Source of the DNA: Croceivirga thetidis
GTDB lineage: Bacteria; Bacteroidota; Bacteroidia; Flavobacteriales; Flavobacteriaceae
Assembly: GCF_012272815.1 (NCBI RefSeq)
Contig: NZ_JAAWWL010000001.1
Location: 1,080,154-1,144,153, forward strand
Direction: 5' to 3'
Length of the DNA stretch: 64,000 bases
Position 1 is the first letter of the stretch. Each line of letters begins with the position of its first letter. Shown in pieces: positions 1 to 64,000 of this stretch. Below the pieces are notes generated by a model. That model was not told the origin of the DNA and did not search any database. It saw only the letters and a program-made list of their open reading frames with translations. The position numbers and the translations under genes were made by a program.

Positions 1-1430
1 TCTTATATTCATCTTTGCCCGACTGGGCCCAAAACTTAGGCGTTGTGTTTTCCGTTATGCTCATTGCACCTTCTTGGGGAGGAATGATAAACGGGCTTTT
101 GACCTTGCGGGGGGTATGGGATAAAGTTCGGACAGATCCCGTTTTAAAATTTATGGTTGTTGCCATTACCGGTTATGGTATGGCCACTTTTGAAGGGCCA
201 ATGCTTTCCCTAAAAAACGTGAATGCCATTGCCCATTTTAGTGATTGGGTCATTGCGCATGTCCATGTTGGAGCTTTGGCTTGGAACGGCTTCCTGACAT
301 TCGGTATGATCTATTATTTAGTTCCTAAAATGTGGAAAACCACCTTGTATTCAAGAGCACTGGCAAATTTCCATTTCTGGATTGGCACTTTGGGTATCGT
401 ACTTTATGCATTGCCCATGTACGTAGCAGGATTCACACAGGCTTTAATGTGGAAAGAATTTAATCCTGATGGAACCCTTGTTTATGGTAATTTCTTGGAA
501 ACAGTGACTCAAATTATCCCGATGTACTGGATGCGTGCGATAGGAGGTTCATTGTTCATTGTTGGTATGTTGGTAATGGTATATAATGTCATTGTTACTA
601 TTAGAAAAGGAAGCTCTGTGAGTGATGAACTGGCTGAAGCACCTGCTTTGGCAAAGGTTACTACCAGAAGAACGGCTGGTGAAACTTTTCATACTTGGTT
701 AGAAAGAAGACCAATCCAATTGACAATTCTAGCTACCGTTGCCATTTTAATTGGAGGTATCATTCAAATAGTTCCCACATTATTGGTGAAATCAAACATC
801 CCCACAATTACAAGTGTACAACCGTATACACCTCTAGAGTTGGAAGGGCGAGACCTTTACATTCGAGAAGGATGTGTTGGGTGCCATTCGCAAATGATAC
901 GGCCGTTTCGTAGCGAAGTTGAACGTTACGGTGAATACGCCAAGGCCGGTGAATTTGTATACGACCATCCCTTTCTGTGGGGCAGTAAAAGAACAGGACC
1001 TGATTTACTTCGGGTTGGAGGTAAGTACTCGGATAACTGGCATTTAAACCACATGTATGACCCCCAAAGTACGTCTTCGGGATCAATAATGCCTGCCTAT
1101 CAGTGGTTGGTCTTGAACGAACATGATAGAAGTGGTGTAGAAGCCAAAATGGAGGCAATGGTCAAGTTAGGGGTTCCCTACACAGACGAAGACATTTCAA
1201 ACGCACAGGAGCATATGGCAGAGCAAGCACTGCAAATAGAGAAGAATCTATATACAGATCCTGAATTTGCCAGAACCTATGAGGCAGATAAAAACTACGC
1301 TGCAGATAATAACCTTGACTTTGTAGAAATGCGAAATAGAGAAATCATATCCCTTATTGCTTATTTGCAACGATTGGGAACGGACATTAAGGTTAAGGAA
1401 ACGGATGAATTAATCTCACAAAACAAATAA
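1..1430 (+). CDS. ccoN: cbb3-type cytochrome c oxidase, fused subunits I and II (CcoN-CcoO), 5' partial
   Basis: High-affinity terminal oxidase of the inner membrane, reducing O2 at low oxygen tension. The visible part begins within CcoN: membrane helices with the haem-ligand region HVHVGALAWNG (about 256-288), then helices to about position 800. A CcoO (FixO) domain follows in the same frame with one haem c motif CVGCH at 873-887 and the downstream Met-ligand region (GSIMPAY). The reading frame is open to the left edge (codons for L-Y-S-S precede the TTG at 15), so that TTG is not a start and the true start lies outside. The CcoN-CcoO fusion is usual in Bacteroidetes. Followed after 2 bases by ccoQ. 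The family is certain; only the 5' end is missing. Confidence 0.95.
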   Translation, partial: LYSSLPDWAQNLGVVFSVMLIAPSWGGMINGLLTLRGVWDKVRTDPVLKFMVVAITGYGMATFEGPMLSLKNVNAIAHFSDWVIAHVHVGALAWNGFLTFGMIYYLVPKMWKTTLYSRALANFHFWIGTLGIVLYALPMYVAGFTQALMWKEFNPDGTLVYGNFLETVTQIIPMYWMRAIGGSLFIVGMLVMVYNVIVTIRKGSSVSDELAEAPALAKVTTRRTAGETFHTWLERRPIQLTILATVAILIGGIIQIVPTLLVKSNIPTITSVQPYTPLELEGRDLYIREGCVGCHSQMIRPFRSEVERYGEYAKAGEFVYDHPFLWGSKRTGPDLLRVGGKYSDNWHLNHMYDPQSTSSGSIMPAYQWLVLNEHDRSGVEAKMEAMVKLGVPYTDEDISNAQEHMAEQALQIEKNLYTDPEFARTYEADKNYAADNNLDFVEMRNREIISLIAYLQRLGTDIKVKETDELISQNK

Positions 1431-1432
1431 CC

Positions 1433-1630
1433 ATGCTAAAGTTCGTAAAAAACCACATGGAAAGTATTGAAGGTATAGCAACCTATCCCATGATATCATT
1501 GCTAATTTTCTTCGTGTTCTTTTCCCTCCTCTTTTGGTGGGTATTCACTGCTTCTAAAGCTCATATAAAAGAAATGGGCGAATTGCCTTTAGATAACGAC
1601 AACCAAAAAACAAGACAACATGATTTCTAA
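1433..1630 (+). CDS. ccoQ: cbb3 oxidase small subunit CcoQ/FixQ-like
   Basis: A 65-residue protein with a single membrane helix (about residues 18-40, rich in F, L and W) and a charged tail, in the place where CcoQ/FixQ always lies, between subunits II and III. CcoQ stabilises the assembled oxidase. It starts 2 bases after the fused ccoNO gene and its last 11 bases overlap ccoP, so translation is probably coupled. Sequence similarity in this family is weak; the assignment rests on size, topology and position. Confidence 0.85.
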   Translation: MLKFVKNHMESIEGIATYPMISLLIFFVFFSLLFWWVFTASKAHIKEMGELPLDNDNQKTRQHDF

Positions 1631-2585
1631 ATTTCCATGGTGGATAAGGGTTCCACTGCTGTTTTTCATTATTTGGGGATTATTGGAATATTTCATTGAC
1701 GCTGGCGACTCACTCGCCATTATAAAATACCCTGTAACACAGTTTTTCCTTCTTATGGTATTACTGATTTTGATTGCTATTGAGGCCATACTCAAATCAG
1801 TAGAGAATGTAATGTTCCAAACACTATCTGAAGAAGCCAAAGCGCGTTATCTACAAACTAAGAATAAAAAAGTAGAATGGACTTGGGGTAAAAATCTATT
1901 TAAGAAGCTCACGAAAAGTCGAGCTATCGAACAAGAGGGTGAGATTATCTTGGACCATAATTACGATGGTATTCGAGAACTCGATAACGTATTGCCACCA
2001 TGGTGGGTCTATATGTTCTATGCCACTATCGTTTTTGGCCTCATCTACTTGGTACGTTTTCATATTGCGAGCGACTACACCCAAGCAGAAGAATATGATA
2101 TGGAAGTTGCTGAAGCCAGAATTGCAATTGAAGAATATAAGAAGACGGCAAAAGATTTGGTAGATGTGAATTCTGTGGAATTGCTGACCGATGCTTCAGA
2201 CTTAAACGCAGGGAAAAAGATTTTTACCACAAATTGTGTGGTTTGCCATATGGCAGATGGCGGTGGCGGTATAGGTCCTAACCTGACTGATGAATATTGG
2301 ATATTAGGTGGTGGGATTAAAAATGTTTTCAATACCATATCAGAGGGCGGTAGAGATGGTAAAGGAATGGTTGCCTGGAAAAATAGCTTAAAGCCCAGCG
2401 AGATGGCGCAAGTAGCCAGTTATTTATTACAATTTCAAGGAACCACTGCTGCCAACCCTAAAGCCCCGGAAGGGGAAATATGGGTTGATCCCAATGCCCC
2501 TGAAATCAAGGAAGAACCTGAAGCTAATTCTGGAGAAACCTATGAAACCGATGCCGCTGATTTGGTAGAAGAGACCAAAGAGTAA
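1620..2585 (+). CDS. ccoP: cbb3-type cytochrome c oxidase subunit III (CcoP)
   Basis: Membrane-anchored cytochrome c that passes electrons to the CcoNO core. 321 residues: two N-terminal membrane helices (about 8-26 and 38-60), the CcoP N-terminal motif region with the PPWWVYMFY segment (about 127-135) and a third helix, then one cytochrome c domain with C206-V-V-C209-H210 and a Gly-Pro-Asn-Leu segment. Proteobacterial CcoP has two haem c motifs; only one is visible here. The C-terminal 40 residues are acidic and rich in E, P and A. The start overlaps ccoQ by 11 bases; an alternative start is not needed because the first helix begins at once. Confidence 0.95.
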   Translation: MISKFPWWIRVPLLFFIIWGLLEYFIDAGDSLAIIKYPVTQFFLLMVLLILIAIEAILKSVENVMFQTLSEEAKARYLQTKNKKVEWTWGKNLFKKLTKSRAIEQEGEIILDHNYDGIRELDNVLPPWWVYMFYATIVFGLIYLVRFHIASDYTQAEEYDMEVAEARIAIEEYKKTAKDLVDVNSVELLTDASDLNAGKKIFTTNCVVCHMADGGGGIGPNLTDEYWILGGGIKNVFNTISEGGRDGKGMVAWKNSLKPSEMAQVASYLLQFQGTTAANPKAPEGEIWVDPNAPEIKEEPEANSGETYETDAADLVEETKE

Positions 2586-2614
2586 GTAATCTACTGACCT
2601 TTTAAGGGTTTTAA

Positions 2615-4024
2615 ATGGAAGAAAATTTTAGAGATTCGATAGCAACAGTTACAACTGAGGGAAAACGGGCATGGATTTACCCCAAAAAGCCTCGCGGGAA
2701 TTTCTATGAATATCGAAAATACGTCAGCTACTTTCTGTTGCTTTTTCTCTTTGCTTCTCCGTTTATAAAAATCAACGGTAATCAATTCTTACTGTTCAAT
2801 GTGCTCGAACGTCGATTTAATATTTTCGGCTTCCCGTTTTGGCCACAAGATTTTCATCTGGTTGTTATTTCCATGATTATTGGGGTGGTCTTCGTTGCAC
2901 TGTTCACAGTGGGTTTTGGCCGATTATTTTGTGGTTGGATGTGCCCTCAGACCATATTCATGGAAATGGTTTTTCGCAGAATTGAATACTGGATTGATGG
3001 AGACAGAGGTGCTCAAATAAGACTTGATAAATCTCCTTGGAATGCCAATAAAATTCGTAAACGCCTTTTAAAATGGCTGGTTTTCTTCATCATTTCTTTT
3101 TTGATTGCAAATGTGTTTTTAGCCTATTTGATTGGTAGTGACAAGTTGCTTCGCTATATAAATGATGGTCCATTTCAACATTTCGGAACCATAATTCCAC
3201 TGTTGATATTTACCGCCGTTTTTTACTTCGTATTTGCGTGGTTCAGAGAACAGGTATGCATTATTGCATGCCCCTACGGTAGGTTACAAGGGGTTCTGCT
3301 TGATGATAAATCGATTGTTGTTGCGTATGACCATAAACGTGGGGAAGGCGAAAATGGACGGAAAAAGTTCAGAAAAAATGAAGATCGCGATGCGTTGGGC
3401 CATGGTGATTGTATTGACTGCTTTCAATGTGTTCATGTATGCCCTACCGGCATTGACATTAGAAACGGCACCCAATTGGAGTGTGTAAACTGCACGGCAT
3501 GTATTGATGAGTGCGACCATATCATGGAAAGTATTAAAAAGCCAAAAGGGCTGATTCGATATGCCAGTGAACAAGAAATTTCTGAAAAGAAAAAGTTTCA
3601 GTTTACACCAAGATTAAAAGGGTACGCTTCGGTACTTACTATTCTGATTGGTATTTTGATAGGTATGCTTTTTTTGCGTAATGAGCTGGAGGCAAACATA
3701 TTGAGATTGCCAGGACAGCTGTATGAAAGAAAGGACAACAACGTGATAAGCAATGTTTACACCTACAAATTGGTCAATAAGACGAGTCAACCAGTAGATA
3801 GTGTGAGTTTCAAATTATTGTCTCACAAGGGTACCGTAAAAATGGTATCAAAAAATTTCTTTAAGGTTCCAGCTGAAGAGCTGGCTGAAGGAACCTTATT
3901 TATTGAAATAAACAATTCGGCTCTCAATGGGGATAAAGACAAATTGAAAATAGGAATCTTGAGTGGTGACAAATTAATTGAGACAACTACGACTCAATTT
4001 TTGGCCCCTAGGAGCTACCATTAA
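2615..4024 (+). CDS. ccoG: cbb3 oxidase assembly protein CcoG (FixG/RdxA family)
   Basis: Inner-membrane iron-sulfur protein linked to copper handling during assembly of cbb3 oxidase. 469 residues with several membrane helices, a CGWMCP motif (about 109-114), CIIACPYGR, and a ferredoxin-like cluster region with CIDCFQCVHVCP and CVNCTACIDECD (about 268-305). The C-terminal 130 residues form the periplasmic Ig-like domain typical of FixG. It lies 29 bases after ccoP and 10 before ccoH in a standard cco operon order. Confidence 0.95.
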   Translation: MEENFRDSIATVTTEGKRAWIYPKKPRGNFYEYRKYVSYFLLLFLFASPFIKINGNQFLLFNVLERRFNIFGFPFWPQDFHLVVISMIIGVVFVALFTVGFGRLFCGWMCPQTIFMEMVFRRIEYWIDGDRGAQIRLDKSPWNANKIRKRLLKWLVFFIISFLIANVFLAYLIGSDKLLRYINDGPFQHFGTIIPLLIFTAVFYFVFAWFREQVCIIACPYGRLQGVLLDDKSIVVAYDHKRGEGENGRKKFRKNEDRDALGHGDCIDCFQCVHVCPTGIDIRNGTQLECVNCTACIDECDHIMESIKKPKGLIRYASEQEISEKKKFQFTPRLKGYASVLTILIGILIGMLFLRNELEANILRLPGQLYERKDNNVISNVYTYKLVNKTSQPVDSVSFKLLSHKGTVKMVSKNFFKVPAEELAEGTLFIEINNSALNGDKDKLKIGILSGDKLIETTTTQFLAPRSYH

Positions 4025-4034
4025 AACTTGAATT

Positions 4035-4481
4035 ATGAAGATTAACTGGGGAACTGGAATAGTATTGGCTTTTATTGGTTTTATCGCCTTCATTCTCTAT
4101 TTCGTTGTTCGCATGAACATTGACGACAGCACTGATCATGAATTGGTCACTGATGAATATTACAAACAAGAATTGGCATATCAAGATGAAATTGATGCAG
4201 AACGAAGTGCGTCCTTAATGAACGCCAAATTGAAATTGGAAAAAAGCGAGACCGGCATTACAATCCATTTCCCAGAATCATTTGATAGCAAAATAATCAC
4301 AGGTAAAGTGTCCCTTTATAGACCGTCAAATAGGCACCTTGATTTTGACTTTCCTATACGTCTGTCGAATTCACATTTGCTCATACCTGACAACCGCCTG
4401 TTAGACGGTCGCTGGGACATTACCGTGAAATGGGATTATGAAGAAAATTCATTTTTATTCAAAGAAAAGATAAACTATTAG
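4035..4481 (+). CDS. ccoH: FixH/CcoH family protein
   Basis: 148 residues with one N-terminal membrane helix (about 7-25) and a soluble extracytoplasmic domain. The segment after the helix (VTDEYYKQELAYQ) is typical of FixH. FixH/CcoH proteins are needed for assembly or stability of cbb3 oxidase. The gene follows ccoG by 10 bases and is followed by the next gene after one base, so it belongs to the same transcript. Confidence 0.88.
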   Translation: MKINWGTGIVLAFIGFIAFILYFVVRMNIDDSTDHELVTDEYYKQELAYQDEIDAERSASLMNAKLKLEKSETGITIHFPESFDSKIITGKVSLYRPSNRHLDFDFPIRLSNSHLLIPDNRLLDGRWDITVKWDYEENSFLFKEKINY

Positions 4482-4482
4482 C

Positions 4483-5187
4483 ATGCTTTTTTCAGCTGTT
4501 TTATTGGGTTTGTTGGGCAGTTTGCATTGTTTGGGCATGTGTGGGCCTATTGCTTTTATGCTGCCATTAGATAGGTCAAGACCTACAAAAAAGCTTCTTC
4601 AATTGTCTTTATACCACCTTGGGCGCCTTTTTTCATATGCTTTACTGGGATTGGTGTTTGGCTTAGTCGGAAAAAGCTTGCATTTGTTTGGTTTTCAGCA
4701 GAAATTATCAATTGCAATAGGAATACTGATGATAGTTCTGGTGGTTCTTCCTTCAAAATATTTCTCAACAGTAAGTTTAAGAGGCCCGATATACAAAGTA
4801 ATGGGCCGAATAAAATCGAAATTGGCCAATGAGCTCAAAAAAAAATCCCCTGACACCTTCCTTACTATAGGATTGCTAAATGGGTTCTTACCCTGCGGTC
4901 TGGTTTATATGGCACTATTTGCGGCAATTGCCATCGGCTCGCCGATACAAAGCAGTTTGTATATGGTACTTTTTGGAATTGGTACTGTTCCGTTAATGAC
5001 TACCGCTGTTTATGCGTTCAACTCTTTTGGTAATGGCATAAAGACCAAAGTACGTAAATTGGTTCCTTTACTTGTTGCACTTGTAGGATTTCTTTTTATA
5101 ATTCGTGGAATGGGTTTGGGAATACCCTACATCTCTCCTAAACCAGTAGTACAGGAAGTGGTTTCATCAGATTTCGAGTGTCATTAA
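4483..5187 (+). CDS. DsbD/SafE-like membrane protein of the cco operon
   Basis: 234 residues with about six membrane helices. It begins with the signature LLGLLGSLHCLGMCGP (His and two Cys), and a second helix pair has the matching GLLNGFLPCGLVY (Cys). These paired Cys motifs are those of the DsbD-like part of the LysE/TauE superfamily (often labelled sulfite exporter TauE/SafE). In Bacteroidetes and other groups such genes close the cco operon, and a role in copper or thiol redox delivery to the oxidase is more likely than sulfite export; that role is inference. Starts one base after ccoH. Confidence 0.8.
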   Translation: MLFSAVLLGLLGSLHCLGMCGPIAFMLPLDRSRPTKKLLQLSLYHLGRLFSYALLGLVFGLVGKSLHLFGFQQKLSIAIGILMIVLVVLPSKYFSTVSLRGPIYKVMGRIKSKLANELKKKSPDTFLTIGLLNGFLPCGLVYMALFAAIAIGSPIQSSLYMVLFGIGTVPLMTTAVYAFNSFGNGIKTKVRKLVPLLVALVGFLFIIRGMGLGIPYISPKPVVQEVVSSDFECH

Positions 5188-5218
5188 TTTCAACTGTACC
5201 AGATAAAATTATTGTGAT

Positions 5219-6493
5219 ATGAAAATAGTAACTGCTGAAGAAGTAGTTCAGGTGGTAAAATCAGGAAATCGGGTATTTTTTCAAGGTGCTGCGATGACTC
5301 CAAATGAATTGATTAATGCTTTGTGCGAACGTTATAACGAGCTTGAGAACATTGAGGTTGTCTCAATACACACCGAAGGTGATGCCAAATATACCCAAGC
5401 TCCTTATAGCGACACATTTCGTTTGAATTCTTGCTTTGTGGGAGGCAATGTGCGTAAAAGTGTCAACACCCCTCAAGCCGATTATGTTCCAGTTTTTCTT
5501 AGTGAAATTTCAAGGTTATATTATGACGGATACCTTCCCATAGATGTTGCCATAGTACAAGTTTCACCTCCCGACCAACATGGCTATTGTTCGCTAGGCG
5601 TGTCGGTTGATGTGGCATTGCCCGCAGTACGTTCCGCAAAAAAGATTATCGCACAGATAAATCCTTCGGTACCCAGAACGCATGGTACTGGTATCGTACA
5701 TATTGATGAAATCGTTTTGGCCTGCGAGGTGAACCGGCCTATTCATGAGCATGCGCCAACCAGTATTGGAGAAATCGAAGATAAAATCGGAAGCAACGTA
5801 GCTGCCCTTATCGAAGATGGTGCTACCCTACAAATGGGCATTGGCACCATACCTGATGCCGTTTTAGCAAACTTGGGCAACCATAAAAACTTGGGCATTC
5901 ATACTGAAATGTTTTCTGATGGAGTACTTCCATTATTGGAAAGTGGGGTTATCAACGGAAAAGAGAAATCTGTAAAACGTGGAAAAATTGTTAGTTGTTT
6001 TGCAGTGGGTTCTCGAAAGCTATATGATTTTATTGACGACAATCCCATTTGTGATTTTAGGGATGCTGCCTATACCAATGATACGGCCAGAATTCGAAGA
6101 AACCCAAAAGTAACGGCTATCAATAGTGCTATTGAAATTGATTTGACGGGTCAGGTCTGTGCCGACACCATTGGTGGGTATCAATTCTCTGGTGTTGGCG
6201 GACAAATGGACTTCATTCGCGGAGCTGCTTTGTCAAAAGGTGGCAAACCTATTTTCGCAATGTCAGCGGCTACTAAAAAAGGAGTTTCGAAAATTGTACC
6301 ATTTCTAAAAACAGGGGCAGGGGTAACCACTACCCGTGCACATGTGCATTATGTGGCAACGGAATATGGTGTGGTCAATCTTTTTGGAAAGAATTTACAG
6401 CAACGAGCAAAGGCCTTGATTTCTATTGCACATCCCAATCATAGAGAGGATTTGCAAAAAGAAGCCTATAAAAGATTTAATGGAACGTTCTAA
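5219..6493 (+). CDS. acetyl-CoA hydrolase/CoA-transferase family protein
   Basis: 424 residues matching the family of 4-hydroxybutyrate CoA-transferase and acetate or succinate CoA-transferases (Cat1/Ach1). Seen motifs: MGIGTIPDAV (about 206), the catalytic-Glu region HTEMFSDGV (about 222-231), and GVGGQMDF in the C-terminal domain. The enzyme moves CoA between acyl-CoA and a free acid through a glutamyl-CoA thioester. The exact substrate cannot be read from sequence. It lies 31 bases after the cco operon and could be co-transcribed. It ends at a strong hairpin. Confidence 0.85.
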   Translation: MKIVTAEEVVQVVKSGNRVFFQGAAMTPNELINALCERYNELENIEVVSIHTEGDAKYTQAPYSDTFRLNSCFVGGNVRKSVNTPQADYVPVFLSEISRLYYDGYLPIDVAIVQVSPPDQHGYCSLGVSVDVALPAVRSAKKIIAQINPSVPRTHGTGIVHIDEIVLACEVNRPIHEHAPTSIGEIEDKIGSNVAALIEDGATLQMGIGTIPDAVLANLGNHKNLGIHTEMFSDGVLPLLESGVINGKEKSVKRGKIVSCFAVGSRKLYDFIDDNPICDFRDAAYTNDTARIRRNPKVTAINSAIEIDLTGQVCADTIGGYQFSGVGGQMDFIRGAALSKGGKPIFAMSAATKKGVSKIVPFLKTGAGVTTTRAHVHYVATEYGVVNLFGKNLQQRAKALISIAHPNHREDLQKEAYKRFNGTF

Positions 6494-6500
6494 ATAAATA

Positions 6501-6528
6501 GAGGGGATTATTTTTTAATAATCCCCTC
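6501..6528. terminator. perfect 12-bp hairpin between convergent genes
   Basis: GAGGGGATTATT, four T, then its exact complement. It lies between the CoA-transferase (+) and the CBS gene (-). The T-rich side on both strands suits a bidirectional Rho-independent terminator. Confidence 0.75.
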
Positions 6529-6578
6529 CAATTCATCAAATCAATCAAAGAACGAACTCCGTTGCGAACAACGGTCAA

Positions 6579-6998
6579 TCAATATTGTTCTACCAGATAT
6601 TTAATCAAATCTGTTGTAGTTACGATTCCAACCAATTTACCTTCATCTACAACAGGTAAGGCATGAAATTCTTTTAGCGATAAGAATTGGGCAACCTCTT
6701 TTACCGTAGCTGTTGGTGGCACGCTTACTACATCCTTGACCATTACCTGTTCAATGCTGAACATATTGTAGACCATGGTGTCTACTTCATATTCATTGTC
6801 ATCTATGGCATCAGCAAAACTGATACGCATTAAATCAGTATAGCTTAGCATGCCTAAAATATTGTTCCCGCTCACTATAGGGATATGGCGAATTCGGTTT
6901 TTCTTAAATGTTTCTTCCGCAGTGACCAAATCATCTTTAATGGTCAAGGTTACTACGTTTCTTGTCATTATTTGTGAAATAGGGACTCTTTTTTTCAT
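6579..6998 (-). CDS. stand-alone CBS-domain-pair protein
   Basis: 139 residues made of two CBS domains and nothing else: the first begins ISQIMTRNVVTL and ends with GMLSYTDLM, the second runs from VEQVMVKDVVSV-like sequence to GIVTTTDLIKYL. CBS pairs bind adenine nucleotides and act as energy or redox-state sensors for other proteins. The gene stands alone, downstream of a flavin-binding protein gene on the same strand, with its own upstream palindrome at 7054-7065. The target protein is unknown. Confidence 0.85.
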   Translation of the reverse strand: MKKRVPISQIMTRNVVTLTIKDDLVTAEETFKKNRIRHIPIVSGNNILGMLSYTDLMRISFADAIDDNEYEVDTMVYNMFSIEQVMVKDVVSVPPTATVKEVAQFLSLKEFHALPVVDEGKLVGIVTTTDLIKYLVEQY

Positions 6999-7053
6999 CG
7001 CTGTCTAGTTTTAATTTCTACTTCAATTTACGTCTGAAGCAAGAAAAGAACTA

Positions 7054-7065
7054 TGATAAATATCA
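7054..7065 (-). promoter_or_regulatory. FNR/CRP-type palindrome upstream of the CBS gene
   Basis: TGATAAATATCA, arms TGATA/TATCA, centred 61 bases before the CBS start at 6998. A weak TAAATTG (7024-7030, minus strand) lies about 33 bases downstream, at the -7 box position found for the stronger sites in this window. Assignment to a CRP/FNR-family regulator is inference from symmetry and gene content. Confidence 0.5.
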
Positions 7066-7105
7066 GGATAGCCTACAGCTCTCTTCTGATACAAACATCA
7101 GCTAA

Positions 7106-7561
7106 TCAGCTAGTTCTAAATTTTCCTGAAATGAAATCTGTAGAAATTTTGTAGACCGTTGGGACCCCTCTGTCCTCCAACTTGCTTGAAAAGTCTTTTA
7201 TGAAAGCTGGCGGTTCTTCCTTTCGCATTTTAAATGAATTGCGAACCCCTTCAGCAAACCTATTTAAATATAGTTTGGTACTACTTCCTTTAATTTCTTC
7301 GTACCGCCCTTGAATAAAAACTGATTTCCAGTTTTGTATGGAAGTTATTTCATCAACTTGAAATGAAACCACATTGTACTGCCGCATGGCATGTAACTTA
7401 TGTCCTTCGGCCGAGTAGCTTATGATACATTTTTCATTAGGGTCGTGATGAAACGTTATTGGTAAAATGAATGGGCTTTGTCCGTATATGTAACCTAATC
7501 GCCCTATGTAATTTCGGGCCAATAGTGCCAAACAATCGTCCATTTTCATGTCTTTTACCAT
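7106..7561 (-). CDS. pyridoxamine 5'-phosphate oxidase-like flavin-binding protein
   Basis: 151 residues with the split-barrel flavin-binding fold expected from the pattern ALLARNYIGRLGYIYGQSPFILPITF, followed by a His-rich ISYSAEGHKLHAM segment and VSFQVDEI. Such proteins bind FMN or F420-like cofactors; a true PdxH is longer (over 200 residues) and has different active-site motifs, so vitamin B6 synthesis is not implied. Last gene of a likely hemN-usp-flavoprotein transcript (40-base gap from usp). Confidence 0.75.
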   Translation of the reverse strand: MVKDMKMDDCLALLARNYIGRLGYIYGQSPFILPITFHHDPNEKCIISYSAEGHKLHAMRQYNVVSFQVDEITSIQNWKSVFIQGRYEEIKGSSTKLYLNRFAEGVRNSFKMRKEEPPAFIKDFSSKLEDRGVPTVYKISTDFISGKFRTS

Positions 7562-7601
7562 TGTAATTCCTTTAAGGTTATTTTCATCTGAGCTTAAGGT
7601 T

Positions 7602-8423
7602 TTAAATTTTGAATGTAACTACAGGGATTTTACTATGATTAGCAACATCTTCACCAATACTTCCCATAAAGAAGTGGGAAAGTCCCCTTCTGCCATGAGT
7701 GGGAATACCGATCAAGTCTGCAGCATTGGCTTCAGCAAAATTCAGTACACCTCGTTCTACGGTGTAATCGTTGTAAACGTCGACTTCGAGACCTAAATTG
7801 GCCAAGTTTAAAAAACTCGATATTTTCTTATAGGCGTCTCCCGTACTTAGAAAAGAATCGCCTGGAGTATTGACATAAAAGAGTTTAAAATCCGAACCTA
7901 TCAAATCAGCAAATGCAGCAGCTTTTTGAACTACTTCAACATTCTCTTCTTTAAAATCTGAAGCAAACACAAAGCGGCTTACTTGAAAATCATTTAATTC
8001 GCCTTTAATCACTAGAACAGGAACCTCAGAGCTACGAACTACTCGTTCTGTATTTGAACCAATGAATATTTCTTCAAGCCCATCCGTTCCATGTGATCCC
8101 ATAACAATCAAATTCGCCCCATGTAATTTTGCAATTTCCTCAACTTCACTGAAGACTTTATAGTGTTTAATAATTGGGGTAACCTTTAGGTTTTCTAGAT
8201 ATGGTTCATTTAAAAATTTGTTGAACCTTTTTTCGGTCATCTTCATTAGGTGTACCATTTGCACTTCTGGTATGTAACCAGATTCGGTCATAATGGCCGG
8301 TGTAAGTTCCAACATATGGAGTACTAAAAGCTCCGCATTGGTTTTTGCTGCAATTGAGGCAGCTGCTTTCAAGGCAAATTTTGATTGCTCTGAAAAATCT
8401 ATGGGCACAACAATACTTTTCAT
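7602..8423 (-). CDS. universal stress protein, two Usp domains
   Basis: 273 residues with tandem Usp domains (about 1-142 and 148-273). The first has the full ATP-binding motif G-2x-G-9x-GS (MGSHGTDGLEEIFIGS). The second has PTHGRRGLSHFFMGS, with the first Gly replaced by Pro, so it may bind nucleotide poorly. Tandem Usp proteins are common in oxygen-limitation regulons. It starts 16 bases after hemN ends, on the same strand. Confidence 0.9.
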   Translation of the reverse strand: MKSIVVPIDFSEQSKFALKAAASIAAKTNAELLVLHMLELTPAIMTESGYIPEVQMVHLMKMTEKRFNKFLNEPYLENLKVTPIIKHYKVFSEVEEIAKLHGANLIVMGSHGTDGLEEIFIGSNTERVVRSSEVPVLVIKGELNDFQVSRFVFASDFKEENVEVVQKAAAFADLIGSDFKLFYVNTPGDSFLSTGDAYKKISSFLNLANLGLEVDVYNDYTVERGVLNFAEANAADLIGIPTHGRRGLSHFFMGSIGEDVANHSKIPVVTFKI

Positions 8424-8439
8424 ACTTTCTAGAATTAGG

Positions 8440-9798
8440 TTATACTGTCATTGAAAACAGTCTTGTTTCGGGTTTTTTTCTTTGTAGTCTTAGGTCAAAA
8501 GCCATAGCAATATTCCTAAGAAAAGGACGCCCTTTTTCTGTTATGAACACTGAATTTTGACCTATAATGACCAATCCATCTGCTTCAAATTCAGCTAATG
8601 CTGAGGTGATTTCATGAAAATTTATTTTTTGGGTTTCCGATGTTTTCCATGTGGTCTCAAATCGACACATAAGATTTAGAATATGACTTCTTAGTATCTC
8701 ATCTTCCTCACTCAGAAGATGTCCGCGATAAAAGGGAATAATATCATTTGCAACCAAATGTTGATATTCTTCGATGCTTTTTACATTCTGGGAGAACCCA
8801 TGCCAGCTATCGCTGATGCTCGATACGCCCAAACCAATCATTAATTGGGTTTTTGATGGGGTATAACCCATAAAATTTCGATGTAAACGTCTTGATTTTG
8901 TGGCTTCATAAAGTGCATCCGTACCAAGTGCAAAATGGTCCATGCCGATATGTTTGTAACCCATTCCGCTTAGCCATTGCCTACCAATTTCGTACTGTTC
9001 TTGCTTTTGTTCCGGGGTAGGCAGGTCTGCTTCACGATAACCGCGTTGACCATTTCCTTTTCTCCATGGTACGTGGGCATAGCTATAAAATGCTATTCTA
9101 TCAGGACTTAAATCGTTTGTTCGTACAATAGTGTTTTTTACATCTTCAAGGGTTTGGAATGGCAGGCCATAGATCAAATCATGTCCTACGGAAGTATAAC
9201 CCATTTGACGGGCTATTTCTGTTACTTGTTTCACCTTTTCAAAAGGTTGTAGGCGATTGATTGCTACCTGAACAGAATTGTTATAGTCTTGTACCCCAAA
9301 GCAGACCCTTCTAAATCCCACATTAAAAAGGGCCTTTAAGTGTGCTTCGGTAGTATTGTTCGGATGGCCTTCAAAACTAAATTCCGCTTTAGGGTGAACA
9401 GTTGCGAGACTTAAAATTCCTTCCACTAATCGTGTCAGGTTTTCAGGAGAGAAAAAAGTAGGTGTTCCTCCTCCCAAATGTAGCTCTTTGATTTTAGGGC
9501 GACTTCCCAAAAGATTACAATATAGGTTCCATTCTTTTAGGACGGCATTAATGTATGGGAGCTCCACTTCGTGACGCTTGGTAATGCGCTTATGGCAACC
9601 ACAAAAAGTGCACATTTGCTCACAGAATGGCAAATGGATATATAGACTTATACCTTGTTCTTTTGATTCTTTGAAACTCTGTTTAACGCTTGTTTTCCAT
9701 CTTGATCCTGAGAAAGAATTCAAATCCCAATAGGGTACAGTAGGATAACTGGTGTACCTCGGTCCGGGTACATTATATTTTTCAGTGAGGTTGCACAT
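8440..9798 (-). CDS. hemN: oxygen-independent coproporphyrinogen III oxidase (radical SAM)
   Basis: 452 residues; converts coproporphyrinogen III to protoporphyrinogen IX without O2, for haem synthesis under low oxygen. The N-terminal motif KYNVPGPRYTSYPTVP is typical of HemN rather than HemW, and the cluster motif is C59-x3-C63-x2-C66-x-C68 (CEQMCTFCGC), with GGGTPTF after it and the HemN C-terminal domain present. First gene of a hemN-usp-flavoprotein unit, divergent from the GCS2-like gene at 9947, with two FNR-type palindromes between them. Confidence 0.95.
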   Translation of the reverse strand: MCNLTEKYNVPGPRYTSYPTVPYWDLNSFSGSRWKTSVKQSFKESKEQGISLYIHLPFCEQMCTFCGCHKRITKRHEVELPYINAVLKEWNLYCNLLGSRPKIKELHLGGGTPTFFSPENLTRLVEGILSLATVHPKAEFSFEGHPNNTTEAHLKALFNVGFRRVCFGVQDYNNSVQVAINRLQPFEKVKQVTEIARQMGYTSVGHDLIYGLPFQTLEDVKNTIVRTNDLSPDRIAFYSYAHVPWRKGNGQRGYREADLPTPEQKQEQYEIGRQWLSGMGYKHIGMDHFALGTDALYEATKSRRLHRNFMGYTPSKTQLMIGLGVSSISDSWHGFSQNVKSIEEYQHLVANDIIPFYRGHLLSEEDEILRSHILNLMCRFETTWKTSETQKINFHEITSALAEFEADGLVIIGQNSVFITEKGRPFLRNIAMAFDLRLQRKKPETRLFSMTV

Positions 9799-9825
9799 AC
9801 CATTTTATTTGTAGTCAAAATTACC

Positions 9826-9833
9826 CGGCCATG
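9826..9833 (-). promoter_or_regulatory. candidate hemN -7 promoter box
   Basis: Minus-strand TAATTTTG, an exact TAnnTTTG flavobacterial -7 element, 27 bases before the hemN start. The weaker palindrome at 9847-9858 lies just upstream of it. Confidence 0.45.
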
Positions 9834-9846
9834 AACAGAAAAAATA

Positions 9847-9858
9847 TGATAAAAGTCA
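9847..9858. promoter_or_regulatory. degenerate FNR-type palindrome in the hemN promoter
   Basis: TGATAAAAGTCA: matches TGAYA-N2-TRTCA except for one base in the right arm. It lies 54 bases before the hemN start, and 38 bases from the perfect copy at 9885-9896. Confidence 0.4.
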
Positions 9859-9884
9859 GTTTGAAAACAGCAATGGAGCCAGCC

Positions 9885-9896
9885 TGACAATTGTCA
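9885..9896. promoter_or_regulatory. perfect FNR/CRP-type palindrome in the hemN / GCS2-like divergent promoter
   Basis: TGACAATTGTCA is a perfect 12-bp palindrome. Its centre (9890.5) is exactly 33 bases from the centre of TAGTTTTG at 9920-9927, which would put it near -41 for the gene at 9947, the class II activator position of CRP/FNR proteins. It also lies about 92 bases before hemN. Confidence 0.6.
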
Positions 9897-9919
9897 TATT
9901 TTATTCAAAGCCCGCACGA

Positions 9920-9927
9920 TAGTTTTG
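9920..9927 (+). promoter_or_regulatory. candidate -7 promoter box of the GCS2-like gene
   Basis: TAGTTTTG matches TAnnTTTG exactly and lies 20 bases before the start codon at 9947. No clear -33 TTG is present; the palindrome at 9885-9896 occupies the activator position instead. Confidence 0.5.
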
Positions 9928-9946
9928 TTGGATAAGCTATCGTATT

Positions 9947-11797
9947 ATGGGCGAAATGATTACAGCGCAACCGAGTAGAACTGGGGAGCGCGCTGCTTTC
10001 GTACAACATTTGATGGATGACATTAAGGCCTTGGAATATCTTTTGGACAATGACCTTTTTGAAGATGATGTTGTGCGTATAGGGGCAGAACAGGAAATAT
10101 GCTTAATCGATGAAGATTATCGCCCATTTGGTATAAACCAAAAATTACTGAAGGCGATTAATGACAATCATTTTACTACTGAGTTGGCAAGCTATAACAT
10201 AGAGCTTAACCTAGATTCCTTCGAACTCAAGAAAGACTGTTTCAACTTGGTTGAAAAGCAATTGCGCATCCTATTGCTAAAGGCCGACAAAAAAGCAAAA
10301 GGTCTAGGAGCAAAATTGTTGTTGGCAGGTATTTTACCAACAATAAGTAAAAAGGAGGTTGGGCTGGAATACTTAACGCCCATTCCCAGATATTTTGCGT
10401 TGAACGATATGCTTAAAACTAATAAAGGCGGAGACTTTAATTTGAAGATTAGGGGGGTCGATGAGCTTTTTTTGAAGCATGATTCGGTGATGTTTGAAGC
10501 TTGTAATACTAGTTTCCAATTGCACCTACAAATCCCATCCAATGATTTTATATCGAGCTATAATTGGGCACAAGCGATTGCTGGCCCTGTTTTGTCCATT
10601 TGTTGTAATTCGCCCTTACTTATGGGACGTGAATTGTGGAAGGAAACCCGAATTGCACTTTTTCAGCAAAGCCTCGATACCCGAAAAACCGTATCGGCGC
10701 TTCGTAATCAAACACCTAGAGTCGGATTTGGAGATGATTGGGAATCTGGTAGTGTTGCTGAAATTTTTAAAAAGGACATTTCTAAGCACCGCATTCTTTT
10801 AACTAAAAAGATTGAGGAGAACTCCATGGAAAAAATAAAAAAGGGGATAATTCCCGAACTCCCCGCCTTATGCTTGCAAAATGGGACAGTCTATCGTTGG
10901 AATAGGCCTTGTTATGGGGTTGGTGGTGGAAAACCCCATCTTAGAATAGAGAACAGATATATTCCTGCCGGACCTTCCGTCTTGGACGAATTGGCCAATT
11001 TTGCTTTTTGGGTGGGTTTGATGAAAGGTCGTCCTAAGCAATTTGATGATTTACCTTCCAAAATGGATTTCAAGTCGGCCAAGACCAATTTTATAAAAGC
11101 GGCTAGAACTGGTAAGGAATCACTGTTTTTATGGTGCGATGAGGCATATAGTGCTAAAAAATTGGTCTTGAATAAACTACTGCCGATTGCTTATAAAGGC
11201 CTGCATAAATGTGGAGTTGATGATGTAGACATTGAGCGTTTTTTAGGTATTATTGAAGCACGGACAAAAGGTCGTACTGGGGAACAGTGGCAGGTTTCGA
11301 ATTATCGAAAACTAAAGAAAGATTTCAAAACTGATAAATCATTAGTCCTCCTTACCAAGGAAATGGTTCAAAATCAGACAAAACACTTGCCTATACATCA
11401 GTGGAAGGATATAGACAATAAAAGACCCTTCGGCAAATCCCAGCTTGTTAAAGAACTGATGAACACTCACGTACTTAAACTTCACGAAAATGACTATGTG
11501 AGTATGGCAAAAGCCATTATGACTTGGAACAATATTCGACATATACCCGTTGAGAACGATTATGCAGAACTAACCGGAATACTGTCGCTGCGTTATCTGA
11601 ATTCATTGGAAAAATCTGTTGATTTTGAGCAAACGACAGTAGACAGGATAATGGTTAAGGAGATATTTACAATTGGTCCTGACCAAACGACTTTAGAGGC
11701 TCTTGAGCTTATGAAAAAACACGATATCGGCTGTCTTCCTGTGGTTCAGAACACTAACACCCTGATTGGAATTTTAAGTAAATCCGACCTAATCTAA
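9947..11797 (+). CDS. glutamate-cysteine ligase (GCS2)-like protein with C-terminal CBS pair
   Basis: 616 residues. The N-terminal 480 residues resemble family 2 glutamate-cysteine ligases (carboxylate-amine ligases): the Glu-containing RIGAEQEICL motif (about 44-53), LNLDSFELK, a substrate-side segment FEACNTSFQLHLQ, and ENRYIPAGPSVLDE. The C-terminal part (about 495-616) is a CBS pair, ending VVQNTNTLIGILSKSDLI, which would give nucleotide control. Ordinary GCS2/YbdK enzymes have about 370-450 residues and no CBS domains. The gene overlaps the next (AstE-like) gene by one base (TAATG), so the two products are probably made together. True substrate unknown; a gamma-glutamyl or other amino-acid amide ligase is the inference. 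Confidence 0.75.
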   Translation: MGEMITAQPSRTGERAAFVQHLMDDIKALEYLLDNDLFEDDVVRIGAEQEICLIDEDYRPFGINQKLLKAINDNHFTTELASYNIELNLDSFELKKDCFNLVEKQLRILLLKADKKAKGLGAKLLLAGILPTISKKEVGLEYLTPIPRYFALNDMLKTNKGGDFNLKIRGVDELFLKHDSVMFEACNTSFQLHLQIPSNDFISSYNWAQAIAGPVLSICCNSPLLMGRELWKETRIALFQQSLDTRKTVSALRNQTPRVGFGDDWESGSVAEIFKKDISKHRILLTKKIEENSMEKIKKGIIPELPALCLQNGTVYRWNRPCYGVGGGKPHLRIENRYIPAGPSVLDELANFAFWVGLMKGRPKQFDDLPSKMDFKSAKTNFIKAARTGKESLFLWCDEAYSAKKLVLNKLLPIAYKGLHKCGVDDVDIERFLGIIEARTKGRTGEQWQVSNYRKLKKDFKTDKSLVLLTKEMVQNQTKHLPIHQWKDIDNKRPFGKSQLVKELMNTHVLKLHENDYVSMAKAIMTWNNIRHIPVENDYAELTGILSLRYLNSLEKSVDFEQTTVDRIMVKEIFTIGPDQTTLEALELMKKHDIGCLPVVQNTNTLIGILSKSDLI

Positions 11798-12993
11798 TGG
11801 CCCAATACGTTTCCCCAAAATTATCGGTACTAGAAAGAATGCAAAGACAAATAGGTCATTTAAAAGGAAAGTCTGAAGGCCCCACTGTAATTTTCTTTGC
11901 TGGAATCCATGGCAATGAACCAGCAGGAGTATTTGCCCTACAAGAGGTTTTTTCCGAGCTAAAAGGACAAGAAAATGAGCTTTTTGGTGAATTCATTGGT
12001 GTGGCAGGTAATCTAAAGGCTCTAAAAAAGCAGGTACGTTTTTTAGAGGAAGATTTAAATCGAATTTGGCAACCGCATCGATTGGGAAGTTTTCTCCAAA
12101 ATAAAGATGAGGCGATGTATGAAGCTGAAGAATTAGTTGAACTATTCGGTTTGATTCAACAAGTGATAGCAAATTGCAATCGCCCTATCTATTTTATCGA
12201 CCTGCACACTACTTCGGGCGAGACTGAACCTTTCATCGTTATGAACGATAGCCTTTTAAACCGAAGGTTTGCGAAGAATTTTCCCTTTCCTGTAATTCTT
12301 GGAATCGAAGAATATCTTAATGGGGCGTTGCTCAGTCAAATCAACGAGATGGGTTATGTTTCCATTGGTTTTGAAAGTGGACAGCACCATTCCGAAGAAG
12401 CAATTGCCAATGCGAAGTACTTTATTCGCTATACCTTGGCTTTGGTGGGCATTACCAATGAAGATCATAAAACACTTTTAAACAAGAAATCCCACTTAGG
12501 AAGAGCAAATAACGGCTCACAACAGTTCTATGAGATTTACTACCAACATTTGATTGGCGATAATCCTAGTTTTAAAATGTTACCAGGATTCGCCAATTTT
12601 CAATCGGTACCTAAGGGCATTGCTTTTGCCATGAATGGTGATGGGTTGATTACCACCACCAAAAAGCGAAAGCTTTTCATGCCATTATATCAAGATAAAG
12701 GTGATGAAGGGTTTTATTTTATTCGCGGTATACCCAACTTCTTTTTGGCATTATCAAAATACCTTCGCAAGCTGGCATTGGATAGGTGCCTTTCATTGTT
12801 ACCAGGTATTACCTGGACTTCATCAAGGAGGGAATCTATGGTTGTTAATAGAAAGGTGGCTCGTTTTTTCGCAAAGTCGTTCTTTCATTTATTTGGTTAC
12901 CGTACGCGTGAAATCGATACCAATCATTTAGTTTTAAAAAGCAGGGAACGGAATTCGAAGACATTAGAGTATAGAAGGGCAAAATGGTATTAA
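11797..12993 (+). CDS. succinylglutamate desuccinylase/aspartoacylase-family zinc hydrolase
   Basis: 398 residues of the M14-like AstE/AspA family. Zinc-ligand motif GIHGNEPAG (H38, E41), EEDLNRIW (the Arg-Asn-type substrate motif region, about 87-94), and FIDLHTTSGETEPF with the third ligand His. The family removes an acyl group from an N-acyl amino acid. It is longer than usual AstE (about 320-340), with a basic C-terminal extension of about 60 residues. Coupled by one-base overlap to the GCS2-like ligase, which suggests a make-and-cleave pair acting on one amide compound; that is inference. Confidence 0.8.
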   Translation: MAQYVSPKLSVLERMQRQIGHLKGKSEGPTVIFFAGIHGNEPAGVFALQEVFSELKGQENELFGEFIGVAGNLKALKKQVRFLEEDLNRIWQPHRLGSFLQNKDEAMYEAEELVELFGLIQQVIANCNRPIYFIDLHTTSGETEPFIVMNDSLLNRRFAKNFPFPVILGIEEYLNGALLSQINEMGYVSIGFESGQHHSEEAIANAKYFIRYTLALVGITNEDHKTLLNKKSHLGRANNGSQQFYEIYYQHLIGDNPSFKMLPGFANFQSVPKGIAFAMNGDGLITTTKKRKLFMPLYQDKGDEGFYFIRGIPNFFLALSKYLRKLALDRCLSLLPGITWTSSRRESMVVNRKVARFFAKSFFHLFGYRTREIDTNHLVLKSRERNSKTLEYRRAKWY

Positions 12994-13027
12994 CAGTGTC
13001 CTGAATTTTGCAGTTATTTTCAAGAAA

Positions 13028-13055
13028 AGTCCCAATAACCGAAGTTACTGGGACT
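13028..13055 (-). terminator. hairpin terminator after tonB-like gene
   Basis: Stem AGTCCCAGTAAC / GTTATTGGGACT on the minus strand with a TTCG loop and a TTTTCTTG tail. Lies between convergent genes; the T tail fits termination of the minus-strand gene, though it may serve both. Confidence 0.65.
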
Positions 13056-13082
13056 CACTAAATAATTGTAATGGAAACCCAA

Positions 13083-13811
13083 TTACTGCATCACAAAGTT
13101 TATCGGAATACTATACCCAACTTTTGTGGGCTTACCCCTTTGGGTGCCAGGCTTCATTAGTGGTAGGGCAGCAATTATACGAACTGCTTCGTCTTCCAAT
13201 AATCTATCGGGCCCACGTTTTTGAATATTAACAACTTTACCAGTTGCATCAATATGAAATTGTAGAAAAACGCGTCCACTAATTCCCATCTCTAACGCAG
13301 TTTCTGGATAATTGAAATTCTCTTGAATATGCTTTTGAATTTTTTCATTAAAACAGGCCTTTTTTTCGGCTTCACTTTTAAGGTGTTCGCATCCTGGGAA
13401 TACAGGAACATGTTCAATCACTGCAAAGGGAACGGTTAAGTCCTCTTCAACTTCTTCAACATTAATAGCATCCAAATCAACAATCACGTCTTCAATAAAT
13501 GTGTTCTGATTACTCTCTGTACTCGTAATAACAGTCTCTTCGACCTCTTCAATATTATCTACGATTTCAATTAAAGCCGGAGCTGAGGGAGGCGGTGGCG
13601 GTGGCGGTGTGTTCAATTGTTGGGTAATGGGTACTTCTTCTTTAAAGTCATCCAATACATTAAGTTCATTTACGAATTCCGAACCTTCGCTGTCGTAGGT
13701 TTTATACTCCAATAATTGCCATGTCAAGAATAGTGAAATGGTCAATCCAATCATGAAATACAAACTACTGTTCCTATTTACTTCTAATTCTGGGTTCTTC
13801 TTGGGTTCCAT
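13083..13811 (-). CDS. TonB-type energy transducer
   Basis: 242 residues: short cytoplasmic N-terminus, one membrane helix (about 17-35), a linker with a run of seven prolines (about 67-76) and acidic residues, and a C-terminal TonB domain (about 140-242) with the Bacteroidetes features FPGCEHLK, FNYPETALEMGISGRVFLQFHID and a GYSIPINF end. It couples proton motive force to outer-membrane receptors. Which receptor it serves is unknown; no TonB-dependent receptor is in the window. It has its own palindrome-containing promoter. Confidence 0.9.
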   Translation of the reverse strand: MEPKKNPELEVNRNSSLYFMIGLTISLFLTWQLLEYKTYDSEGSEFVNELNVLDDFKEEVPITQQLNTPPPPPPPSAPALIEIVDNIEEVEETVITSTESNQNTFIEDVIVDLDAINVEEVEEDLTVPFAVIEHVPVFPGCEHLKSEAEKKACFNEKIQKHIQENFNYPETALEMGISGRVFLQFHIDATGKVVNIQKRGPDRLLEDEAVRIIAALPLMKPGTQRGKPTKVGYSIPINFVMQ

Positions 13812-13836
13812 GACAATTGCTTTTAAAATTCATTAC

Positions 13837-13844
13837 TAAAAGTA
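13837..13844 (-). promoter_or_regulatory. candidate -7 box of the tonB-like gene
   Basis: Minus-strand TACTTTTA, one mismatch to TAnnTTTG, 26 bases before the start. Its centre is exactly 33 bases from the centre of the palindrome at 13868-13879. Confidence 0.45.
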
Positions 13845-13867
13845 GAATTGTGCTGGTATAAAAAATA

Positions 13868-13879
13868 TGATAATTGTCA
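13868..13879 (-). promoter_or_regulatory. FNR/CRP-type palindrome upstream of the tonB-like gene
   Basis: TGATAATTGTCA: arms TGATA/TGTCA around AT, differing from the perfect site at 9885 by one base. Centred 62 bases before the start codon and 33 from the -7-like box. Confidence 0.55.
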
Positions 13880-13915
13880 AGTTTTCAATTTTAACACTGT
13901 TTTATTGCGAAATAA

Positions 13916-14644
13916 TCAATTTCGAGAAACCATCGTGTCATTGAGCACTTCTTGAAAAAATGTAGTTTTTAAATGTAATACGACCCTGATACGGTTTATG
14001 CCTTTGTTACCAACAATTGTATTGAAATAACCAATTTCAAAAGAAACATCCCGTGCAATCGTTTTATTGAATCCAAGGAAGAATCTATTTTGATCTATTC
14101 GACCTTGGTTGAAATTAAAAAAGGGTTCGTTGGTGCATTTAAGGAAAAGGTTTTTGGTCAGTAGTTGTTTGAATTCCAACCGATATCGAAGACGTAGGTT
14201 AAAGTAATTTTCAGAGGGATTGTTAATCCAACGGTTTTCAAGTCGAAGGCGATGCATCAATTTTTGTCCAGTTTTAAGGGTTGCCTGTTCGTATACCCAA
14301 AATTGTGTAGTTAGGTCTTCAAATTCATAATGATTGAGGGGCTGGTTATCAACAAAGGCAAAACCCAAAGTAAAATCACTATGGGTAGAATTTTTAAAAG
14401 TCAGTCCAGTTCTTAGAAAACCAAATTCTGTTTGTGAGCCAAAATCTTCTTGAGATAGTATAGCGACTACAGGTAAGCTCCATGTCTCAGAAAGTTGGTT
14501 TTCCGTAGACAAAACCATCCAAGTTCCAAGACCAATTTTTTTGTCCTCCTGCGCTAGAAGTGTCATTCCTGTGAATAAAAATGCCAAAAAAACAATACTA
14601 AAAGTCAATAGCTTTTTGGTGTGGATTTTGGTTTTAATTGTCAC
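13916..14644 (-). CDS. DUF2490 family outer-membrane-like protein
   Basis: 242 residues with a signal peptide (basic start, hydrophobic stretch about 11-30, cut near LLA-Q). The mature part is a series of amphipathic beta strands (alternating W/F/L and polar residues), with LRLENRWI and LRLRYRLEFKQ typical of DUF2490, a predicted outer-membrane beta-barrel family of unknown role. It lies 104 bases upstream of the tonB-like gene on the same strand, each with its own palindrome. Confidence 0.75.
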   Translation of the reverse strand: MTIKTKIHTKKLLTFSIVFLAFLFTGMTLLAQEDKKIGLGTWMVLSTENQLSETWSLPVVAILSQEDFGSQTEFGFLRTGLTFKNSTHSDFTLGFAFVDNQPLNHYEFEDLTTQFWVYEQATLKTGQKLMHRLRLENRWINNPSENYFNLRLRYRLEFKQLLTKNLFLKCTNEPFFNFNQGRIDQNRFFLGFNKTIARDVSFEIGYFNTIVGNKGINRIRVVLHLKTTFFQEVLNDTMVSRN

Positions 14645-14695
14645 TTATATCGATTAAGATAGGCGCAATTTCAGCAAGAATTTGACTAAGATTTA

Positions 14696-14707
14696 TGATA
14701 GATGTCA
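14696..14707 (-). promoter_or_regulatory. FNR/CRP-type palindrome upstream of the DUF2490 gene
   Basis: TGATAGATGTCA (arms TGATA/TGTCA), centred about 57 bases before the start at 14644. No good TAnnTTTG box is seen at the expected 33-base distance. Confidence 0.4.
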
Positions 14708-14780
14708 GGTCTGGAATAAAAATATTTGTCACCTGGTCTTGGTGTACTAAAAGGATTAATTAGAGGAAAATTCCCAAACC

Positions 14781-14792
14781 TGACATCCATCA
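14781..14792 (+). promoter_or_regulatory. FNR/CRP-type site upstream of usp-SLC13-pckA-pfkA
   Basis: TGACATCCATCA: left arm exact, right arm one mismatch. Its centre is exactly 33 bases from the centre of TACTTTTG at 14816-14823, the same geometry as at 9885/9920 and 13868/13837. Confidence 0.5.
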
Positions 14793-14815
14793 TGTTTTAG
14801 GCTTGTTTGTGCATT

Positions 14816-14823
14816 TACTTTTG
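14816..14823 (+). promoter_or_regulatory. candidate -7 promoter box of the usp gene
   Basis: TACTTTTG, exact match to TAnnTTTG, 37 bases before the start codon at 14861. Confidence 0.5.
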
Positions 14824-14860
14824 AATTGGAATTGTTTAACAACTTAAATATTTCAATGGT

Positions 14861-15652
14861 ATGAGTACGATAAAAAAAATTTTGGTCCCTTTTGATTTTA
14901 CTGAACCGTCCATTGCCGCATTGGATTATACCTTAAATTTTGTGGGTTGGGAAAGGCCAATTGAAGTAACGGCTTTGTACGTAAGCCAATCTTTGGTTTC
15001 TGATACTGAGCGTAAAACTGCAACTAAGCGATTCGCCAAAACCGTGGCATCATTAAACCGAAAAACACATTTTCATCCAGAACTTTTAATTTCAGAAGGA
15101 GATTTATCTGAGACCATTCTTGAAATAAGAAAATTGCAACAGGCAAATTTGGTTATCATGGGAACATTTGGTGATAGTAGTTTGGATGCCCACGAAACCA
15201 ACACTTTAAAATTGGTTCTAGAAGCCGATTGTACGATGATATCAGTGCCTTTTGGAACCGAAGCCTCTACACCCAAAGAAATTGCCCTTGTTTTGGGTAA
15301 GGAAGAAATAGAAAATCCTCATGTTTTAGGTCTATTACTTGATATCGCACGTTCATTCGATGCCAAGGTGCATGTTTTAACAATTTACAAGGATTCCATT
15401 TATGGCGAAAAAGTGATGGTTGAAACAAATGAGGAAACACTTGAGTACTATCTCGAACACTTTTATGCAGAGCATAGTTTTGAAAAAAATCAAGATGTTG
15501 AAAAGGGTATATTGGACTATATCGAAGAAAAGAGCATTGATTTGTTGGCGATATTGCCGCGCAACCACGCCAAAACCACAAAACCCTCTGAGGGGCGTTT
15601 GACCAAATTGTTGACACTACATTCAAACGTTCCAGTTTTGACCTTGGATTAA
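14861..15652 (+). CDS. universal stress protein, two Usp-like domains
   Basis: 263 residues. The first domain (about 1-140) starts KKILVPFDFTEPSIAALDY and has MGTFGDSSLDAHETNT, in which the G-2x-G-9x-G nucleotide motif is only partly kept. The second domain (about 144-263) ends LTLHSNVPVLTLD as Usp domains do but lacks the glycine motif. It is likely the first gene of a run with 19-, 23- and 9-base gaps: usp, SLC13 permease, pckA, pfkA. Confidence 0.85.
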   Translation: MSTIKKILVPFDFTEPSIAALDYTLNFVGWERPIEVTALYVSQSLVSDTERKTATKRFAKTVASLNRKTHFHPELLISEGDLSETILEIRKLQQANLVIMGTFGDSSLDAHETNTLKLVLEADCTMISVPFGTEASTPKEIALVLGKEEIENPHVLGLLLDIARSFDAKVHVLTIYKDSIYGEKVMVETNEETLEYYLEHFYAEHSFEKNQDVEKGILDYIEEKSIDLLAILPRNHAKTTKPSEGRLTKLLTLHSNVPVLTLD

Positions 15653-15671
15653 CAGCTGTGATTTCAGAAAG

Positions 15672-17510
15672 ATGACAACGCTTATCATCATTTTAGCTAT
15701 CACTATAGTGCTCTTTATCTGGGGAAAGTTTCCACCTGATGTCGTAGCCTTAATAGCGATGCTATCTTTATTTCTAACCGGAATTTTAACGGCCGAAGAA
15801 GCCCTAAGTGGTTTTAGTAACGCTACGGTCATTATGATTGCGGCATTGTTCATCATTGGAGAAGGTTTATCCCGAACCGGATGGACAGCCTTGGCAGGAC
15901 AAAAGTTTGTTTCTTGGGCTGAAAGGAGTGTTCCAAAATTATTGGTCATTGTTACTTTGGGGGCAAGTGTGCTATCAGGTTTTGTTAGTAATACCGGTAC
16001 TGTAGCGGCCCTGCTTCCAGTCACTGTTTCCGCTGCTTGGAGTGCTGGCACTTTGCCCTCAAAGTTATTGATGCCTGTCGCTTTTGGCTCAAATACGGGC
16101 GGACTGCTTACTTTGACCGGAACACCACCCAATATCATTGCCAGTAATACCCTCATAGAAAATGGGCTGGAAGGATTTAGCTTCTTTGAATTTGCACTTA
16201 TCGGCATCCCATTGCTGATTATAACAGTATTGTATTTCAGGTATGTCGGATACCGGCTAATGCCTTCAAACAAAACCAATGAAAAGCCTGTAGATATTGA
16301 TGCCGAAATGCTCAAATGGATTGAGAACTATAGCATTGGTGACAATCTGTACCGTTTACGCATTCGTTCCATGTCTCCACTGATAAAAACCACAATTGGG
16401 GAGTGGAATTTTGAAGATGAGCACGGGGTTACAGTGATGCGTTTAAAGCGACGTCATCCAAGTCCATTACAACAAAAAACCCCCTTGTTCGTCGAACTTC
16501 CCGAGCCGGAAACAGAGATGCGTTATCACGACATTATAACGGTCAAGGGAAATCCTGAGGCAATTGATAAACTGATGCGAAACCTTTCTTTGGGTGTTAT
16601 TCCAACCCCTGCTGATAAGGATGTGCTAAAAAATGAGCTTATCAATCAAGAAGTGGGTATGGCTGAAATGTTCATATCGCCCAAATCGATGTTCGTTGGT
16701 AGGATAATAAACCTTGGACATTACCTTAAACAGACTGGGGTTCAGTTATTGGCAGCTTCTCGGAACAATAAACCCTTGACCGGAAAAATTAAAATTGAAG
16801 CTGGAGATGCATTTGTGATTCGAGGAACCTGGGAAAATATTGAGACCCTCAAATCACTTTACGAAAATGTCGTCATTTCCGGAAGTCCTGAGGCCATGTC
16901 AAAAAATGTTACCCAATTAACCGTTAAGAGCTTTATCGCCTTGGCCATTTTATTTGCCTTGATTTTACTATTGGTATTTAAAGTTATGCCAGGGGCTATG
17001 GCCGCATTGATATGTGCAGGCGTCATGATGTTGACTAGATGCGTACCGATTTCGAAAGCATACAAGGGCATTAGTTGGACTAGTGTAGTTATGATAGCAG
17101 CCATGATACCCATGGGTTTGGCCCTTCAAAAAACAGGAGTGGCCCAAATGGCCGCCGAAGGATTGGTGAAGGGCTTAGGAAGTATTCATCCTACTGCCTT
17201 GCTTGCAGGTATTTTTCTTTTGACAACTGGCTTCAGCCAAACAATAAATAATTCTGCCACAGCAGTATTAATGGCTCCAATTGCCCTAATAGCAGCCAAT
17301 TCTCTGGGTGTATCGCCCAAACCTTATATGATTACAGTGGCAGTAAGTGCCTCAACGGCCTTTCTGACCCCTGTTGGAACGACAACCAACGCCATGGTAC
17401 TGACCGCTGGCGGGTATTCTTTTATGGATTATGTAAAGGTCGGAGGACCCTTACTCCTACTATTTTTTATTACAACGGTTCTAATCGTACCGTTGATTTG
17501 GAATTTTTAA
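15672..17510 (+). CDS. SLC13/DASS-family permease with RCK_C domains
   Basis: 612 residues. Two blocks of membrane helices (about 2-195 and 415-612) flank a cytosolic part (about 200-410) with two regulatory TrkA-C/RCK_C-like domains. The helix blocks carry the mirrored family motifs SNTGTVAALLPV / TGTPPNIIASN and INNSATAVLMAPIAL / TPVGTTTNAMV. Members carry sulfate, dicarboxylates or citrate with sodium. Sitting directly before pckA it may import a C4-dicarboxylate, but the substrate cannot be read from sequence. Ends 23 bases before the likely pckA start. Confidence 0.85.
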   Translation: MTTLIIILAITIVLFIWGKFPPDVVALIAMLSLFLTGILTAEEALSGFSNATVIMIAALFIIGEGLSRTGWTALAGQKFVSWAERSVPKLLVIVTLGASVLSGFVSNTGTVAALLPVTVSAAWSAGTLPSKLLMPVAFGSNTGGLLTLTGTPPNIIASNTLIENGLEGFSFFEFALIGIPLLIITVLYFRYVGYRLMPSNKTNEKPVDIDAEMLKWIENYSIGDNLYRLRIRSMSPLIKTTIGEWNFEDEHGVTVMRLKRRHPSPLQQKTPLFVELPEPETEMRYHDIITVKGNPEAIDKLMRNLSLGVIPTPADKDVLKNELINQEVGMAEMFISPKSMFVGRIINLGHYLKQTGVQLLAASRNNKPLTGKIKIEAGDAFVIRGTWENIETLKSLYENVVISGSPEAMSKNVTQLTVKSFIALAILFALILLLVFKVMPGAMAALICAGVMMLTRCVPISKAYKGISWTSVVMIAAMIPMGLALQKTGVAQMAAEGLVKGLGSIHPTALLAGIFLLTTGFSQTINNSATAVLMAPIALIAANSLGVSPKPYMITVAVSASTAFLTPVGTTTNAMVLTAGGYSFMDYVKVGGPLLLLFFITTVLIVPLIWNF

Positions 17511-17533
17511 ACAACTTTTTAAAATCAATAATT

Positions 17534-19162
17534 ATGAATGCTGTAATTGAAGAATCAAAAAGCTTAGAAAACTATGGGATTCGCAATGCAACAGTGCATT
17601 GGAATCTTGATGCCGAAACCCTTCAGCAAATTACTGTTGAAAATGGCATGGGTATCGAATCGGATAATGGCACTTTGGCTATAAATACTGGGAAATTTAC
17701 TGGCCGATCTCCAAAAGACCGTTTCCTTGTAAAGGATAATTACACAAGAGATCGAATTTGGTGGGGGAGAATCAATAAACCCATTTCACCCGAAAATTTT
17801 GACAAACTACAAGACGAGATAGTGGATTATTTGTCCGATAAAGAGATTTACGTCAGAGATGCCGCAGTTTGTGCAGACCCTAGGTATAAGATGAACGTTA
17901 GAACCATAACCGAATTCCCATGGTCGAACTATTTCATTAAAAATATGTTCTTGCGACTTTCTGAAGAAGAGCTACAAGAATTTGAGGAAGAGTGGTTGGT
18001 GCTTTGTGCCCCAGGCTATGAGTGCCCAAATCCAAAGGATTTTGGAATTATCGCAGGAAATTTTTCCATTTTAAACTGGACTAAAAAGGTCGCTCTTGTA
18101 GGAGGTTCTGAATACCCTGGCGAAATGAAGAAAGGTATTTTCACTGCCTTGAATTTCGTATTGCCAGTCGAAAAAAACGTATTGCCCATGCACTGTTCAG
18201 CGAATGTTGGTGAAAAAGGTGATACAGCAATTTATTTTGGGCTTTCAGGCACAGGCAAAACTACCCTATCCGCTGATCCGAATAGGAGACTGATTGGTGA
18301 TGATGAACATGGTTGGACCGAAGAAAACTCAATCTTCAATTTTGAAGGAGGTTGTTATGCGAAAGTCATTGATCTAACTGAGGAAAAAGAGCCGGATATC
18401 TATCGTGCCATTCGGCCAGGGGCCCTTTTAGAAAATGTGGTATTCAAGGAAGGAACTAAAGAAGTGGATTTCTTTGACAGTTCCATAACCCTAAATACAA
18501 GGGTGAGCTATCCTATCGATCATATTCATAACATTCAGGCCCCTTCGTATGCCAGCAACCCAAAGAATATTTTCTTCTTGACCTGTGATGCTTTTGGTGT
18601 ACTACCTCCTGTATCCAAATTGACGCCTGGTCAAGCAGCATATCACTTTATCTCAGGATATACCGCTAAGGTTGCCGGAACCGAAACCGGAATCAATGAG
18701 CCGGTACCTTCGTTCTCGGCATGTTTTGGTGGCCCTTTTATGCCTTTGCATCCAACGGTTTACGCGGAAATGTTGAGCAAAAAAATGACTGCAGCCGGAG
18801 TGAATGTTTGGTTGATAAATACCGGATGGAGTGGTGGCCCATATGGAGTTGGTTCACGTATTAAACTGAAATATACTAGGGCTATGATATCAGCTATTTT
18901 GGAAGGTGAATTGGACAAGGTGGATTATGAAATCCACCCAATATTTGGACTACATATGCCAAAATACTGTCCTGGTGTTCCTACTGAAATGTTGGACCCA
19001 ATGAATACATGGCTGCAAAAAGGCGCCTATGTAAGTAAAGCAATTCAATTAGCACACTCATTCCATATTAACTTTGATAAATTTGCTAGTGAAGCGTCAG
19101 AGGAAATCTTAAATGGAGGTCCACTGATTGATTCACATCATGAAATGAGTGACCACGTTTAA
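17534..19162 (+). CDS. pckA: phosphoenolpyruvate carboxykinase (ATP)
   Basis: 542 residues; oxaloacetate + ATP to phosphoenolpyruvate + CO2 + ADP. Motifs: NTGKFTGRSPKDRF near the N-terminus, the P-loop GLSGTGKTTLS (about 235-245), the Mg site DDEHGW, and the adenine-side INTGWSGGPYG. An upstream in-frame ATG at 17498 lies within the end of the permease gene and adds 12 residues with no family match; the start at 17534 fits the family. Part of the probable usp-SLC13-pckA-pfkA run. Confidence 0.95.
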   Translation: MNAVIEESKSLENYGIRNATVHWNLDAETLQQITVENGMGIESDNGTLAINTGKFTGRSPKDRFLVKDNYTRDRIWWGRINKPISPENFDKLQDEIVDYLSDKEIYVRDAAVCADPRYKMNVRTITEFPWSNYFIKNMFLRLSEEELQEFEEEWLVLCAPGYECPNPKDFGIIAGNFSILNWTKKVALVGGSEYPGEMKKGIFTALNFVLPVEKNVLPMHCSANVGEKGDTAIYFGLSGTGKTTLSADPNRRLIGDDEHGWTEENSIFNFEGGCYAKVIDLTEEKEPDIYRAIRPGALLENVVFKEGTKEVDFFDSSITLNTRVSYPIDHIHNIQAPSYASNPKNIFFLTCDAFGVLPPVSKLTPGQAAYHFISGYTAKVAGTETGINEPVPSFSACFGGPFMPLHPTVYAEMLSKKMTAAGVNVWLINTGWSGGPYGVGSRIKLKYTRAMISAILEGELDKVDYEIHPIFGLHMPKYCPGVPTEMLDPMNTWLQKGAYVSKAIQLAHSFHINFDKFASEASEEILNGGPLIDSHHEMSDHV

Positions 19163-19171
19163 TAAAACAAT

Positions 19172-20473
19172 ATGTTCCAAATAGAAAATTTGGGAGAGGC
19201 TAAGTTTAAATCCCCCCTGCAGTTAAGTACTGTGAGGGGGGATAATATTTTCAATTTTGTTGATGACCAAGACCGGTTGGTTTATGACCTCTCTTTAGAA
19301 GCCTACAATCATTGTTTGGCAAACAATAAAGAACCAAACTGTTTGGAAAAGGCGGGCCCCCGCCAAAACTTATATTTTGAGCCCAATACCATTACGGCAG
19401 CTATTGTTACTTGTGGCGGTCTTTGCCCTGGTATTAACAACGTGATTCGTGGTGTGGTTATGGCATTACATTATTTTTATGGTGTAAAACAAATTTTGGG
19501 TGTGCCTTATGGTTACGAAGGGCTGAATCCTGAAATGGGCCATAACTTTGTTGAATTGACACCGGATAGTGTTAAGGATATTCATCAGTTTGGCGGTACG
19601 ATTCTAGGTTCTTCACGAGGCGCGCAAGATGTTGGGGTAATGGTCGACACTTTGGCTGCCAACAATATTAATATTCTATTTACTATTGGCGGAGATGGGA
19701 CACTTAAAGGTTGCAATGCCATAGGTGAAGAAATTGAAAAAAGGGGTTTGGATATTTCCGTTGTTGGAATCCCAAAGACCATTGACAACGATATTGATAT
19801 TATTGATAGGTCTTTTGGTTTTGAAACCTCTTTTGATATCGCTGGCAATGTGCTCCGGGATGCGCATAATGAAGCATCAGGAGCTTATAATGGCATATCC
19901 ATTGTTAAAGTAATGGGTAGGGATAGTGGATTTATAGCCGCCTCTGCTGCTTTGGCAATGCCCGTAGTAAATTTTGTACTTGTTCCTGAAATGGACTTTC
20001 AATTGGAGGGCAAAACAGGGTTTTTAGAGGCCTTAAGACAACGCTTGGAAACCAAGAAACATGCTGTGATTGTGGTTGCTGAAGGTGCAGGTCAACATTT
20101 GTTTCAAAAAGATGAAATTCGAAAAGATGCTTCCGGAAACATTCAGCATGATGACATCGGCATTTTTCTTAAGGATAAAATCAAGGATCACTTCAAAGAG
20201 ATTTTTCCGATAACCGTAAAATATATCGACCCAAGTTATATTGTGCGAAGTGCCGCAGCCAATTCAAGCGACAGTGTTTTCTGTAGTGGATTGGCCTATA
20301 TGGCTGTACACGGTGCCATGGCTGGGAAGACAAAATTCGTGGTCGGACGTGTCAATAACAAGCTAGTGTATTTACCTATTTCTGCGGTAACACAAAAACG
20401 AAAGAAAATAGATTTGGAAAGCGAGTTCTGGTTTGCTGTGCTTCAAAGTACAGGTCAGCCGTTTACCTTATGA
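19172..20473 (+). CDS. pfkA: 6-phosphofructokinase, ATP-type by active-site residues
   Basis: 433 residues, longer than E. coli PfkA (320), with an N-terminal extension as in the plant/trypanosome-like clade. Motifs: CGGLCPGINNVIRG, the phosphate-donor loop TIGGDGTLKG, and the catalytic PKTIDNDI. The Gly after GGD marks ATP rather than PPi use; the Lys in PKTIDND is found in both PPi enzymes and this ATP-using clade. It starts 9 bases after pckA. Its last 6 bases overlap the convergent rubredoxin gene. Confidence 0.88.
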   Translation: MFQIENLGEAKFKSPLQLSTVRGDNIFNFVDDQDRLVYDLSLEAYNHCLANNKEPNCLEKAGPRQNLYFEPNTITAAIVTCGGLCPGINNVIRGVVMALHYFYGVKQILGVPYGYEGLNPEMGHNFVELTPDSVKDIHQFGGTILGSSRGAQDVGVMVDTLAANNINILFTIGGDGTLKGCNAIGEEIEKRGLDISVVGIPKTIDNDIDIIDRSFGFETSFDIAGNVLRDAHNEASGAYNGISIVKVMGRDSGFIAASAALAMPVVNFVLVPEMDFQLEGKTGFLEALRQRLETKKHAVIVVAEGAGQHLFQKDEIRKDASGNIQHDDIGIFLKDKIKDHFKEIFPITVKYIDPSYIVRSAAANSSDSVFCSGLAYMAVHGAMAGKTKFVVGRVNNKLVYLPISAVTQKRKKIDLESEFWFAVLQSTGQPFTL

Positions 20474-21913
20474 CAATACCATTTCTACAAGTTTAAAAGC
20501 AGACTTTGAAATGCCACATACCGCACAGCAGTAAGCTTCAGGTAACTTTTTAAAGGGGGTTTTTGGCGGGATGTCGGCTATCAAATCTCCCATTTCCTCA
20601 TCATAAACTGTTAGGCAAGAACTACATTGAAAAACCTGTTGCTTGACAAGTTCTTTTTTCACCACTTTTTTGGGCGCTTCGTCATTAATGGCATAGAGTT
20701 GATTAAAGTATGCCTTACTGAGTTCCATAAGTAATTGCCCTAATTGATATTGATCTACGTCTTGGGCATAAAGCACATATTCGTCAGAGTTCGGGTCAAA
20801 ATGCTTGAAGTGAAGAACATTATAAGTGGGTTTGCCTCCAAATTCTTTGATGGCATCAGGAAGGGGGTTTTTCTCAATGATGATTGAGGAAAAATGCGAC
20901 CGTTTCCCCACGTCATTACTGATTCCAAAGGTTAGCCCATAAGTGCTGATATCATTCTCGTTGAAATGTTTGACCAAATCTTTTTTCAGCTCCAAAGCAT
21001 CAGGGTCGTCGACAGGAAGATGCCAGTTCATTTCCAATTGGGAGTGTCGCACATTGATACCTCGTTGCCCAAGAAAGCGCTCCAGTTCTTGGCGGCTTTC
21101 TTTTGGAATACTCTTAACGATAAATGATTTCCAAGGAGTTATGCTGATTTTACCAATACTGTTATCCAAACAAAATCCGCAAAAATCTTTAAGGAAACCA
21201 AGGTCGTATTGATTGTTTCGCCAATACAACCCAAGCCAGTATTCATCAAGCCCCATGCGGTTCATCCCCTCATAATACGGGAAGGTTACAAAAGGAACTT
21301 GCAAAGGGTTGGTAATGGTTCGATTATTGGTCTGCAAGCTTTGATTTAGTATGGAAAACAACTGGTCTACATTGTCAATGGAAGCGTATACATTTTCAAT
21401 GGCCTTCGATACCTTGACGATATCCCAACTATATACCAAAACTGGGTAATAGGCTCTTTTCTTCCAATGTGGGAGCAAAATATTCAAGTACCAATAATCC
21501 TCTTGTTCTGAAGCAATGAAGTTCAAGTTGCCATTAAAGATGGGTACCAATCGCTGTTTGGGGTCGGTGATATTGATTTTGAGTTTTGGACTAAAATCAA
21601 ATTCTTCTAGAATATAGAGATAGGTCGAACCTTTAAGCCAATAGGTCATGTCAAAAATGTCTGCAGAAACATAAGACGAGACAATGTTTTGATAACTACG
21701 GTTCGATACAATTTGGGTACTGTAACTTGTGCTCTTTTCGAGTTCTGATTTTTTAGAAGTTGATAAGGGAAACAACAAATCTTGCCGAGATCCAAACGAT
21801 AATGTAGAAAGCCCTGCCTGCTCAAGCATGGCAATACCATCTTTGAGTTCCCCTGGTGATGTGACACCACCTTTAATTAAAATCCGATGTAAATCATCAT
21901 TTTTTATACTCAT
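20468..21913 (-). CDS. rubredoxin-tailed protein with SiR/NirB-like half domains (nitrate reductase partner)
   Basis: 481 residues. The C-terminal 56 residues are a rubredoxin domain: C430-x2-C433 and C463-x2-C466, with VYDEEMGD and an aromatic-poor PPKTPFKKLPE stretch. The first 420 residues show two segments like the ferredoxin-like half domain of nitrite/sulfite reductases (GGVTSPGELKDGI near the start; IGKISITPWKSFIVKSI at about 262-278), but no C-x5-C / C-x3-C siroheme cluster motif. It overlaps the nitrate reductase gene by four bases (ATGA), so the two are co-translated. An electron carrier or assembly role for the reductase is inference. Confidence 0.7.
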   Translation of the reverse strand: MSIKNDDLHRILIKGGVTSPGELKDGIAMLEQAGLSTLSFGSRQDLLFPLSTSKKSELEKSTSYSTQIVSNRSYQNIVSSYVSADIFDMTYWLKGSTYLYILEEFDFSPKLKINITDPKQRLVPIFNGNLNFIASEQEDYWYLNILLPHWKKRAYYPVLVYSWDIVKVSKAIENVYASIDNVDQLFSILNQSLQTNNRTITNPLQVPFVTFPYYEGMNRMGLDEYWLGLYWRNNQYDLGFLKDFCGFCLDNSIGKISITPWKSFIVKSIPKESRQELERFLGQRGINVRHSQLEMNWHLPVDDPDALELKKDLVKHFNENDISTYGLTFGISNDVGKRSHFSSIIIEKNPLPDAIKEFGGKPTYNVLHFKHFDPNSDEYVLYAQDVDQYQLGQLLMELSKAYFNQLYAINDEAPKKVVKKELVKQQVFQCSSCLTVYDEEMGDLIADIPPKTPFKKLPEAYCCAVCGISKSAFKLVEMVLS

Positions 21914-24900
21914 GCCAGTACCGTTTTAGCAGCATTTTTCAAAATGGCCTTTACCTCTGGTTTACAGCTGCCGCATCCTAAACCAGCTCCGGTTTGCGAA
22001 CAAAGCGCTTTAAATTCTGTATAGCCATCGGTTATGGCTTCTTGCAGATTTCCTTCACCAACCTGGGAGCACGAGCAAACCAGTTTGCCTTTTAATGGTT
22101 GGCTGTTCGACTGACCGCGCAACAATTCTTCCCGCTTATCGGAGAGTTCAATTTCCTCCTCTATCAAACGTTTAAATTCAGCGAATTCAGTTTTATCCCC
22201 CATAAGAACAGCTCCTTTCAGCATATCGTCCTTAACGATACATTTCTTGTAGAATCGCTTGCTGACATCCATCAGAATAATCTCCTCATAGTTTGGATCA
22301 TTTTTTGGAGTGTTTACCATGCCGATGCTACATAGGTCTAAATCTTCAAACTTGAGAATGTTCATTAGAACAGATCCCGAATAGATACTGCTTAGGTCAC
22401 CCAACAGGTAATTTGCTGCTACATCTGCTTGTTGTTCTGCTGCTGAGGTAATTCCGAAAAGGGCGTTTTCAAATTCTGCAATTTCGCCTAGTGCAAAGAT
22501 GTTGGGGTCACTAGTTTGTAGGTATGGGTCAACAATAACCCCACGTCTCGTGGAAAGCCCTGCTTCTTTTAGAATATCAATATTTGGCCGTGTACCAATG
22601 GCGTATACAATGGCATTACAACTAAGTGTTCTACCTGTTTTAAGACCAACATTCAACATGTTTTTACCTTCTTTCTCTTCAAAAACAGTGCTTACTTCAT
22701 TATCAAAATAGATTTGTATGCCCCTATCACGAACATCCTCTGCCAGCAATCTACTGGACACCATATCTAATTGACGTTCCATTAACCTTGGTGCACGCTG
22801 AATGATACTGATGTTGATGTTTTTTTTCTTTAGTGCCGCAGCAAGCTCTAAGCCCAACAATCCTCCTCCGACAATAACAACGTGCTGTTCTTCATTCGGT
22901 AATCCAGTGTCTTTTAGGTAGTGCTTCAACCGGTCGGCATCATTCCGTTCGCGCATGGTAAAACGACCGGGTAAATCAAGGCGCACATCACTGGGAATAA
23001 AGGCTCGACTGCCAGTGGCGACGATTAGCTTATCGTAATTGTGTTCGGTTCCTTTTTCGTCTATTACTTTTTTGAATTGGGGAAGAATAGCGTTGATTCC
23101 GTTTTCACCATGTAGGTTTACATTGAGCTTTTCAAGCTCTCCTTCTTTTAGTTTTTGAAGGGCCTCCCATGATAAATCTTCATTGACATACTCTGGTAGC
23201 AGCACCCTGTTGTAAAAAGGATATCGTTCTTTAGAGAAAACCTCGATTTCATCTAACTCGTTCTTTTCACGAAAAGACTGTATAAATCGATACGCTGCTG
23301 CTCCTGCCCCAACAACAATAATTTTATCTTTGGGTTTTTGATACTTTTCAACTTGAACAGCAGAATATTTAAAATCAGGTTCCTTGGATACAGGGTCAAT
23401 TAATTCCCCAGTTAAATTGTTGGCCCGCCCGAAATCATTGTTCAAAATTTTGCCCCAATGCATAGGCATAAAGACCACGCGTTCTCGAATATCAAAGTCA
23501 ATTTTGACCTTAACACGAACCGAACCTCTACGACTGGAAATAACTGCCACATCATCGTTTTTTAGGCCTCGTAGATAGGCGTCAACCCGGTTCATCTGTA
23601 AATAGGGTGTCGGAATATGGGTCGATAATCGTTTTACCTTTCCGGTTTTCGTTCTGGTATGCCACTGATCTCGTACACGCCCAGTATTTAAAATCAAGGG
23701 AAATTCAGCATCTGTTTTTTCTGATACATTCTCTAGCCGTTTTGGAGCATTAAAATGAGCTTTGCCGTCAGAAGTAAAATAGTTGTTATCATTAAAAAGT
23801 CGAGGAGTACCCGGATGCGATGCATTCGGCACTGGCCATTGAAAACTTCCTTCCCTTTTGAGCCGGTCGTGCGAAAGGCCTGAGATATCAATATTGGTTC
23901 CTTTGGTCATTAGGCAATATTCATCGTAAACCTCACTGACTGAATTGTATTCAAATCCAGGAAAATCCATTTCTTGTGCAAAGCGCCATAAGATTTCCGC
24001 ATCAGGTAATGCCTCGCCGGGAGCGTCGATAACCTTAGGTAAATAACTGATGCGGCGTTCAGAATTCGTCATGGTACCTTCCTTTTCCAACCATCCTGCA
24101 GCTGGCAATAACAAGTCTGCGTATTTTGTGGTTTCCGATTTATGAGAGATGTCTTGGACCACCACAAAATTGGCTTTTTCCAGGGCCTTTTCCACTTTTT
24201 TGGCGTTGGGCAAACTCACCACTGGGTTTGTACAAATAATCCAGACAGCCTTCATTTTTCCCGATTCCAATGCATCGAACATTTCAGTGGCTGTGAGACC
24301 GGGTTCTCCACTAATTTCGGTTCCACCCCAAAAGTCTTGAACTTCTTTTCGGTGTTTGGGATTACCCAAGTCACGATGTGCAGCCAACAAGCTTGCCATT
24401 CCCCCAACTTCACGTCCACCCATTGCATTCGGCTGACCGGTCAACGAAAATGGACCCGAACCTGGTTTTCCAATTTGCCCGGTAAGCAGGGAAAGGTTTA
24501 GCAATGAAACATTCTTGTCAACACCAATTACACTTTGATTCAGACCCATTGTCCACATGCTGATAAAGCCTTTGGCATCTGAAATCATTTTGGCTGCCTT
24601 TTTAATTTCGTTGACAGGGACCCCGCATTTTTCAGCCGCTTGTCGCAGCGACAATTCAAATGCTTTTGCTCGACAGGCTTCATAATTTGATGTGTGCAAT
24701 TTGATAAACGCCCGATCGACTTTCTTTTTTTCAATAAGCCATCGTGCCATTGCATTGAACAGAATTACATCTGTGCCGGGGAGAATTTGTAGATGTAAAT
24801 CGGCCAACTCACAAGTCTGAGTTTTGCGAGGGTCAACAACGATTATCTTTACTTTTGGGTTTTCCTCCTTGTGTTTTTCAATACGACGAAATAAAATGGG

Positions 24901-25443
24901 ATGGCACCAAGCCGGATTAGCTCCAGCAATTAAAAAGCAATCGGCCAATTCAATATCAGCATATGCAATGGGTACGGCATCGTTACCTACGGTTTTTTTA
25001 TAACCCACAACGGCCGAACTCATGCAGAGCCGAGAGTTGGTATCGATATTATTGGTGCCTAAAAAGCCTTTAGTCAACTTGTTTGCGAGGTAGTATTCTT
25101 CAGTAAGGCACTGGCCTGATACATAAAGGCCCACACTGTCTGCACCGTAGCGTTCAATGATGCTTTTGAAAACTGCAGCTGCCCGCTTGAAGGCAACATC
25201 CCAAGAAACCCGTTGTTTTTTGTGGCCTCGACTCCATCGCATCTCAGGAAATAAAATACGGTCAGAAGTATCTTGGGCGACGTAATTCAGTGTCTTTCCC
25301 TTGGTGCAGAGCATACCTTTATTTACAGGATATTCCGTATTTCCTTCAACGCTCAAAACACCTTTGGCGTCTTTTTCAACCGTGATTCCGCAGCCCACTC
25401 CACAATAGGAACAAATCGTGTTAAAGCGCTCTTTTCTTGCCAT
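21910..25443 (-). CDS. nasA: assimilatory nitrate reductase fused to NirB-like FAD/NAD(P)H oxidoreductase and BFD domain
   Basis: 1177 residues in three parts. (a) About 1-690: a molybdopterin nitrate reductase of the NasA/NapA group, with the 4Fe-4S ligands C11, C14, C18, C46, the Mo-ligand segment NSRLCMSSAVVGYK and the C-terminal guanine-dinucleotide domain (LILNTGRVRDQWHT). (b) About 700-1100: a NirB/NasB-like FAD-dependent pyridine nucleotide reductase (IIVVGAGAAAYRF; VVIVGGGLLGLELA; NIFALGEIAEF). (c) About 1118-1177: a BFD-like 2Fe-2S domain with C1123-x-C1125 and C1157-x2-C1160. One chain thus holds an NAD(P)H-to-nitrate path. Its promoter has paired TACGTA. Cytoplasmic; no Tat signal. 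Confidence 0.93.
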   Translation of the reverse strand: MARKERFNTICSYCGVGCGITVEKDAKGVLSVEGNTEYPVNKGMLCTKGKTLNYVAQDTSDRILFPEMRWSRGHKKQRVSWDVAFKRAAAVFKSIIERYGADSVGLYVSGQCLTEEYYLANKLTKGFLGTNNIDTNSRLCMSSAVVGYKKTVGNDAVPIAYADIELADCFLIAGANPAWCHPILFRRIEKHKEENPKVKIIVVDPRKTQTCELADLHLQILPGTDVILFNAMARWLIEKKKVDRAFIKLHTSNYEACRAKAFELSLRQAAEKCGVPVNEIKKAAKMISDAKGFISMWTMGLNQSVIGVDKNVSLLNLSLLTGQIGKPGSGPFSLTGQPNAMGGREVGGMASLLAAHRDLGNPKHRKEVQDFWGGTEISGEPGLTATEMFDALESGKMKAVWIICTNPVVSLPNAKKVEKALEKANFVVVQDISHKSETTKYADLLLPAAGWLEKEGTMTNSERRISYLPKVIDAPGEALPDAEILWRFAQEMDFPGFEYNSVSEVYDEYCLMTKGTNIDISGLSHDRLKREGSFQWPVPNASHPGTPRLFNDNNYFTSDGKAHFNAPKRLENVSEKTDAEFPLILNTGRVRDQWHTRTKTGKVKRLSTHIPTPYLQMNRVDAYLRGLKNDDVAVISSRRGSVRVKVKIDFDIRERVVFMPMHWGKILNNDFGRANNLTGELIDPVSKEPDFKYSAVQVEKYQKPKDKIIVVGAGAAAYRFIQSFREKNELDEIEVFSKERYPFYNRVLLPEYVNEDLSWEALQKLKEGELEKLNVNLHGENGINAILPQFKKVIDEKGTEHNYDKLIVATGSRAFIPSDVRLDLPGRFTMRERNDADRLKHYLKDTGLPNEEQHVVIVGGGLLGLELAAALKKKNINISIIQRAPRLMERQLDMVSSRLLAEDVRDRGIQIYFDNEVSTVFEEKEGKNMLNVGLKTGRTLSCNAIVYAIGTRPNIDILKEAGLSTRRGVIVDPYLQTSDPNIFALGEIAEFENALFGITSAAEQQADVAANYLLGDLSSIYSGSVLMNILKFEDLDLCSIGMVNTPKNDPNYEEIILMDVSKRFYKKCIVKDDMLKGAVLMGDKTEFAEFKRLIEEEIELSDKREELLRGQSNSQPLKGKLVCSCSQVGEGNLQEAITDGYTEFKALCSQTGAGLGCGSCKPEVKAILKNAAKTVLA

Positions 25444-25492
25444 AAATCAACCTGACTCTAGTGGTTTCTAAGGAATAGGAAAATTAGAAATT

Positions 25493-25508
25493 TACGTAGA
25501 AATACGTA
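25493..25508 (-). promoter_or_regulatory. paired TACGTA operator upstream of nasA
   Basis: TACGTA-GAAA-TACGTA, two hexamers one helical turn (10 bp) apart, 50-65 bases before the nasA start. A -7-like TAATTTTC lies at 25479-25486 on the minus strand. The same pair, with one degenerate hexamer, is upstream of nrtA and nirB. Confidence 0.6.
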
Positions 25509-25579
25509 GTAAGGAAATGACAAAAAGAAGCCCTTTAATTAAGAGATTGATAATTTTTTAGGGAAAGAAAAAAGGATTA

Positions 25580-26257
25580 TTAACCCACTAAATTATGTTC
25601 CTTCGCCTTTTTGGCTAGGTCCAATAAATTTTTAACCTGCATTTTTTTCATAAGGTTAAAGCGATGGGTCTCAATGGTGCGTTTGCTGTTTTGTAGTTTT
25701 TCTGAAATTTCCTTGTTGGTAAGACCTGTCAATACAAGTTCTAGCACTTGTAGTTCTTTGTTAGTGAGGTCAAAAGCATTTTGTTTGAGCGGCGTTTTAG
25801 TAGAAGTTGTCGTAGCAGTTCCAAACAAATTGTTTACCAGGACATTCGAAATATCTCCACTAAAAAATTTACCACCCCCGTAAACTGTGTGAATAGCCTT
25901 GATGAATTCGTTTTTATCCGTGTCTTTTAGAAGGTAGCCATTAGCTCCTGCCTGCACCGATTTCAAAATGTACTCCTCAGAATCGTGCATCGAAAGAATG
26001 ATACTTTTGGTTTTGGAACCTCCTTTTTTATTCAACCTTTCAACTGCTTCGATTCCTCCTAATTGGGGCATGCGAATGTCTATTATCAACACATCGGGAG
26101 ATAGTTCATCAACCATATCCAAAGCTTCCAATCCATTCGAAACTTCTCCAATGACATCCAGGTTTTCTTCCTCCTCCAGAAGCGCACGAATACCGTCTCG
26201 CACCAAAGCATGGTCATCGGCCAAAACAATGCGCACTTTTTCCGTAGTTTTGGTCAT
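25580..26257 (-). CDS. NarL/FixJ-family response regulator
   Basis: 225 residues: receiver domain (starts KVRIVLADDHALVRDGI; phospho-acceptor Asp in DVLIIDIRMP; Lys in YLLKDTDKNEF) and a C-terminal LuxR-type helix-turn-helix (LTNKELQVLELVLTGLTNKEI...RTIETHR). The frame extends upstream to 26308, but that stretch is the terminator hairpin of the porin gene and adds 17 residues foreign to the family, so the ATG at 26257 is chosen. It sits between nasA and the nrt operon. Likely partner: the NarX-like kinase at 36615. Likely targets: the TACGTA sites. Confidence 0.92.
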   Translation of the reverse strand: MTKTTEKVRIVLADDHALVRDGIRALLEEEENLDVIGEVSNGLEALDMVDELSPDVLIIDIRMPQLGGIEAVERLNKKGGSKTKSIILSMHDSEEYILKSVQAGANGYLLKDTDKNEFIKAIHTVYGGGKFFSGDISNVLVNNLFGTATTTSTKTPLKQNAFDLTNKELQVLELVLTGLTNKEISEKLQNSKRTIETHRFNLMKKMQVKNLLDLAKKAKEHNLVG

Positions 26258-26298
26258 GAAGCAAAAATAAAAGAATTCTTTAGGCGACAACAATAAGC

Positions 26299-26335
26299 AA
26301 GGGGCCATCTCAACATTTGTTGAAGATGACCCCTT
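26299..26335 (-). terminator. Rho-independent terminator of the nrt-porin operon
   Basis: Long inverted repeat, AAGGGGTCATCTTCAACA pairing with TGTTGAGATGGCCCCTT on the minus strand with a short loop, 25 bases after the porin stop codon. It separates the nrt operon from the response regulator. Confidence 0.75.
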
Positions 26336-26360
26336 CGAAGCAAAGTTCTTAATAGGCAGC

Positions 26361-27668
26361 CTATTGGTCTTTTTTAGTGGTAAACAGTGTTGGTTTGATA
26401 ATAATCATGGCCCAAGCCCAATTTTGAGAGCTTTTAAAATCGGTAGCTCCTGAACGTAATGTTTCCAATTCTTCAAGTCCATCAGAGGCAAATAATTGTG
26501 AGTACCCTATTTTAAGTGCAAAACCATTGAATTTTTGGGTCAACACTAAATCCAATTCATTGCCCAAATTACTTTCGCCACTAGGAGTGTCTTCCATGCC
26601 TTGGAAGTTTAAAAACTTGGTAAATAAGGTGGTTTTAGGGCCTAGGTTGAACACAGCGCTGGCATGAATATCCAATAAACCAACGCGGTTGACCCAGTTG
26701 CCTACATAAAAGTGATCCATAAAACCGTTGAATTTGTGGTTTGTACCAAAATGAGGCAAGAAAGCTTCTGTGGCGTCGGCGGTTGAGGCATCGTCACCAC
26801 TAATGGCTTCAATCCCTAAACCTAAAGTGGTTTTTGCTCCGGCTTTGTAAGTTGCTTCCAATCCTAGCAAATAAGCTCCTTCAATATCTACACCATTGAA
26901 GAATTCACCAGATTGCAAGTAGGCATTACCGGCGAGGCCAAACTTACCTTTTTTGTAATTCAAATGGGTTCCTGCTGTAAACGTACTTCTGATGTCGCTC
27001 ACATCACCTGTGGTAGCATCGATTTGTTGAAAACCTAAGTTAGCCAAAACCAAACTGGCACTGAAATCACCAAACTTTTTCTTCGCATAAAGGTGCTGCA
27101 TTGTTTTGTACTGAAATGGATTGCCAGAGTTGAATTCAGTACCTGCGTTTTTAAATCCAAACAAGGGCCCGCCTTGTCCGTCCAAATCTTGATTAAAAGC
27201 CAAACCAACATCCAACATAAAGCCATCGGTACGGTACTTAATCATTCCCAAATCATGATAGCGACCTTGTTGAGCCCAATCTAGGCCACCAAAGTATCGT
27301 TGGTCATCATAAGACAGCACTTGTCGACCTAATTTTGTTGACCAACCCTTACCCAACTGCAACTCTGCCCAGGCTTCAAATAGCGAAAAGGAGCTGTTGC
27401 CGTCAACAGGAACTAATTGTGGGTTTTCACCCCAAATCTGTACATCCTGAATGTTAATGTAAATCTCGTAAGATGGGGTCTTGTAGTTTGCACCTATTCT
27501 TGCTCTTGTATTGGTTACAAAGCCAGCATCAACGCCTTCTTGTTGTAAGAATTGGAAACCATTTCGGTATTCAGTCCGTGGACGAAAAGTAGCATCAAGG
27601 GTAAATTGTGCTTTTATATAATGTGTCGATAGGAAAACTAGGATTAAAAATATGAATGACTTTTTCAT
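26361..27668 (-). CDS. outer-membrane porin of the nitrate operon (alginate-export-like barrel)
   Basis: 435 residues with a signal peptide (MKKSFIFLILVFLSTHYIKA, cut before QFTLDA) and a beta-barrel pattern throughout (FTLDATFRPRTEYRNG; KLGRQVLSYDDQRYFGGLDW; repeated strands ending at aromatic residues). Such barrels are commonly labelled alginate export family proteins. It is the last gene of nrtA-B-C-D-porin, 37 bases after the second ATPase gene, so it is better read as the outer-membrane entry for nitrate/nitrite. That function is inference from operon position. Confidence 0.75.
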   Translation of the reverse strand: MKKSFIFLILVFLSTHYIKAQFTLDATFRPRTEYRNGFQFLQQEGVDAGFVTNTRARIGANYKTPSYEIYINIQDVQIWGENPQLVPVDGNSSFSLFEAWAELQLGKGWSTKLGRQVLSYDDQRYFGGLDWAQQGRYHDLGMIKYRTDGFMLDVGLAFNQDLDGQGGPLFGFKNAGTEFNSGNPFQYKTMQHLYAKKKFGDFSASLVLANLGFQQIDATTGDVSDIRSTFTAGTHLNYKKGKFGLAGNAYLQSGEFFNGVDIEGAYLLGLEATYKAGAKTTLGLGIEAISGDDASTADATEAFLPHFGTNHKFNGFMDHFYVGNWVNRVGLLDIHASAVFNLGPKTTLFTKFLNFQGMEDTPSGESNLGNELDLVLTQKFNGFALKIGYSQLFASDGLEELETLRSGATDFKSSQNWAWAMIIIKPTLFTTKKDQ

Positions 27669-27705
27669 GACTGGTTGCGTTAAGTGTTTTACAATAATTT
27701 GATTT

Positions 27706-28539
27706 TTAATGTTCTAAGAAATCGATAAGATGTTTTCTGTATTTGTAATAATCGTCGTGGTCGAGAACAGCCTTTCTTGAACGGGGTCGCTCGAAGTCAA
27801 TCTCAAGCACATCGCCAATTTTAGCACGTGGACCACTGGTCATCATCACCACTCTATCGGCCAAAAAGATGGCTTCATCAACATCGTGGGTAATCATGAC
27901 CGCAGTAATTTTTTCTTTGTTCCAGATTTCAATTAAGATGTCTTGTAATTCACCTCTGGTGAGTGAATCCAACATGCCGAAGGGTTCATCCAACAACAAA
28001 ACTTTGGGTTTTATGGCAAATGCCCTGGCGATGCCTACTCGTTGTTGTTCGCCTTGAGAAAGCTCTGTTGCCTTTTTGTTGAAAGCAGATTCCAAACCTA
28101 CCTTTTGCAAGTAGTATTTAGCAATGTCTTTCCGTTGGCCTTTGGTGGCATGCGGAAAAACACGATTGACACCTAGGAGCACGTTTTGCAAGGCTGTCAT
28201 CCAAGGCATTAAACTGGGGGCCTGAAAAATGACACCGCGGTCGGGTCCAGGTCCTTTTATAGGATTGCCCAATACCGAAATTTTACCTCCGGTAATTTCA
28301 TTAAGACCTGCAATCATTGAAAGCATGGTGGTCTTTCCACAACCCGAGTGTCCAATGATGGTAACGAACTCCTCCTTTAGAATTTGAAGGTTAAGATGCT
28401 CGAGTACCACATAATCTCCTTTTGGTGTAGGATAGACTTTTTTCAAATCCCTTAAATCCAACATCACTTTATCCGAAGGAAAGAAGATGCCATTTTCGTG
28501 GAATTGTTTTTCTGCTACTTCTGTTACAATTGTTTCCAT
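27706..28539 (-). CDS. nrtD: nitrate ABC transporter ATP-binding protein (NrtD-like)
   Basis: 277 residues from the ATG at 28539; an in-frame ATG at 28569 overlaps the preceding stop and adds 10 residues, so either is possible. Walker A GHSGCGKTT, signature LSQGEQQR, Walker B VLLLDEPFGMLD, followed by ITHDVDEA. Matches the NrtD/SsuB/TauB class. With the second ATPase upstream it forms a heterodimer driving the NrtB permease, as in cyanobacterial NrtABCD. Confidence 0.88.
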   Translation of the reverse strand: METIVTEVAEKQFHENGIFFPSDKVMLDLRDLKKVYPTPKGDYVVLEHLNLQILKEEFVTIIGHSGCGKTTMLSMIAGLNEITGGKISVLGNPIKGPGPDRGVIFQAPSLMPWMTALQNVLLGVNRVFPHATKGQRKDIAKYYLQKVGLESAFNKKATELSQGEQQRVGIARAFAIKPKVLLLDEPFGMLDSLTRGELQDILIEIWNKEKITAVMITHDVDEAIFLADRVVMMTSGPRAKIGDVLEIDFERPRSRKAVLDHDDYYKYRKHLIDFLEH

Positions 28540-28558
28540 GGTTTTAAAGGATTTTGAA

Positions 28559-29398
28559 TTACGCGACATAACTTTTCGGGCTCAAATCAGGCAGTTCGTA
28601 TACCTTTTTTGAAGCTGATTTACGCTCTTCCCCAATACCCATTAGGTATTCTATAATGGCGTTTCTGGTCTTTTTGTAATCTGGATTATCATTGAGTTCA
28701 GTCTTGTCCCGTGGACGTTCAATATTGATTTTGAACTCTGGCCCCAATGTGGCGTTTGGCCCTGGACGGAGCGGAATAATGCGGTCAGCCATATAAATGC
28801 CTTCATCCACATCGTTGGTAATCAAAAGTGCTGTTCGCTTGTCTTTACTCCAGATTTTCAAGATTTCATCTTGAAGGTTACCGCGGGTAAGGGCATCCAA
28901 AGCCCCTAGTGGTTCGTCCATTATAATCATCTCAGGATTCATGGCCAATGCACGCGCGACTGCTACGCGCTGACGCATTCCACCTGATAATTCTTTAGGT
29001 CGTTTATTGATTGCAGGAAATAGGCTCACCATTTTCACATATTCGTCTACCCGTCCCTTGATTTCCTTTTTACTGCTTTTTGGGAAAGCCTCACGAACCG
29101 CCATGGCCACATTTTGACCAACGCTCAACCAAGGTAAAAGCGAATAGTTTTGAAAAATGACCCCACGTTCATGACTGGTGTCCACCACAGGCTCTCCTTT
29201 AAAAAGGACCTCTCCGCTAGTAGGCTTCAACAATCCGTTGATGAGGTTGACCAACGTGGTTTTTCCACTTCCAGTGAACCCCACAATCGCAACAAATTCG
29301 CCCTCTTCAATACTTAAATTAATATCAGTGAGCACCTCGGTTTGGTTTGCTCCTTCCCCGTAAGTTTTGTGTATATTTTTAAGTTCTAAATATGCCAT
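28559..29398 (-). CDS. nrtC: nitrate ABC transporter ATP-binding protein (NrtC-like)
   Basis: 279 residues: Walker A GFTGSGKTT, signature LSGGMRQR, Walker B MIIMDEPLGALD, and LITNDVDEG in place of the usual THD switch histidine (Asn instead of His), so ATP hydrolysis at this site may be reduced and asymmetry with NrtD is likely. Cyanobacterial NrtC has an extra NrtA-like C-terminal domain; here the protein ends soon after the ATPase, so that domain is absent. 11 bases after nrtB. Confidence 0.88.
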   Translation of the reverse strand: MAYLELKNIHKTYGEGANQTEVLTDINLSIEEGEFVAIVGFTGSGKTTLVNLINGLLKPTSGEVLFKGEPVVDTSHERGVIFQNYSLLPWLSVGQNVAMAVREAFPKSSKKEIKGRVDEYVKMVSLFPAINKRPKELSGGMRQRVAVARALAMNPEMIIMDEPLGALDALTRGNLQDEILKIWSKDKRTALLITNDVDEGIYMADRIIPLRPGPNATLGPEFKINIERPRDKTELNDNPDYKKTRNAIIEYLMGIGEERKSASKKVYELPDLSPKSYVA

Positions 29399-29409
29399 AA
29401 TCGAAAGGG

Positions 29410-30516
29410 TTAAGCCATTGCATTTTTGTTGAACGAAACGGCGTTTTGAATGATGAGCATTATCCTATCCAACAAAAACCCGATGATACCAATGACAAAC
29501 ATGGCCACGATAATCTTAGAGTTGGAATCGTTGGCCCCATTCTGGAATTCTTCCCATACGAACGAACCTAGTCCCGGACTCTGTGCCAAGAGTTCAATTG
29601 CAATCAATACCATCCAAGCAACGGAAAGTGTGATTCGAAGCCCTGTGAAAATCAATGGAAGCGATGATGGTAAAATCACCTTAAATACTTTTTGAAGCGG
29701 CCCCAATTTTAAAACCTTCGCTACATTGATATAATCTTTGTCCACTGAGGAAACCCCCATTGCGGTATTGACCAAAGTGGCCCACATAGCGCATAGCCCC
29801 ACACTAATAAATGAGATAATGAAGGCACTATCTGAATTGGAATCTTTCGTCATTGTCTTTACGATCATGAAGACCAAAAGCAACCAAACCACAGGAGAAA
29901 CGGGCTTAAAAATCTGAATCAACCAATTAAAGGAGTTGCGAAGCGTCTTGCTCAACCCTATGATAATTCCAATCGGAACAGCAATCAGAAAAGCCAGAAC
30001 AAACCCCGCAAAAACCGTTTTTAAACTGGTGAAAATCTGGTCTACAAACGATGGGCGCCCTGTATACGTAATAGCATCTTTACCCTCGGCAATTCGCTTC
30101 TCGTTTATGGCCGCTGTCTTTTCCTTAAAAGCCAATTTGTCAGCACTAATGACCTTGTGGTCGGCAATCAAAGTATTGAAGGAGGCCCATACCTGTGAAG
30201 GTGAAGGCAGTGTGTTTGGTTGACAGCTGATGTCCCCCGAAAGAATACAGGCTTCCATCTGGTCGGCTGCGGCTTGCCCTTGTTCAGTCAAGGCCTTTTG
30301 AATCTTATAATCTGCCTCAACATTGAATAGCGCCTTGGCACCAAAATGCCATAATACAATGAATAGTACAATCGAGGCCAAGGGAATCAAAAGTTTTCTT
30401 ACCAGTCCTTTGCCATTAAACTTTGGCAACTTAAAGTTGATTTTGGACAGGAGTGTTTTGAGCACTCCTGCCACCTTTAATTCTTCAGATTTGTTTACGG
30501 TTACACTTTGCTTCAT
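29410..30516 (-). CDS. nrtB: nitrate ABC transporter permease (NrtB-like)
   Basis: 368 residues, longer than typical NrtB (about 275). One membrane helix near residue 45-62, then a 110-residue extracytoplasmic insert (about 65-170), then the BPD permease domain with five helices and the ATPase-contact EAA-type loop (SVDKDYINVAKVLKLGPLQKVFKVILP). C-terminal helices close with LDRIMLIIQNAV. Lies between nrtA (22-base gap) and nrtC. Confidence 0.9.
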   Translation of the reverse strand: MKQSVTVNKSEELKVAGVLKTLLSKINFKLPKFNGKGLVRKLLIPLASIVLFIVLWHFGAKALFNVEADYKIQKALTEQGQAAADQMEACILSGDISCQPNTLPSPSQVWASFNTLIADHKVISADKLAFKEKTAAINEKRIAEGKDAITYTGRPSFVDQIFTSLKTVFAGFVLAFLIAVPIGIIIGLSKTLRNSFNWLIQIFKPVSPVVWLLLVFMIVKTMTKDSNSDSAFIISFISVGLCAMWATLVNTAMGVSSVDKDYINVAKVLKLGPLQKVFKVILPSSLPLIFTGLRITLSVAWMVLIAIELLAQSPGLGSFVWEEFQNGANDSNSKIIVAMFVIGIIGFLLDRIMLIIQNAVSFNKNAMA

Positions 30517-30538
30517 GATTGTAACTTTTAAAGGGTTC

Positions 30539-31924
30539 TTATAGCGACGAATCGTCTTTGTTTCCTATCTCAAAACTGTTGATGTAGCCAATCGGGTTTT
30601 TGGCATCATAAGTGTTGCCATCAATAAAGTCGGAAGTTGCAGGTTTATAGCCATCAGTTTCAGGAATATCACTTGCTGGAATATGGCCTTCTTCCACTAG
30701 AAGGTTGGCGGCTTTCATCCAGATATCGGGTCGGTAGATGTCTTTAATTGTTTCTTCATACCAAGCAGCTGGTTTCGGGTCGGGAATTTGTCCCCATCTG
30801 CGCATTTGAGTTAAGAACCAAATACCATCGGAGTAGAAAGGGTAGGTTGCGTTGTACTTGTAAAACACATTGAAATCAGGCATCGAACGTTTATCGCCTT
30901 TTTCAAACTCAAAGGTTCCGGTCATAGAGTTCGCTAAAACCACTTCATCGGCGCCTACGTATTGAGGCATGGAGAGTATTTTTACAGCTTCTGCACGATT
31001 ACTGGGTTCATCCAACCACTTTCCGGCACGAATCAAGGCTTTGGTCACGGCAATGGCAGTATTTGGATTTTCATCGATGAACTTTTTGGTCATCACAAAT
31101 ACTTTTTCTGGATTGTTTTTCCAGATATCGTAGTTTGTTGTTACAGGGACACCGATACCTTTAAAAACAGCTTGTTGGTTCCAAGGCTCACCCACGCAGT
31201 ATCCGTAAATGGTTCCTGCTTCTAACGTGGCTGGCATTTGTGGTGGAGGAGTAACTGACAATAATACCTCTGCATCGATTTGTCCTTGTACATTATCAGC
31301 AGTGTACATTCCTGGATGGATTCCGGCAGCGGCCAACCAATAGCGAATCTCGTAATTGTGCGTAGATACTGGGAACACCATGCCCATTTTAAAGGGTTTA
31401 CCGTTGTTTTTGTATTCACTGATTACTGGTTTAAGTGCATCTGCTTTTATAGGGTGAGCTGGTTTTCCGTCAGCTCCTTTGGGTACGTTCGGCTTCATTT
31501 TAGACCAGACATCATTGGATACAGTGATACCGTTTCCATTTAAATCCATTGAGAACGGCGTTACCAATTCTGCTTGTCGACCGAAGCCTGCACCAGCAGC
31601 AATCGGTTGGCCTGAAAGCATATGAGAACCATCCAACTGACCGTCGATAACACGGTCCAATACATTTTTCCAGTTTGATTGTGCTTCTACGGAAACAAAA
31701 AGCCCTTCATCTTCAAAGAAACCCTTTTCTTTCGCTATGGCGAGAGGCGCCATATCGGTCAACTTGATAAAGCCAAAGGTCAATTGCGGTTTTTCAATTT
31801 CCAAGGTTGAAGTGGGAATATCGGCCTCCGCTGTTTCAGCGCTTTTTTTGGTTTGTTTGCCTCCGCAGGCGACGATAATTAGGGCAATGTAAAGACCTAA
31901 TAATTTTGTGAGCATTGCTTTCAT
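30539..31924 (-). CDS. nrtA: nitrate-binding lipoprotein of the ABC transporter (NrtA-like)
   Basis: 461 residues. Lipoprotein signal with lipobox L-I-I-V-A-C20. The mature protein belongs to the NrtA/CmpA class of substrate-binding proteins ([56 protein letters not shown]), large two-lobe binders of nitrate, nitrite or bicarbonate. The surrounding nas/nir genes point to nitrate. Its upstream region holds five TACGTA-like elements. Confidence 0.92.
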
Positions 31925-31963
31925 TGTTCTATCTTTTTAAGAGTTGAATACTTAATCGTGAAG

Positions 31964-31971
31964 CAAACCTA
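31964..31971 (-). promoter_or_regulatory. candidate nrtA -7 promoter box
   Basis: Minus-strand TAGGTTTG, exact match to TAnnTTTG, 39 bases before the nrtA start. It overlaps the first TACGTA by two bases. No -33 TTG is present, as expected of an activator-dependent promoter. Confidence 0.5.
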
Positions 31972-32027
31972 CGTAATTAAAATACGTATAAATACTTATT
32001 TTAATAATTTCTTACGTATTGTACGTA
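31970..32027 (-). promoter_or_regulatory. TACGTA cluster upstream of nrtA
   Basis: TACGTA at 31970-31975, 31983-31988, 32013-32018 and 32022-32027, and TACTTA at 31993-31998. The pair at 31983 reads TACGTA-TAAA-TACTTA, 10 bp apart. The rest of the 259-base gap to cobA holds no gene. Confidence 0.65.
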
Positions 32028-32183
32028 GTTTTTAGAGATGTGAAAAAGGACAGGGTGAATTTTGGTCAGTATGGAATTCTTAGCCCTGTGAATTGTCAAA
32101 TCGACAAACTTTTAAGAACTGGAAATATTCGATACTATTCAAATATGACTTCAAAAGTCTTTGAGCTGTTCAGGAAGTATATA

Positions 32184-32963
32184 TTATAAATAGGAATAGA
32201 GTACGCGCTGAATTTCTTCGTCATAGAAGGAGGTATGGTCGGCTACAACATCACCAATGACAATAATTCCAGGCTGGGTTTCATCGATAGCCTCAAATGC
32301 ATTTTCTGTAGAATTCAAGGTAGCGGTAATGCAACTTTCTTCAGGGAGTGTTCCATTTTGAATCAGTGCAATTGGAGTAAGTCCTGAGCGGTAGTCCCTT
32401 ACTAGTTCTGCGATTTGATGAATTTTACGAACACCCATCAATATGACCATGGTTGCTGATGACTTTGCGGCCAATATCAAGTCATTGGAAAATTGGCCTT
32501 CTTTGGTTGTGGCGGTCATTACCCAGAAACTGGTACTTACCCCACGTTTCGTTAATGGGATTCCCTGATTCGCTGGAACAGAAATTGCGCTTGAAACGCC
32601 AGGTATGATTTCAACAGAAATTCCGAACGATTCCAAATACTCAATCTCCTCAGAGGCCCTTCCAAAAACAAAGGGGTCACCTCCCTTTAATCGGACCACG
32701 TGATTTTGTGTTAGGGCGTATTCCAATAAAACTGTATTGATTTCGGTTTGGGTCATACTGTGCTTTCCACTACGCTTTCCTACGTAGATAAGCAGAGCTT
32801 TGTTCTTGGCATAGGTCAAAAGCTTCAGATTCACCAATGCATCGTACAAAATGACATCTGCCTGTTGAATTTCGCTCAAACCTGCAATAGTAATGAGGTC
32901 TTCACGACCTGGCCCTGCCCCCACAAGTGCTACCCTTTTTTGTTTTTCAATTTTTGACTCCAT
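32184..32963 (-). CDS. cobA: uroporphyrinogen-III C-methyltransferase
   Basis: 259 residues; SAM-dependent double methylation of uroporphyrinogen III to precorrin-2, first committed step to sirohaem. Motifs: LVGAGPGREDLITIAG at the N-terminus, YVGKRSGKHSMTQ, VVRLKGGDPFVFGR and TPIALIQNGT. A TTG at 32969 is in frame but the ATG at 32963 is the natural start. Diverges from nirB across a shared TACGTA-bearing region. With Met8 at 38476 and no cobalamin genes in view, sirohaem for NirB is the product. Confidence 0.94.
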   Translation of the reverse strand: MESKIEKQKRVALVGAGPGREDLITIAGLSEIQQADVILYDALVNLKLLTYAKNKALLIYVGKRSGKHSMTQTEINTVLLEYALTQNHVVRLKGGDPFVFGRASEEIEYLESFGISVEIIPGVSSAISVPANQGIPLTKRGVSTSFWVMTATTKEGQFSNDLILAAKSSATMVILMGVRKIHQIAELVRDYRSGLTPIALIQNGTLPEESCITATLNSTENAFEAIDETQPGIIVIGDVVADHTSFYDEEIQRVLYSYL

Positions 32964-32970
32964 AATCAAA

Positions 32971-33051
32971 TACGTACTGATTTGAATAAATCACAACAAG
33001 AATACGTAATTATTTTTATTTATACAGACAAAAAATAAGTATAAATACGTA
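32971..33051. promoter_or_regulatory. TACGTA cluster in the cobA / nirB divergent promoter
   Basis: TACGTA at 32971-32976, 33003-33008 and 33046-33051, with TAAGTA at 33036-33041 forming TAAGTA-TAAA-TACGTA (10 bp apart). A further degenerate TACGAA lies at 33067. The region is about 75% A+T and serves cobA on one side and nirB on the other. Confidence 0.65.
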
Positions 33052-33075
33052 ATATTGTTTCATAAATACGAAGCA

Positions 33076-35622
33076 ATGCAGCAGATAGTAGTTATTGGTA
33101 ATGGAATGGTAGGTTACAAATTCTGTGAGAAGTTGGTTGGCCTAGTGGAGCCGGGAATATTAGACATTAAAGTATTTGGTGAAGAACCGCGCCCAGCTTA
33201 TGATAGGGTTCATTTAAGTGCGTTTTTCGAAAATCAAGACGCCAAGTCTTTAGAATTGGCACCAGCATCTTGGTATGGTGAGAATGGTATTGAACTGATT
33301 ACAGGCCAATACATTTCTGATATTGATAAGAAGACCAAAACTATTAAAACAAAATCAGGTCAGAGGTATTCTTATGACAAATTGGTTTTGGCCACCGGAT
33401 CGGTTCCTTTTGTACCTCCCATTCAAGGTGTAGAAAAGGAAGGGGTTTTTGTGTATCGAACTATTGAAGATTTAGAGGGAATGTTGGCCTATGCCGATAA
33501 GATAAACACAAAAAAATCGAACGGGAAAGCTGCTATTCTTGGAGGAGGTTTACTTGGGCTTGAAGCAGGAAAAGCAGTACTTGATATGGGGCTTGAACCC
33601 CATGTGGTAGAATTTGCCCCGAAACTCATGCCAAGGCAATTGGATGCTCGAAGTAGCAAGGTATTACAATTGACCCTAGAGTCGATGGGGATCAATATTC
33701 ACCTTAGTAAAGCTACCAATCAGATTTTGGGTAATGGCTGCATTACAGGAATGGAATTTGGCGAGGATGATGAACTAGATGTTGACATGTTGATTATTTC
33801 GGCTGGCATTCGTCCGCGAGACGAACTTGCCAAAACCTGCGGCTTAGAGACGGGTACACGTGGGGGGATCATAGTCAATAATAAAATGCAAACTTCAGAC
33901 CCTTCGATTTATGCAATTGGAGAGGTTGCCTTATACAATCAGATGATATATGGCCTAGTGGCTCCGGGCTATGATATGGCCAATGTTGCGGCGAACCAAA
34001 TTGCAGGCAATGTTGATGTGCTCATGGCCGAGGAAATTGACATGTCGACCAAACTAAAATTGATAGGGGTTGACGTTGCTAGTTTTGGAACACCTTTCAT
34101 GCCTGCGGAAAAGGGGCATTCCGTCATTTTTGAGAACAAGACCAAACATTTATACAAACGGATTAATGTAAGCCATGACGGTAAAACCCTGTTGGGAGGA
34201 ATCTTGGTTGGAGATGCTGAAGATTATAACATTCTACATCAAATGTACCTGAATGGCTTGACTGTTCCAGAAGACCCAGCACAATTGATTTTACCTGCTT
34301 CTGAAGGAGCAGGGGCGCTAGGAGATGTTATGGACCTACCCGATACGGCCCAGGTATGTTCTTGTGAAAGTGTGACTAAAGGACAAATTTGTGGGGCCAT
34401 CGAAAGTGGAGCAGCTGCCGATTTAGGTGGTGTGGTCAGTTGCACCAAGGCGGGTACAGGCTGTGGCGGCTGCAAACCTATGGTCAAAAATCTGACCGAA
34501 GCCACCTTGAAGTCGTTGGGTATTGAGGTCAAGGACCAAATTTGTGAACACTTTGAATACAACCGTCAAGAATTGTATGATATTATTCAGGTCAAGGGAT
34601 ACCAAACCTTTGATGAGGTAATTGATAACCATGGCAATGGTTGTGGTTGTGAGATATGCAAACCAGTAGTAGCTTCTTTGATGGCCACAATTCACGCCGA
34701 TACTGCGAATAAGGAATATGCCATTCAAGATTCAAATGACCGTTTCTTGGCCAATATTCAGCGTAATGGTACCTATTCGGTTGTTCCTAGGGTTCCAGGT
34801 GGGGAGATTACACCTGATAAGCTCATAGCTCTTGGAGAAATAGCTAAGAAATACGACCTCTATACCAAAATAACTGGAGGTGTTCGAATCGATTTGTTCG
34901 GAGCCACCCTTAAACAATTGCCGCTCATTTGGAAAGAGTTGATTCACCATGGTTTTGAGAGTGGTCATGCGTATGGCAAATCTTTACGAACGGTTAAAAC
35001 GTGTGTGGGTTCTACCTGGTGTCGCTACGGTATGGACGAAAGTGTAAGCTTTGGTATTGAACTGGAAAATCGATATCGCGGAATTCGAGCTCCGCATAAA
35101 ATCAAAGGTGGGGTTTCCGGTTGTATTCGTGAATGTGCAGAAGCCCGCGGAAAAGACTTTGGGGTTATTGCGGTAGAAGGTGGTTGGAATCTCTACGTTG
35201 GCGGTAATGGGGGGGCTAATCCACGTCATGCCCAATTGCTGGCCGAGCAAATTGACAACGAGACTGTGATTAAATACATCGACCGTTATCTGATGTTCTA
35301 TATGCGAACGGCGAAACCGCTACAGCGCACGGCTGCCTGGTTGGAGTCTTTAGAAGGAGGTCTCAAGTATTTAAAGGAAGTGATAGTTGACGATACAATT
35401 GGAATTGCTGGGGATTTGGAACATGAGATACAGACGCTTGTAAACAAATACGAGTGTGAGTGGACGCAGGCTGTCAACGACCCAGAAATGATGAAGCGCT
35501 TTAACCACTTTGTTAACAGTGAGGAAGAGGATGATAATTTGGTCTTTGTACCAATGCGGGAACAAAAAATGCCAAAGCAGTGGGTAAAAGTGCCATTAAA
35601 ACAAGAAGAAGCAAACGTATGA
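33076..35622 (+). CDS. nirB: nitrite reductase (NAD(P)H) large subunit
   Basis: 848 residues from the ATG at 33076 (an in-frame TTG at 33055 is within the operator region). FAD/NAD domain with VVIGNGMVGYKF and AILGGGLLGLEAG; two BFD-like 2Fe-2S segments (VCSCESVTKG...GCGGCKP and GCGCEICKP, about 443-540); then sulfite/nitrite reductase half domain and the sirohaem/4Fe-4S domain with C-V-G-S-T-W-C and G-C-I-R-E-C ligands (about 642-685). Six-electron reduction of nitrite to ammonium in the cytoplasm. First gene of a six-gene operon. Confidence 0.95.
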   Translation: MQQIVVIGNGMVGYKFCEKLVGLVEPGILDIKVFGEEPRPAYDRVHLSAFFENQDAKSLELAPASWYGENGIELITGQYISDIDKKTKTIKTKSGQRYSYDKLVLATGSVPFVPPIQGVEKEGVFVYRTIEDLEGMLAYADKINTKKSNGKAAILGGGLLGLEAGKAVLDMGLEPHVVEFAPKLMPRQLDARSSKVLQLTLESMGINIHLSKATNQILGNGCITGMEFGEDDELDVDMLIISAGIRPRDELAKTCGLETGTRGGIIVNNKMQTSDPSIYAIGEVALYNQMIYGLVAPGYDMANVAANQIAGNVDVLMAEEIDMSTKLKLIGVDVASFGTPFMPAEKGHSVIFENKTKHLYKRINVSHDGKTLLGGILVGDAEDYNILHQMYLNGLTVPEDPAQLILPASEGAGALGDVMDLPDTAQVCSCESVTKGQICGAIESGAAADLGGVVSCTKAGTGCGGCKPMVKNLTEATLKSLGIEVKDQICEHFEYNRQELYDIIQVKGYQTFDEVIDNHGNGCGCEICKPVVASLMATIHADTANKEYAIQDSNDRFLANIQRNGTYSVVPRVPGGEITPDKLIALGEIAKKYDLYTKITGGVRIDLFGATLKQLPLIWKELIHHGFESGHAYGKSLRTVKTCVGSTWCRYGMDESVSFGIELENRYRGIRAPHKIKGGVSGCIRECAEARGKDFGVIAVEGGWNLYVGGNGGANPRHAQLLAEQIDNETVIKYIDRYLMFYMRTAKPLQRTAAWLESLEGGLKYLKEVIVDDTIGIAGDLEHEIQTLVNKYECEWTQAVNDPEMMKRFNHFVNSEEEDDNLVFVPMREQKMPKQWVKVPLKQEEANV

Positions 35623-36002
35623 TAATGGATTCAATATTGGAGCGATACAAAACTGTTGGACTCGAAGAGGTCGTAGTTTGGTTCAAGGCAGCACCCGTAG
35701 ACGCATTCCCGAAAGATGGAGGTGCCTGTGTAAAATACAAGGATTTACAGATTGCGGTTTTTAATTTTGAGCGATTGAACAAATGGTACGCTTGTCAAAA
35801 CCTGTCCCCTGAAAAGCAAGAAATGGTGTTGAGCAGGGGAATGATCGGAGATCAAAACGGCATACCAAAAGTAGCCTGTCCCTTGCACAAAAAAACCTTT
35901 TCATTGGTAACAGGTGAAAACTTAAACGGAGACCTTCCGGCAATTGCCTTATATCCCGTAAAAATTGAAGATGGTTTTGTGTATCTTGGTTTTTCGGATT
36001 GA
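35619..36002 (+). CDS. nirD: nitrite reductase small subunit (NirD)
   Basis: 127 residues; Rieske-like fold with ACPLHKKTFSLVTGE in the second metal-site position. The first site reads YACQN instead of C-x-H, so a complete Rieske cluster is not possible; NirD proteins are known to keep the fold without the cluster. The start at 35619 overlaps the nirB stop (ATGA), giving translational coupling; ATG at 35625 is an alternative. Upstream in-frame codons lie inside nirB. Confidence 0.9.
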   Translation: MIMDSILERYKTVGLEEVVVWFKAAPVDAFPKDGGACVKYKDLQIAVFNFERLNKWYACQNLSPEKQEMVLSRGMIGDQNGIPKVACPLHKKTFSLVTGENLNGDLPAIALYPVKIEDGFVYLGFSD

Positions 36003-36017
36003 AGAAAAACCCCTGCT

Positions 36018-36605
36018 ATGGAGGCTTCCCAAAAACTGAACAAGGCGTTCGAATTATTTGATGCGGCAAATTCCGAAGACCCAAACGAAGAGGTCTTTGA
36101 AGGGGTGCCATTCCCAAAAGAATTGTTGTATTCGCAACGTATGACTGCGGTGCTCGATGAATTTGAGCCGGATGCTTCGGTAGCACTTCAATTAACTGCC
36201 AGATGCCAACACATTTGCCGTTGGGAAATACCACGAGATTCGTATGAAATGAATCGAGTTGGGTATTTACAATGGCGACAAGAACTCAAGAAATTCCATG
36301 CAGAAAAAGCTGCTCAAATTTTAAAAGAAGTTGATTATGACTCACAATTGATAGATCGGGTACAATTTCTTCTATTAAAAAAGAAATTAAAAAGGGACCA
36401 GGAAACTCAAACATTAGAAGATGTAATATGCTTGGTTTTTTTAAAATACTACTTCGAACCTTTTTTGGTAAAACACGATGATGATAAAATCATTTCCATT
36501 TTAAAAAAGACGTGGAAAAAGATGTCTGAAAAAGGTCAACAAGCAGCACTGCAATTGAATTTCTCTGAAAAGGGAAAAGCCTTGATAGCCAAGGCACTGG
36601 AATAA
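36018..36605 (+). CDS. DUF4202 family protein in the nirBD operon
   Basis: 195 residues, soluble, mostly helical. Recognisable DUF4202 features: a start of LNKAFELFDAANSEDP, ELLYSQRMTAVLDEF, ARCQHICRWEIPRDSYEMNRVGYLQWR and FLKYYFEPF. The conserved His, Cys, Arg and Glu residues suggest a ligand or metal site, but no function is established that I know of. 15 bases after nirD and 9 before the kinase gene, so it is part of the nitrite reductase operon; a role in reductase maturation or nitrogen control is a guess. Confidence 0.8.
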   Translation: MEASQKLNKAFELFDAANSEDPNEEVFEGVPFPKELLYSQRMTAVLDEFEPDASVALQLTARCQHICRWEIPRDSYEMNRVGYLQWRQELKKFHAEKAAQILKEVDYDSQLIDRVQFLLLKKKLKRDQETQTLEDVICLVFLKYYFEPFLVKHDDDKIISILKKTWKKMSEKGQQAALQLNFSEKGKALIAKALE

Positions 36606-36614
36606 CCAATAGAA

Positions 36615-38486
36615 ATGGCAAACCAAGAGCGCTCATACGAAAACGGGATACACCGGAGTTTGGATACGGAAACCTTTCAGCGTGTTCGAAAATGGTACAT
36701 TCTGGCACTTGCCGCAATTGCCATAACGGTAATTGTTGCCCAAATTTTGATTCAACAGCATTTAGATTCGCAATTATATGATTCAAGGGTTATAAATGTA
36801 GCAGGTAGGCAAAGGGCATATAGCCAGAAATTGGTAAAAGAATCTTTACAACTTGGGGCGATTAAAGACTTTGCTCAACAGCACAAAATCATCAAGGAAT
36901 TAAAACAGACACTTTATGTTTGGAAGGTCTCACATGAGGGATTGCAGGAAGGGAATGATAGTATTGGATTACCAAAAGAGGAAAACAAAAAAATCTTAAC
37001 CCTTTTTCAAGATGTATCGCCCCATCATGCTGCTATGGTTGCCTCGGGGGAGGAAATAGTGGAATCTTTTGAAACAAAAGGAGACTCCTTACCGGTAAAT
37101 ATAGCGCCGCAATTGCAGAATATTCTCAAGAATGAGAAGCCTTTTCTTCAAAAGATGGACGCCATTGTGAATGCTTATGATGCTATCAGTAAACAACAGT
37201 TGCAGCAATTGAAGTTCAAAGAATATTTACTCTTAGGAGTTTCCTTACTGATTTTACTGTTGGAATTACTGTTCATATTTCGCCCAATGTCCATACAGAT
37301 TCGAGAGACCATCTCTGATCTTATTCAGGGCAAGCTTAAATCCGAAGAGGATAATAGACAAATCAAAAAAATATTCAAGGAAAAAGAAGAATCATTACGC
37401 GAGCTGCAAGAATTGAATTTTGCAATAGACAATGCTGCACTATTTGCTGATATTTCTATGGACGGCTCTCCATCTTTTATCAGTAAAAAGTTCCTTAACT
37501 TATTAGGTGAATCTAAGAAACCTACTAAAACCCATCTTTCGGAGATATTAACTCAAGATGAAGGTCAACAGCAGTATCTCAGGGAAATTCTTTCCTCTAA
37601 AAACAAAAACATCCGCACTGAAGAAATAGAGATAACAACAAAATTGCAGGAACGCATTTGGTTGGAAATGTCCATAATTCCTATTTACCAATCCCGTGAA
37701 AAACAGAGTATCCTTATTTTATGTTCTGATATTACTGAGCGGAAGAAAACCCAAGGCCAGGTAGAGCAACTTACCAAACAGAACTATGAAGAACGCATGA
37801 AGCAAAAGCAGCTGCAGGCAAGTCAGGTAGTTGCAGGTCAGGAAGAAGAACGAAAGCGTATTGCCAAAGATATTCATGACGGTATTGGGCAAATGCTTAC
37901 AGCATTGAAGTTCAATATTGAATCCATAAATCCAAAACAGAAAGAAAAAACAGTAGAGAAAATCGCCTATTTGAAAGAATTGACCTCAGAGTTGATTAAA
38001 GGGGTGCGAACAGCAACCTTTAACCTTACTCCACCTGAACTGGGGGACCACGGAATATTTCCTGCTTTACAGAAAATGACCCAGGAGTTGAGCAAGCTCA
38101 CTGGTAGGAAGATTTTATTTGAAAATATGGCCAAAGAGCCCATTCGTTTTGACCCACTGGCTGAAACCAATATCTACCGTGTTACGCAAGAAGCGGTGAA
38201 CAATGCTATTAAGTATGCTGAGGCCAACTATATTTTAGTAACCCTAAATTTGAACGAGGATTTGTTGAGTGTCGTCATCGATGATGACGGTAAGGGTTTT
38301 GATACTGCAATATTGGACAAGCCACCCAAGAACAATAGCGAAGGTGGCATGGGAGTGTTTTTTATGAAAGAACGAATAGGATATATTAATGGCAGATTGT
38401 TTTTTAACTCAACAGTTGGAGAAGGAACTCGTGTTACGATTAATTATAAACTGAATCAAGAAAAAGAAATGGTGCATGGAGCGTAA
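36615..38486 (+). CDS. NarX-like sensor histidine kinase with PilJ-type sensor domain
   Basis: 623 residues. Helix (27-47), an extracytoplasmic PilJ/NarX-like domain with RVINVAGRQRAYSQKLVKE (about 58-76, the P-box-like region that binds nitrate in NarX), second helix (about 203-223), coiled segment, PAS-like domain (about 265-380), HisKA_3 with phospho-acceptor H421 (AKDIHDGIGQ), and HATPase_c (NAIKYAEAN; VVIDDDGKGFD; GGMGVFFMKERI). HisKA_3 kinases pair with NarL-type regulators, and the only one here is at 25580. It lies in the nirBD operon and overlaps the next gene by 11 bases. Confidence 0.9.
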   Translation: MANQERSYENGIHRSLDTETFQRVRKWYILALAAIAITVIVAQILIQQHLDSQLYDSRVINVAGRQRAYSQKLVKESLQLGAIKDFAQQHKIIKELKQTLYVWKVSHEGLQEGNDSIGLPKEENKKILTLFQDVSPHHAAMVASGEEIVESFETKGDSLPVNIAPQLQNILKNEKPFLQKMDAIVNAYDAISKQQLQQLKFKEYLLLGVSLLILLLELLFIFRPMSIQIRETISDLIQGKLKSEEDNRQIKKIFKEKEESLRELQELNFAIDNAALFADISMDGSPSFISKKFLNLLGESKKPTKTHLSEILTQDEGQQQYLREILSSKNKNIRTEEIEITTKLQERIWLEMSIIPIYQSREKQSILILCSDITERKKTQGQVEQLTKQNYEERMKQKQLQASQVVAGQEEERKRIAKDIHDGIGQMLTALKFNIESINPKQKEKTVEKIAYLKELTSELIKGVRTATFNLTPPELGDHGIFPALQKMTQELSKLTGRKILFENMAKEPIRFDPLAETNIYRVTQEAVNNAIKYAEANYILVTLNLNEDLLSVVIDDDGKGFDTAILDKPPKNNSEGGMGVFFMKERIGYINGRLFFNSTVGEGTRVTINYKLNQEKEMVHGA

Positions 38487-39054
38487 TGAACTATATCCTG
38501 TGTTTCTAAAGGTCGATAATCTCAAAGTTTTGATTGTAGGAGGAGGCAATGTAGCTGAAGAAAAGTTGACTTTTTTACTCAAGTCCAGTCCCAATGCCAA
38601 AGTAGAAATGATTTCACCGATGTACCGTGATGAAACCGTTAAGCTAGCTAGAAAGCACAACGTTAAGATGTGCAAGGGCAAGTACAAAAAGCGCTTTTTA
38701 AAAAAGAAACATATTGTTGTGGCAACTACCGATAGCCCAAAGGTTAATGAAAAGGTCTATACCGATTGTCGTAAACGTTCTATTTTAGTAAATGTGGCCG
38801 ATAACCCACCTTTCTGTGATTTTTACATGGGTGGAATAGTCACAAAAGGAAATGTGAAAGTGGCCATATCAACCAATGGAAAATCACCTACCACTGCGAA
38901 GCGATTACGTCAATTTTTTGAAGATGTGATTCCTGAAAACATTGACGACTTGGTCAAGAATTTAAATAAATATCGAAAGACCATTAAAGGGGATTTCGAG
39001 GAAAAAGTGGAAACCTTAAACGAGTTTACCAAGGGTTTGGTCAATAAAAAGTAA
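38476..39054 (+). CDS. precorrin-2 dehydrogenase / sirohydrochlorin ferrochelatase (Met8/CysG-N type)
   Basis: 192 residues; NAD-dependent oxidation of precorrin-2 and probably iron insertion to give sirohaem. Features: YPVFLKVDNLKVLIVGGGNVAEEKL (Rossmann motif), VVATTDSPKVNEKVY, NVADNPPFCDFYMGG, and VKVAISTNGKSPTTAKRLR. Together with cobA at 32184 it supplies sirohaem to NirB. Starts inside the end of the kinase gene (11-base overlap). Confidence 0.92.
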   Translation: MERNELYPVFLKVDNLKVLIVGGGNVAEEKLTFLLKSSPNAKVEMISPMYRDETVKLARKHNVKMCKGKYKKRFLKKKHIVVATTDSPKVNEKVYTDCRKRSILVNVADNPPFCDFYMGGIVTKGNVKVAISTNGKSPTTAKRLRQFFEDVIPENIDDLVKNLNKYRKTIKGDFEEKVETLNEFTKGLVNKK

Positions 39055-39058
39055 TGCT

Positions 39059-39427
39059 ATGAAAATTCGAATCAAAGGAAATTCAGTCCGGTTTCGCTTG
39101 ACTAAGACAGAAGTAGAGACCTTTAGTAAAACAGGAAGTATTGCTGAGATTACTCATTTTCAATCAAAAGCGTTGACATACGCCCTGGTTTCCAAGTCAG
39201 GCATTACTGAGCTCGAAGCTGATTTCGTTGATAATTCCATCACGATCTACTTTCCAAAATCTGAACAAAAAGGTTGGGCAGCAAGTAACCAGGTGGGATT
39301 CAGTAATTCTGTGGATTGGAATGATTCGAGCACACTTTCACTTTTGGTGGAAAAAGACTTTACCTGTTTGGATAATACTGTAGAAGACCAGTCAGACAAC
39401 TATCCGAACCCTAAATTATCGCAATAA
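39059..39427 (+). CDS. conserved small protein at the end of the nirBD operon (DUF7009-like)
   Basis: 122 residues, soluble, no signal peptide. It opens MKIRIKGNSVRFRLTKTEVE and has alternating strands with a Gly-Trp-Ala-Ala segment near 78. I recall similar proteins in Bacteroidetes under DUF7009, but no function. 4 bases after met8, so co-transcribed with the nitrite reductase genes; the last 20 residues are polar and probably disordered. Confidence 0.6.
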   Translation: MKIRIKGNSVRFRLTKTEVETFSKTGSIAEITHFQSKALTYALVSKSGITELEADFVDNSITIYFPKSEQKGWAASNQVGFSNSVDWNDSSTLSLLVEKDFTCLDNTVEDQSDNYPNPKLSQ

Positions 39428-39442
39428 TATTTTGAACAGTTA

Positions 39443-39619
39443 TTAGCGCCCGGCCAAATCGTTATCCATTTCCGGAAGGTTCTCAGCGATGGTCTGGGTT
39501 ATTTTTTCAGACACTTCATCCGAATAGGTGTCATAGAGCGCATAAGAAATAATACCAAGACTTAGTAGTAAAGCTATAAGCACCATTCGCAATTCCGATG
39601 TATCCTTTTTTATACCCAT
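39443..39619 (-). CDS. 58-residue single-helix membrane protein
   Basis: Short ORF below usual length cut-offs. Charged N-terminus (MGIKKDTSELR), one membrane helix (about 12-28, MVLIALLLSLGIISYAL), and an acidic amphipathic C-terminal half with SEKITQTIAENLPEMDNDL. The clean topology and sensible amino-acid use, in an otherwise empty 267-base gap, support a real gene. A short inverted repeat TGTTAA/TTAACA (39631-39649) lies just upstream. It follows the TauE/SafE gene by 75 bases on the same strand. Function unknown. Confidence 0.6.
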   Translation of the reverse strand: MGIKKDTSELRMVLIALLLSLGIISYALYDTYSDEVSEKITQTIAENLPEMDNDLAGR

Positions 39620-39694
39620 GATCTTGAACTTGTTAAGGGTAAGTTAACAAAAAGAGTTGATTTTAACAAATAGTTAGGATTTTGAAGCGATGAA

Positions 39695-40435
39695 CTACCG
39701 AAAAAGAATGGCCACCGCCCCCACAGCAGTAACGATTAGAATAAATCGCCGATACTGTTTCTCGTTTATGATTTTAACTAAATAGACACCAAGCATAATT
39801 CCAAAAAATATTGCCGGAAGTAATTTTAGATCAATAAGTAATGATTCTTTGGTTATGGTCTTCCAGATAAAAATGTGAAATGGTAATTTAAAAGCATTGG
39901 TTATCATAAACAACCACGCGGCTGTACCAACGAATTCATTTTTAGGTAATCGCATGGCCAAAAAGAATATGTTGGTGAAGGCCCCTGCCAGATTTCCTAT
40001 CATTGTACAAATGCCTGCTAAAATTCCTACACCCCCTGCAAATGACCAATGTTTTGGCACTGACTTTGACTTTCGTCTATCCCAATAAATTAAAATGGCA
40101 AGGCTTATGAAAATGACAATAACCATGCCTATTTTAAATTGTTTCTCTGGAAGGTCTTGGCCTATAAATGTGCCAATTAGAATTCCTAAAATCATCCATG
40201 GTAGAAATTTTAAAATGTAATCCCAACGGGCATGCCGGTTGTAATAGATAACTGCGAAAAGATCTCCAACCAGTAGCAACGGCATCAAAATACCTGTCGA
40301 TTGTCGTGCCCCAAACGCCAATGCCAATAAAGTAACGTTGAAAATGGAAAGCCCTTTTAGACCGGATTTAGAAACCCCTAAAAGAAAAATAGCTGTGTAT
40401 GCCAGAACCCAACTAAATAGAGTGATGTTGTCCAT
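39695..40435 (-). CDS. TauE/SafE-family membrane permease
   Basis: 246 residues with about eight membrane helices. Typical of the family: LLGVSKSGLKGLSIFNVTLLAL in the first helices and the repeat in the second half (GTFIGQDLPEKQFKIGM; AGICTMIGNLAGAFTNIFFLAMRLPKNEFVGTAAW). Members move sulfite, sulfonates or other organic anions; the substrate is not evident. Divergent from the sodium symporter gene, so a link with it is possible but unproven. Confidence 0.82.
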   Translation of the reverse strand: MDNITLFSWVLAYTAIFLLGVSKSGLKGLSIFNVTLLALAFGARQSTGILMPLLLVGDLFAVIYYNRHARWDYILKFLPWMILGILIGTFIGQDLPEKQFKIGMVIVIFISLAILIYWDRRKSKSVPKHWSFAGGVGILAGICTMIGNLAGAFTNIFFLAMRLPKNEFVGTAAWLFMITNAFKLPFHIFIWKTITKESLLIDLKLLPAIFFGIMLGVYLVKIINEKQYRRFILIVTAVGAVAILFR

Positions 40436-40465
40436 GCCCCAAAACTAATCATCTGTCGAACCATT

Positions 40466-40497
40466 TTGACAAAAGTTCTAAGCAATTGGTATCTTTA
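40466..40497 (+). promoter_or_regulatory. promoter of the sodium symporter gene
   Basis: TTG at 40466-40468 and TATCTTTA at 40490-40497 with 21 bases between them; one mismatch to the flavobacterial TTG-N19-21-TAnnTTTG pattern. The start codon chosen is 22 bases downstream. Confidence 0.5.
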
Positions 40498-40518
40498 GTT
40501 CGCAACCAAAACCAAATT

Positions 40519-42330
40519 ATGGATATCCAAACCCTCGATTACGTTATCATCTTTTTGTTTTTTGCCATTGTCTTGGGCATCGGTATTTATGTTTCAAAAA
40601 AATCGGGAAAAAGTTCTTCTGAATATTTTTTATCAGGCCGTACTATGCCATGGTGGCTTTTAGGCCTCTCGATGGTCGCGACCACTTTTTCAACCGATAC
40701 GCCCAATTTGGTAACCGACTTGGTACGTTCAAATGGGGTCTCGGCAAATTGGGGCTGGTGGTGCTTTTTGTTAACGGGAATGCTTACCGTATTTGTTTAC
40801 GCCAAGTTGTGGAGGAAATCAAATGTAAAAACCGACCTAGAGTTTTATGAACTTCGCTATGGGGGTAAACCGGCCAGTTTTTTAAGAAAGTTCCGAGCCG
40901 TTTATTTAGGGGTGCTTTTCAATGTAATCACTATGTCAGCTGTAACTCTGGCTGCTATTAAAATTGGTGGCGTAATGCTGGGTCTTGAACCATGGGTTAC
41001 TGTTGTTGCGGCTGGATTGATTACGGTTGTGTTTAGTGCACTTGGTGGATTTAAGGGGGTGGTTTACAGTGATTTTTTGCTATTCTTTGTTGCTATGGCA
41101 GGCGCCATTGGTGCAGCCTTTTATTTGGTCAACCTTCCTGAAGTTGGAGGTATTGAAGCCATAATGCAAAATGATAATGTAAAGGATAAATTGAGCATCC
41201 TACCTGATTTTAGTGACAAAAAAGCCTTGATTACCATGCTTATTATTCCTTTGGCAGTGCAATGGTGGAGTTCATGGTACCCTGGGGGTGAACCGGGCGG
41301 TGGAGGTTATATAGCTCAACGAATGTTGGCTGCTAAAAATGAAAATCATGCAATAGGAGCAACCTTCTTTTTCAACATCATGCATTATGCCCTTCGTCCA
41401 TGGCCGTGGATTTTGGTTGCCCTAGCATCATTAGTAATATATCCTGATGTGGCCAGTATTTCAGAGGCATTTCCAAACGTACCTGCGGATAAATTGGGGC
41501 ATGATTTGGCCTATTCTGCCATGTTAACCAAATTACCAAGTGGTTTGTTGGGTATAGTTTTGGCTTCTTTGGTGGCAGCTTATATGAGTACGATTTCAAC
41601 ACAATTGAACTGGGGTTCATCGTACATGGTTTTTGATTTTTACAAGCAACAAATCAATCCAAATGCAACCGAAAAGCAAATGGTTGCTGTGGGGCGTTTA
41701 TCCACAGTGGTTTTAATGGTCCTGAGTGCTTTTTTAGCCTTGGCAATGCAGAATGCCATGGGTATTTTCAACCTACTGTTATCTTTTGGTGCTGGTACGG
41801 GATTGATATTTATCCTACGTTGGTTTTGGTGGCGTATCAATGCTTGGAGTGAAATAACTGCGATGTTTTCTTCGGGAATTTTGGCAATTCTATTGGAAAC
41901 GACTTCGCTAAGATCATTTCTTTTTGCTTCGGAAACAGGGCTCTTTCCTGATTGGTCGGAGCTACCATTTATTATGGTTGTGACTTCCATTATTTGGTTG
42001 ACGGCCACTTTCATGACCCAACCCGAATCCAAAGAGGTGCTACAAGATTTTTACCGACGCATTCAACCTGGAGGCCCTGGATGGAAAAAGGTGGTTGACG
42101 AAGCAAAAGCTGATAATAATGATGTAAGTCAAGGAGAAGGAAAATGGAGTGTTCCTTCAGGTCTTACCGCAATGCTTTTGGGTGTAGTGCTCATTTACAC
42201 GATTATGTTTGCAACCGGACATTGGATATACGGCAAAACCACTAGTGCTTTAATCCTGACAGGTGTTGCTTTGGTTTCAGGGATTTTATTGGTTAGAGTT
42301 TGGAATAGAATGAAAGACAATATTTTATAA
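40519..42330 (+). CDS. sodium:solute symporter family protein
   Basis: 603 residues from the ATG at 40519; the frame opens earlier (40486) but those codons fall across the promoter and encode no family sequence. About 14 helices in the SSS/SLC5 pattern: LGIGIYVSKKSGKSSSEYFLSGRTMPWWLLGLSMVA region at the N-terminus, TFSTDTPN, and ALGGFKGVVYSD. Substrate unknown; pairing with the NagX-like gene 2 bases later suggests an amino sugar or sugar. Confidence 0.85.
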   Translation: MDIQTLDYVIIFLFFAIVLGIGIYVSKKSGKSSSEYFLSGRTMPWWLLGLSMVATTFSTDTPNLVTDLVRSNGVSANWGWWCFLLTGMLTVFVYAKLWRKSNVKTDLEFYELRYGGKPASFLRKFRAVYLGVLFNVITMSAVTLAAIKIGGVMLGLEPWVTVVAAGLITVVFSALGGFKGVVYSDFLLFFVAMAGAIGAAFYLVNLPEVGGIEAIMQNDNVKDKLSILPDFSDKKALITMLIIPLAVQWWSSWYPGGEPGGGGYIAQRMLAAKNENHAIGATFFFNIMHYALRPWPWILVALASLVIYPDVASISEAFPNVPADKLGHDLAYSAMLTKLPSGLLGIVLASLVAAYMSTISTQLNWGSSYMVFDFYKQQINPNATEKQMVAVGRLSTVVLMVLSAFLALAMQNAMGIFNLLLSFGAGTGLIFILRWFWWRINAWSEITAMFSSGILAILLETTSLRSFLFASETGLFPDWSELPFIMVVTSIIWLTATFMTQPESKEVLQDFYRRIQPGGPGWKKVVDEAKADNNDVSQGEGKWSVPSGLTAMLLGVVLIYTIMFATGHWIYGKTTSALILTGVALVSGILLVRVWNRMKDNIL

Positions 42331-42332
42331 TC

Positions 42333-43421
42333 ATGAAAGAAAGAATATTATCGGTAGATATTTTTAGAGGAATGACCATTGTACTCATGATTCTGGTCAA
42401 TACACCAGGTACATGGTCTGATGTTTATGCACCTTTATTACATGCCAAATGGCACGGATATACCCCAACCGACCTGGTCTTTCCTTTTTTCTTGTTTATT
42501 GTGGGAACCTCTATCGTATTTGCTTACAATAACAGAAAACCTTCGAAACAAGTTTACAAGAAGATTACGATTCGTACCCTAAAGTTGATAGGGTTAGGTG
42601 TTTTTTTAGGAGCTTTTACAATCACTTTCCCCTTTATCAAAGAATTTTCCGATATACGGTTTCCTGGAGTTCTGCAGCGTATTGGGGTTGTATTTTTCTT
42701 TGCTGCGATTCTCTTTCTCAATTTGGATTGGAAGAAATTGATAGGAACAGCAGCAATTATGTTGGTGGGTTATTGGCTAATGATGCGTTTTATCCCGGTA
42801 GAAGGTGTAGCTAGTACCTTTGAAAGGGCTCCAAATAACTTGGCCAATTATTTAGATGTTAAAGTCTTCGGGACCCATAATTATAAACCTGACTACGACC
42901 CAGAAGGATTATTAAGTACGATTCCATCAATTGTCAGCGCATTATTAGGCATATTTACTGGGCTGATTTTAGTTTCAAAGCAATCAAAAAAAGCGACAAT
43001 CTTGTTTGGGCTTGGTGGATCATTTCTGATTTTGGGCTATTTATGGGACGTGATTTTTCCAATTAATAAAGCACTATGGACCAGTAGCTTTGTTTTGGTA
43101 ACTGCAGGTTGGGCCAATATTGTACTTGCCTTGATTTACTATTTAACTGATGTCAAGAAAATCAAATTTGGCAGTATTTTCAGGTATGCTGGGGCCAATG
43201 CAATAGTTGTGTATTTTCTATCGAGTTTTATTTCAAAACTCTTTTATTTGATAAAGGTTGACGGGGAAACTTCTTTACACGGTTGGCTTTTTAATACCAT
43301 ATATGTTCAGGACTTCTTTTCAATGCAGCTGTCCTCACTTTTGTACGGTTTAAGTGTGGTTGCATTTTATTGTTTATTGGCCTGGATTCTTTGGAAAAAG
43401 AAGATTTTTATTAAGGTCTAA
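42333..43421 (+). CDS. NagX/HGSNAT-like acyltransferase family membrane protein
   Basis: 362 residues with about ten helices. N-terminal signature RILSVDIFRGMTIVLMILVN, followed by WHGYTPTDLVFPFFLFIVGTS, as in the heparan-alpha-glucosaminide acetyltransferase-like family (DUF5009, NagX). These proteins acetylate amino sugars across a membrane or help in chitin sugar use. Starts 2 bases after the symporter gene; the two end against the convergent ribE gene with no gap. No chitinase or nag genes are present in the window. Confidence 0.8.
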   Translation: MKERILSVDIFRGMTIVLMILVNTPGTWSDVYAPLLHAKWHGYTPTDLVFPFFLFIVGTSIVFAYNNRKPSKQVYKKITIRTLKLIGLGVFLGAFTITFPFIKEFSDIRFPGVLQRIGVVFFFAAILFLNLDWKKLIGTAAIMLVGYWLMMRFIPVEGVASTFERAPNNLANYLDVKVFGTHNYKPDYDPEGLLSTIPSIVSALLGIFTGLILVSKQSKKATILFGLGGSFLILGYLWDVIFPINKALWTSSFVLVTAGWANIVLALIYYLTDVKKIKFGSIFRYAGANAIVVYFLSSFISKLFYLIKVDGETSLHGWLFNTIYVQDFFSMQLSSLLYGLSVVAFYCLLAWILWKKKIFIKV

Positions 43422-44012
43422 TTATTTTCGAAGGTCAAGAAGTCGTTGTACATATTTCCCAATAACATCAAATTCAAGATTTACCTTAGTTCCTTCTTTG
43501 TAGCTGTTAAATCGAGTATGCTCATAGGTGTAAGGAATAATAGCAACCGAAAACTCACCATTTTTTGAATCTACAACGGTTAGACTTACCCCGTCTACTG
43601 TTATTGAGCCTTTTTCAATGGTAACGTTGCTTAGTTCGGTGTCATAGTTGAAGGTAAAAAACCAACTCCCTTCTTGCTCTTCAACTCCTATACAAGTAGC
43701 AGTTTGGTCAACATGACCTTGAACGATATGCCCATCCAATCGTGCTCCCATTTTCATCGCGCGTTCCAAGTTTACTTGGTCACCTATTTTTAGTTCGCCA
43801 ATATTGGTCTTGTTCAGAGTTTCTTGGATGGCCGTTACCGTGTACGAATCGGAATCGATTTTGACCACGGTCAAACAGACACCGTTATGGCAAAGACTTT
43901 GATCAATTTTGAGTTCATCAGCCAGATTGGATTGAAGTGTCAAGTGTAGATTCTCCTCTTCCTTTTCTAAACCTATTACTTTACCGGTTGTCTCGATAAT
44001 TCCTGTAAACAT
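43422..44012 (-). CDS. ribE: riboflavin synthase alpha chain
   Basis: 196 residues; dismutation of two 6,7-dimethyl-8-ribityllumazine to riboflavin. Two homologous barrel halves, starting MFTGIIETTGKV and, in the second half, GHIVQGHVDQTA with SITVDGVSLTV. Length and both N-terminal motifs match the family. Divergent from pdxA. Confidence 0.95.
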   Translation of the reverse strand: MFTGIIETTGKVIGLEKEEENLHLTLQSNLADELKIDQSLCHNGVCLTVVKIDSDSYTVTAIQETLNKTNIGELKIGDQVNLERAMKMGARLDGHIVQGHVDQTATCIGVEEQEGSWFFTFNYDTELSNVTIEKGSITVDGVSLTVVDSKNGEFSVAIIPYTYEHTRFNSYKEGTKVNLEFDVIGKYVQRLLDLRK

Positions 44013-44029
44013 GGGAATTTATAATTGCA

Positions 44030-44048
44030 TAATTTTGTAACAAAGTTA
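44030..44048. promoter_or_regulatory. back-to-back -7 boxes for pdxA and ribE
   Basis: TAATTTTG on the plus strand (44030-44037, 28 bases before pdxA) and TAACTTTG on the minus strand (44041-44048, 28 bases before ribE), both exact TAnnTTTG. No convincing -33 elements at the usual spacing, so confidence is limited. Confidence 0.4.
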
Positions 44049-44065
44049 GCGATATAACGGGGGCA

Positions 44066-45118
44066 ATGGAAGAAAGAAATAAGATAAGGCTTGGTATTTC
44101 GGTCGGCGATTTAAATGGAATCGGCTGCGAAGTAGCACTTAAGACTTTTGAAGATTCAAGAATGCTCGAGTTCTGTACCCCAGTATTTTTCGCTTCGAAC
44201 AAAACTATTTCTTTCCAAAAGAATTCGTTTAAAAGTGCAATCAACTTCAATAGTGTTAAAGATGCCACCCAAATTGTTCATGGGAAATTGAACGTGGTCA
44301 ATGTATGGAAAGAAACACCGAATATTGAATTTGGTCAAGCCACAGAAATCTCAGGAAGCTATGCCATCAAATCATTGAAGGCTTCGGTCAATGCCCTGAA
44401 AAAAAATGAAATTGATGTTCTTGTTACTGCTCCAATTAACAAGAACAATGTGCAGTCAGAAGAATTCAATTTTCCCGGCCATACAGATTTTTTAGCTAAA
44501 GAATTACAAGGTCAAAGCTTAATGTTTATGGTAACTGAGGGTCTACGGGTTGGACTCTTAACTGACCACATAGCGGTCAAAGATGTAGCAAAAGCGATTA
44601 CCACAAAACTGATTGGCGACAAGGTGCGTACCATGATGCTTTCGCTAAAAATGGACTTTGGAATACGTCGCCCGAAAATTGCCCTTTTGGGTATAAATCC
44701 TCATAGTGGTGATAACGGAACTATTGGAAATGAGGACCAGGAAATTCTTCAACCAGCTATAGATAAGCTTTTTAAAGAAGGTCATTTGGTTTACGGCCCA
44801 TATTCAGCAGATAGTTTTTTCGGTTCAAATAGCCATCAAAAGTTTGATGCGGTCTTAGCTGCCTATCATGATCAAGGCCTTATTCCATTTAAGACGCTTT
44901 CATTTGGTAAAGGGGTTAACTATACTGCTGGACTATCTCACGTTAGAACTTCCCCTGACCACGGTACGGCTTATGAAATAGCTGGTCAAGGCAAGGCGGA
45001 TTTCAGTTCTTTTAAAGAAGCAGTTTTTACCGCACTGGACATTTTTAAAAAGCGTCAAGAATACAAAGAGTTGACCCAAAATCCACTTCAAAAACAATCG
45101 ACCAAAAAGTCAGCCTAA
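44066..45118 (+). CDS. pdxA: 4-hydroxythreonine-4-phosphate dehydrogenase
   Basis: 350 residues; NAD-dependent step of the DXP-dependent pyridoxal phosphate pathway. Motifs: GISVGDLNGIGCEVALK, TAPINKNN, metal-ligand FPGHTDFLAKEL, AAYHDQGLIPFK and TSPDHGTAYEIAG. All metal-binding His and Asp residues of PdxA are visible. Single gene followed by the yceD-rpmF promoter. Confidence 0.95.
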   Translation: MEERNKIRLGISVGDLNGIGCEVALKTFEDSRMLEFCTPVFFASNKTISFQKNSFKSAINFNSVKDATQIVHGKLNVVNVWKETPNIEFGQATEISGSYAIKSLKASVNALKKNEIDVLVTAPINKNNVQSEEFNFPGHTDFLAKELQGQSLMFMVTEGLRVGLLTDHIAVKDVAKAITTKLIGDKVRTMMLSLKMDFGIRRPKIALLGINPHSGDNGTIGNEDQEILQPAIDKLFKEGHLVYGPYSADSFFGSNSHQKFDAVLAAYHDQGLIPFKTLSFGKGVNYTAGLSHVRTSPDHGTAYEIAGQGKADFSSFKEAVFTALDIFKKRQEYKELTQNPLQKQSTKKSA

Positions 45119-45124
45119 ATATAA

Positions 45125-45154
45125 TTGGCTATTTCTCAATTAATAGTATCTTTG
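45125..45154 (+). promoter_or_regulatory. promoter of the yceD-rpmF unit
   Basis: TTG at 45125-45127, 19 bases, then TATCTTTG at 45147-45154: an exact match to the flavobacterial TTG-N19-TAnnTTTG promoter. The start codon of the next gene is 41 bases downstream. Confidence 0.7.
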
Positions 45155-45195
45155 CACCCGCCATTTAAGGTAGGTTCAAACCAAAGTTGCACGTG

Positions 45196-45723
45196 ATGGA
45201 ATCAAGGGAGTTTGTAATTCCTTTTTCAGGATTAAAGATTGGGAGCCACAGGTTTGATTTTAAAGTTGACAATTCGTTCTTTGAATCTTTTGATTATCAA
45301 GACTTTAACTCATCAAAAATTGACGTTGAAGCCCAATTGACCAAAACAAGTACCATGATGGAGCTTGAACTTGAGGCCAATGGTCAGGTAAACGTTGATT
45401 GTGATGTTACGGGAGAACCTTTTGATATGCCAACCGCTGGAAAACTTCATTTAGTTGTTAAGTTTGGAGAGGAATATGATGATTTAGATGATGAATTATT
45501 GATTATTCCACACGGAGAAAGCCAACTGAACATCGCGCAGTACGTATATGAGATGCTAGTGCTCGCAGTACCACAAAAAAGAGTGCATCCGGGTATAGAA
45601 GATGGTTCCTTGAAATCGGAAGTTTTGGATAAACTGAAGGAGTTAAAACCAAAGGAGGAAAAGAACAATAATGATATTGATCCCAGATGGGACGATTTGA
45701 AAAAATTATTAACGGATAAATAG
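45196..45723 (+). CDS. DUF177/YceD family protein
   Basis: 175 residues from the ATG at 45196 (a TTG at 45187 adds three residues). YceD-type features: VIPFSGLKIGSHRF start, VDCDVTGEPFDMPT in the central part, and acidic segments. The family is found just before rpmF in most bacteria and is linked to 23S rRNA processing. The usual CxRCL metal motif is reduced here to a single Cys (VDCD), as in other Bacteroidetes. Six bases before rpmF. Confidence 0.85.
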   Translation: MESREFVIPFSGLKIGSHRFDFKVDNSFFESFDYQDFNSSKIDVEAQLTKTSTMMELELEANGQVNVDCDVTGEPFDMPTAGKLHLVVKFGEEYDDLDDELLIIPHGESQLNIAQYVYEMLVLAVPQKRVHPGIEDGSLKSEVLDKLKELKPKEEKNNNDIDPRWDDLKKLLTDK

Positions 45724-45729
45724 GAAAAC

Positions 45730-45930
45730 ATGGCACATCCTAAAAGAAAAATATCGAAAACAAGAAGGGACAAAAGACGTACCCATTATAAGGCTGTTGC
45801 TCCTACCTTGGCTAAAGATTCCACAACAGGAGAAATTCACTTGTACCACAGAGCGCACTGGCATGAAGGTAAATTATACTACCGCGGTAAAGTGTTGATT
45901 GACTCAACAGGAGAAGAAGCGGAGGCTTAA
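45730..45930 (+). CDS. rpmF: 50S ribosomal protein L32
   Basis: 66 residues, starting [20 protein letters not shown], the diagnostic L32 N-terminus. It has no cysteine, so it is the zinc-independent form, lacking the two C-x2-C pairs of zinc-binding L32. Strong terminator directly after. Confidence 0.97.
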
Positions 45931-45955
45931 ATTCTCAAGAAAAAACCAAAAAACA

Positions 45956-45987
45956 ACTCTCGGATGGAAATATTCGGGAGTTTTTTT
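45956..45987 (+). terminator. Rho-independent terminator after rpmF
   Basis: Ten-base stem ACTCTCGGAT / ATTCGGGAGT (two G-U pairs), six-base loop, then seven T. Confidence 0.85.
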
Positions 45988-46104
45988 ATGGAACAAGATT
46001 ATTTTCTGAATTGACCAAAAATCATCAGAAACTCGCAAAAATTCACTATTTTTCGACGATTTTGCGTCGATTTTCATTCATTTTGACAAAAAACAGAAAA
46101 AAGG

Positions 46105-47112
46105 ATGGCTAAACGTACAGCAGCAATTACCGCTGTGGGAGGATATCTTCCAGAATTCAGATTGACCAATCAGATTTTGGAAACCATGGTCGATACCAAC
46201 GACGAATGGATAACCACAAGAACAGGTATTAAAGAACGCAGGCTATTAAAAAAAGAAGGTGCGGGATCTTCGTATTTGGCCATCAAAGCAGCTGAGGACT
46301 TAATGCAAAAAACAAATCTTAATCCTGAGGAAATAGATTTGGTATTAGTCGCCACTGCAACACCAGATATGTTGGTTGCTTCAACTGCAGCCTATGTGGC
46401 TTCTGAAATTGGGGCAACTAATGCCTTTTCATACGACCTTTTGGCCGCTTGTTCAAGCTTCTTATATGGCATGTCTACTGCCGCCAGTTACATAGAATCT
46501 GGACGTTACAAAAAAGTACTTTTGATAGGTGCCGATAAAATGTCGTCAATTATTGATTATACAGACAGGGCAACCTGTATCATTTTTGGTGATGGTGCTG
46601 GTGCTGTATTGTTTGAACCGAATGAAGAAGGATTTGGTTTGCAGGATGAGTATTTAAGATCTGACGGTAATGGCCGAGAGTTCTTAAGAATGGATGCCGG
46701 CGGTTCAATATTACCTGCTTCCCATGAAACTGTTGACCAAAGGTTGCATTACGCGAGACAAGATGGAAAAACCGTTTTCAAGTTTGCGGTTTCAAATATG
46801 GCCGACGTTTCAGCTAAGATAATGGAACGCAATAATTTAAGCCATGAAGATGTAGATTGGCTGGTTCCCCATCAGGCCAACAAGCGGATTATTGATGCAA
46901 CTGCCAATAGAATGGGACTTGATGACAGTAAGGTCCTAATGAACATTGAACGATACGGAAATACTACTTCCGCAACATTGCCTTTATTGCTTTACGATTA
47001 TGAAAAGCAATTAAAAAAGGGAGATAATTTGGTGTTTGCCGCCTTTGGTGGCGGATTTACCTGGGGTTCCATTTATTTAAAATGGGCATACGATAGCAAT
47101 TCAACTAACTAA
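46105..47112 (+). CDS. fabH: beta-ketoacyl-ACP synthase III
   Basis: 335 residues; starts fatty acid synthesis by joining acetyl-CoA and malonyl-ACP. Catalytic triad: C116 ([12 protein letters not shown]), His in [11 protein letters not shown] and Asn in [10 protein letters not shown]-terminal GGGFTWGS typical. The 117 bases before it hold no clear promoter box. Followed after 14 bases by accB. Confidence 0.95.
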
Positions 47113-47126
47113 ATCATACTATTTCG

Positions 47127-47621
47127 ATGGACATTAAAGAAATTCAAAGTTTAATCAAATTCGTTGCCAAATCAGGGGCCAGCGAGGTCAAGCTTGAGAT
47201 GGAAGATTTGAAAATCACCATTAAAACGACTTCAGAGAATAGTGGTTCAGAGACTACTGTTGTTCAACAAATTCCTGTAGCTGCAGCTCCGCAGCAAATT
47301 GCGATGCCGGCAGCTCCTGAAGCTCCAGCTCAGCCGGCAGCTCCCGCAGCACCGGAAAAACAAGCTGAAGACGATTCAAAATACATTACCATAAAATCGC
47401 CGATAATTGGTACATTCTACCGTAAGCCATCACCTGACAAACCTGCTTTCGTTGAAGTTGGGTCTGATATCAAGCAAGGAGATGTACTTTGTGTTATTGA
47501 GGCAATGAAACTTTTCAATGATATTGAATCAGAGGTTTCGGGTAAAATTGTCAAAGTTTTAGTTGACGATTCCACTCCAGTAGAGTTTGATCAACCTTTA
47601 TTCCTAGTAGACCCTAGTTAA
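47127..47621 (+). CDS. accB: biotin carboxyl carrier protein of acetyl-CoA carboxylase
   Basis: 164 residues: N-terminal helix region, Ala/Pro-rich hinge (about 50-80), and a biotinyl domain with the acceptor K128 in [10 protein letters not shown]. The thumb region [22 protein letters not shown] marks it as AccB. Followed by accC after a 71-base gap filled by a palindromic repeat. Confidence 0.95.
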
Positions 47622-47624
47622 TTT

Positions 47625-47680
47625 AAAATTCCAAATTCCAAGCACCAAAATCCAATTTGGTATTTGAGATTTGAATTTTT
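47625..47680. repeat. A+T-rich imperfect palindrome between accB and accC
   Basis: Left half has AAAATTCCAAATTCCAAGCA and ends AAAATCC; right half AATTTGGTATTTGAGATTT ending GAATTTTT, roughly its complement. Repeats of this CCAAATTCCAA / TTGGAATTTGG style are scattered between genes in many flavobacteria; here it fills the whole gap. Confidence 0.55.
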
Positions 47681-47692
47681 AAAGAAGAAAAT

Positions 47693-49045
47693 ATGTTCAA
47701 AAAAATATTGATTGCAAATAGGGGTGAAATCGCACTTAGGGTCATCAGAACCTGCAAGGAAATGGGTATTAAAACGGTAGCGGTTTACTCAAAGGCCGAT
47801 GAAGAAAGTTTGCATGTTCGCTTTGCTGATGAGGCCGTTTGTATCGGCCCTGCCCCAAGTAGTGAGTCTTATTTGAAGATTCCGAATATCATCGCTGCAG
47901 CCGAAATTACCAACGCCGATGCTATCCATCCAGGCTATGGCTTTCTTTCTGAAAATGCCAAATTTTCCAAAATCTGTGCTGAACATGAGATTAAGTTCAT
48001 TGGTGCATCAGGAGAGCAGATTGAGAAAATGGGTGATAAAGCTACGGCGAAAGAGACCATGAAAAAGGCCGGTGTTCCTTGTGTTCCCGGATCAGATGGT
48101 CTATTGAAAGATGTCAAAGATGCCAAGAAGGTTGCCAAAAAAATGGGCTATCCTGTTATGATCAAAGCTACTGCAGGTGGGGGTGGAAAAGGTATGCGCG
48201 CCATTTGGTCGGAAGACGAAATGGAAAAGAATTTTGAAAGCGCGGTGAACGAAGCTACAGCAGCATTTGGCAACGGCGGTATGTACATGGAAAAGTTGAT
48301 TGAGGAACCAAGGCATATCGAAATTCAGGTGGTTGGAGACCAATTTGGTAAAGCGTGTCACTTGTCTGAACGAGACTGTTCCGTACAACGAAGACACCAG
48401 AAATTAACTGAAGAGACCCCATCACCGTTTATGACCGATAAGCTCAGAAATGCCATGGGGAAAGCCGCTATTAAGGCTGCGGAATTCATAAAGTATGAAG
48501 GGGCAGGTACTGTTGAGTTTCTTGTTGACAAGCACCGTAACTTTTATTTTATGGAGATGAATACCCGTATTCAGGTAGAGCATCCAATAACAGAACAGGT
48601 GGTGGACTATGATTTAATTCGTGAACAGATTTTGGTTGCTGCTGGTGTACCGATATCTGGGAAAAATTACCTTCCAAAACTACATTCCATAGAAGTTCGT
48701 ATTAACGCTGAGGACCCGTATAATAACTTTAGACCATCTCCTGGTAGAATTACTACCCTTCATATGCCAGGTGGACATGGAGTGCGTTTGGATACCCATG
48801 TATACAGCGGGTATATCATTCCTCCGAATTATGATTCAATGGTGGCTAAGTTGATTACCACTGCTCAAACGCGCGAAGAAGCCATCAATAAAATGCGAAG
48901 GGCACTAGATGAATTCGTTATCGAAGGTGTTAAGACAACAATCCCGTTTCACCGTCAACTAATGGATCATCCTGATTACTTGGCAGGTAACTATACAACC
49001 AAGTTCATGGAAGATTTTGAAATGGATGACAAATACGACTATTAA
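47693..49045 (+). CDS. accC: acetyl-CoA carboxylase biotin carboxylase subunit
   Basis: 450 residues; ATP-dependent carboxylation of biotin on AccB. Motifs: [35 protein letters not shown]-grasp glycine loop [25 protein letters not shown] and the C-terminal DSMVAKLI. Full family length. Followed by a terminator. Confidence 0.96.
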
Positions 49046-49050
49046 AAATA

Positions 49051-49076
49051 AACCCTGACTTTTGGTCGGGGTTTTT
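49051..49076 (+). terminator. Rho-independent terminator after accC
   Basis: Stem AACCCTGAC / GTCGGGGTT (one G-U pair), five-base loop, then TTT; five bases after the accC stop codon. Confidence 0.8.
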
Positions 49077-49081
49077 ACTTT

Positions 49082-50197
49082 ATGGAGCTTAGTTATTGGG
49101 AATATAAGACTTGGTTATCAAACATTGACTTTACAGTTGTTGGTAGCGGTATTGTTGGGCTTTGTTGTGCCATCAACTTAAAAGCCCGTTTCCCAAAATC
49201 TAAAATATTGGTGCTTGAAAAAGGGATATTACCGCAGGGTGCTAGCACAAAAAATGCTGGATTTGCCTGTTTTGGCAGCATATCAGAAATCATTTCAGAT
49301 TTAGAAAAACATACTGAGGAAGAAGTTGTTGAATTGGTTCAAAAGCGGTTTTCTGGTATAAGCAGGCTTAGAAAATTGCTTGGTGACGAAACGATTGATT
49401 TACAGATTTTGGGAGGTCATGAAGTTTTCCATGAGAATGACTCTATGCTGTATGAAAAATGCCTGAAATCATTGGATAAAATAAACGAGATGTTGCATCC
49501 GATTTTTGGAGAAGCCCCGTTTTTCAAATCGCCCAATCAATTTGGTTTTAAAAAGATTAAATCAAATTATATTACCCATCGTTTTGAAGGCCAGCTTAAT
49601 ACTGGCAAAATGATGTTGTCACTTCTTGACAAAGCCAATAGGGAAGGCATATATGTGCTGAATAATGTTTCCGTGACATCCTTTCAAGAAAAGGGAGAAT
49701 CGGTTGAGGTTTTAACCGAAAAATTTCAAATTGAGACCAACAAATTATTGATTGCGACCAATGGATTTGCATCACAGTTTTTTGAAGAAGATGTGAAGCC
49801 AGCTCGAGCGCAGGTACTGGTGACCAAGCCGATTGAAGATTTACAGCTAAAGGGCACATTTCATTTTGACGAGGGCTATTACTATTTCAGAAATATAGAC
49901 AATCGTGTGCTTTTTGGTGGTGGCAGAAATCTGGACTATTCGGCAGAAGAAACCACCCAATTTGGTCAAACCGATTTGGTTCAGAATGAGCTTGAACGAT
50001 TACTAAAAGAGATGATTTTACCGGATAAACAATTTGAGATTGACCGTCGATGGAGCGGCATCATGGGAGTCGGTCCGCAGAAAAAACCCATTGTTAAGCA
50101 GATATCGGCTAATGTTTTTTGTGGGATTCGATTAGGAGGAATGGGTGTTGCCATTGGAAGTCTAGTAGGCGATGAATTGGCTAGCTTACTAAACTAA
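49082..50197 (+). CDS. FAD-dependent oxidoreductase (DAO family)
   Basis: 371 residues with an N-terminal FAD motif VVGSGIVGLCCAINLK (about 20-35), the DAO-type GASTKNAGFACFGS segment, a C-terminal GIRLGGMGVAIGSLVGDELA, and RRWSGIMGVGPQKKP. Resembles glycine or D-amino acid oxidases. Substrate not readable. It begins only 5 bases after the accC terminator, so its leader is very short or it depends on read-through. Confidence 0.82.
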   Translation: MELSYWEYKTWLSNIDFTVVGSGIVGLCCAINLKARFPKSKILVLEKGILPQGASTKNAGFACFGSISEIISDLEKHTEEEVVELVQKRFSGISRLRKLLGDETIDLQILGGHEVFHENDSMLYEKCLKSLDKINEMLHPIFGEAPFFKSPNQFGFKKIKSNYITHRFEGQLNTGKMMLSLLDKANREGIYVLNNVSVTSFQEKGESVEVLTEKFQIETNKLLIATNGFASQFFEEDVKPARAQVLVTKPIEDLQLKGTFHFDEGYYYFRNIDNRVLFGGGRNLDYSAEETTQFGQTDLVQNELERLLKEMILPDKQFEIDRRWSGIMGVGPQKKPIVKQISANVFCGIRLGGMGVAIGSLVGDELASLLN

Positions 50198-50346
50198 AGC
50201 CTGATTTATTGTTCATACCCTAAATTGGTTTCTCTTCTCAATGTATGATGGTTTAAAAATTGTATTATCCAATAAGGCTAAAAGCACAAAGAGCTTATCT
50301 TAATACCTTAAAGAGATAAGACCTAGTCGAAACAATTCTGAATCTA

Positions 50347-52017
50347 ATGACCATTTTAAAAAAACCAACCTTATTCCTTTTAGCTTACATATTAGGATTC
50401 ATACTAATCTCGTGTGGCTCTGAAAAAAAGGCATTCAAAAAGAAAGACGTCAAATCTGCCCAGAAAATAGCGGGTCTCGAATTTTCAAAAAAAAGGATTG
50501 ACACCTTATTTGATTATTTGGAAAGAAATAGAAAGGGTTACGATTCTTTGCGTAAATATGACATTGAACACGAAGTTTTTCCTGCGCTTTTGTTTGATCC
50601 AAAGCCTCATGATTTTCAAATTCCTAAATCTAAAGACACACTTTTATACTGGGAGATACCAGAACATGTTTATCTACCCAAAAACTTAAATGAATTGGCC
50701 TATTATACCATACCAAAATTGGCTTCTCTCGTTAAATACAAGAAAATTTCATGTGTTGAGCTAACTACCTTCTTTTTGGATAGGTTGAAAAAATACAGTC
50801 CAAAATTAGAATGTACCATTACCCTCACCGAAGAGCTCGCAATGAATCAGGCTAAAACATTAGATGCAGAACTTGCGGCGGGTAACTATCGAGGGATTCT
50901 TCATGGCATTCCTTACGGGGTAAAAGATTTAATGGCAGTTCCTGGTTATCCGACAACCTGGGGTTCAGAACCTTATAAAACCCAAGTAATCAATGAAACT
51001 GCTACTGTAGTAGAACGTTTGAATAAAGCTGGGGGCGTTTTGGTGGCAAAATTGGTATCTGGTGCACTTGCACGTGGGGATGTTTGGTTTGGAGGAAAAA
51101 CCAAAAATCCCTGGAATACATCTAAAGGAGCTAGTGGTTCATCGGCAGGTTCTGGCAGTGCCACTTCTGCAGGTCTGGTTCCATTTGCACTAGGAACTGA
51201 AACATTAGGATCAATTACTTCACCTAGCTCAAGAAATGGAATAACCGGACTTAGACCAACTTATGGCCGTGTGAGTAGACACGGTGTTATGAGTTTGTCA
51301 TGGTCAATGGACAAAGTGGGTCCAATGTGTAGAAATGCAGAGGACTGTGCCATTGTTTTTAGCATCATACAAGGAAAGGATTTTAAGGACAAAACCACAA
51401 CCTCTATTCCGTTTTCCTATAATCCGAGCACTGATATTAAAACCCTCAAAGTAGCGTATTTAAAAGGTGATATCGACAAGGATTCAACCAAGGGCAAGGA
51501 GAATTTACTCAAGGCATTAACTACCTTCAAAGAAATGGGAATTGAACCGATACCGGTTGAATTACCTACAGATGTCCCATACCAGGGATTCGACATCATA
51601 TTGCGGGCGGAAGCTGGTGCCTTTTTTGACGATTTGGTTAGATCAAATCAGGTTGATATGATGGTTGAACAGCACAAAAGGTCTCGCTCCAATTCGTTGC
51701 GCCAATCACGATTTATACCTGCTGTTGAGTACTTACAAGCGAATCGGCACAGGCAATTACTAATTGAAAAAATGCATCATATTATGAAGGATTATGATGT
51801 GTTAATTTCACCATCTTTTGGCAACAGACAGTTGGTAATTACAAACCTAACTGGGCATCCTGTAATAGCAATACCAACAGGCCTCGATGATGAAAAAATA
51901 CCAACAAGCTTGACTTTAGTTGGCAATCTTTATGACGAAGGAAAAATTTTAGTATTGGCAAAACGCTTTCAAGAAGTCACTGATTTTGATGAGCTACATC
52001 CAGAGGGGTATGACTAA
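50347..52017 (+). CDS. amidase-signature lipoprotein
   Basis: 556 residues. Lipoprotein signal with lipobox ILISC (about 20-24), so it is cell-envelope located. A 110-residue linker region, then the amidase-signature domain with the Ser-Ser-Lys triad: Lys in GIPYGVKDL, Ser in GASGSSAGSG and Ser in GSITSPSSRNG. Distinct from GatA by the lipoprotein signal. Likely hydrolyses amides or peptides in the periplasm; substrate unknown. The 149 bases before it show no clear promoter. Confidence 0.85.
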   Translation: MTILKKPTLFLLAYILGFILISCGSEKKAFKKKDVKSAQKIAGLEFSKKRIDTLFDYLERNRKGYDSLRKYDIEHEVFPALLFDPKPHDFQIPKSKDTLLYWEIPEHVYLPKNLNELAYYTIPKLASLVKYKKISCVELTTFFLDRLKKYSPKLECTITLTEELAMNQAKTLDAELAAGNYRGILHGIPYGVKDLMAVPGYPTTWGSEPYKTQVINETATVVERLNKAGGVLVAKLVSGALARGDVWFGGKTKNPWNTSKGASGSSAGSGSATSAGLVPFALGTETLGSITSPSSRNGITGLRPTYGRVSRHGVMSLSWSMDKVGPMCRNAEDCAIVFSIIQGKDFKDKTTTSIPFSYNPSTDIKTLKVAYLKGDIDKDSTKGKENLLKALTTFKEMGIEPIPVELPTDVPYQGFDIILRAEAGAFFDDLVRSNQVDMMVEQHKRSRSNSLRQSRFIPAVEYLQANRHRQLLIEKMHHIMKDYDVLISPSFGNRQLVITNLTGHPVIAIPTGLDDEKIPTSLTLVGNLYDEGKILVLAKRFQEVTDFDELHPEGYD

Positions 52018-52038
52018 ACAAAAGACCTAAAGTTGATT

Positions 52039-52704
52039 TTAAACTTTTCTTCCATCCAATAAATTGATAATCCTTGAACCGTATGCGGCATTTTTTTCAG
52101 AATGGGTGACTTGAATGATCGTGACACCATCTTCCTGATTTAGTTTTTTGAATAGTTCCATAATTTCAACACTTTGTTGAGAATTAAGATTACCGGTTGG
52201 TTCATCGGCCAAAATCAATTTCGGTTTGCCTATTAAAGCACGTGCTACCCCAACCAACTGTTGTTGGCCACCACTAAGTTGTGCAGGGAATAAATCCTTT
52301 TTACCAACGATATTGAAGCGGTCGAGCATATCGGCTACCATTGCCTTGCGTTCAGTGCCTTTGTATTTTTTATATAACAATGGCATTTCTAAGTTTTCAT
52401 ATACGGTGAGGTCGTCAAGCAGGTGATATGATTGAAAAACAAAACCGATGTACTCTTTGTAGAGATTTGAGCGGTATTTTTCTTTTAGGGTATGTACCGA
52501 TTCATTCAGAAAATGATACTCGCCCTCATCAAACTGGTCCAACATTCCAATTACATTGAGCAATGTGGATTTACCTGATCCTGAAGGTCCCATCACAGAA
52601 ATGAACTCTCCTTCTTCCACAGAAAGATTGATGTCCTTTAACAGAAAGATTCGTTGCCCTCCAGAATTGACCCACTTAAATATATTTTTTAGTTCTAATA
52701 GCAT
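52039..52704 (-). CDS. ABC transporter ATP-binding protein (MacB/LolD class)
   Basis: 221 residues: Walker [10 protein letters not shown], signature LSGGQQQ, Walker [12 protein letters not shown], and VTHSEK as the switch region. Class as in LolD/MacB/FtsE. It starts 7 bases after the permease at 52712 ends, and is the only ATPase seen for five permeases in this region. Confidence 0.9.
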
Positions 52705-52711
52705 GATTTTT

Positions 52712-55099
52712 TTATTCGGTTCGTAAACTCTTTATCGGATTAACTGATGCAGCCTTAAAGCTTTGAAAGCAAATTGTTATAAAGGAGATTCCTATTGTTC
52801 CTAAGCCCACCAAAAGAAAAACCCACCATTTTATTTCGGTCCGATAGGCGTAATCTTGCAACCAATTATTCATTGCATAAAACGCAATCGGAACGGCAAT
52901 TATAATGGCCACCAACACTAATTTTAAAAAGTCTTTTGCCACCAAATTCATGATTCCAATTATTGAAGACCCTAAAACTTTTCGTATGCCGATTTCCTTG
53001 GTTCGTTGTACGACGTTATAAGATACCAGTCCAAAAAGTCCCATTGCGGCAATAAAAAGGGCTAGCATAGTAAAAATACTGAAGACATTACCCAAACGAT
53101 TTTCTTTATCATACATCTGTGCGTAAGAATCTTCCATAAATCGGGCCTCATAATTGACCATGGGAACGATTGATTTCATGGTTTCTTCAATAAAATTTTT
53201 GGTATTCGCAAAATCTTCAGTGTCCACTTTAAGAATTATGTGCCCAAAATTTCTAAGTTGGGGTATATTTCGCATTGCCATAAATAAGGGCTCAATGGTA
53301 AGGTCAAATGTCTGCAAGTGAAAATTTTTGACAACACCGATAACAGTTCCATCCCTAAATTTTTTCCCTACTGCCGATGTCCAACCGGTCTTTTTAAAGG
53401 CTGCTTCATTGAGAATGTAAGTAGCTGAAGAGTCTGTCGGAAATTCTTTGGAAAAAGCCCTTCCTTCAAGGATTTCCATTTCGAATAAGTCAATAAAATT
53501 ATGATCGACATAACATCGGTAGATGTACATTTCATCCTCACCACTATTTCCATCCCATTCGTTAACAATACCTTGACTGGTAATGTTCATGGGTAGTTGA
53601 GTGCTGATTGAAACTTTATTGATATTGGGATGATTGAGCAATTCATTCTTTAATACATCTTCTTTTTCTGCGATTTCACTTTCAAAATAGGGCACATGAA
53701 CTACCTGTTCTTTTGAATATCCTAATTTTTTATTTTGAATGTAAGATAGTTGTTGGTGTATAATAATACTCCCGATGGCCAATGCAATCGCAACAACAAA
53801 CTGACCAACTACGAGCGTGTTTCTTAAAAAGTTTCCTTCTTTATGGTTTCGTATGAAATTACCTTTTAATGCTCGAACCGGCGAAAGTGACGAAAGGAAA
53901 AATGCAGGATACAGACCCGAAAGAACCCCAATTAATAGGGCAATAAGAATCATTAAGGGCAAAATCCACCAACTGCCCACAAAATCAAAAGGTATAGCTT
54001 GGTCTAGTAGCCCATTAAATGATGGTAAAAATAGAAAGGCGAGAATGCTTGCAATGGCACCACCACAAAGGGAAAGTAAAAAGGATTCTGACAAGAATTG
54101 CATGATTAAGTTTCCTTTTTTGGCACCTAGAACTTTCGAAACGCCTACTTCTTTGGCGCGTTTCGCTGATTTTGCAGTTGCTAAATTGATGTAGTTTATT
54201 GAAGCCAAAACCAGTATTATTAGAGCAATTGACCCAAAAAGATATAAGTATCTTATATCTCCAGAACGCCCTATTTCCATATTGATATTTGACTTAAGAT
54301 GAATGTCTTTTAGGGGTTGTAAAAAATATTCTGGATAGAAATTGAAACCCAATTCTTCATAAGCAGGCTTGGCTACAGCGTTATATCGTTGCATTTTTTC
54401 TTCCAATGCCTTAAAATCGCTGTCTTTATAAAGGGCCAAATAGGCGTGATAGTTATTACTTACCCAATTATCAATATCGTTCGGATAATACCCTCGAATT
54501 TTATAAGAGACTAAATAGCTGTATTGTAAATGCTGGTAAACTGGGGGATCAGGGATTATGCCTGCAACAGTAATTTTTCTGTCTCTTGCGTAAAAAATTG
54601 ACTTTCCAATGGGAGAATCCGAACCAAATAACTTCTTTGATAAAGACTCCGTAAGAACAATGGTATTGATGTCTTCGAATATTTCTTTAATGTTGCCTTG
54701 CAGTAAGGGGACACTAAACACCTCGAAAAAACTGGAATCCGTTGACAATCCCTGTTCTGGATAGGATTCATTACCATTGATTAATAGGGTAAAGTCTTGG
54801 TTCAAATTCGCTACTGCTTCGACTTCAGGGTAATCGTTCACCAAAGCTTTAGATAGCGGTAGTGGGGCCAAGGCGAACTCATTTGTTCCACGATATTCAT
54901 TACCAATTTGACGTTGGGCAACCCTATAGATTCTGTCTGCTTTTTGATGATGTCGATCAAAACTAACCTCGTATTGAATAAAAAGCGCAATCAAGATATA
55001 ACAGGTCATTCCAATGCTCAGACCAGCTAAGTTGATCAAAGTATATTTCTTGTTTTTTATAAGATTTCTCCAAGCGAGTTTGATATGGTTCTTTAACAT
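52712..55099 (-). CDS. FtsX/MacB-type ABC permease, paralog 1
   Basis: 795 residues with the double-length arrangement: N-terminal helix (about 20-42), extracytoplasmic MacB-PCD-like domain, three helices (about 285-390), a second helix and extracytoplasmic domain, and three C-terminal helices (about 680-780). Starts MLKNHIKLAWRNLIKNK and ends NPIKSLRTE. It contains RAKEVGVSKVLGAKK and RTKEIGIRKVLGSS, the paired FtsX coupling segments. Paired with the adjacent ATPase. Cargo unknown; lipoproteins, peptides or toxic compounds are usual for the class. Confidence 0.88.
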   Translation of the reverse strand: MLKNHIKLAWRNLIKNKKYTLINLAGLSIGMTCYILIALFIQYEVSFDRHHQKADRIYRVAQRQIGNEYRGTNEFALAPLPLSKALVNDYPEVEAVANLNQDFTLLINGNESYPEQGLSTDSSFFEVFSVPLLQGNIKEIFEDINTIVLTESLSKKLFGSDSPIGKSIFYARDRKITVAGIIPDPPVYQHLQYSYLVSYKIRGYYPNDIDNWVSNNYHAYLALYKDSDFKALEEKMQRYNAVAKPAYEELGFNFYPEYFLQPLKDIHLKSNINMEIGRSGDIRYLYLFGSIALIILVLASINYINLATAKSAKRAKEVGVSKVLGAKKGNLIMQFLSESFLLSLCGGAIASILAFLFLPSFNGLLDQAIPFDFVGSWWILPLMILIALLIGVLSGLYPAFFLSSLSPVRALKGNFIRNHKEGNFLRNTLVVGQFVVAIALAIGSIIIHQQLSYIQNKKLGYSKEQVVHVPYFESEIAEKEDVLKNELLNHPNINKVSISTQLPMNITSQGIVNEWDGNSGEDEMYIYRCYVDHNFIDLFEMEILEGRAFSKEFPTDSSATYILNEAAFKKTGWTSAVGKKFRDGTVIGVVKNFHLQTFDLTIEPLFMAMRNIPQLRNFGHIILKVDTEDFANTKNFIEETMKSIVPMVNYEARFMEDSYAQMYDKENRLGNVFSIFTMLALFIAAMGLFGLVSYNVVQRTKEIGIRKVLGSSIIGIMNLVAKDFLKLVLVAIIIAVPIAFYAMNNWLQDYAYRTEIKWWVFLLVGLGTIGISFITICFQSFKAASVNPIKSLRTE

Positions 55100-55257
55100 G
55101 ACGATATACTTTTTAATTGATTAACTCTTCATAATAAATTATTGTACCAAAAAAGCAACGTACTAATAATCAATTACTTAAAAATTCAATATTTAAAAGA
55201 GTGTCAATTATTTTTACAAAGGCTGTACAAAATATTGACAAAAAATGGATTAGTAAT

Positions 55258-57672
55258 CTATTCTGTCCTCAGACTTTTGACCGGATTGGCCAAAGCCGAT
55301 TGTATGGTTCTGGTACTGATGGTCAAAATTGCAATAGCCAATGATAAAGCACCGGCAATTGCAAAAAAGTGCCAGCTTAAGTCGACCCTATTTGCATAGT
55401 TCTGAAGCCAATCGTTTGCAAACCACCAAGCAATTGGCGCTGCAATTACAAAAGCAATAAGGACCAATTTTAAAAAGTCTTTTGTTAGGAGGTAGGTAAC
55501 TGATACCACACTTGCTCCAATCACTTTTCGAATACCTATTTCCTTTGTGCGTTGGTTGGTTATCAACATTGCCATTGCGAACAGTCCTACGCAACTTAAA
55601 AGTATGGCAATAACAGAACCAGTGGTTATTAATGCAGCCATCGTTTTTTCCCTTCTAAAGGTTCTATCTACGTTTTCATCGAGAAACGAACCTAAAAATT
55701 CTGCGTTTGGTTCGATTTTTTTAAAGGTGTTTTCAATTAAAGAAAAAGAACTTGCCATATTGGAAGAAGCAACCTTAATGTAAGCATAGGTAAGTCCTTG
55801 ATCACGGTCCAATAAAAGGGTAAGGGGAGCGATATCTTTCGAAATATCTTGAAAATTATAATCTTTGAGCACACCGATTACGGCAAAATCAAGACTATCG
55901 CTTGCAGGTATTCTAGCTAACAATGGATTGCCTTCACCGAGCTCCTTGGCCATACTTTCGTTTATGATTACAGCTTGGGTATCCGTTTCTCTATTGATAT
56001 CAAAACTTCTACCTTCTTTAAGTTTAAGTCCTAAGGTTTTTATGTAATCGTAGTCTACCACCAATACGTTGGTACGAACACTCTTATCCTTATAATCAAA
56101 ACCCCAAACGCTGGTTGACAAACCACCATCTTTTCCTCTACCTAAGTTGTTATCGGCTGCAGAAACAGCTAAAATATTTGGATTTCCGGCTAGCTCTTCA
56201 CGTAACAATTTTACAAGGTCGTAACTATTTTTCTTTCCATTTAATGGAATTGAAATCACTTGTTCCTTATTGTAGCCAAGGTCTTTATTCCGCATAAAAT
56301 CTATTTGGCCATTTAGTACAAATGTGCTGCTGATCAGTAGTATTGCAATACCAAATTGAAGCACAATTAAAGCATCACGCAGATGGTTTTTTCCTGAGGA
56401 ATCCAGTTTTCCCTTTAAAGATTGAATGGTTGTCAGTTTACTTAGAAGTAGTGCAGGATATCCGCCAACAAGCAACGATATGAGCAATAGGAATAGAAGT
56501 GCAGATATAAGCAATGATGGGGAAAGTAGCACATCAAATGTGGCACTACTTCTGAATAAAGATTGAAAACTATCTTTCAACAGTAGACTTAAAAGTATAC
56601 CGAGGGCAAAGGAAATAATAAATACGATTAAGCTTTCACCCCAAAATTGAAAGAAGAGTTGCTTTTTTTCTGCCCCTAATGTTTTTCGCATACCTATCTC
56701 CCTAAGTCTTTGAGAACTTTTTGCTATGCTCATGTTCACAAAATTGACACATGCAATAAAGAGAATGAGAATGGCCACTCCAAGAACTAAATATATATTT
56801 GCCCTACTTACTTCAACAATACCCTTGTCATAGCTAACAAATCGCATTTCTGTAATAGGTAAGAGGCCTAACTGCAGAAAGTCCCCATTTTGGTTGGGAA
56901 GAGCGCCATCTCGTTTTAAGCTTTCAATTGCGCCCTCATAGTGAAGGTTGGTAAAACTGCGACTATTTGCTTCGAAAATTTGTGGGGAAACCTGGTCTTC
57001 CAATTGCACAAAAACCTGATGATATTGAGCATTCCATAGTTCTTTTGTTTGTTCATATTCAGGATTTTTTTCAAAGTGTAGCGCAATATCAAAATTAATG
57101 GAGCTCTGTTCCGGTTCGTCTTCAGAAACTGCTTTAACTGTAAAAGGCTCTTTCTGCCCATTAATTAAAACGGTGATTGTTTTTCCTATTGGTGATTCCT
57201 CGCCAAACAATTTGTTGGCTGTTCTTTTGGTTAGGACAACTGAAGAGATATCAGCCAAAGTACTTGATTTATCACCTTCGAGAATGGGGAAACTGAACAT
57301 CTCAAAAAAGTCCGGGTCAACGTAGATTGCATCTAAACCCAATTCTTTTTCCCCGTAAATGGTAACGGCCTCTTCTTCTAAGAACCGAGTTATTTTATCA
57401 ATACCAGCAACTTCAGAATTCAATGCCTCAGCGAAAGGAGTAGGTTGACTAGTGCCCACTTCGGTACCTTTGGGGGTTTGCCAAGTAATGTTTACCTGAT
57501 ATAGCTGCGCTTTATTTTCATGAAAATTGTCATATGAAAGCTCATGCAATGAATCCATGGTTAATAAGGTAGCAACGCCAAAAGCTACAGATAGCCCAAG
57601 AACACCGATAATGGTAAAAAGTCTATTTTTCCAAAGGTTCCTTAGCGCTACTTTTATATAGTTTTTAAACAT
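55258..57672 (-). CDS. FtsX/MacB-type ABC permease, paralog 2
   Basis: 804 residues, same layout as its neighbours: MFKNYIKVALRNLWKNR start, coupling segments RLREIGMRKTLGAEKK and RTKEIGIRKVIGAS, end NPVKSLRTE. It is 158 bases from paralog 1 and 25 bases from paralog 3, so it closes a three-gene unit with 57698 and 60082. No ATPase within that unit. Confidence 0.87.
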   Translation of the reverse strand: MFKNYIKVALRNLWKNRLFTIIGVLGLSVAFGVATLLTMDSLHELSYDNFHENKAQLYQVNITWQTPKGTEVGTSQPTPFAEALNSEVAGIDKITRFLEEEAVTIYGEKELGLDAIYVDPDFFEMFSFPILEGDKSSTLADISSVVLTKRTANKLFGEESPIGKTITVLINGQKEPFTVKAVSEDEPEQSSINFDIALHFEKNPEYEQTKELWNAQYHQVFVQLEDQVSPQIFEANSRSFTNLHYEGAIESLKRDGALPNQNGDFLQLGLLPITEMRFVSYDKGIVEVSRANIYLVLGVAILILFIACVNFVNMSIAKSSQRLREIGMRKTLGAEKKQLFFQFWGESLIVFIISFALGILLSLLLKDSFQSLFRSSATFDVLLSPSLLISALLFLLLISLLVGGYPALLLSKLTTIQSLKGKLDSSGKNHLRDALIVLQFGIAILLISSTFVLNGQIDFMRNKDLGYNKEQVISIPLNGKKNSYDLVKLLREELAGNPNILAVSAADNNLGRGKDGGLSTSVWGFDYKDKSVRTNVLVVDYDYIKTLGLKLKEGRSFDINRETDTQAVIINESMAKELGEGNPLLARIPASDSLDFAVIGVLKDYNFQDISKDIAPLTLLLDRDQGLTYAYIKVASSNMASSFSLIENTFKKIEPNAEFLGSFLDENVDRTFRREKTMAALITTGSVIAILLSCVGLFAMAMLITNQRTKEIGIRKVIGASVVSVTYLLTKDFLKLVLIAFVIAAPIAWWFANDWLQNYANRVDLSWHFFAIAGALSLAIAILTISTRTIQSALANPVKSLRTE

Positions 57673-57697
57673 GATTTTGAATTTGATTGATGATGAA

Positions 57698-60058
57698 TTA
57701 TTCGGTTCTTAAACTTTTTACAGGATTAGACCTTGCAGCCTTAATTGCTTGATAGCTTACGGTTATAAAAGCAATTGCAAGGGCCAAAAGACCAGCAAGG
57801 GCAAAGACCCACCAAGAGAGTTCGATTCTATAGGCAAAATCTTGAAGCCATTGGTTCATGGTATACCACGAAATGGGTATTGCTATAAAAAGTGAAATTG
57901 CGACCAATTTGAGAAAGTCTTTCGATAATAATGTGGTAATACCTCTTACCGAGGCCCCAAGTACTTTTCGTACGCCGATTTCCTTTATTCTGTTCTGAGC
58001 CATGTAACTGGCCAAACCAAACAGACCTAGACAAGAAATTAGAATGGTCAATAGGGTAAATAAGCTCGCTAGTTTTTGAAAGCGTTTTTCGCTGATAAAA
58101 TTTCTGGCGTAAACTTGGTCAACAAACTCATAATTGAATGGATAGTTCGGGTTATGTTCTTGAAAAACCGACTCAATTGCAGCTAAATTATCGGCAAGGT
58201 TCCTGTCGGGATTCAATTTCATATGGATGGTACCCAGCCACCATTTAGCCCCTTGTATAATCACTGGCTCAATTTTTTGAAAAGGCGAATTGAAAACGAA
58301 GTCTTCTACAACCCCAATGATTTTCCAGTCAGTATTATTGTCTTTAATCGTTTTACCAAGTGGTTCTTCAAAACCCATGAGGGCCACTGCTGTTTCGTTT
58401 AAGATAACAGCAGTAGAATCAGTTGGATATTTTTTTAGATCAAAGTCCCTGCCGACTTTAAGTTTAAGCCCCAAAGTATTTACCAGACCCTCATCAGTAC
58501 TCATACGATGGACGAGGGTTTTATTATCCATATCCTTTCCAGGCCACTCAATTCCCCATGAATTGCTCCAACTTTCCGTCACCCTACCTCCGGTTCTTGA
58601 GATGGATTTGATTATTCCACTTTGTAATAATTCAGACTTTATCGTTTCATAGCTTTGTTCAATTTCGCCTTCAATGTTTACCGCAATTAATAAGTCTTTT
58701 TCATAACCCAGTTTTCGATTTTGAACGTTGTTGATTTGTTGACCGATAATTATAGTAGCCGTTATTAAAATTATAGCGACCGAAAACTGAACTACTACTA
58801 AGACTTTTCGAGGGGTTACCAATGTATTGGTTTTGTTGAAAGTGCCTTTTAGCACAGAAGATGGTTTAAATGCGGAGAGAAATAAAGCAGGATAACTTCC
58901 TGCCAAAATTCCGGTAATCAATATCACTCCTAAAATGTAGAGGTACAAAACAGGATTACCCCAATCCATATTGATTTCTGTATTGATCATTTCTGAAAAA
59001 GAAGGTAGCACCAAAACCACGATACCAAGAGCTACAATCGCCGCAATGAATGAAAGCAGTATAGACTCTCCTAAGAACTGCAAGATGAGGGCCTTTTTTC
59101 TGGCTCCAACAACCTTGCGAATACCAACTTCTTTTGCTCTTTTTTCACTGCGTGCCGTGCTTAAATTCATAAAATTGATACAGGCGATAACCAGTACTAT
59201 AATAGCAATGACCGTAAATAGCCTAATGATATCAATAAGCCCACCTTCTTCTACCCCGTTATTGAACTCGCCATACAAATGGGATCTGGTAAACGGATAT
59301 AAGTAGGTGACCATGTCCGGTGATTCTTTGTCATAGGTCTTTCGTAGACTTGCAACCTTTTTGGAGAAGGCTTCATAGTCAGTTCCTTCTTTTAGGAGAA
59401 CAAATGTGCCCACGCTATTGTTACCCCAGAATTCATCGTCCCAACCTCTTTGTTTTACAAAAGACCAAGGGATGATATATTCAAAATTAAATTCTGAATT
59501 TGCCGGAAGGTCCTTTAGTATGCCAGATATTTTAAATGAATCCCTATTGTCCATTTTTACCACTTGGCCCACAGCAGGTGCATCACCGAACATTTTCTTG
59601 GCAAATGACTGGGTAACCACCAGACTATTTACATCTTCTAAAACCGTCTCAACATTCCCCTCGACCAATGGGAAACTGAAAATTTTTAGAAAACTGGGAT
59701 CTGCAATTGTACCAGTACCTTTGATGTTCTTCTCGCCATGACTAAAAAGAAAATTATAATTGTAAAAGTATCGCGAAACCTCTTCAATCTCTGGGTAGTC
59801 TTTTTTTAGTGTTGGCGCCATCACCTTTGGGGTCGAATTCCATGTCCAAATTTCACCATCTACTGGGTACTTATTATAGACCTGATAAATGCGATCTTTC
59901 TTTTCGTGAAATTGATTAAATCCAACTTCAAAATTCACCCAAAGTAAAATGAGGGCAGTAGCGGCTAAACCAATAGATAAGCCAAAAATATTTAGCAGCG
60001 AAAAGCTCTTGTTTCTGAGTAAATTTCGCCACGCTATTTTCAGATAATTTTTGAACAT
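57698..60058 (-). CDS. FtsX/MacB-type ABC permease, paralog 3
   Basis: 786 residues from the ATG at 60058. The frame stays open upstream to 60235, but those 59 codons overlap the end of paralog 4 and have no family match; MFKNYLKIAWRNLLRNK is the standard start. Coupling segments RAKEVGIRKVVGARKK and RIKEIGVRKVLGAS; end NPVKSLRTE. It contains a YSWTPKVMAPTL-like early domain as in other paralogs. Confidence 0.87.
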   Translation of the reverse strand: MFKNYLKIAWRNLLRNKSFSLLNIFGLSIGLAATALILLWVNFEVGFNQFHEKKDRIYQVYNKYPVDGEIWTWNSTPKVMAPTLKKDYPEIEEVSRYFYNYNFLFSHGEKNIKGTGTIADPSFLKIFSFPLVEGNVETVLEDVNSLVVTQSFAKKMFGDAPAVGQVVKMDNRDSFKISGILKDLPANSEFNFEYIIPWSFVKQRGWDDEFWGNNSVGTFVLLKEGTDYEAFSKKVASLRKTYDKESPDMVTYLYPFTRSHLYGEFNNGVEEGGLIDIIRLFTVIAIIVLVIACINFMNLSTARSEKRAKEVGIRKVVGARKKALILQFLGESILLSFIAAIVALGIVVLVLPSFSEMINTEINMDWGNPVLYLYILGVILITGILAGSYPALFLSAFKPSSVLKGTFNKTNTLVTPRKVLVVVQFSVAIILITATIIIGQQINNVQNRKLGYEKDLLIAVNIEGEIEQSYETIKSELLQSGIIKSISRTGGRVTESWSNSWGIEWPGKDMDNKTLVHRMSTDEGLVNTLGLKLKVGRDFDLKKYPTDSTAVILNETAVALMGFEEPLGKTIKDNNTDWKIIGVVEDFVFNSPFQKIEPVIIQGAKWWLGTIHMKLNPDRNLADNLAAIESVFQEHNPNYPFNYEFVDQVYARNFISEKRFQKLASLFTLLTILISCLGLFGLASYMAQNRIKEIGVRKVLGASVRGITTLLSKDFLKLVAISLFIAIPISWYTMNQWLQDFAYRIELSWWVFALAGLLALAIAFITVSYQAIKAARSNPVKSLRTE

Positions 60059-60081
60059 TATGGTAGTTTTTGATTGATGAA

Positions 60082-62466
60082 TTATTCGGTTCGTAAACTC
60101 TTTACAGGATTTGCCAATGCGGATTTTATGGCTTGAATGCTGAGAGTAAATGATGTAATAAAAAAGGCGATTAGACCAGCCAAAGCAAACATCCACCATT
60201 TGATTGAAATACTGTAGGCAAAAGTGCCCAACCATGAGTTCATGACATACAATGCAATGGGGAAAGCGATAAGTGCGGCAATGCCCACTAAAATGATATA
60301 GTCCTTCGATAATAGAACGACAATTTTAGCAACCCCTGCACCCAAAACTTTTCGAATACCGATTTCTTTTACTTTTCGTTTGGCCAAAAAGGAAATCAAT
60401 CCGAACATACCAAGGCACGAGATAAAAATGGTCAATATGGCCGTGATGTTGACCGATTGCAAAATACCTTCAATCAGCTGATATTGGGCACTGACCTTGT
60501 CATTCAATCGCGATTGTTCATATGCTCTCCGAGAAGAAATACCATTGAACGCAGCGGTGATTATTCCTTCAACTTGTTTTTCTTGACCTTTGACCACCTT
60601 TACACTTAAAAATCGGTGGGTATCCAAACGACTAGGGTCACGATAGATATGCACCAAGGGTTCAACAGCATTCTGTAGATCCTGATAATGGAAATTTTCA
60701 ACAACACCTACAATTGGATTTCCATCTGAACCGGAATTTTTGAACTTTAGGCGCTTTCCTTCAATACTCTTCCATCCAAAAGCTTTCATAGCGGCCTGGT
60801 TTAGAATTACTGGATACTCATCAGGATTATCAATAGTTCTATCAAAGTTTCTACCCATTATTACAGGCACCTCCAAAGTCTCGAAATAGCCATCGTCTGC
60901 ATACGAGCGCCTAATTCGTACGTCGGTATCGGTTTCTGGGTCGTAATAGGTGGTGTAGTTAAAATAGTAATCAGATGGTACGGCTTCACTTGTAGCAACG
61001 CTTTCTACGTACGAATTGGCTTCCAATTCATTTAATAAAGCATTGAATTTTGATTTTGCCGCATCCAAATCTTTGTAATCCAAATCAATGCTCCCCACCA
61101 ATACATTTTCTCTTTCAAAGCCTAAATCGGCATTCTTCATAAATCCGATTTGTTGATTTAGAATAACGGCAATACAGATAAAAAGAATGGCTATGGTAAA
61201 CTGTAATATGATAAAAGAATTGCGCAGTAGAAAGTTACTTTTGATTTGCTGGATTTTTCCTTTTATTCCCAGGGAAACAGGAACTTTGATGAATCGTAAA
61301 GTTGGAAAGATACCTACCATCAAAGTGGCCAAAATGCCAACAATTACAACACCTATAACCACAGGAAAGTCTTTGATAACGTCAAATGAAATACGACCGA
61401 ACTCAGGGCCAAAGGTGTCATTAAGACGTGGTAAGTTGACCAAGAGAAATAGTACAATTGAAATAAGGATTGACACGAAGACCAATATGCCATTTTCAAT
61501 ACAGAATTGAACCACTACACTCTTTTTGCTACCTCCAAGAACCTTACGGACAGCGATGTCTTTTGTTCGACGCAACATGGTAGATGTATTCAAATTAAGA
61601 AGATTGACCAAAATAATGAGAAGGACAAAAAAAGAAGCAGCAATAGACCCGCCAATAATGGTGTCAACTACGGGTATGATATCGGTGCGCATTTTTATAA
61701 AAGGCATCACCTTCATTTGAGCAATCATTGAAGGGTCACTATAATTCTGTTTTACTAACTGGGTTACATTTTGTGCAAGTGCCTCAATGTCTGTATCTGG
61801 ACGAAGCCTGAAGAAGGCCGGTGAGAAACTATTCCCCCAATTGGTTTGTCGTGTAAATGTTGGGTTGTTTTCCAGCAATGTATTCGGCAATACAACACCC
61901 AATCGAAAAGAAGAATAGGGGCTCATTGGCTCGAATACTCCTGTAATTTTTAGGTTTAAAGTGTCGGCCCCAATCAAGGTTTTGCCAACCGGGTTTTTAT
62001 CGCCGAATAACTGCTCACTTACTTTGTGGGTCAAAATGATGGAATACTTGTCTCTTAATGCAGTTTCTTTATTGCCGTATTTCAGGGGTAGGTCAAAAAC
62101 CTCAAAGAATTCTGGGTCTGCATAATCGGTTCTGTGTTGAAATTCATCGTTTTCGTTTTCTAGCCAAATATTGCCCCAACTGTGTAAATGAGTGCCCGCA
62201 ATAACTTCAGGAGATGAACTGACCAACTCATCCAATAAGGGATAGGCAACTTCCCTATATTCAGTTCCCTCATTCGACTGAGTTTTTAAATAGACTATTT
62301 GCTCTTGATTAGGAATATGTTCATTGGCCGTATAGTAGGCGTAGACCGAAAACATTAAGGTCAGAACACTTGATACCCCAATACTTAATCCAATGAGGTT
62401 GAGCAATGAAAGGGTTTTGTTCTTCCAAAGATTTCGAAGTGAGATTTTGATATGGTTCTTAAACAT
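60082..62466 (-). CDS. FtsX/MacB-type ABC permease, paralog 4
   Basis: 794 residues; start MFKNHIKISLRNLWKNK, end NPVKSLRTE, coupling segments RTKDIAVRKVLGGSKK and KVKEIGIRKVLGAG. Likely first gene of a three-gene unit (gaps of 23 and 25 bases to the next two). Its 161-base upstream region holds an inverted repeat at 62536-62560 and a hairpin at 62587-62613. Confidence 0.87.
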   Translation of the reverse strand: MFKNHIKISLRNLWKNKTLSLLNLIGLSIGVSSVLTLMFSVYAYYTANEHIPNQEQIVYLKTQSNEGTEYREVAYPLLDELVSSSPEVIAGTHLHSWGNIWLENENDEFQHRTDYADPEFFEVFDLPLKYGNKETALRDKYSIILTHKVSEQLFGDKNPVGKTLIGADTLNLKITGVFEPMSPYSSFRLGVVLPNTLLENNPTFTRQTNWGNSFSPAFFRLRPDTDIEALAQNVTQLVKQNYSDPSMIAQMKVMPFIKMRTDIIPVVDTIIGGSIAASFFVLLIILVNLLNLNTSTMLRRTKDIAVRKVLGGSKKSVVVQFCIENGILVFVSILISIVLFLLVNLPRLNDTFGPEFGRISFDVIKDFPVVIGVVIVGILATLMVGIFPTLRFIKVPVSLGIKGKIQQIKSNFLLRNSFIILQFTIAILFICIAVILNQQIGFMKNADLGFERENVLVGSIDLDYKDLDAAKSKFNALLNELEANSYVESVATSEAVPSDYYFNYTTYYDPETDTDVRIRRSYADDGYFETLEVPVIMGRNFDRTIDNPDEYPVILNQAAMKAFGWKSIEGKRLKFKNSGSDGNPIVGVVENFHYQDLQNAVEPLVHIYRDPSRLDTHRFLSVKVVKGQEKQVEGIITAAFNGISSRRAYEQSRLNDKVSAQYQLIEGILQSVNITAILTIFISCLGMFGLISFLAKRKVKEIGIRKVLGAGVAKIVVLLSKDYIILVGIAALIAFPIALYVMNSWLGTFAYSISIKWWMFALAGLIAFFITSFTLSIQAIKSALANPVKSLRTE

Positions 62467-62535
62467 GACTGCTCGTTAGTTGATTGACGATTTAATTCAA
62501 ATCGATCACTGTGCCAAATATTCAAAAGGCTGTAA

Positions 62536-62560
62536 ATCAGAATAATAATTATATTCTGAT
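62536..62560 (-). promoter_or_regulatory. inverted repeat in the promoter region of permease paralog 4
   Basis: ATCAGAAT, nine A/T bases, ATTCTGAT: a perfect 8-bp inverted repeat 70-94 bases before the start at 62466. Could be an operator; there is no matching copy before paralog 1. Confidence 0.4.
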
Positions 62561-62586
62561 TACTTCTAGTGTAAAAAAGTTTGACA

Positions 62587-62613
62587 GCCTGTGCATAATT
62601 TATTTACACAGGC
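62587..62613 (-). terminator. possible terminator after permease paralog 5
   Basis: GCCTGTG and CACAGGC, 13-base loop, 15 bases after the paralog 5 stop, followed on the minus strand by AAACTTTTTT. The stem is short, so this is tentative. Confidence 0.4.
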
Positions 62614-62627
62614 CATATCAAAACTTG

Positions 62628-64000
62628 TTATTCTGTGCGAAGACTTTTTACAGGATTTTGCTTAGCGGCCCTAATTGCCTGAAAACTGACGGTTAGCACC
62701 GTGATTCCAAAAGCACCGAGCATGGCAATTGCGAAAATCCACCACTTCAGGATTACGCGATAAGGGTACTCTTGTAACCAACCATTCATGACATAATAGG
62801 CGATAGGCACGGCAATGAAACAAGAGATAACTACAAGTTTCAAAAAGTCTTTGGATAACATATTCCAAACATTGAAAACAGTGGCGCCTAAGACCTTTCG
62901 TACACCTATCTCTTTAGTTCGTTGTTCAGCAACAAACGAGGTAAGACCAAATAGGCCTAAACAACTAATTAGAATGGCAAGGGCCGTAAATATTCCGGCA
63001 AGACTCCCGACCCGCTCTTCTGCAGCAAATTTTTCACCGTATTCCTCATCCACAAAATCATACTCAAACGGTATATCTGGAAAATTCTCTTTGAATACTC
63101 GTTCAACAATTGCAATGTTTTGACTCGCACTTTGATTGGGGTTCAACCGCAAAGTGTAATAGCTGAAATTATCGTAGCGATCGTATACATAAAAAGCTTG
63201 TTTCACCGGTTCATAAGGAGATTGAGCTATCACGTCTTCTATAACACCAATAATTTTCATTGTGGGTGCGGGATCTTCTTCATCGGTATCTCTAATGAGC
63301 ATCCCAACAGGGTTTTGAACACCCATATATTTCTTTGCCGACTCGTTGATTAAAATACCCACAGAGTCTGTAGCAAATTCCCTTGAAAAATCGCGTCCTT
63401 CAAGAATCTTTAGCCCAATGGTCTTGGCGTAGTCCACTGAAACTTCGGTCCAAGCCAAATCTTCTTGAAAGCCCTCTGGTTTTCCTTCCCATGTAAATCC
63501 ACTTCTATTTGACCAGATTCTTGTAGTGGGACTGCTGGAGGTGGCCATTTCTACGACGGCACCTGAATTTTTGAACTCGTTGCGCATCAGTTCGGTTTTG
63601 CCTTCAAAATCTTGGGCGAAAGTCGGAATCTGAATCAAGCCTTCTTTGTCATAACCCACTGGGCGGTTTTTAGCATGGTTGATTTGCTGCATTACGATAA
63701 AGGTGCCAATGATAAAAGCAACAGATACCGTAAACTGGACCACCACCAATATTTTTCGTGGTAAGCCTGCATATTTACCTGATTTGAAGGTTCCTTTTAA
63801 GACATCAACCGGCTTAAAAGATGAAAGGTAAAGTGCAGGATAACTGCCCGCCAATAGTGCAGTGAAGAGAATAAAAGCTAATGAAATCATCCAAAAAGTT
63901 CCGCTGTTCCATGGAAAGGTGATTTCTTTTCTTGCTAGATCATTAAACCCATTTAACGACAGAAGTACAATAGCAATACCTATCAAGTATGCAAAAAGGA
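62628..64000 (-). CDS. FtsX/MacB-type ABC permease, paralog 5, 5' partial
   Basis: The last 457 residues of a permease like its four neighbours, ending NPVKSLRTE with the coupling segment RTKEIGVRKVLGAT. The frame is open to the right edge (codons for L-F-A-Y precede the TTG at 63986), so the gene continues outside the window and this TTG is not a start. About 330 residues, including the first coupling segment, are missing. Confidence 0.87.
   Translation of the reverse strand, partial: LFAYLIGIAIVLLSLNGFNDLARKEITFPWNSGTFWMISLAFILFTALLAGSYPALYLSSFKPVDVLKGTFKSGKYAGLPRKILVVVQFTVSVAFIIGTFIVMQQINHAKNRPVGYDKEGLIQIPTFAQDFEGKTELMRNEFKNSGAVVEMATSSSPTTRIWSNRSGFTWEGKPEGFQEDLAWTEVSVDYAKTIGLKILEGRDFSREFATDSVGILINESAKKYMGVQNPVGMLIRDTDEEDPAPTMKIIGVIEDVIAQSPYEPVKQAFYVYDRYDNFSYYTLRLNPNQSASQNIAIVERVFKENFPDIPFEYDFVDEEYGEKFAAEERVGSLAGIFTALAILISCLGLFGLTSFVAEQRTKEIGVRKVLGATVFNVWNMLSKDFLKLVVISCFIAVPIAYYVMNGWLQEYPYRVILKWWIFAIAMLGAFGITVLTVSFQAIRAAKQNPVKSLRTE

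Follow-up and report, generated by a model that had tools for sequence, protein, structure and literature searches.

What are the TACGTA hexamers that crowd the promoters of a nitrate-assimilation cluster in the flavobacterium Croceivirga thetidis, and which protein reads them? A first-pass annotation of this DNA had taken them for the operator of the NarL-type response regulator encoded at 25580, a reading that now has comparative support from conservation, a 16-bp layout, co-occurrence across the phylum and the regulator's place as the sole DNA-binding protein found among the scanned ORFs of the cluster. We consider it probable that the repeats are binding sites of the regulator encoded at 25580–26308 and mark its regulon, whatever the sign of control; our confidence in this binder and regulon is tempered because conservation does not fix a 7-2-7 register. 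While this reading of the regulator was upheld, a likely kinase, an autoregulatory layout and an overlap between hexamers and the -7 box were absent from the earlier annotation and are added here.

The repeats and the genes behind them

All positions refer to the window, the whole 64,000-nt stretch that was analysed. The genes concerned are:

20468..21913, minus strand: rubredoxin-domain protein, overlapping nasA
21910..25443, minus strand: assimilatory nitrate reductase-type NasA fused to a reductase module
25580..26308, minus strand: NarL/FixJ-type response regulator (receiver + GerE HTH), last gene of the nrt row
26361..27668, minus strand: alginate-export-type outer-membrane porin, nrt row
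27706..30516, minus strand: nitrate ABC transporter, two NrtC/D-type ATPases and an NrtB-type permease
30539..31924, minus strand: NrtA-type substrate-binding protein (NMT1-like)
32184..32969, minus strand: uroporphyrinogen-III C-methyltransferase (cobA, sirohaem)
33055..36002, plus strand: nitrite reductase nirB and nirD-type Rieske_2 protein
36615..38486, plus strand: nitrate-sensor-type histidine kinase (PilJ sensor, PAS, HisKA_3, HATPase_c), nirB row
38476..39054, plus strand: sirohaem synthase-type dehydrogenase, downstream of the kinase

On the operon structure that we infer, three intergenic gaps would control the whole system, both regulatory genes included. The window contains 17 copies of TACGTA (mean of 6.2 in shuffled versions, and 16 in the largest of 100 shuffles). 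As first described, two lie before nasA (25493, 25503), four before nrtA (31970, 31983, 32013, 32022) and three in the cobA/nirB gap (32971, 33003, 33046), and the other eight (420, 5051, 14978, 30065, 30956, 32781, 45541, 61006) are inside listed ORFs; the gaps sum to 507 bp rather than the 'about 200 bases' given for this promoter DNA. These gaps hold 9 of the 17 copies, where the rate in the remainder of the window would predict 0.06, and nine copies were reached in 0 of 20,000 first-order Markov versions of the gaps.

Three of the sites form 16-bp units, whose letters are exactly those reported before:

25493..25508, unstranded: putative 16-bp operator unit, nasA promoter, TACGTAGAAATACGTA
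31983..31998, unstranded: putative 16-bp operator unit, nrtA promoter, TACGTATAAATACTTA
33036..33051, unstranded: putative 16-bp operator unit common to divergent nirB and cobA, TAAGTATAAATACGTA
32013..32027, unstranded: two extra TACGTA hexamers, 9-bp step, upstream of the nrtA unit
32971..32976, unstranded: TACGTA directly before the likely cobA start codon

Read from the sequence, the likely cobA start is ATG 32963. For nirB, ATG 33076 is a likelier start than TTG 33055, so that 24 bp separate the nirB unit from the start codon.

The units share the pattern TAMGTA-N4-TACKTA, with an inverted layout, which occurs at four places in the 3.7-Mb genome, three of them these units; read backwards as a chance control, the pattern occurs at three places in the same genome. 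We judged the fourth unit (C2:121466) to be chance; it starts 30 bp past the end of a paralogous NarL-type gene (locus L107) and lies in a convergent gap, ahead of a yebC-type gene. Units with two mismatches are background genome-wide (54 places versus 135 for the reversed pattern). An RNA hairpin was rejected as a reading of the palindrome because the stem stays mismatched in nrtA units (position 3 is A in 0.80, position 14 is G in 0.91).

NarL binds a 16-bp inverted layout, as in the engineered narG -89/-89 site with its 7-2-7 arrangement (PMC4549865, in the passages available), and the unit has the length and inverted layout of such an Escherichia coli site. Within the unit, A10 is conserved at nasA, nrtA and nirB (0.86, 0.96 and 0.95) and T7 at nasA and nrtA (0.96 and 0.72); the invariance of other letters is partly due to the search pattern itself. 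We do not take the conservation of positions 7 and 10 to prove a 7-2-7 arrangement, because T at position 8 is about as frequent as at position 7; letters 7–10 fit 7-2-7 and 6-4-6 alike, and TACGTA is itself palindromic. The heptamer consensus for NarL is TACYYMT, which the window units do not match, the fourth base of the hexamer being G rather than C or T. Of 46 nirB units, 20 have TAA...TTA in place of the outer TAC...GTA, a symmetric change that we rejected as evidence for a dimer (pairs of 20 and 6 versus 19 and 5 under independence, no excess).

Conservation with one regulator through the phylum

The regulator encoded at 25580 is of the NarL/FixJ type, with a receiver (PF00072, E 2.1e-28) and a LuxR-type GerE HTH (PF00196, E 4.7e-18), and a Pfam scan of cluster ORFs between 17.5 and 42.3 kb found no other DNA-binding protein. 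Its best solved relative is NarL (1a04, E 1.4e-34); it misses the NCBIfam NarL cut-off (146.1 versus 250 bits), so that it is probably NarL-like in its working, yet not filed as NarL itself.

Conservation at orthologous promoters, which the first-pass annotation had named as its check, is nearly complete: among loci chosen by their regulator, the unit stands before nasA in 72 of 73, nrtA in 47 of 47 and nirB in 58 of 58, and one nasA locus (L079) has no TACGTA. Out of 80 loci we counted 73 for nasA, 47 for nrtA, 58 for nirB, 53 for cobA, 76 for the porin and 80 for the regulator; a locus was left out where its upstream sequence was short, its identity low or its match late in starting. In these upstream regions six control hexamers occur far less often, the related TACTTA reaching 17 to 23. 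Among 199 genomes drawn independently of the regulator, and placed in Flavobacteriaceae from named relatives, the unit precedes nirB in 46 of 46 nirB-bearing genomes (window genome included); all 46 carry both regulator and kinase, and the draw held no nirB-positive, regulator-negative genome to serve as a within-family contrast.

Across the phylum, a NasA search matched 29 of 296 genomes, and omitting six partial matches (32–44%) left 22 full-length NasA and one split NasA; genome G037, with nasA at a contig edge, stands outside the nasA count. A regulator orthologue (E 4.4e-68 or better) is present in 23 of 23 nasA genomes, the window genome included, versus 1 of 20 nasA-negative genomes searched, and the kinase in 23 of 23 versus 0 of 7 other genomes searched, these 20 and 7 being a non-random set of genomes printed or of interest. 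Of 24 assessable genomes that carry a close regulator orthologue, 23 have the unit at the nasA transcription unit (the remaining one has four hexamers only), as against 0 of 13 genomes that lack a close orthologue; these counts are not independent, as regulator and motif share ancestry. Genome G454 has the regulator and lacks the strict unit, and TACGTA is missing before nasA from three genomes whose regulators are of intermediate similarity (1e-48 to 1e-54); for G303, G433 and G455 the check covered the 16-bp unit alone, the NasA match of G455 being without its first 151 residues. Exact TACGTA-N4-TACGTA occurs somewhere in 7 of the 20 nasA-negative genomes, two with 14 and 15 copies, and is absent from 4 of the 23 nasA genomes. 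The motif thus follows the orthologue of this regulator through the phylum. A cis-code, its likely reader and a likely sensor are thereby offered for 45 genera of one family.

A likely sensor and its known relatives

A candidate sensor kinase for the system, new here, is encoded inside the window at 36615–38486, and it is the likely sensor partner of the 25580 regulator, which looks like an orphan and would thereby be tied to a kinase from a different gene row. Residues 50–141 match PF13675 (E 1.7e-11), a NarX/PilJ-type sensor domain that we take to be the NarX-like sensor entry; PAS_9 also matches, and Pfam gives no HAMP or GAF match at E 0.001. The P-box carries the nitrate motif G-x-x-R as G64-R65-Q66-R67, and N61, G64, Q66 and R67 are invariant across 30 aligned kinases (the window kinase and 29 of 42 orthologues picked for full length). 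By pattern, G-x-x-R is found in 36 of 42 kinases, and the sensor part is apparently absent from some orthologues. The invariant residues fit the nitrate motif given in the available passages of PMC8199190, and the kinase, with PAS present and HAMP and GAF absent, is of the Bacteroidetes NSHK class as those passages describe it.

The system resembles E. coli NarX/NarQ–NarL/NarP in the closest solved relative of its regulator, its 16-bp inverted site, its G-x-x-R kinase and its nitrate-gene targets. It differs in that the core is TAMGTA and not C/G-rich as in the engineered NarL site (PMC4549865, in part), the kinase has PAS and no HAMP or GAF match, the regulator falls under the NCBIfam NarL cut-off (146 of 250 bits), the targets are assimilatory and a hexamer overlaps the Bacteroidota -7 box. 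With Bacteroidetes narHK/narRR it shares a P-box sensor lacking HAMP and GAF, the PAS domain found there in Flavobacteriales and a location linked to nitrate genes; unlike the available passages of PMC8199190, which give no operator or target promoter, we add an operator, a regulon and promoter geometry, all as predictions. Those passages also leave open how Bacteroidetes nitrate sensors without HAMP and GAF signal, a question that could now be approached with a simple reporter. Compared by title, mycobacterial NnaR is likewise a response regulator required for the assimilation of nitrate and nitrite (PMC6277429, PMC11162112), but it is titled an orphan, whereas the regulator here has a likely partner kinase and belongs to another phylum. 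Our literature searches of open-licence papers found no operator for nitrate assimilation in Bacteroidota.

Promoter overlap and the sign of control

Bacteroidota promoters consist of a -7 TAnnTTTG and a -33 TTTG, the latter said to be needed for full activity (PMC2483708, in part). At all four window promoters one hexamer overlaps a putative -7 box, exact at one and near (one mismatch) at three:

25487..25498, minus strand: hexamer on near -7 box (one mismatch), nasA promoter, TACGTAAATTTC
31964..31975, minus strand: hexamer on exact -7 box TAnnTTTG, nrtA promoter, TACGTAGGTTTG
33046..33057, plus strand: hexamer on near -7 box (one mismatch), nirB, TACGTAATATTG
32997..33008, minus strand: hexamer on near -7 box (one mismatch), cobA, 33 bp from the unit, TACGTATTCTTG

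With at most one mismatch in TTTG, the hexamer shares two bases with the box at 58 of 58 nirB, 53 of 53 cobA and 61 of 73 nasA promoters (23, 21 and 6 boxes exact), so that a NarL-like operator would be merged with the -7 box of the phylum. At nirB, TTTG (at most one mismatch) stands at -7-box spacing after the last TA of the unit in 45 of 46 genomes, 37 of them exact. The window nrtA unit is upstream of its box; among nrtA orthologues, the full unit is downstream of an exact TAnnTTTG in 34 of 46.

In the mechanism we propose, the 25580 regulator would partner the nitrate-sensor-type kinase at 36615–38486, with nitrate as the presumed signal. The 16-bp unit would be the inverted repeat that a regulator dimer occupies, most likely through NarL-like heptamers two bases apart, and additional copies may bind the extra hexamers one or three helical turns off. 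The three gaps would drive four gene rows, which encode the transporter and the porin, the reductases for nitrate and nitrite, the enzymes for sirohaem and the two regulatory proteins, and this would make the system dedicated and autoregulated. Bound regulator would exclude RNA polymerase, and nitrate would relieve the block. We lean slightly to repression over activation, the main alternative. A bolder reading, which we put below even odds, is a sign-reversed NarX–NarL system in which the regulator on the -7 box blocks polymerase until a HAMP-less sensor binds nitrate and switches the regulator off, with hexamer and -7 box merged (TACK-TAnnTTTG) in much of Flavobacteriaceae.

The same regulator on the same sites could instead be a nitrate-induced activator whose operator replaces the missing -33 TTTG and recruits or remodels RNA polymerase, a serious possibility that we put short of even. 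NarL-type regulators often activate, as at napF and yeaR (PMC4549865, in part); no one upstream offset has TTG or TTTG at nirB in more than 3 of the 46 genomes, and the -33 element is said to be needed for full activity (PMC2483708); the unit-to-box register is identical in 45 of 46 nirB genomes; and the window nrtA unit is upstream of its box. Against activation stand the two bases that hexamer and box share at nirB, cobA and most nasA promoters, and the 34 of 46 nrtA units downstream of an exact box, near the start site, from where NarL represses frdA (PMC4549865).

Other readings dispense with this regulator. It is unlikely that a factor encoded elsewhere reads TACGTA and that the 25580 regulator is merely linked: the motif tracks the regulator orthologue through the phylum and no second DNA-binding protein was found among the scanned cluster ORFs, but the regulator–site binding is itself predicted from sequence, and two genomes without a close nas regulator (G191, G064) have the identical 16-bp palindrome close to a different pair of kinase and NarL-type regulator, so that reading it is not unique to the 25580 regulator. 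That hexamers overlap a -7-like box at most of these promoters could also mean that the repeats are no operator but an extended core promoter or an alternative-sigma element; we think this improbable because one sigma element would keep one spacing, whereas unit-to-box distances vary by promoter (+14, +18, +24 to +27, or downstream of the box) and extra hexamers come in 10-bp and 33-bp steps. The gaps look AT-rich by eye, but a chance cluster or low-complexity effect can hardly be credited against the Markov result, the rarity of control hexamers and the unit in 46 of 46 nirB genomes.

In 40 of 71 cases nasA has a second candidate box, at unit +22. The hexamer/-7 pattern also matches the cobA/nirB gap at 33030–33041 (minus strand) and 33007–33018 (plus strand), and it occurs in 3 of 80 regulator upstream regions.

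Promoter sites and their conservation

By Pfam- and NCBIfam-type matches, the cluster encodes a fusion of NasA with a reductase module, a rubredoxin-domain protein, a porin, an ABC transporter for nitrate with two ATPases, CobA, NirBD, a DUF4202 protein, a sirohaem-synthase-type protein and a DUF7009 protein. The features that matter here are as follows.

25493–25508: 16-bp unit before nasA
25580–26308, minus strand: NarL/FixJ-type response regulator
31983–31998: 16-bp unit before nrtA
33036–33051: 16-bp unit in the cobA/nirB gap
36615–38486, plus strand: sensor kinase

We consider it probable, from sequence comparison, that the TACGTA-type units (TAMGTA-N4-TACKTA) are sites of the 25580 regulator and define a common regulon, whichever the sign of control. 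The first-pass annotation had given the letters and coordinates of all three correctly, and also the nine TACGTA hexamers in the three promoter gaps; its figure of about 200 bases for those gaps was wrong, as they sum to 507 bp. The window holds 17 TACGTA, and the remaining 8 all lie within listed ORFs, as had been claimed. Extrapolating the hexamer frequency of the rest of the window predicts 0.06 copies in the gaps; a count of nine was reached in 0 of 20,000 first-order Markov versions of the gaps. Across the 3.7-Mb genome the unit pattern occurs in four places, the fourth being a convergent gap behind a different NarL-type gene.

The predicted presence of the motif at orthologous promoters was borne out in 80 loci chosen by regulator, with a pattern that permits one degenerate hexamer. 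A unit lay within 200 bp before nasA in 72/73, nrtA in 47/47, and nirB and cobA in 58/58 and 53/53, both of these counts reflecting one common gap; the same distance before the regulator gene (0/80) and the porin gene (0/76) held none. A strict pattern retained 71 nasA, 46 nrtA and 58 nirB promoters. A further hexamer sits exactly 33 bp from the unit in 57/58 nirB promoters of this set. In a family sample of 199 genomes, not chosen by regulator, nirB occurs in 46 (45 genera), and regulator, kinase and unit are present in all 46. In the fetched loci L005–L084, an ACTATTA-like block stands roughly 13–21 bp upstream of the nasA unit and, judged by eye, a CAT some 22 bp ahead of the nrtA hexamer.

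Regulator, kinase and co-occurrence with NasA

The 25580 protein carries receiver and GerE domains, and its closest solved relative is NarL (E 1.4e-34), which upholds the earlier assignment as a NarL-type regulator; its score against the NCBIfam NarL model is under the cut-off. Its gene ends a minus-strand row (nrtA, permease, two ATPases, porin, regulator) whose listed ORFs are at most 52 bp apart, probably a single operon. Next to the regulator gene of G261, a genome from this family (genus g2), lies a kinase gene whose product combines PilJ, PAS, HisKA_3 and HATPase_c domains; a search with that kinase identified its window orthologue at 36615–38486, in the nirB gene row. DUF4202 (36018–36605) and DUF7009 (39059–39427), both of unknown function, lie within the nirBD–kinase row.

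The kinase P-box reads N-V-A-G-R-Q-R, and N61, G64, Q66 and R67 are invariant across 30 aligned kinases, 29 of them picked from the 42 in the fetched loci. PMC8199190 describes a nitrate-binding G-x-x-R motif and a Bacteroidetes class labelled narHK/narRR, which lacks HAMP and GAF and in part has PAS; the window pair is thus a member of a class already described in silico. The parts of PMC8199190 consulted give no operator for the class, and searches of open-licence papers turned up none for nitrate assimilation in Bacteroidota. Kinase orthologues of about 450–490 aa (loci L168–L170; genomes G642, G718 and G804), whose match begins near residue 160–220, apparently have no nitrate-sensing portion and may receive the signal by other means; units still precede nirB in G642, G718, G804, L169 and L170.

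An order-level sample of 296 genomes contained 22 with full-length NasA and one with split NasA. A close regulator orthologue was found in 23/23 NasA genomes (window genome counted) versus 1/20 nasA-negative genomes searched, and the kinase in 23/23 versus 0/7 others searched. Motif and regulator have a common ancestry, so the counts in this analysis are not independent events. The nasA transcription unit carries the unit in 22/22 assessable genomes; in G256 it precedes a 476-aa gene ahead of nasA, and the nasA promoter of G037 was not assessable. The exact palindrome, TACGTA-N4-TACGTA, has no copy in four of the 23 (G037, G206, G256 and G017), the last three having variant units instead.

A phylum sample of 395 genomes yielded NasA at E 1e-250 in 33, 18 of them outside the order sample. 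Two of these have a close regulator: G469, with units before nirB, a porin-like gene and a 474-aa gene ahead of nasA, and G454, with four TACGTA before nasA and no strict unit. Another 13 lack the regulator at E 1e-45; in ten of them the 200 bp are free of TACGTA, and in the other three the sequence extracted lacks a unit. The three NasA genomes with intermediate regulators had no TACGTA before nasA.

Unit layout and sign of control

The unit spans 16 bp in an inverted arrangement, like the engineered NarL narG -89/-89 site (PMC4549865). A10 is conserved at nasA, nrtA and nirB, T7 at nasA and nrtA and not at nirB (0.36). The fraction of T at position 8 is 0.70 to 0.90; the outer letters are fixed partly by the search pattern. 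The NarL register of inverted heptamers with a 2-bp gap (7-2-7) is likely, not proven, and is less certain because TACGTA is itself palindromic. The 46 nirB units comprise TAAGTA...TACTTA (20), TACGTA...TACTTA (15), TACGTA...TACGTA (6) and TAAGTA...TACGTA (5). Two arguments for a 7-2-7 dimer were dropped: the halves of these units show no excess symmetry in their variation, and position 8 is conserved too.

TACGTA-type hexamers overlap -7-like boxes. The Bacteroidota -7 element is TAnnTTTG (PMC2483708), and in 45/46 genomes the final TA of the nirB unit can serve as its TA, with at most one TTTG mismatch (37 exact). Counting hexamers that share their last TA with such a box across the 80 loci gave 58/58 at nirB (23 exact), 53/53 at cobA (21 exact) and 61/73 at nasA (6 exact), versus 6 to 9% in Markov versions, 0/76 in porin upstream regions and 3/80 in regulator upstream regions. 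The window promoters have the shared form in 4/4, one exact. At nasA, a second candidate box lies at unit +22 in 40/71. At nrtA, a box is shared with or directly abuts the hexamer in 39/47, and in 34/46 the full unit begins 10–18 bp downstream of where an exact box begins.

This overlap speaks for exclusion of polymerase. The fixed unit-to-box register and the lack of a -33 element at nirB, where no single TTTG/TTG offset occurs in more than 3/46 promoters, speak for activation by the bound regulator. Of the two, exclusion is slightly the more probable. Under either sign, the kinase would sense nitrate (or nitrite) via its P-box, phosphotransfer would alter regulator occupancy of the units, and four gene rows would respond together; regulator and kinase genes both lie in rows so controlled, which would make the system autoregulatory. 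For exclusion, we tentatively picture a sign-reversed NarX–NarL, in which regulator on the -7 box might block polymerase until the nitrate-bound sensor switches it off.

Palindromes away from nitrate genes

The exact palindrome occurs in 7/20 nasA-negative genomes, two of them with many copies: G191 (15) and G064 (14), of the same family and without NasA. In their loci (L108–L117, L171–L176) most palindromes are paired at a spacing of 33 bp (32 in one pair), and the majority stand no more than about 200 bp ahead of scattered genes. Among the products of these genes are TIR/ThsB-like, OLD-TOPRIM AAA_15, AAA_11-like, DUF1761 and one secreted-type protein, and many have no Pfam match; L108 also has pairs close to adjacent genes for a HisKA_3 kinase and a NarL-type regulator. 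They may represent a dispersed repeat, or a second, partly defence-like NarL-type regulon that shares this operator.

The 16-mer TACGTAAAAGTACGTA is listed in twelve genomes; its gene context, known from three loci (L118, L119 and L120), is the gap separating a divergent 183-aa gene from one for 2-oxoglutarate dehydrogenase E1 (assigned by Pfam in L118, equal size in L119 and L120). In two genomes (L121:2595 and L122:2722) the palindrome separates a divergent 221-aa gene from an HMG-CoA-synthase-like one, the latter assigned by Pfam in L121. Locus L123, from a genome (G176) that has neither NasA nor a close kinase, retains the regulator, preceded by TACGTA and followed by the palindrome, possibly a remnant.
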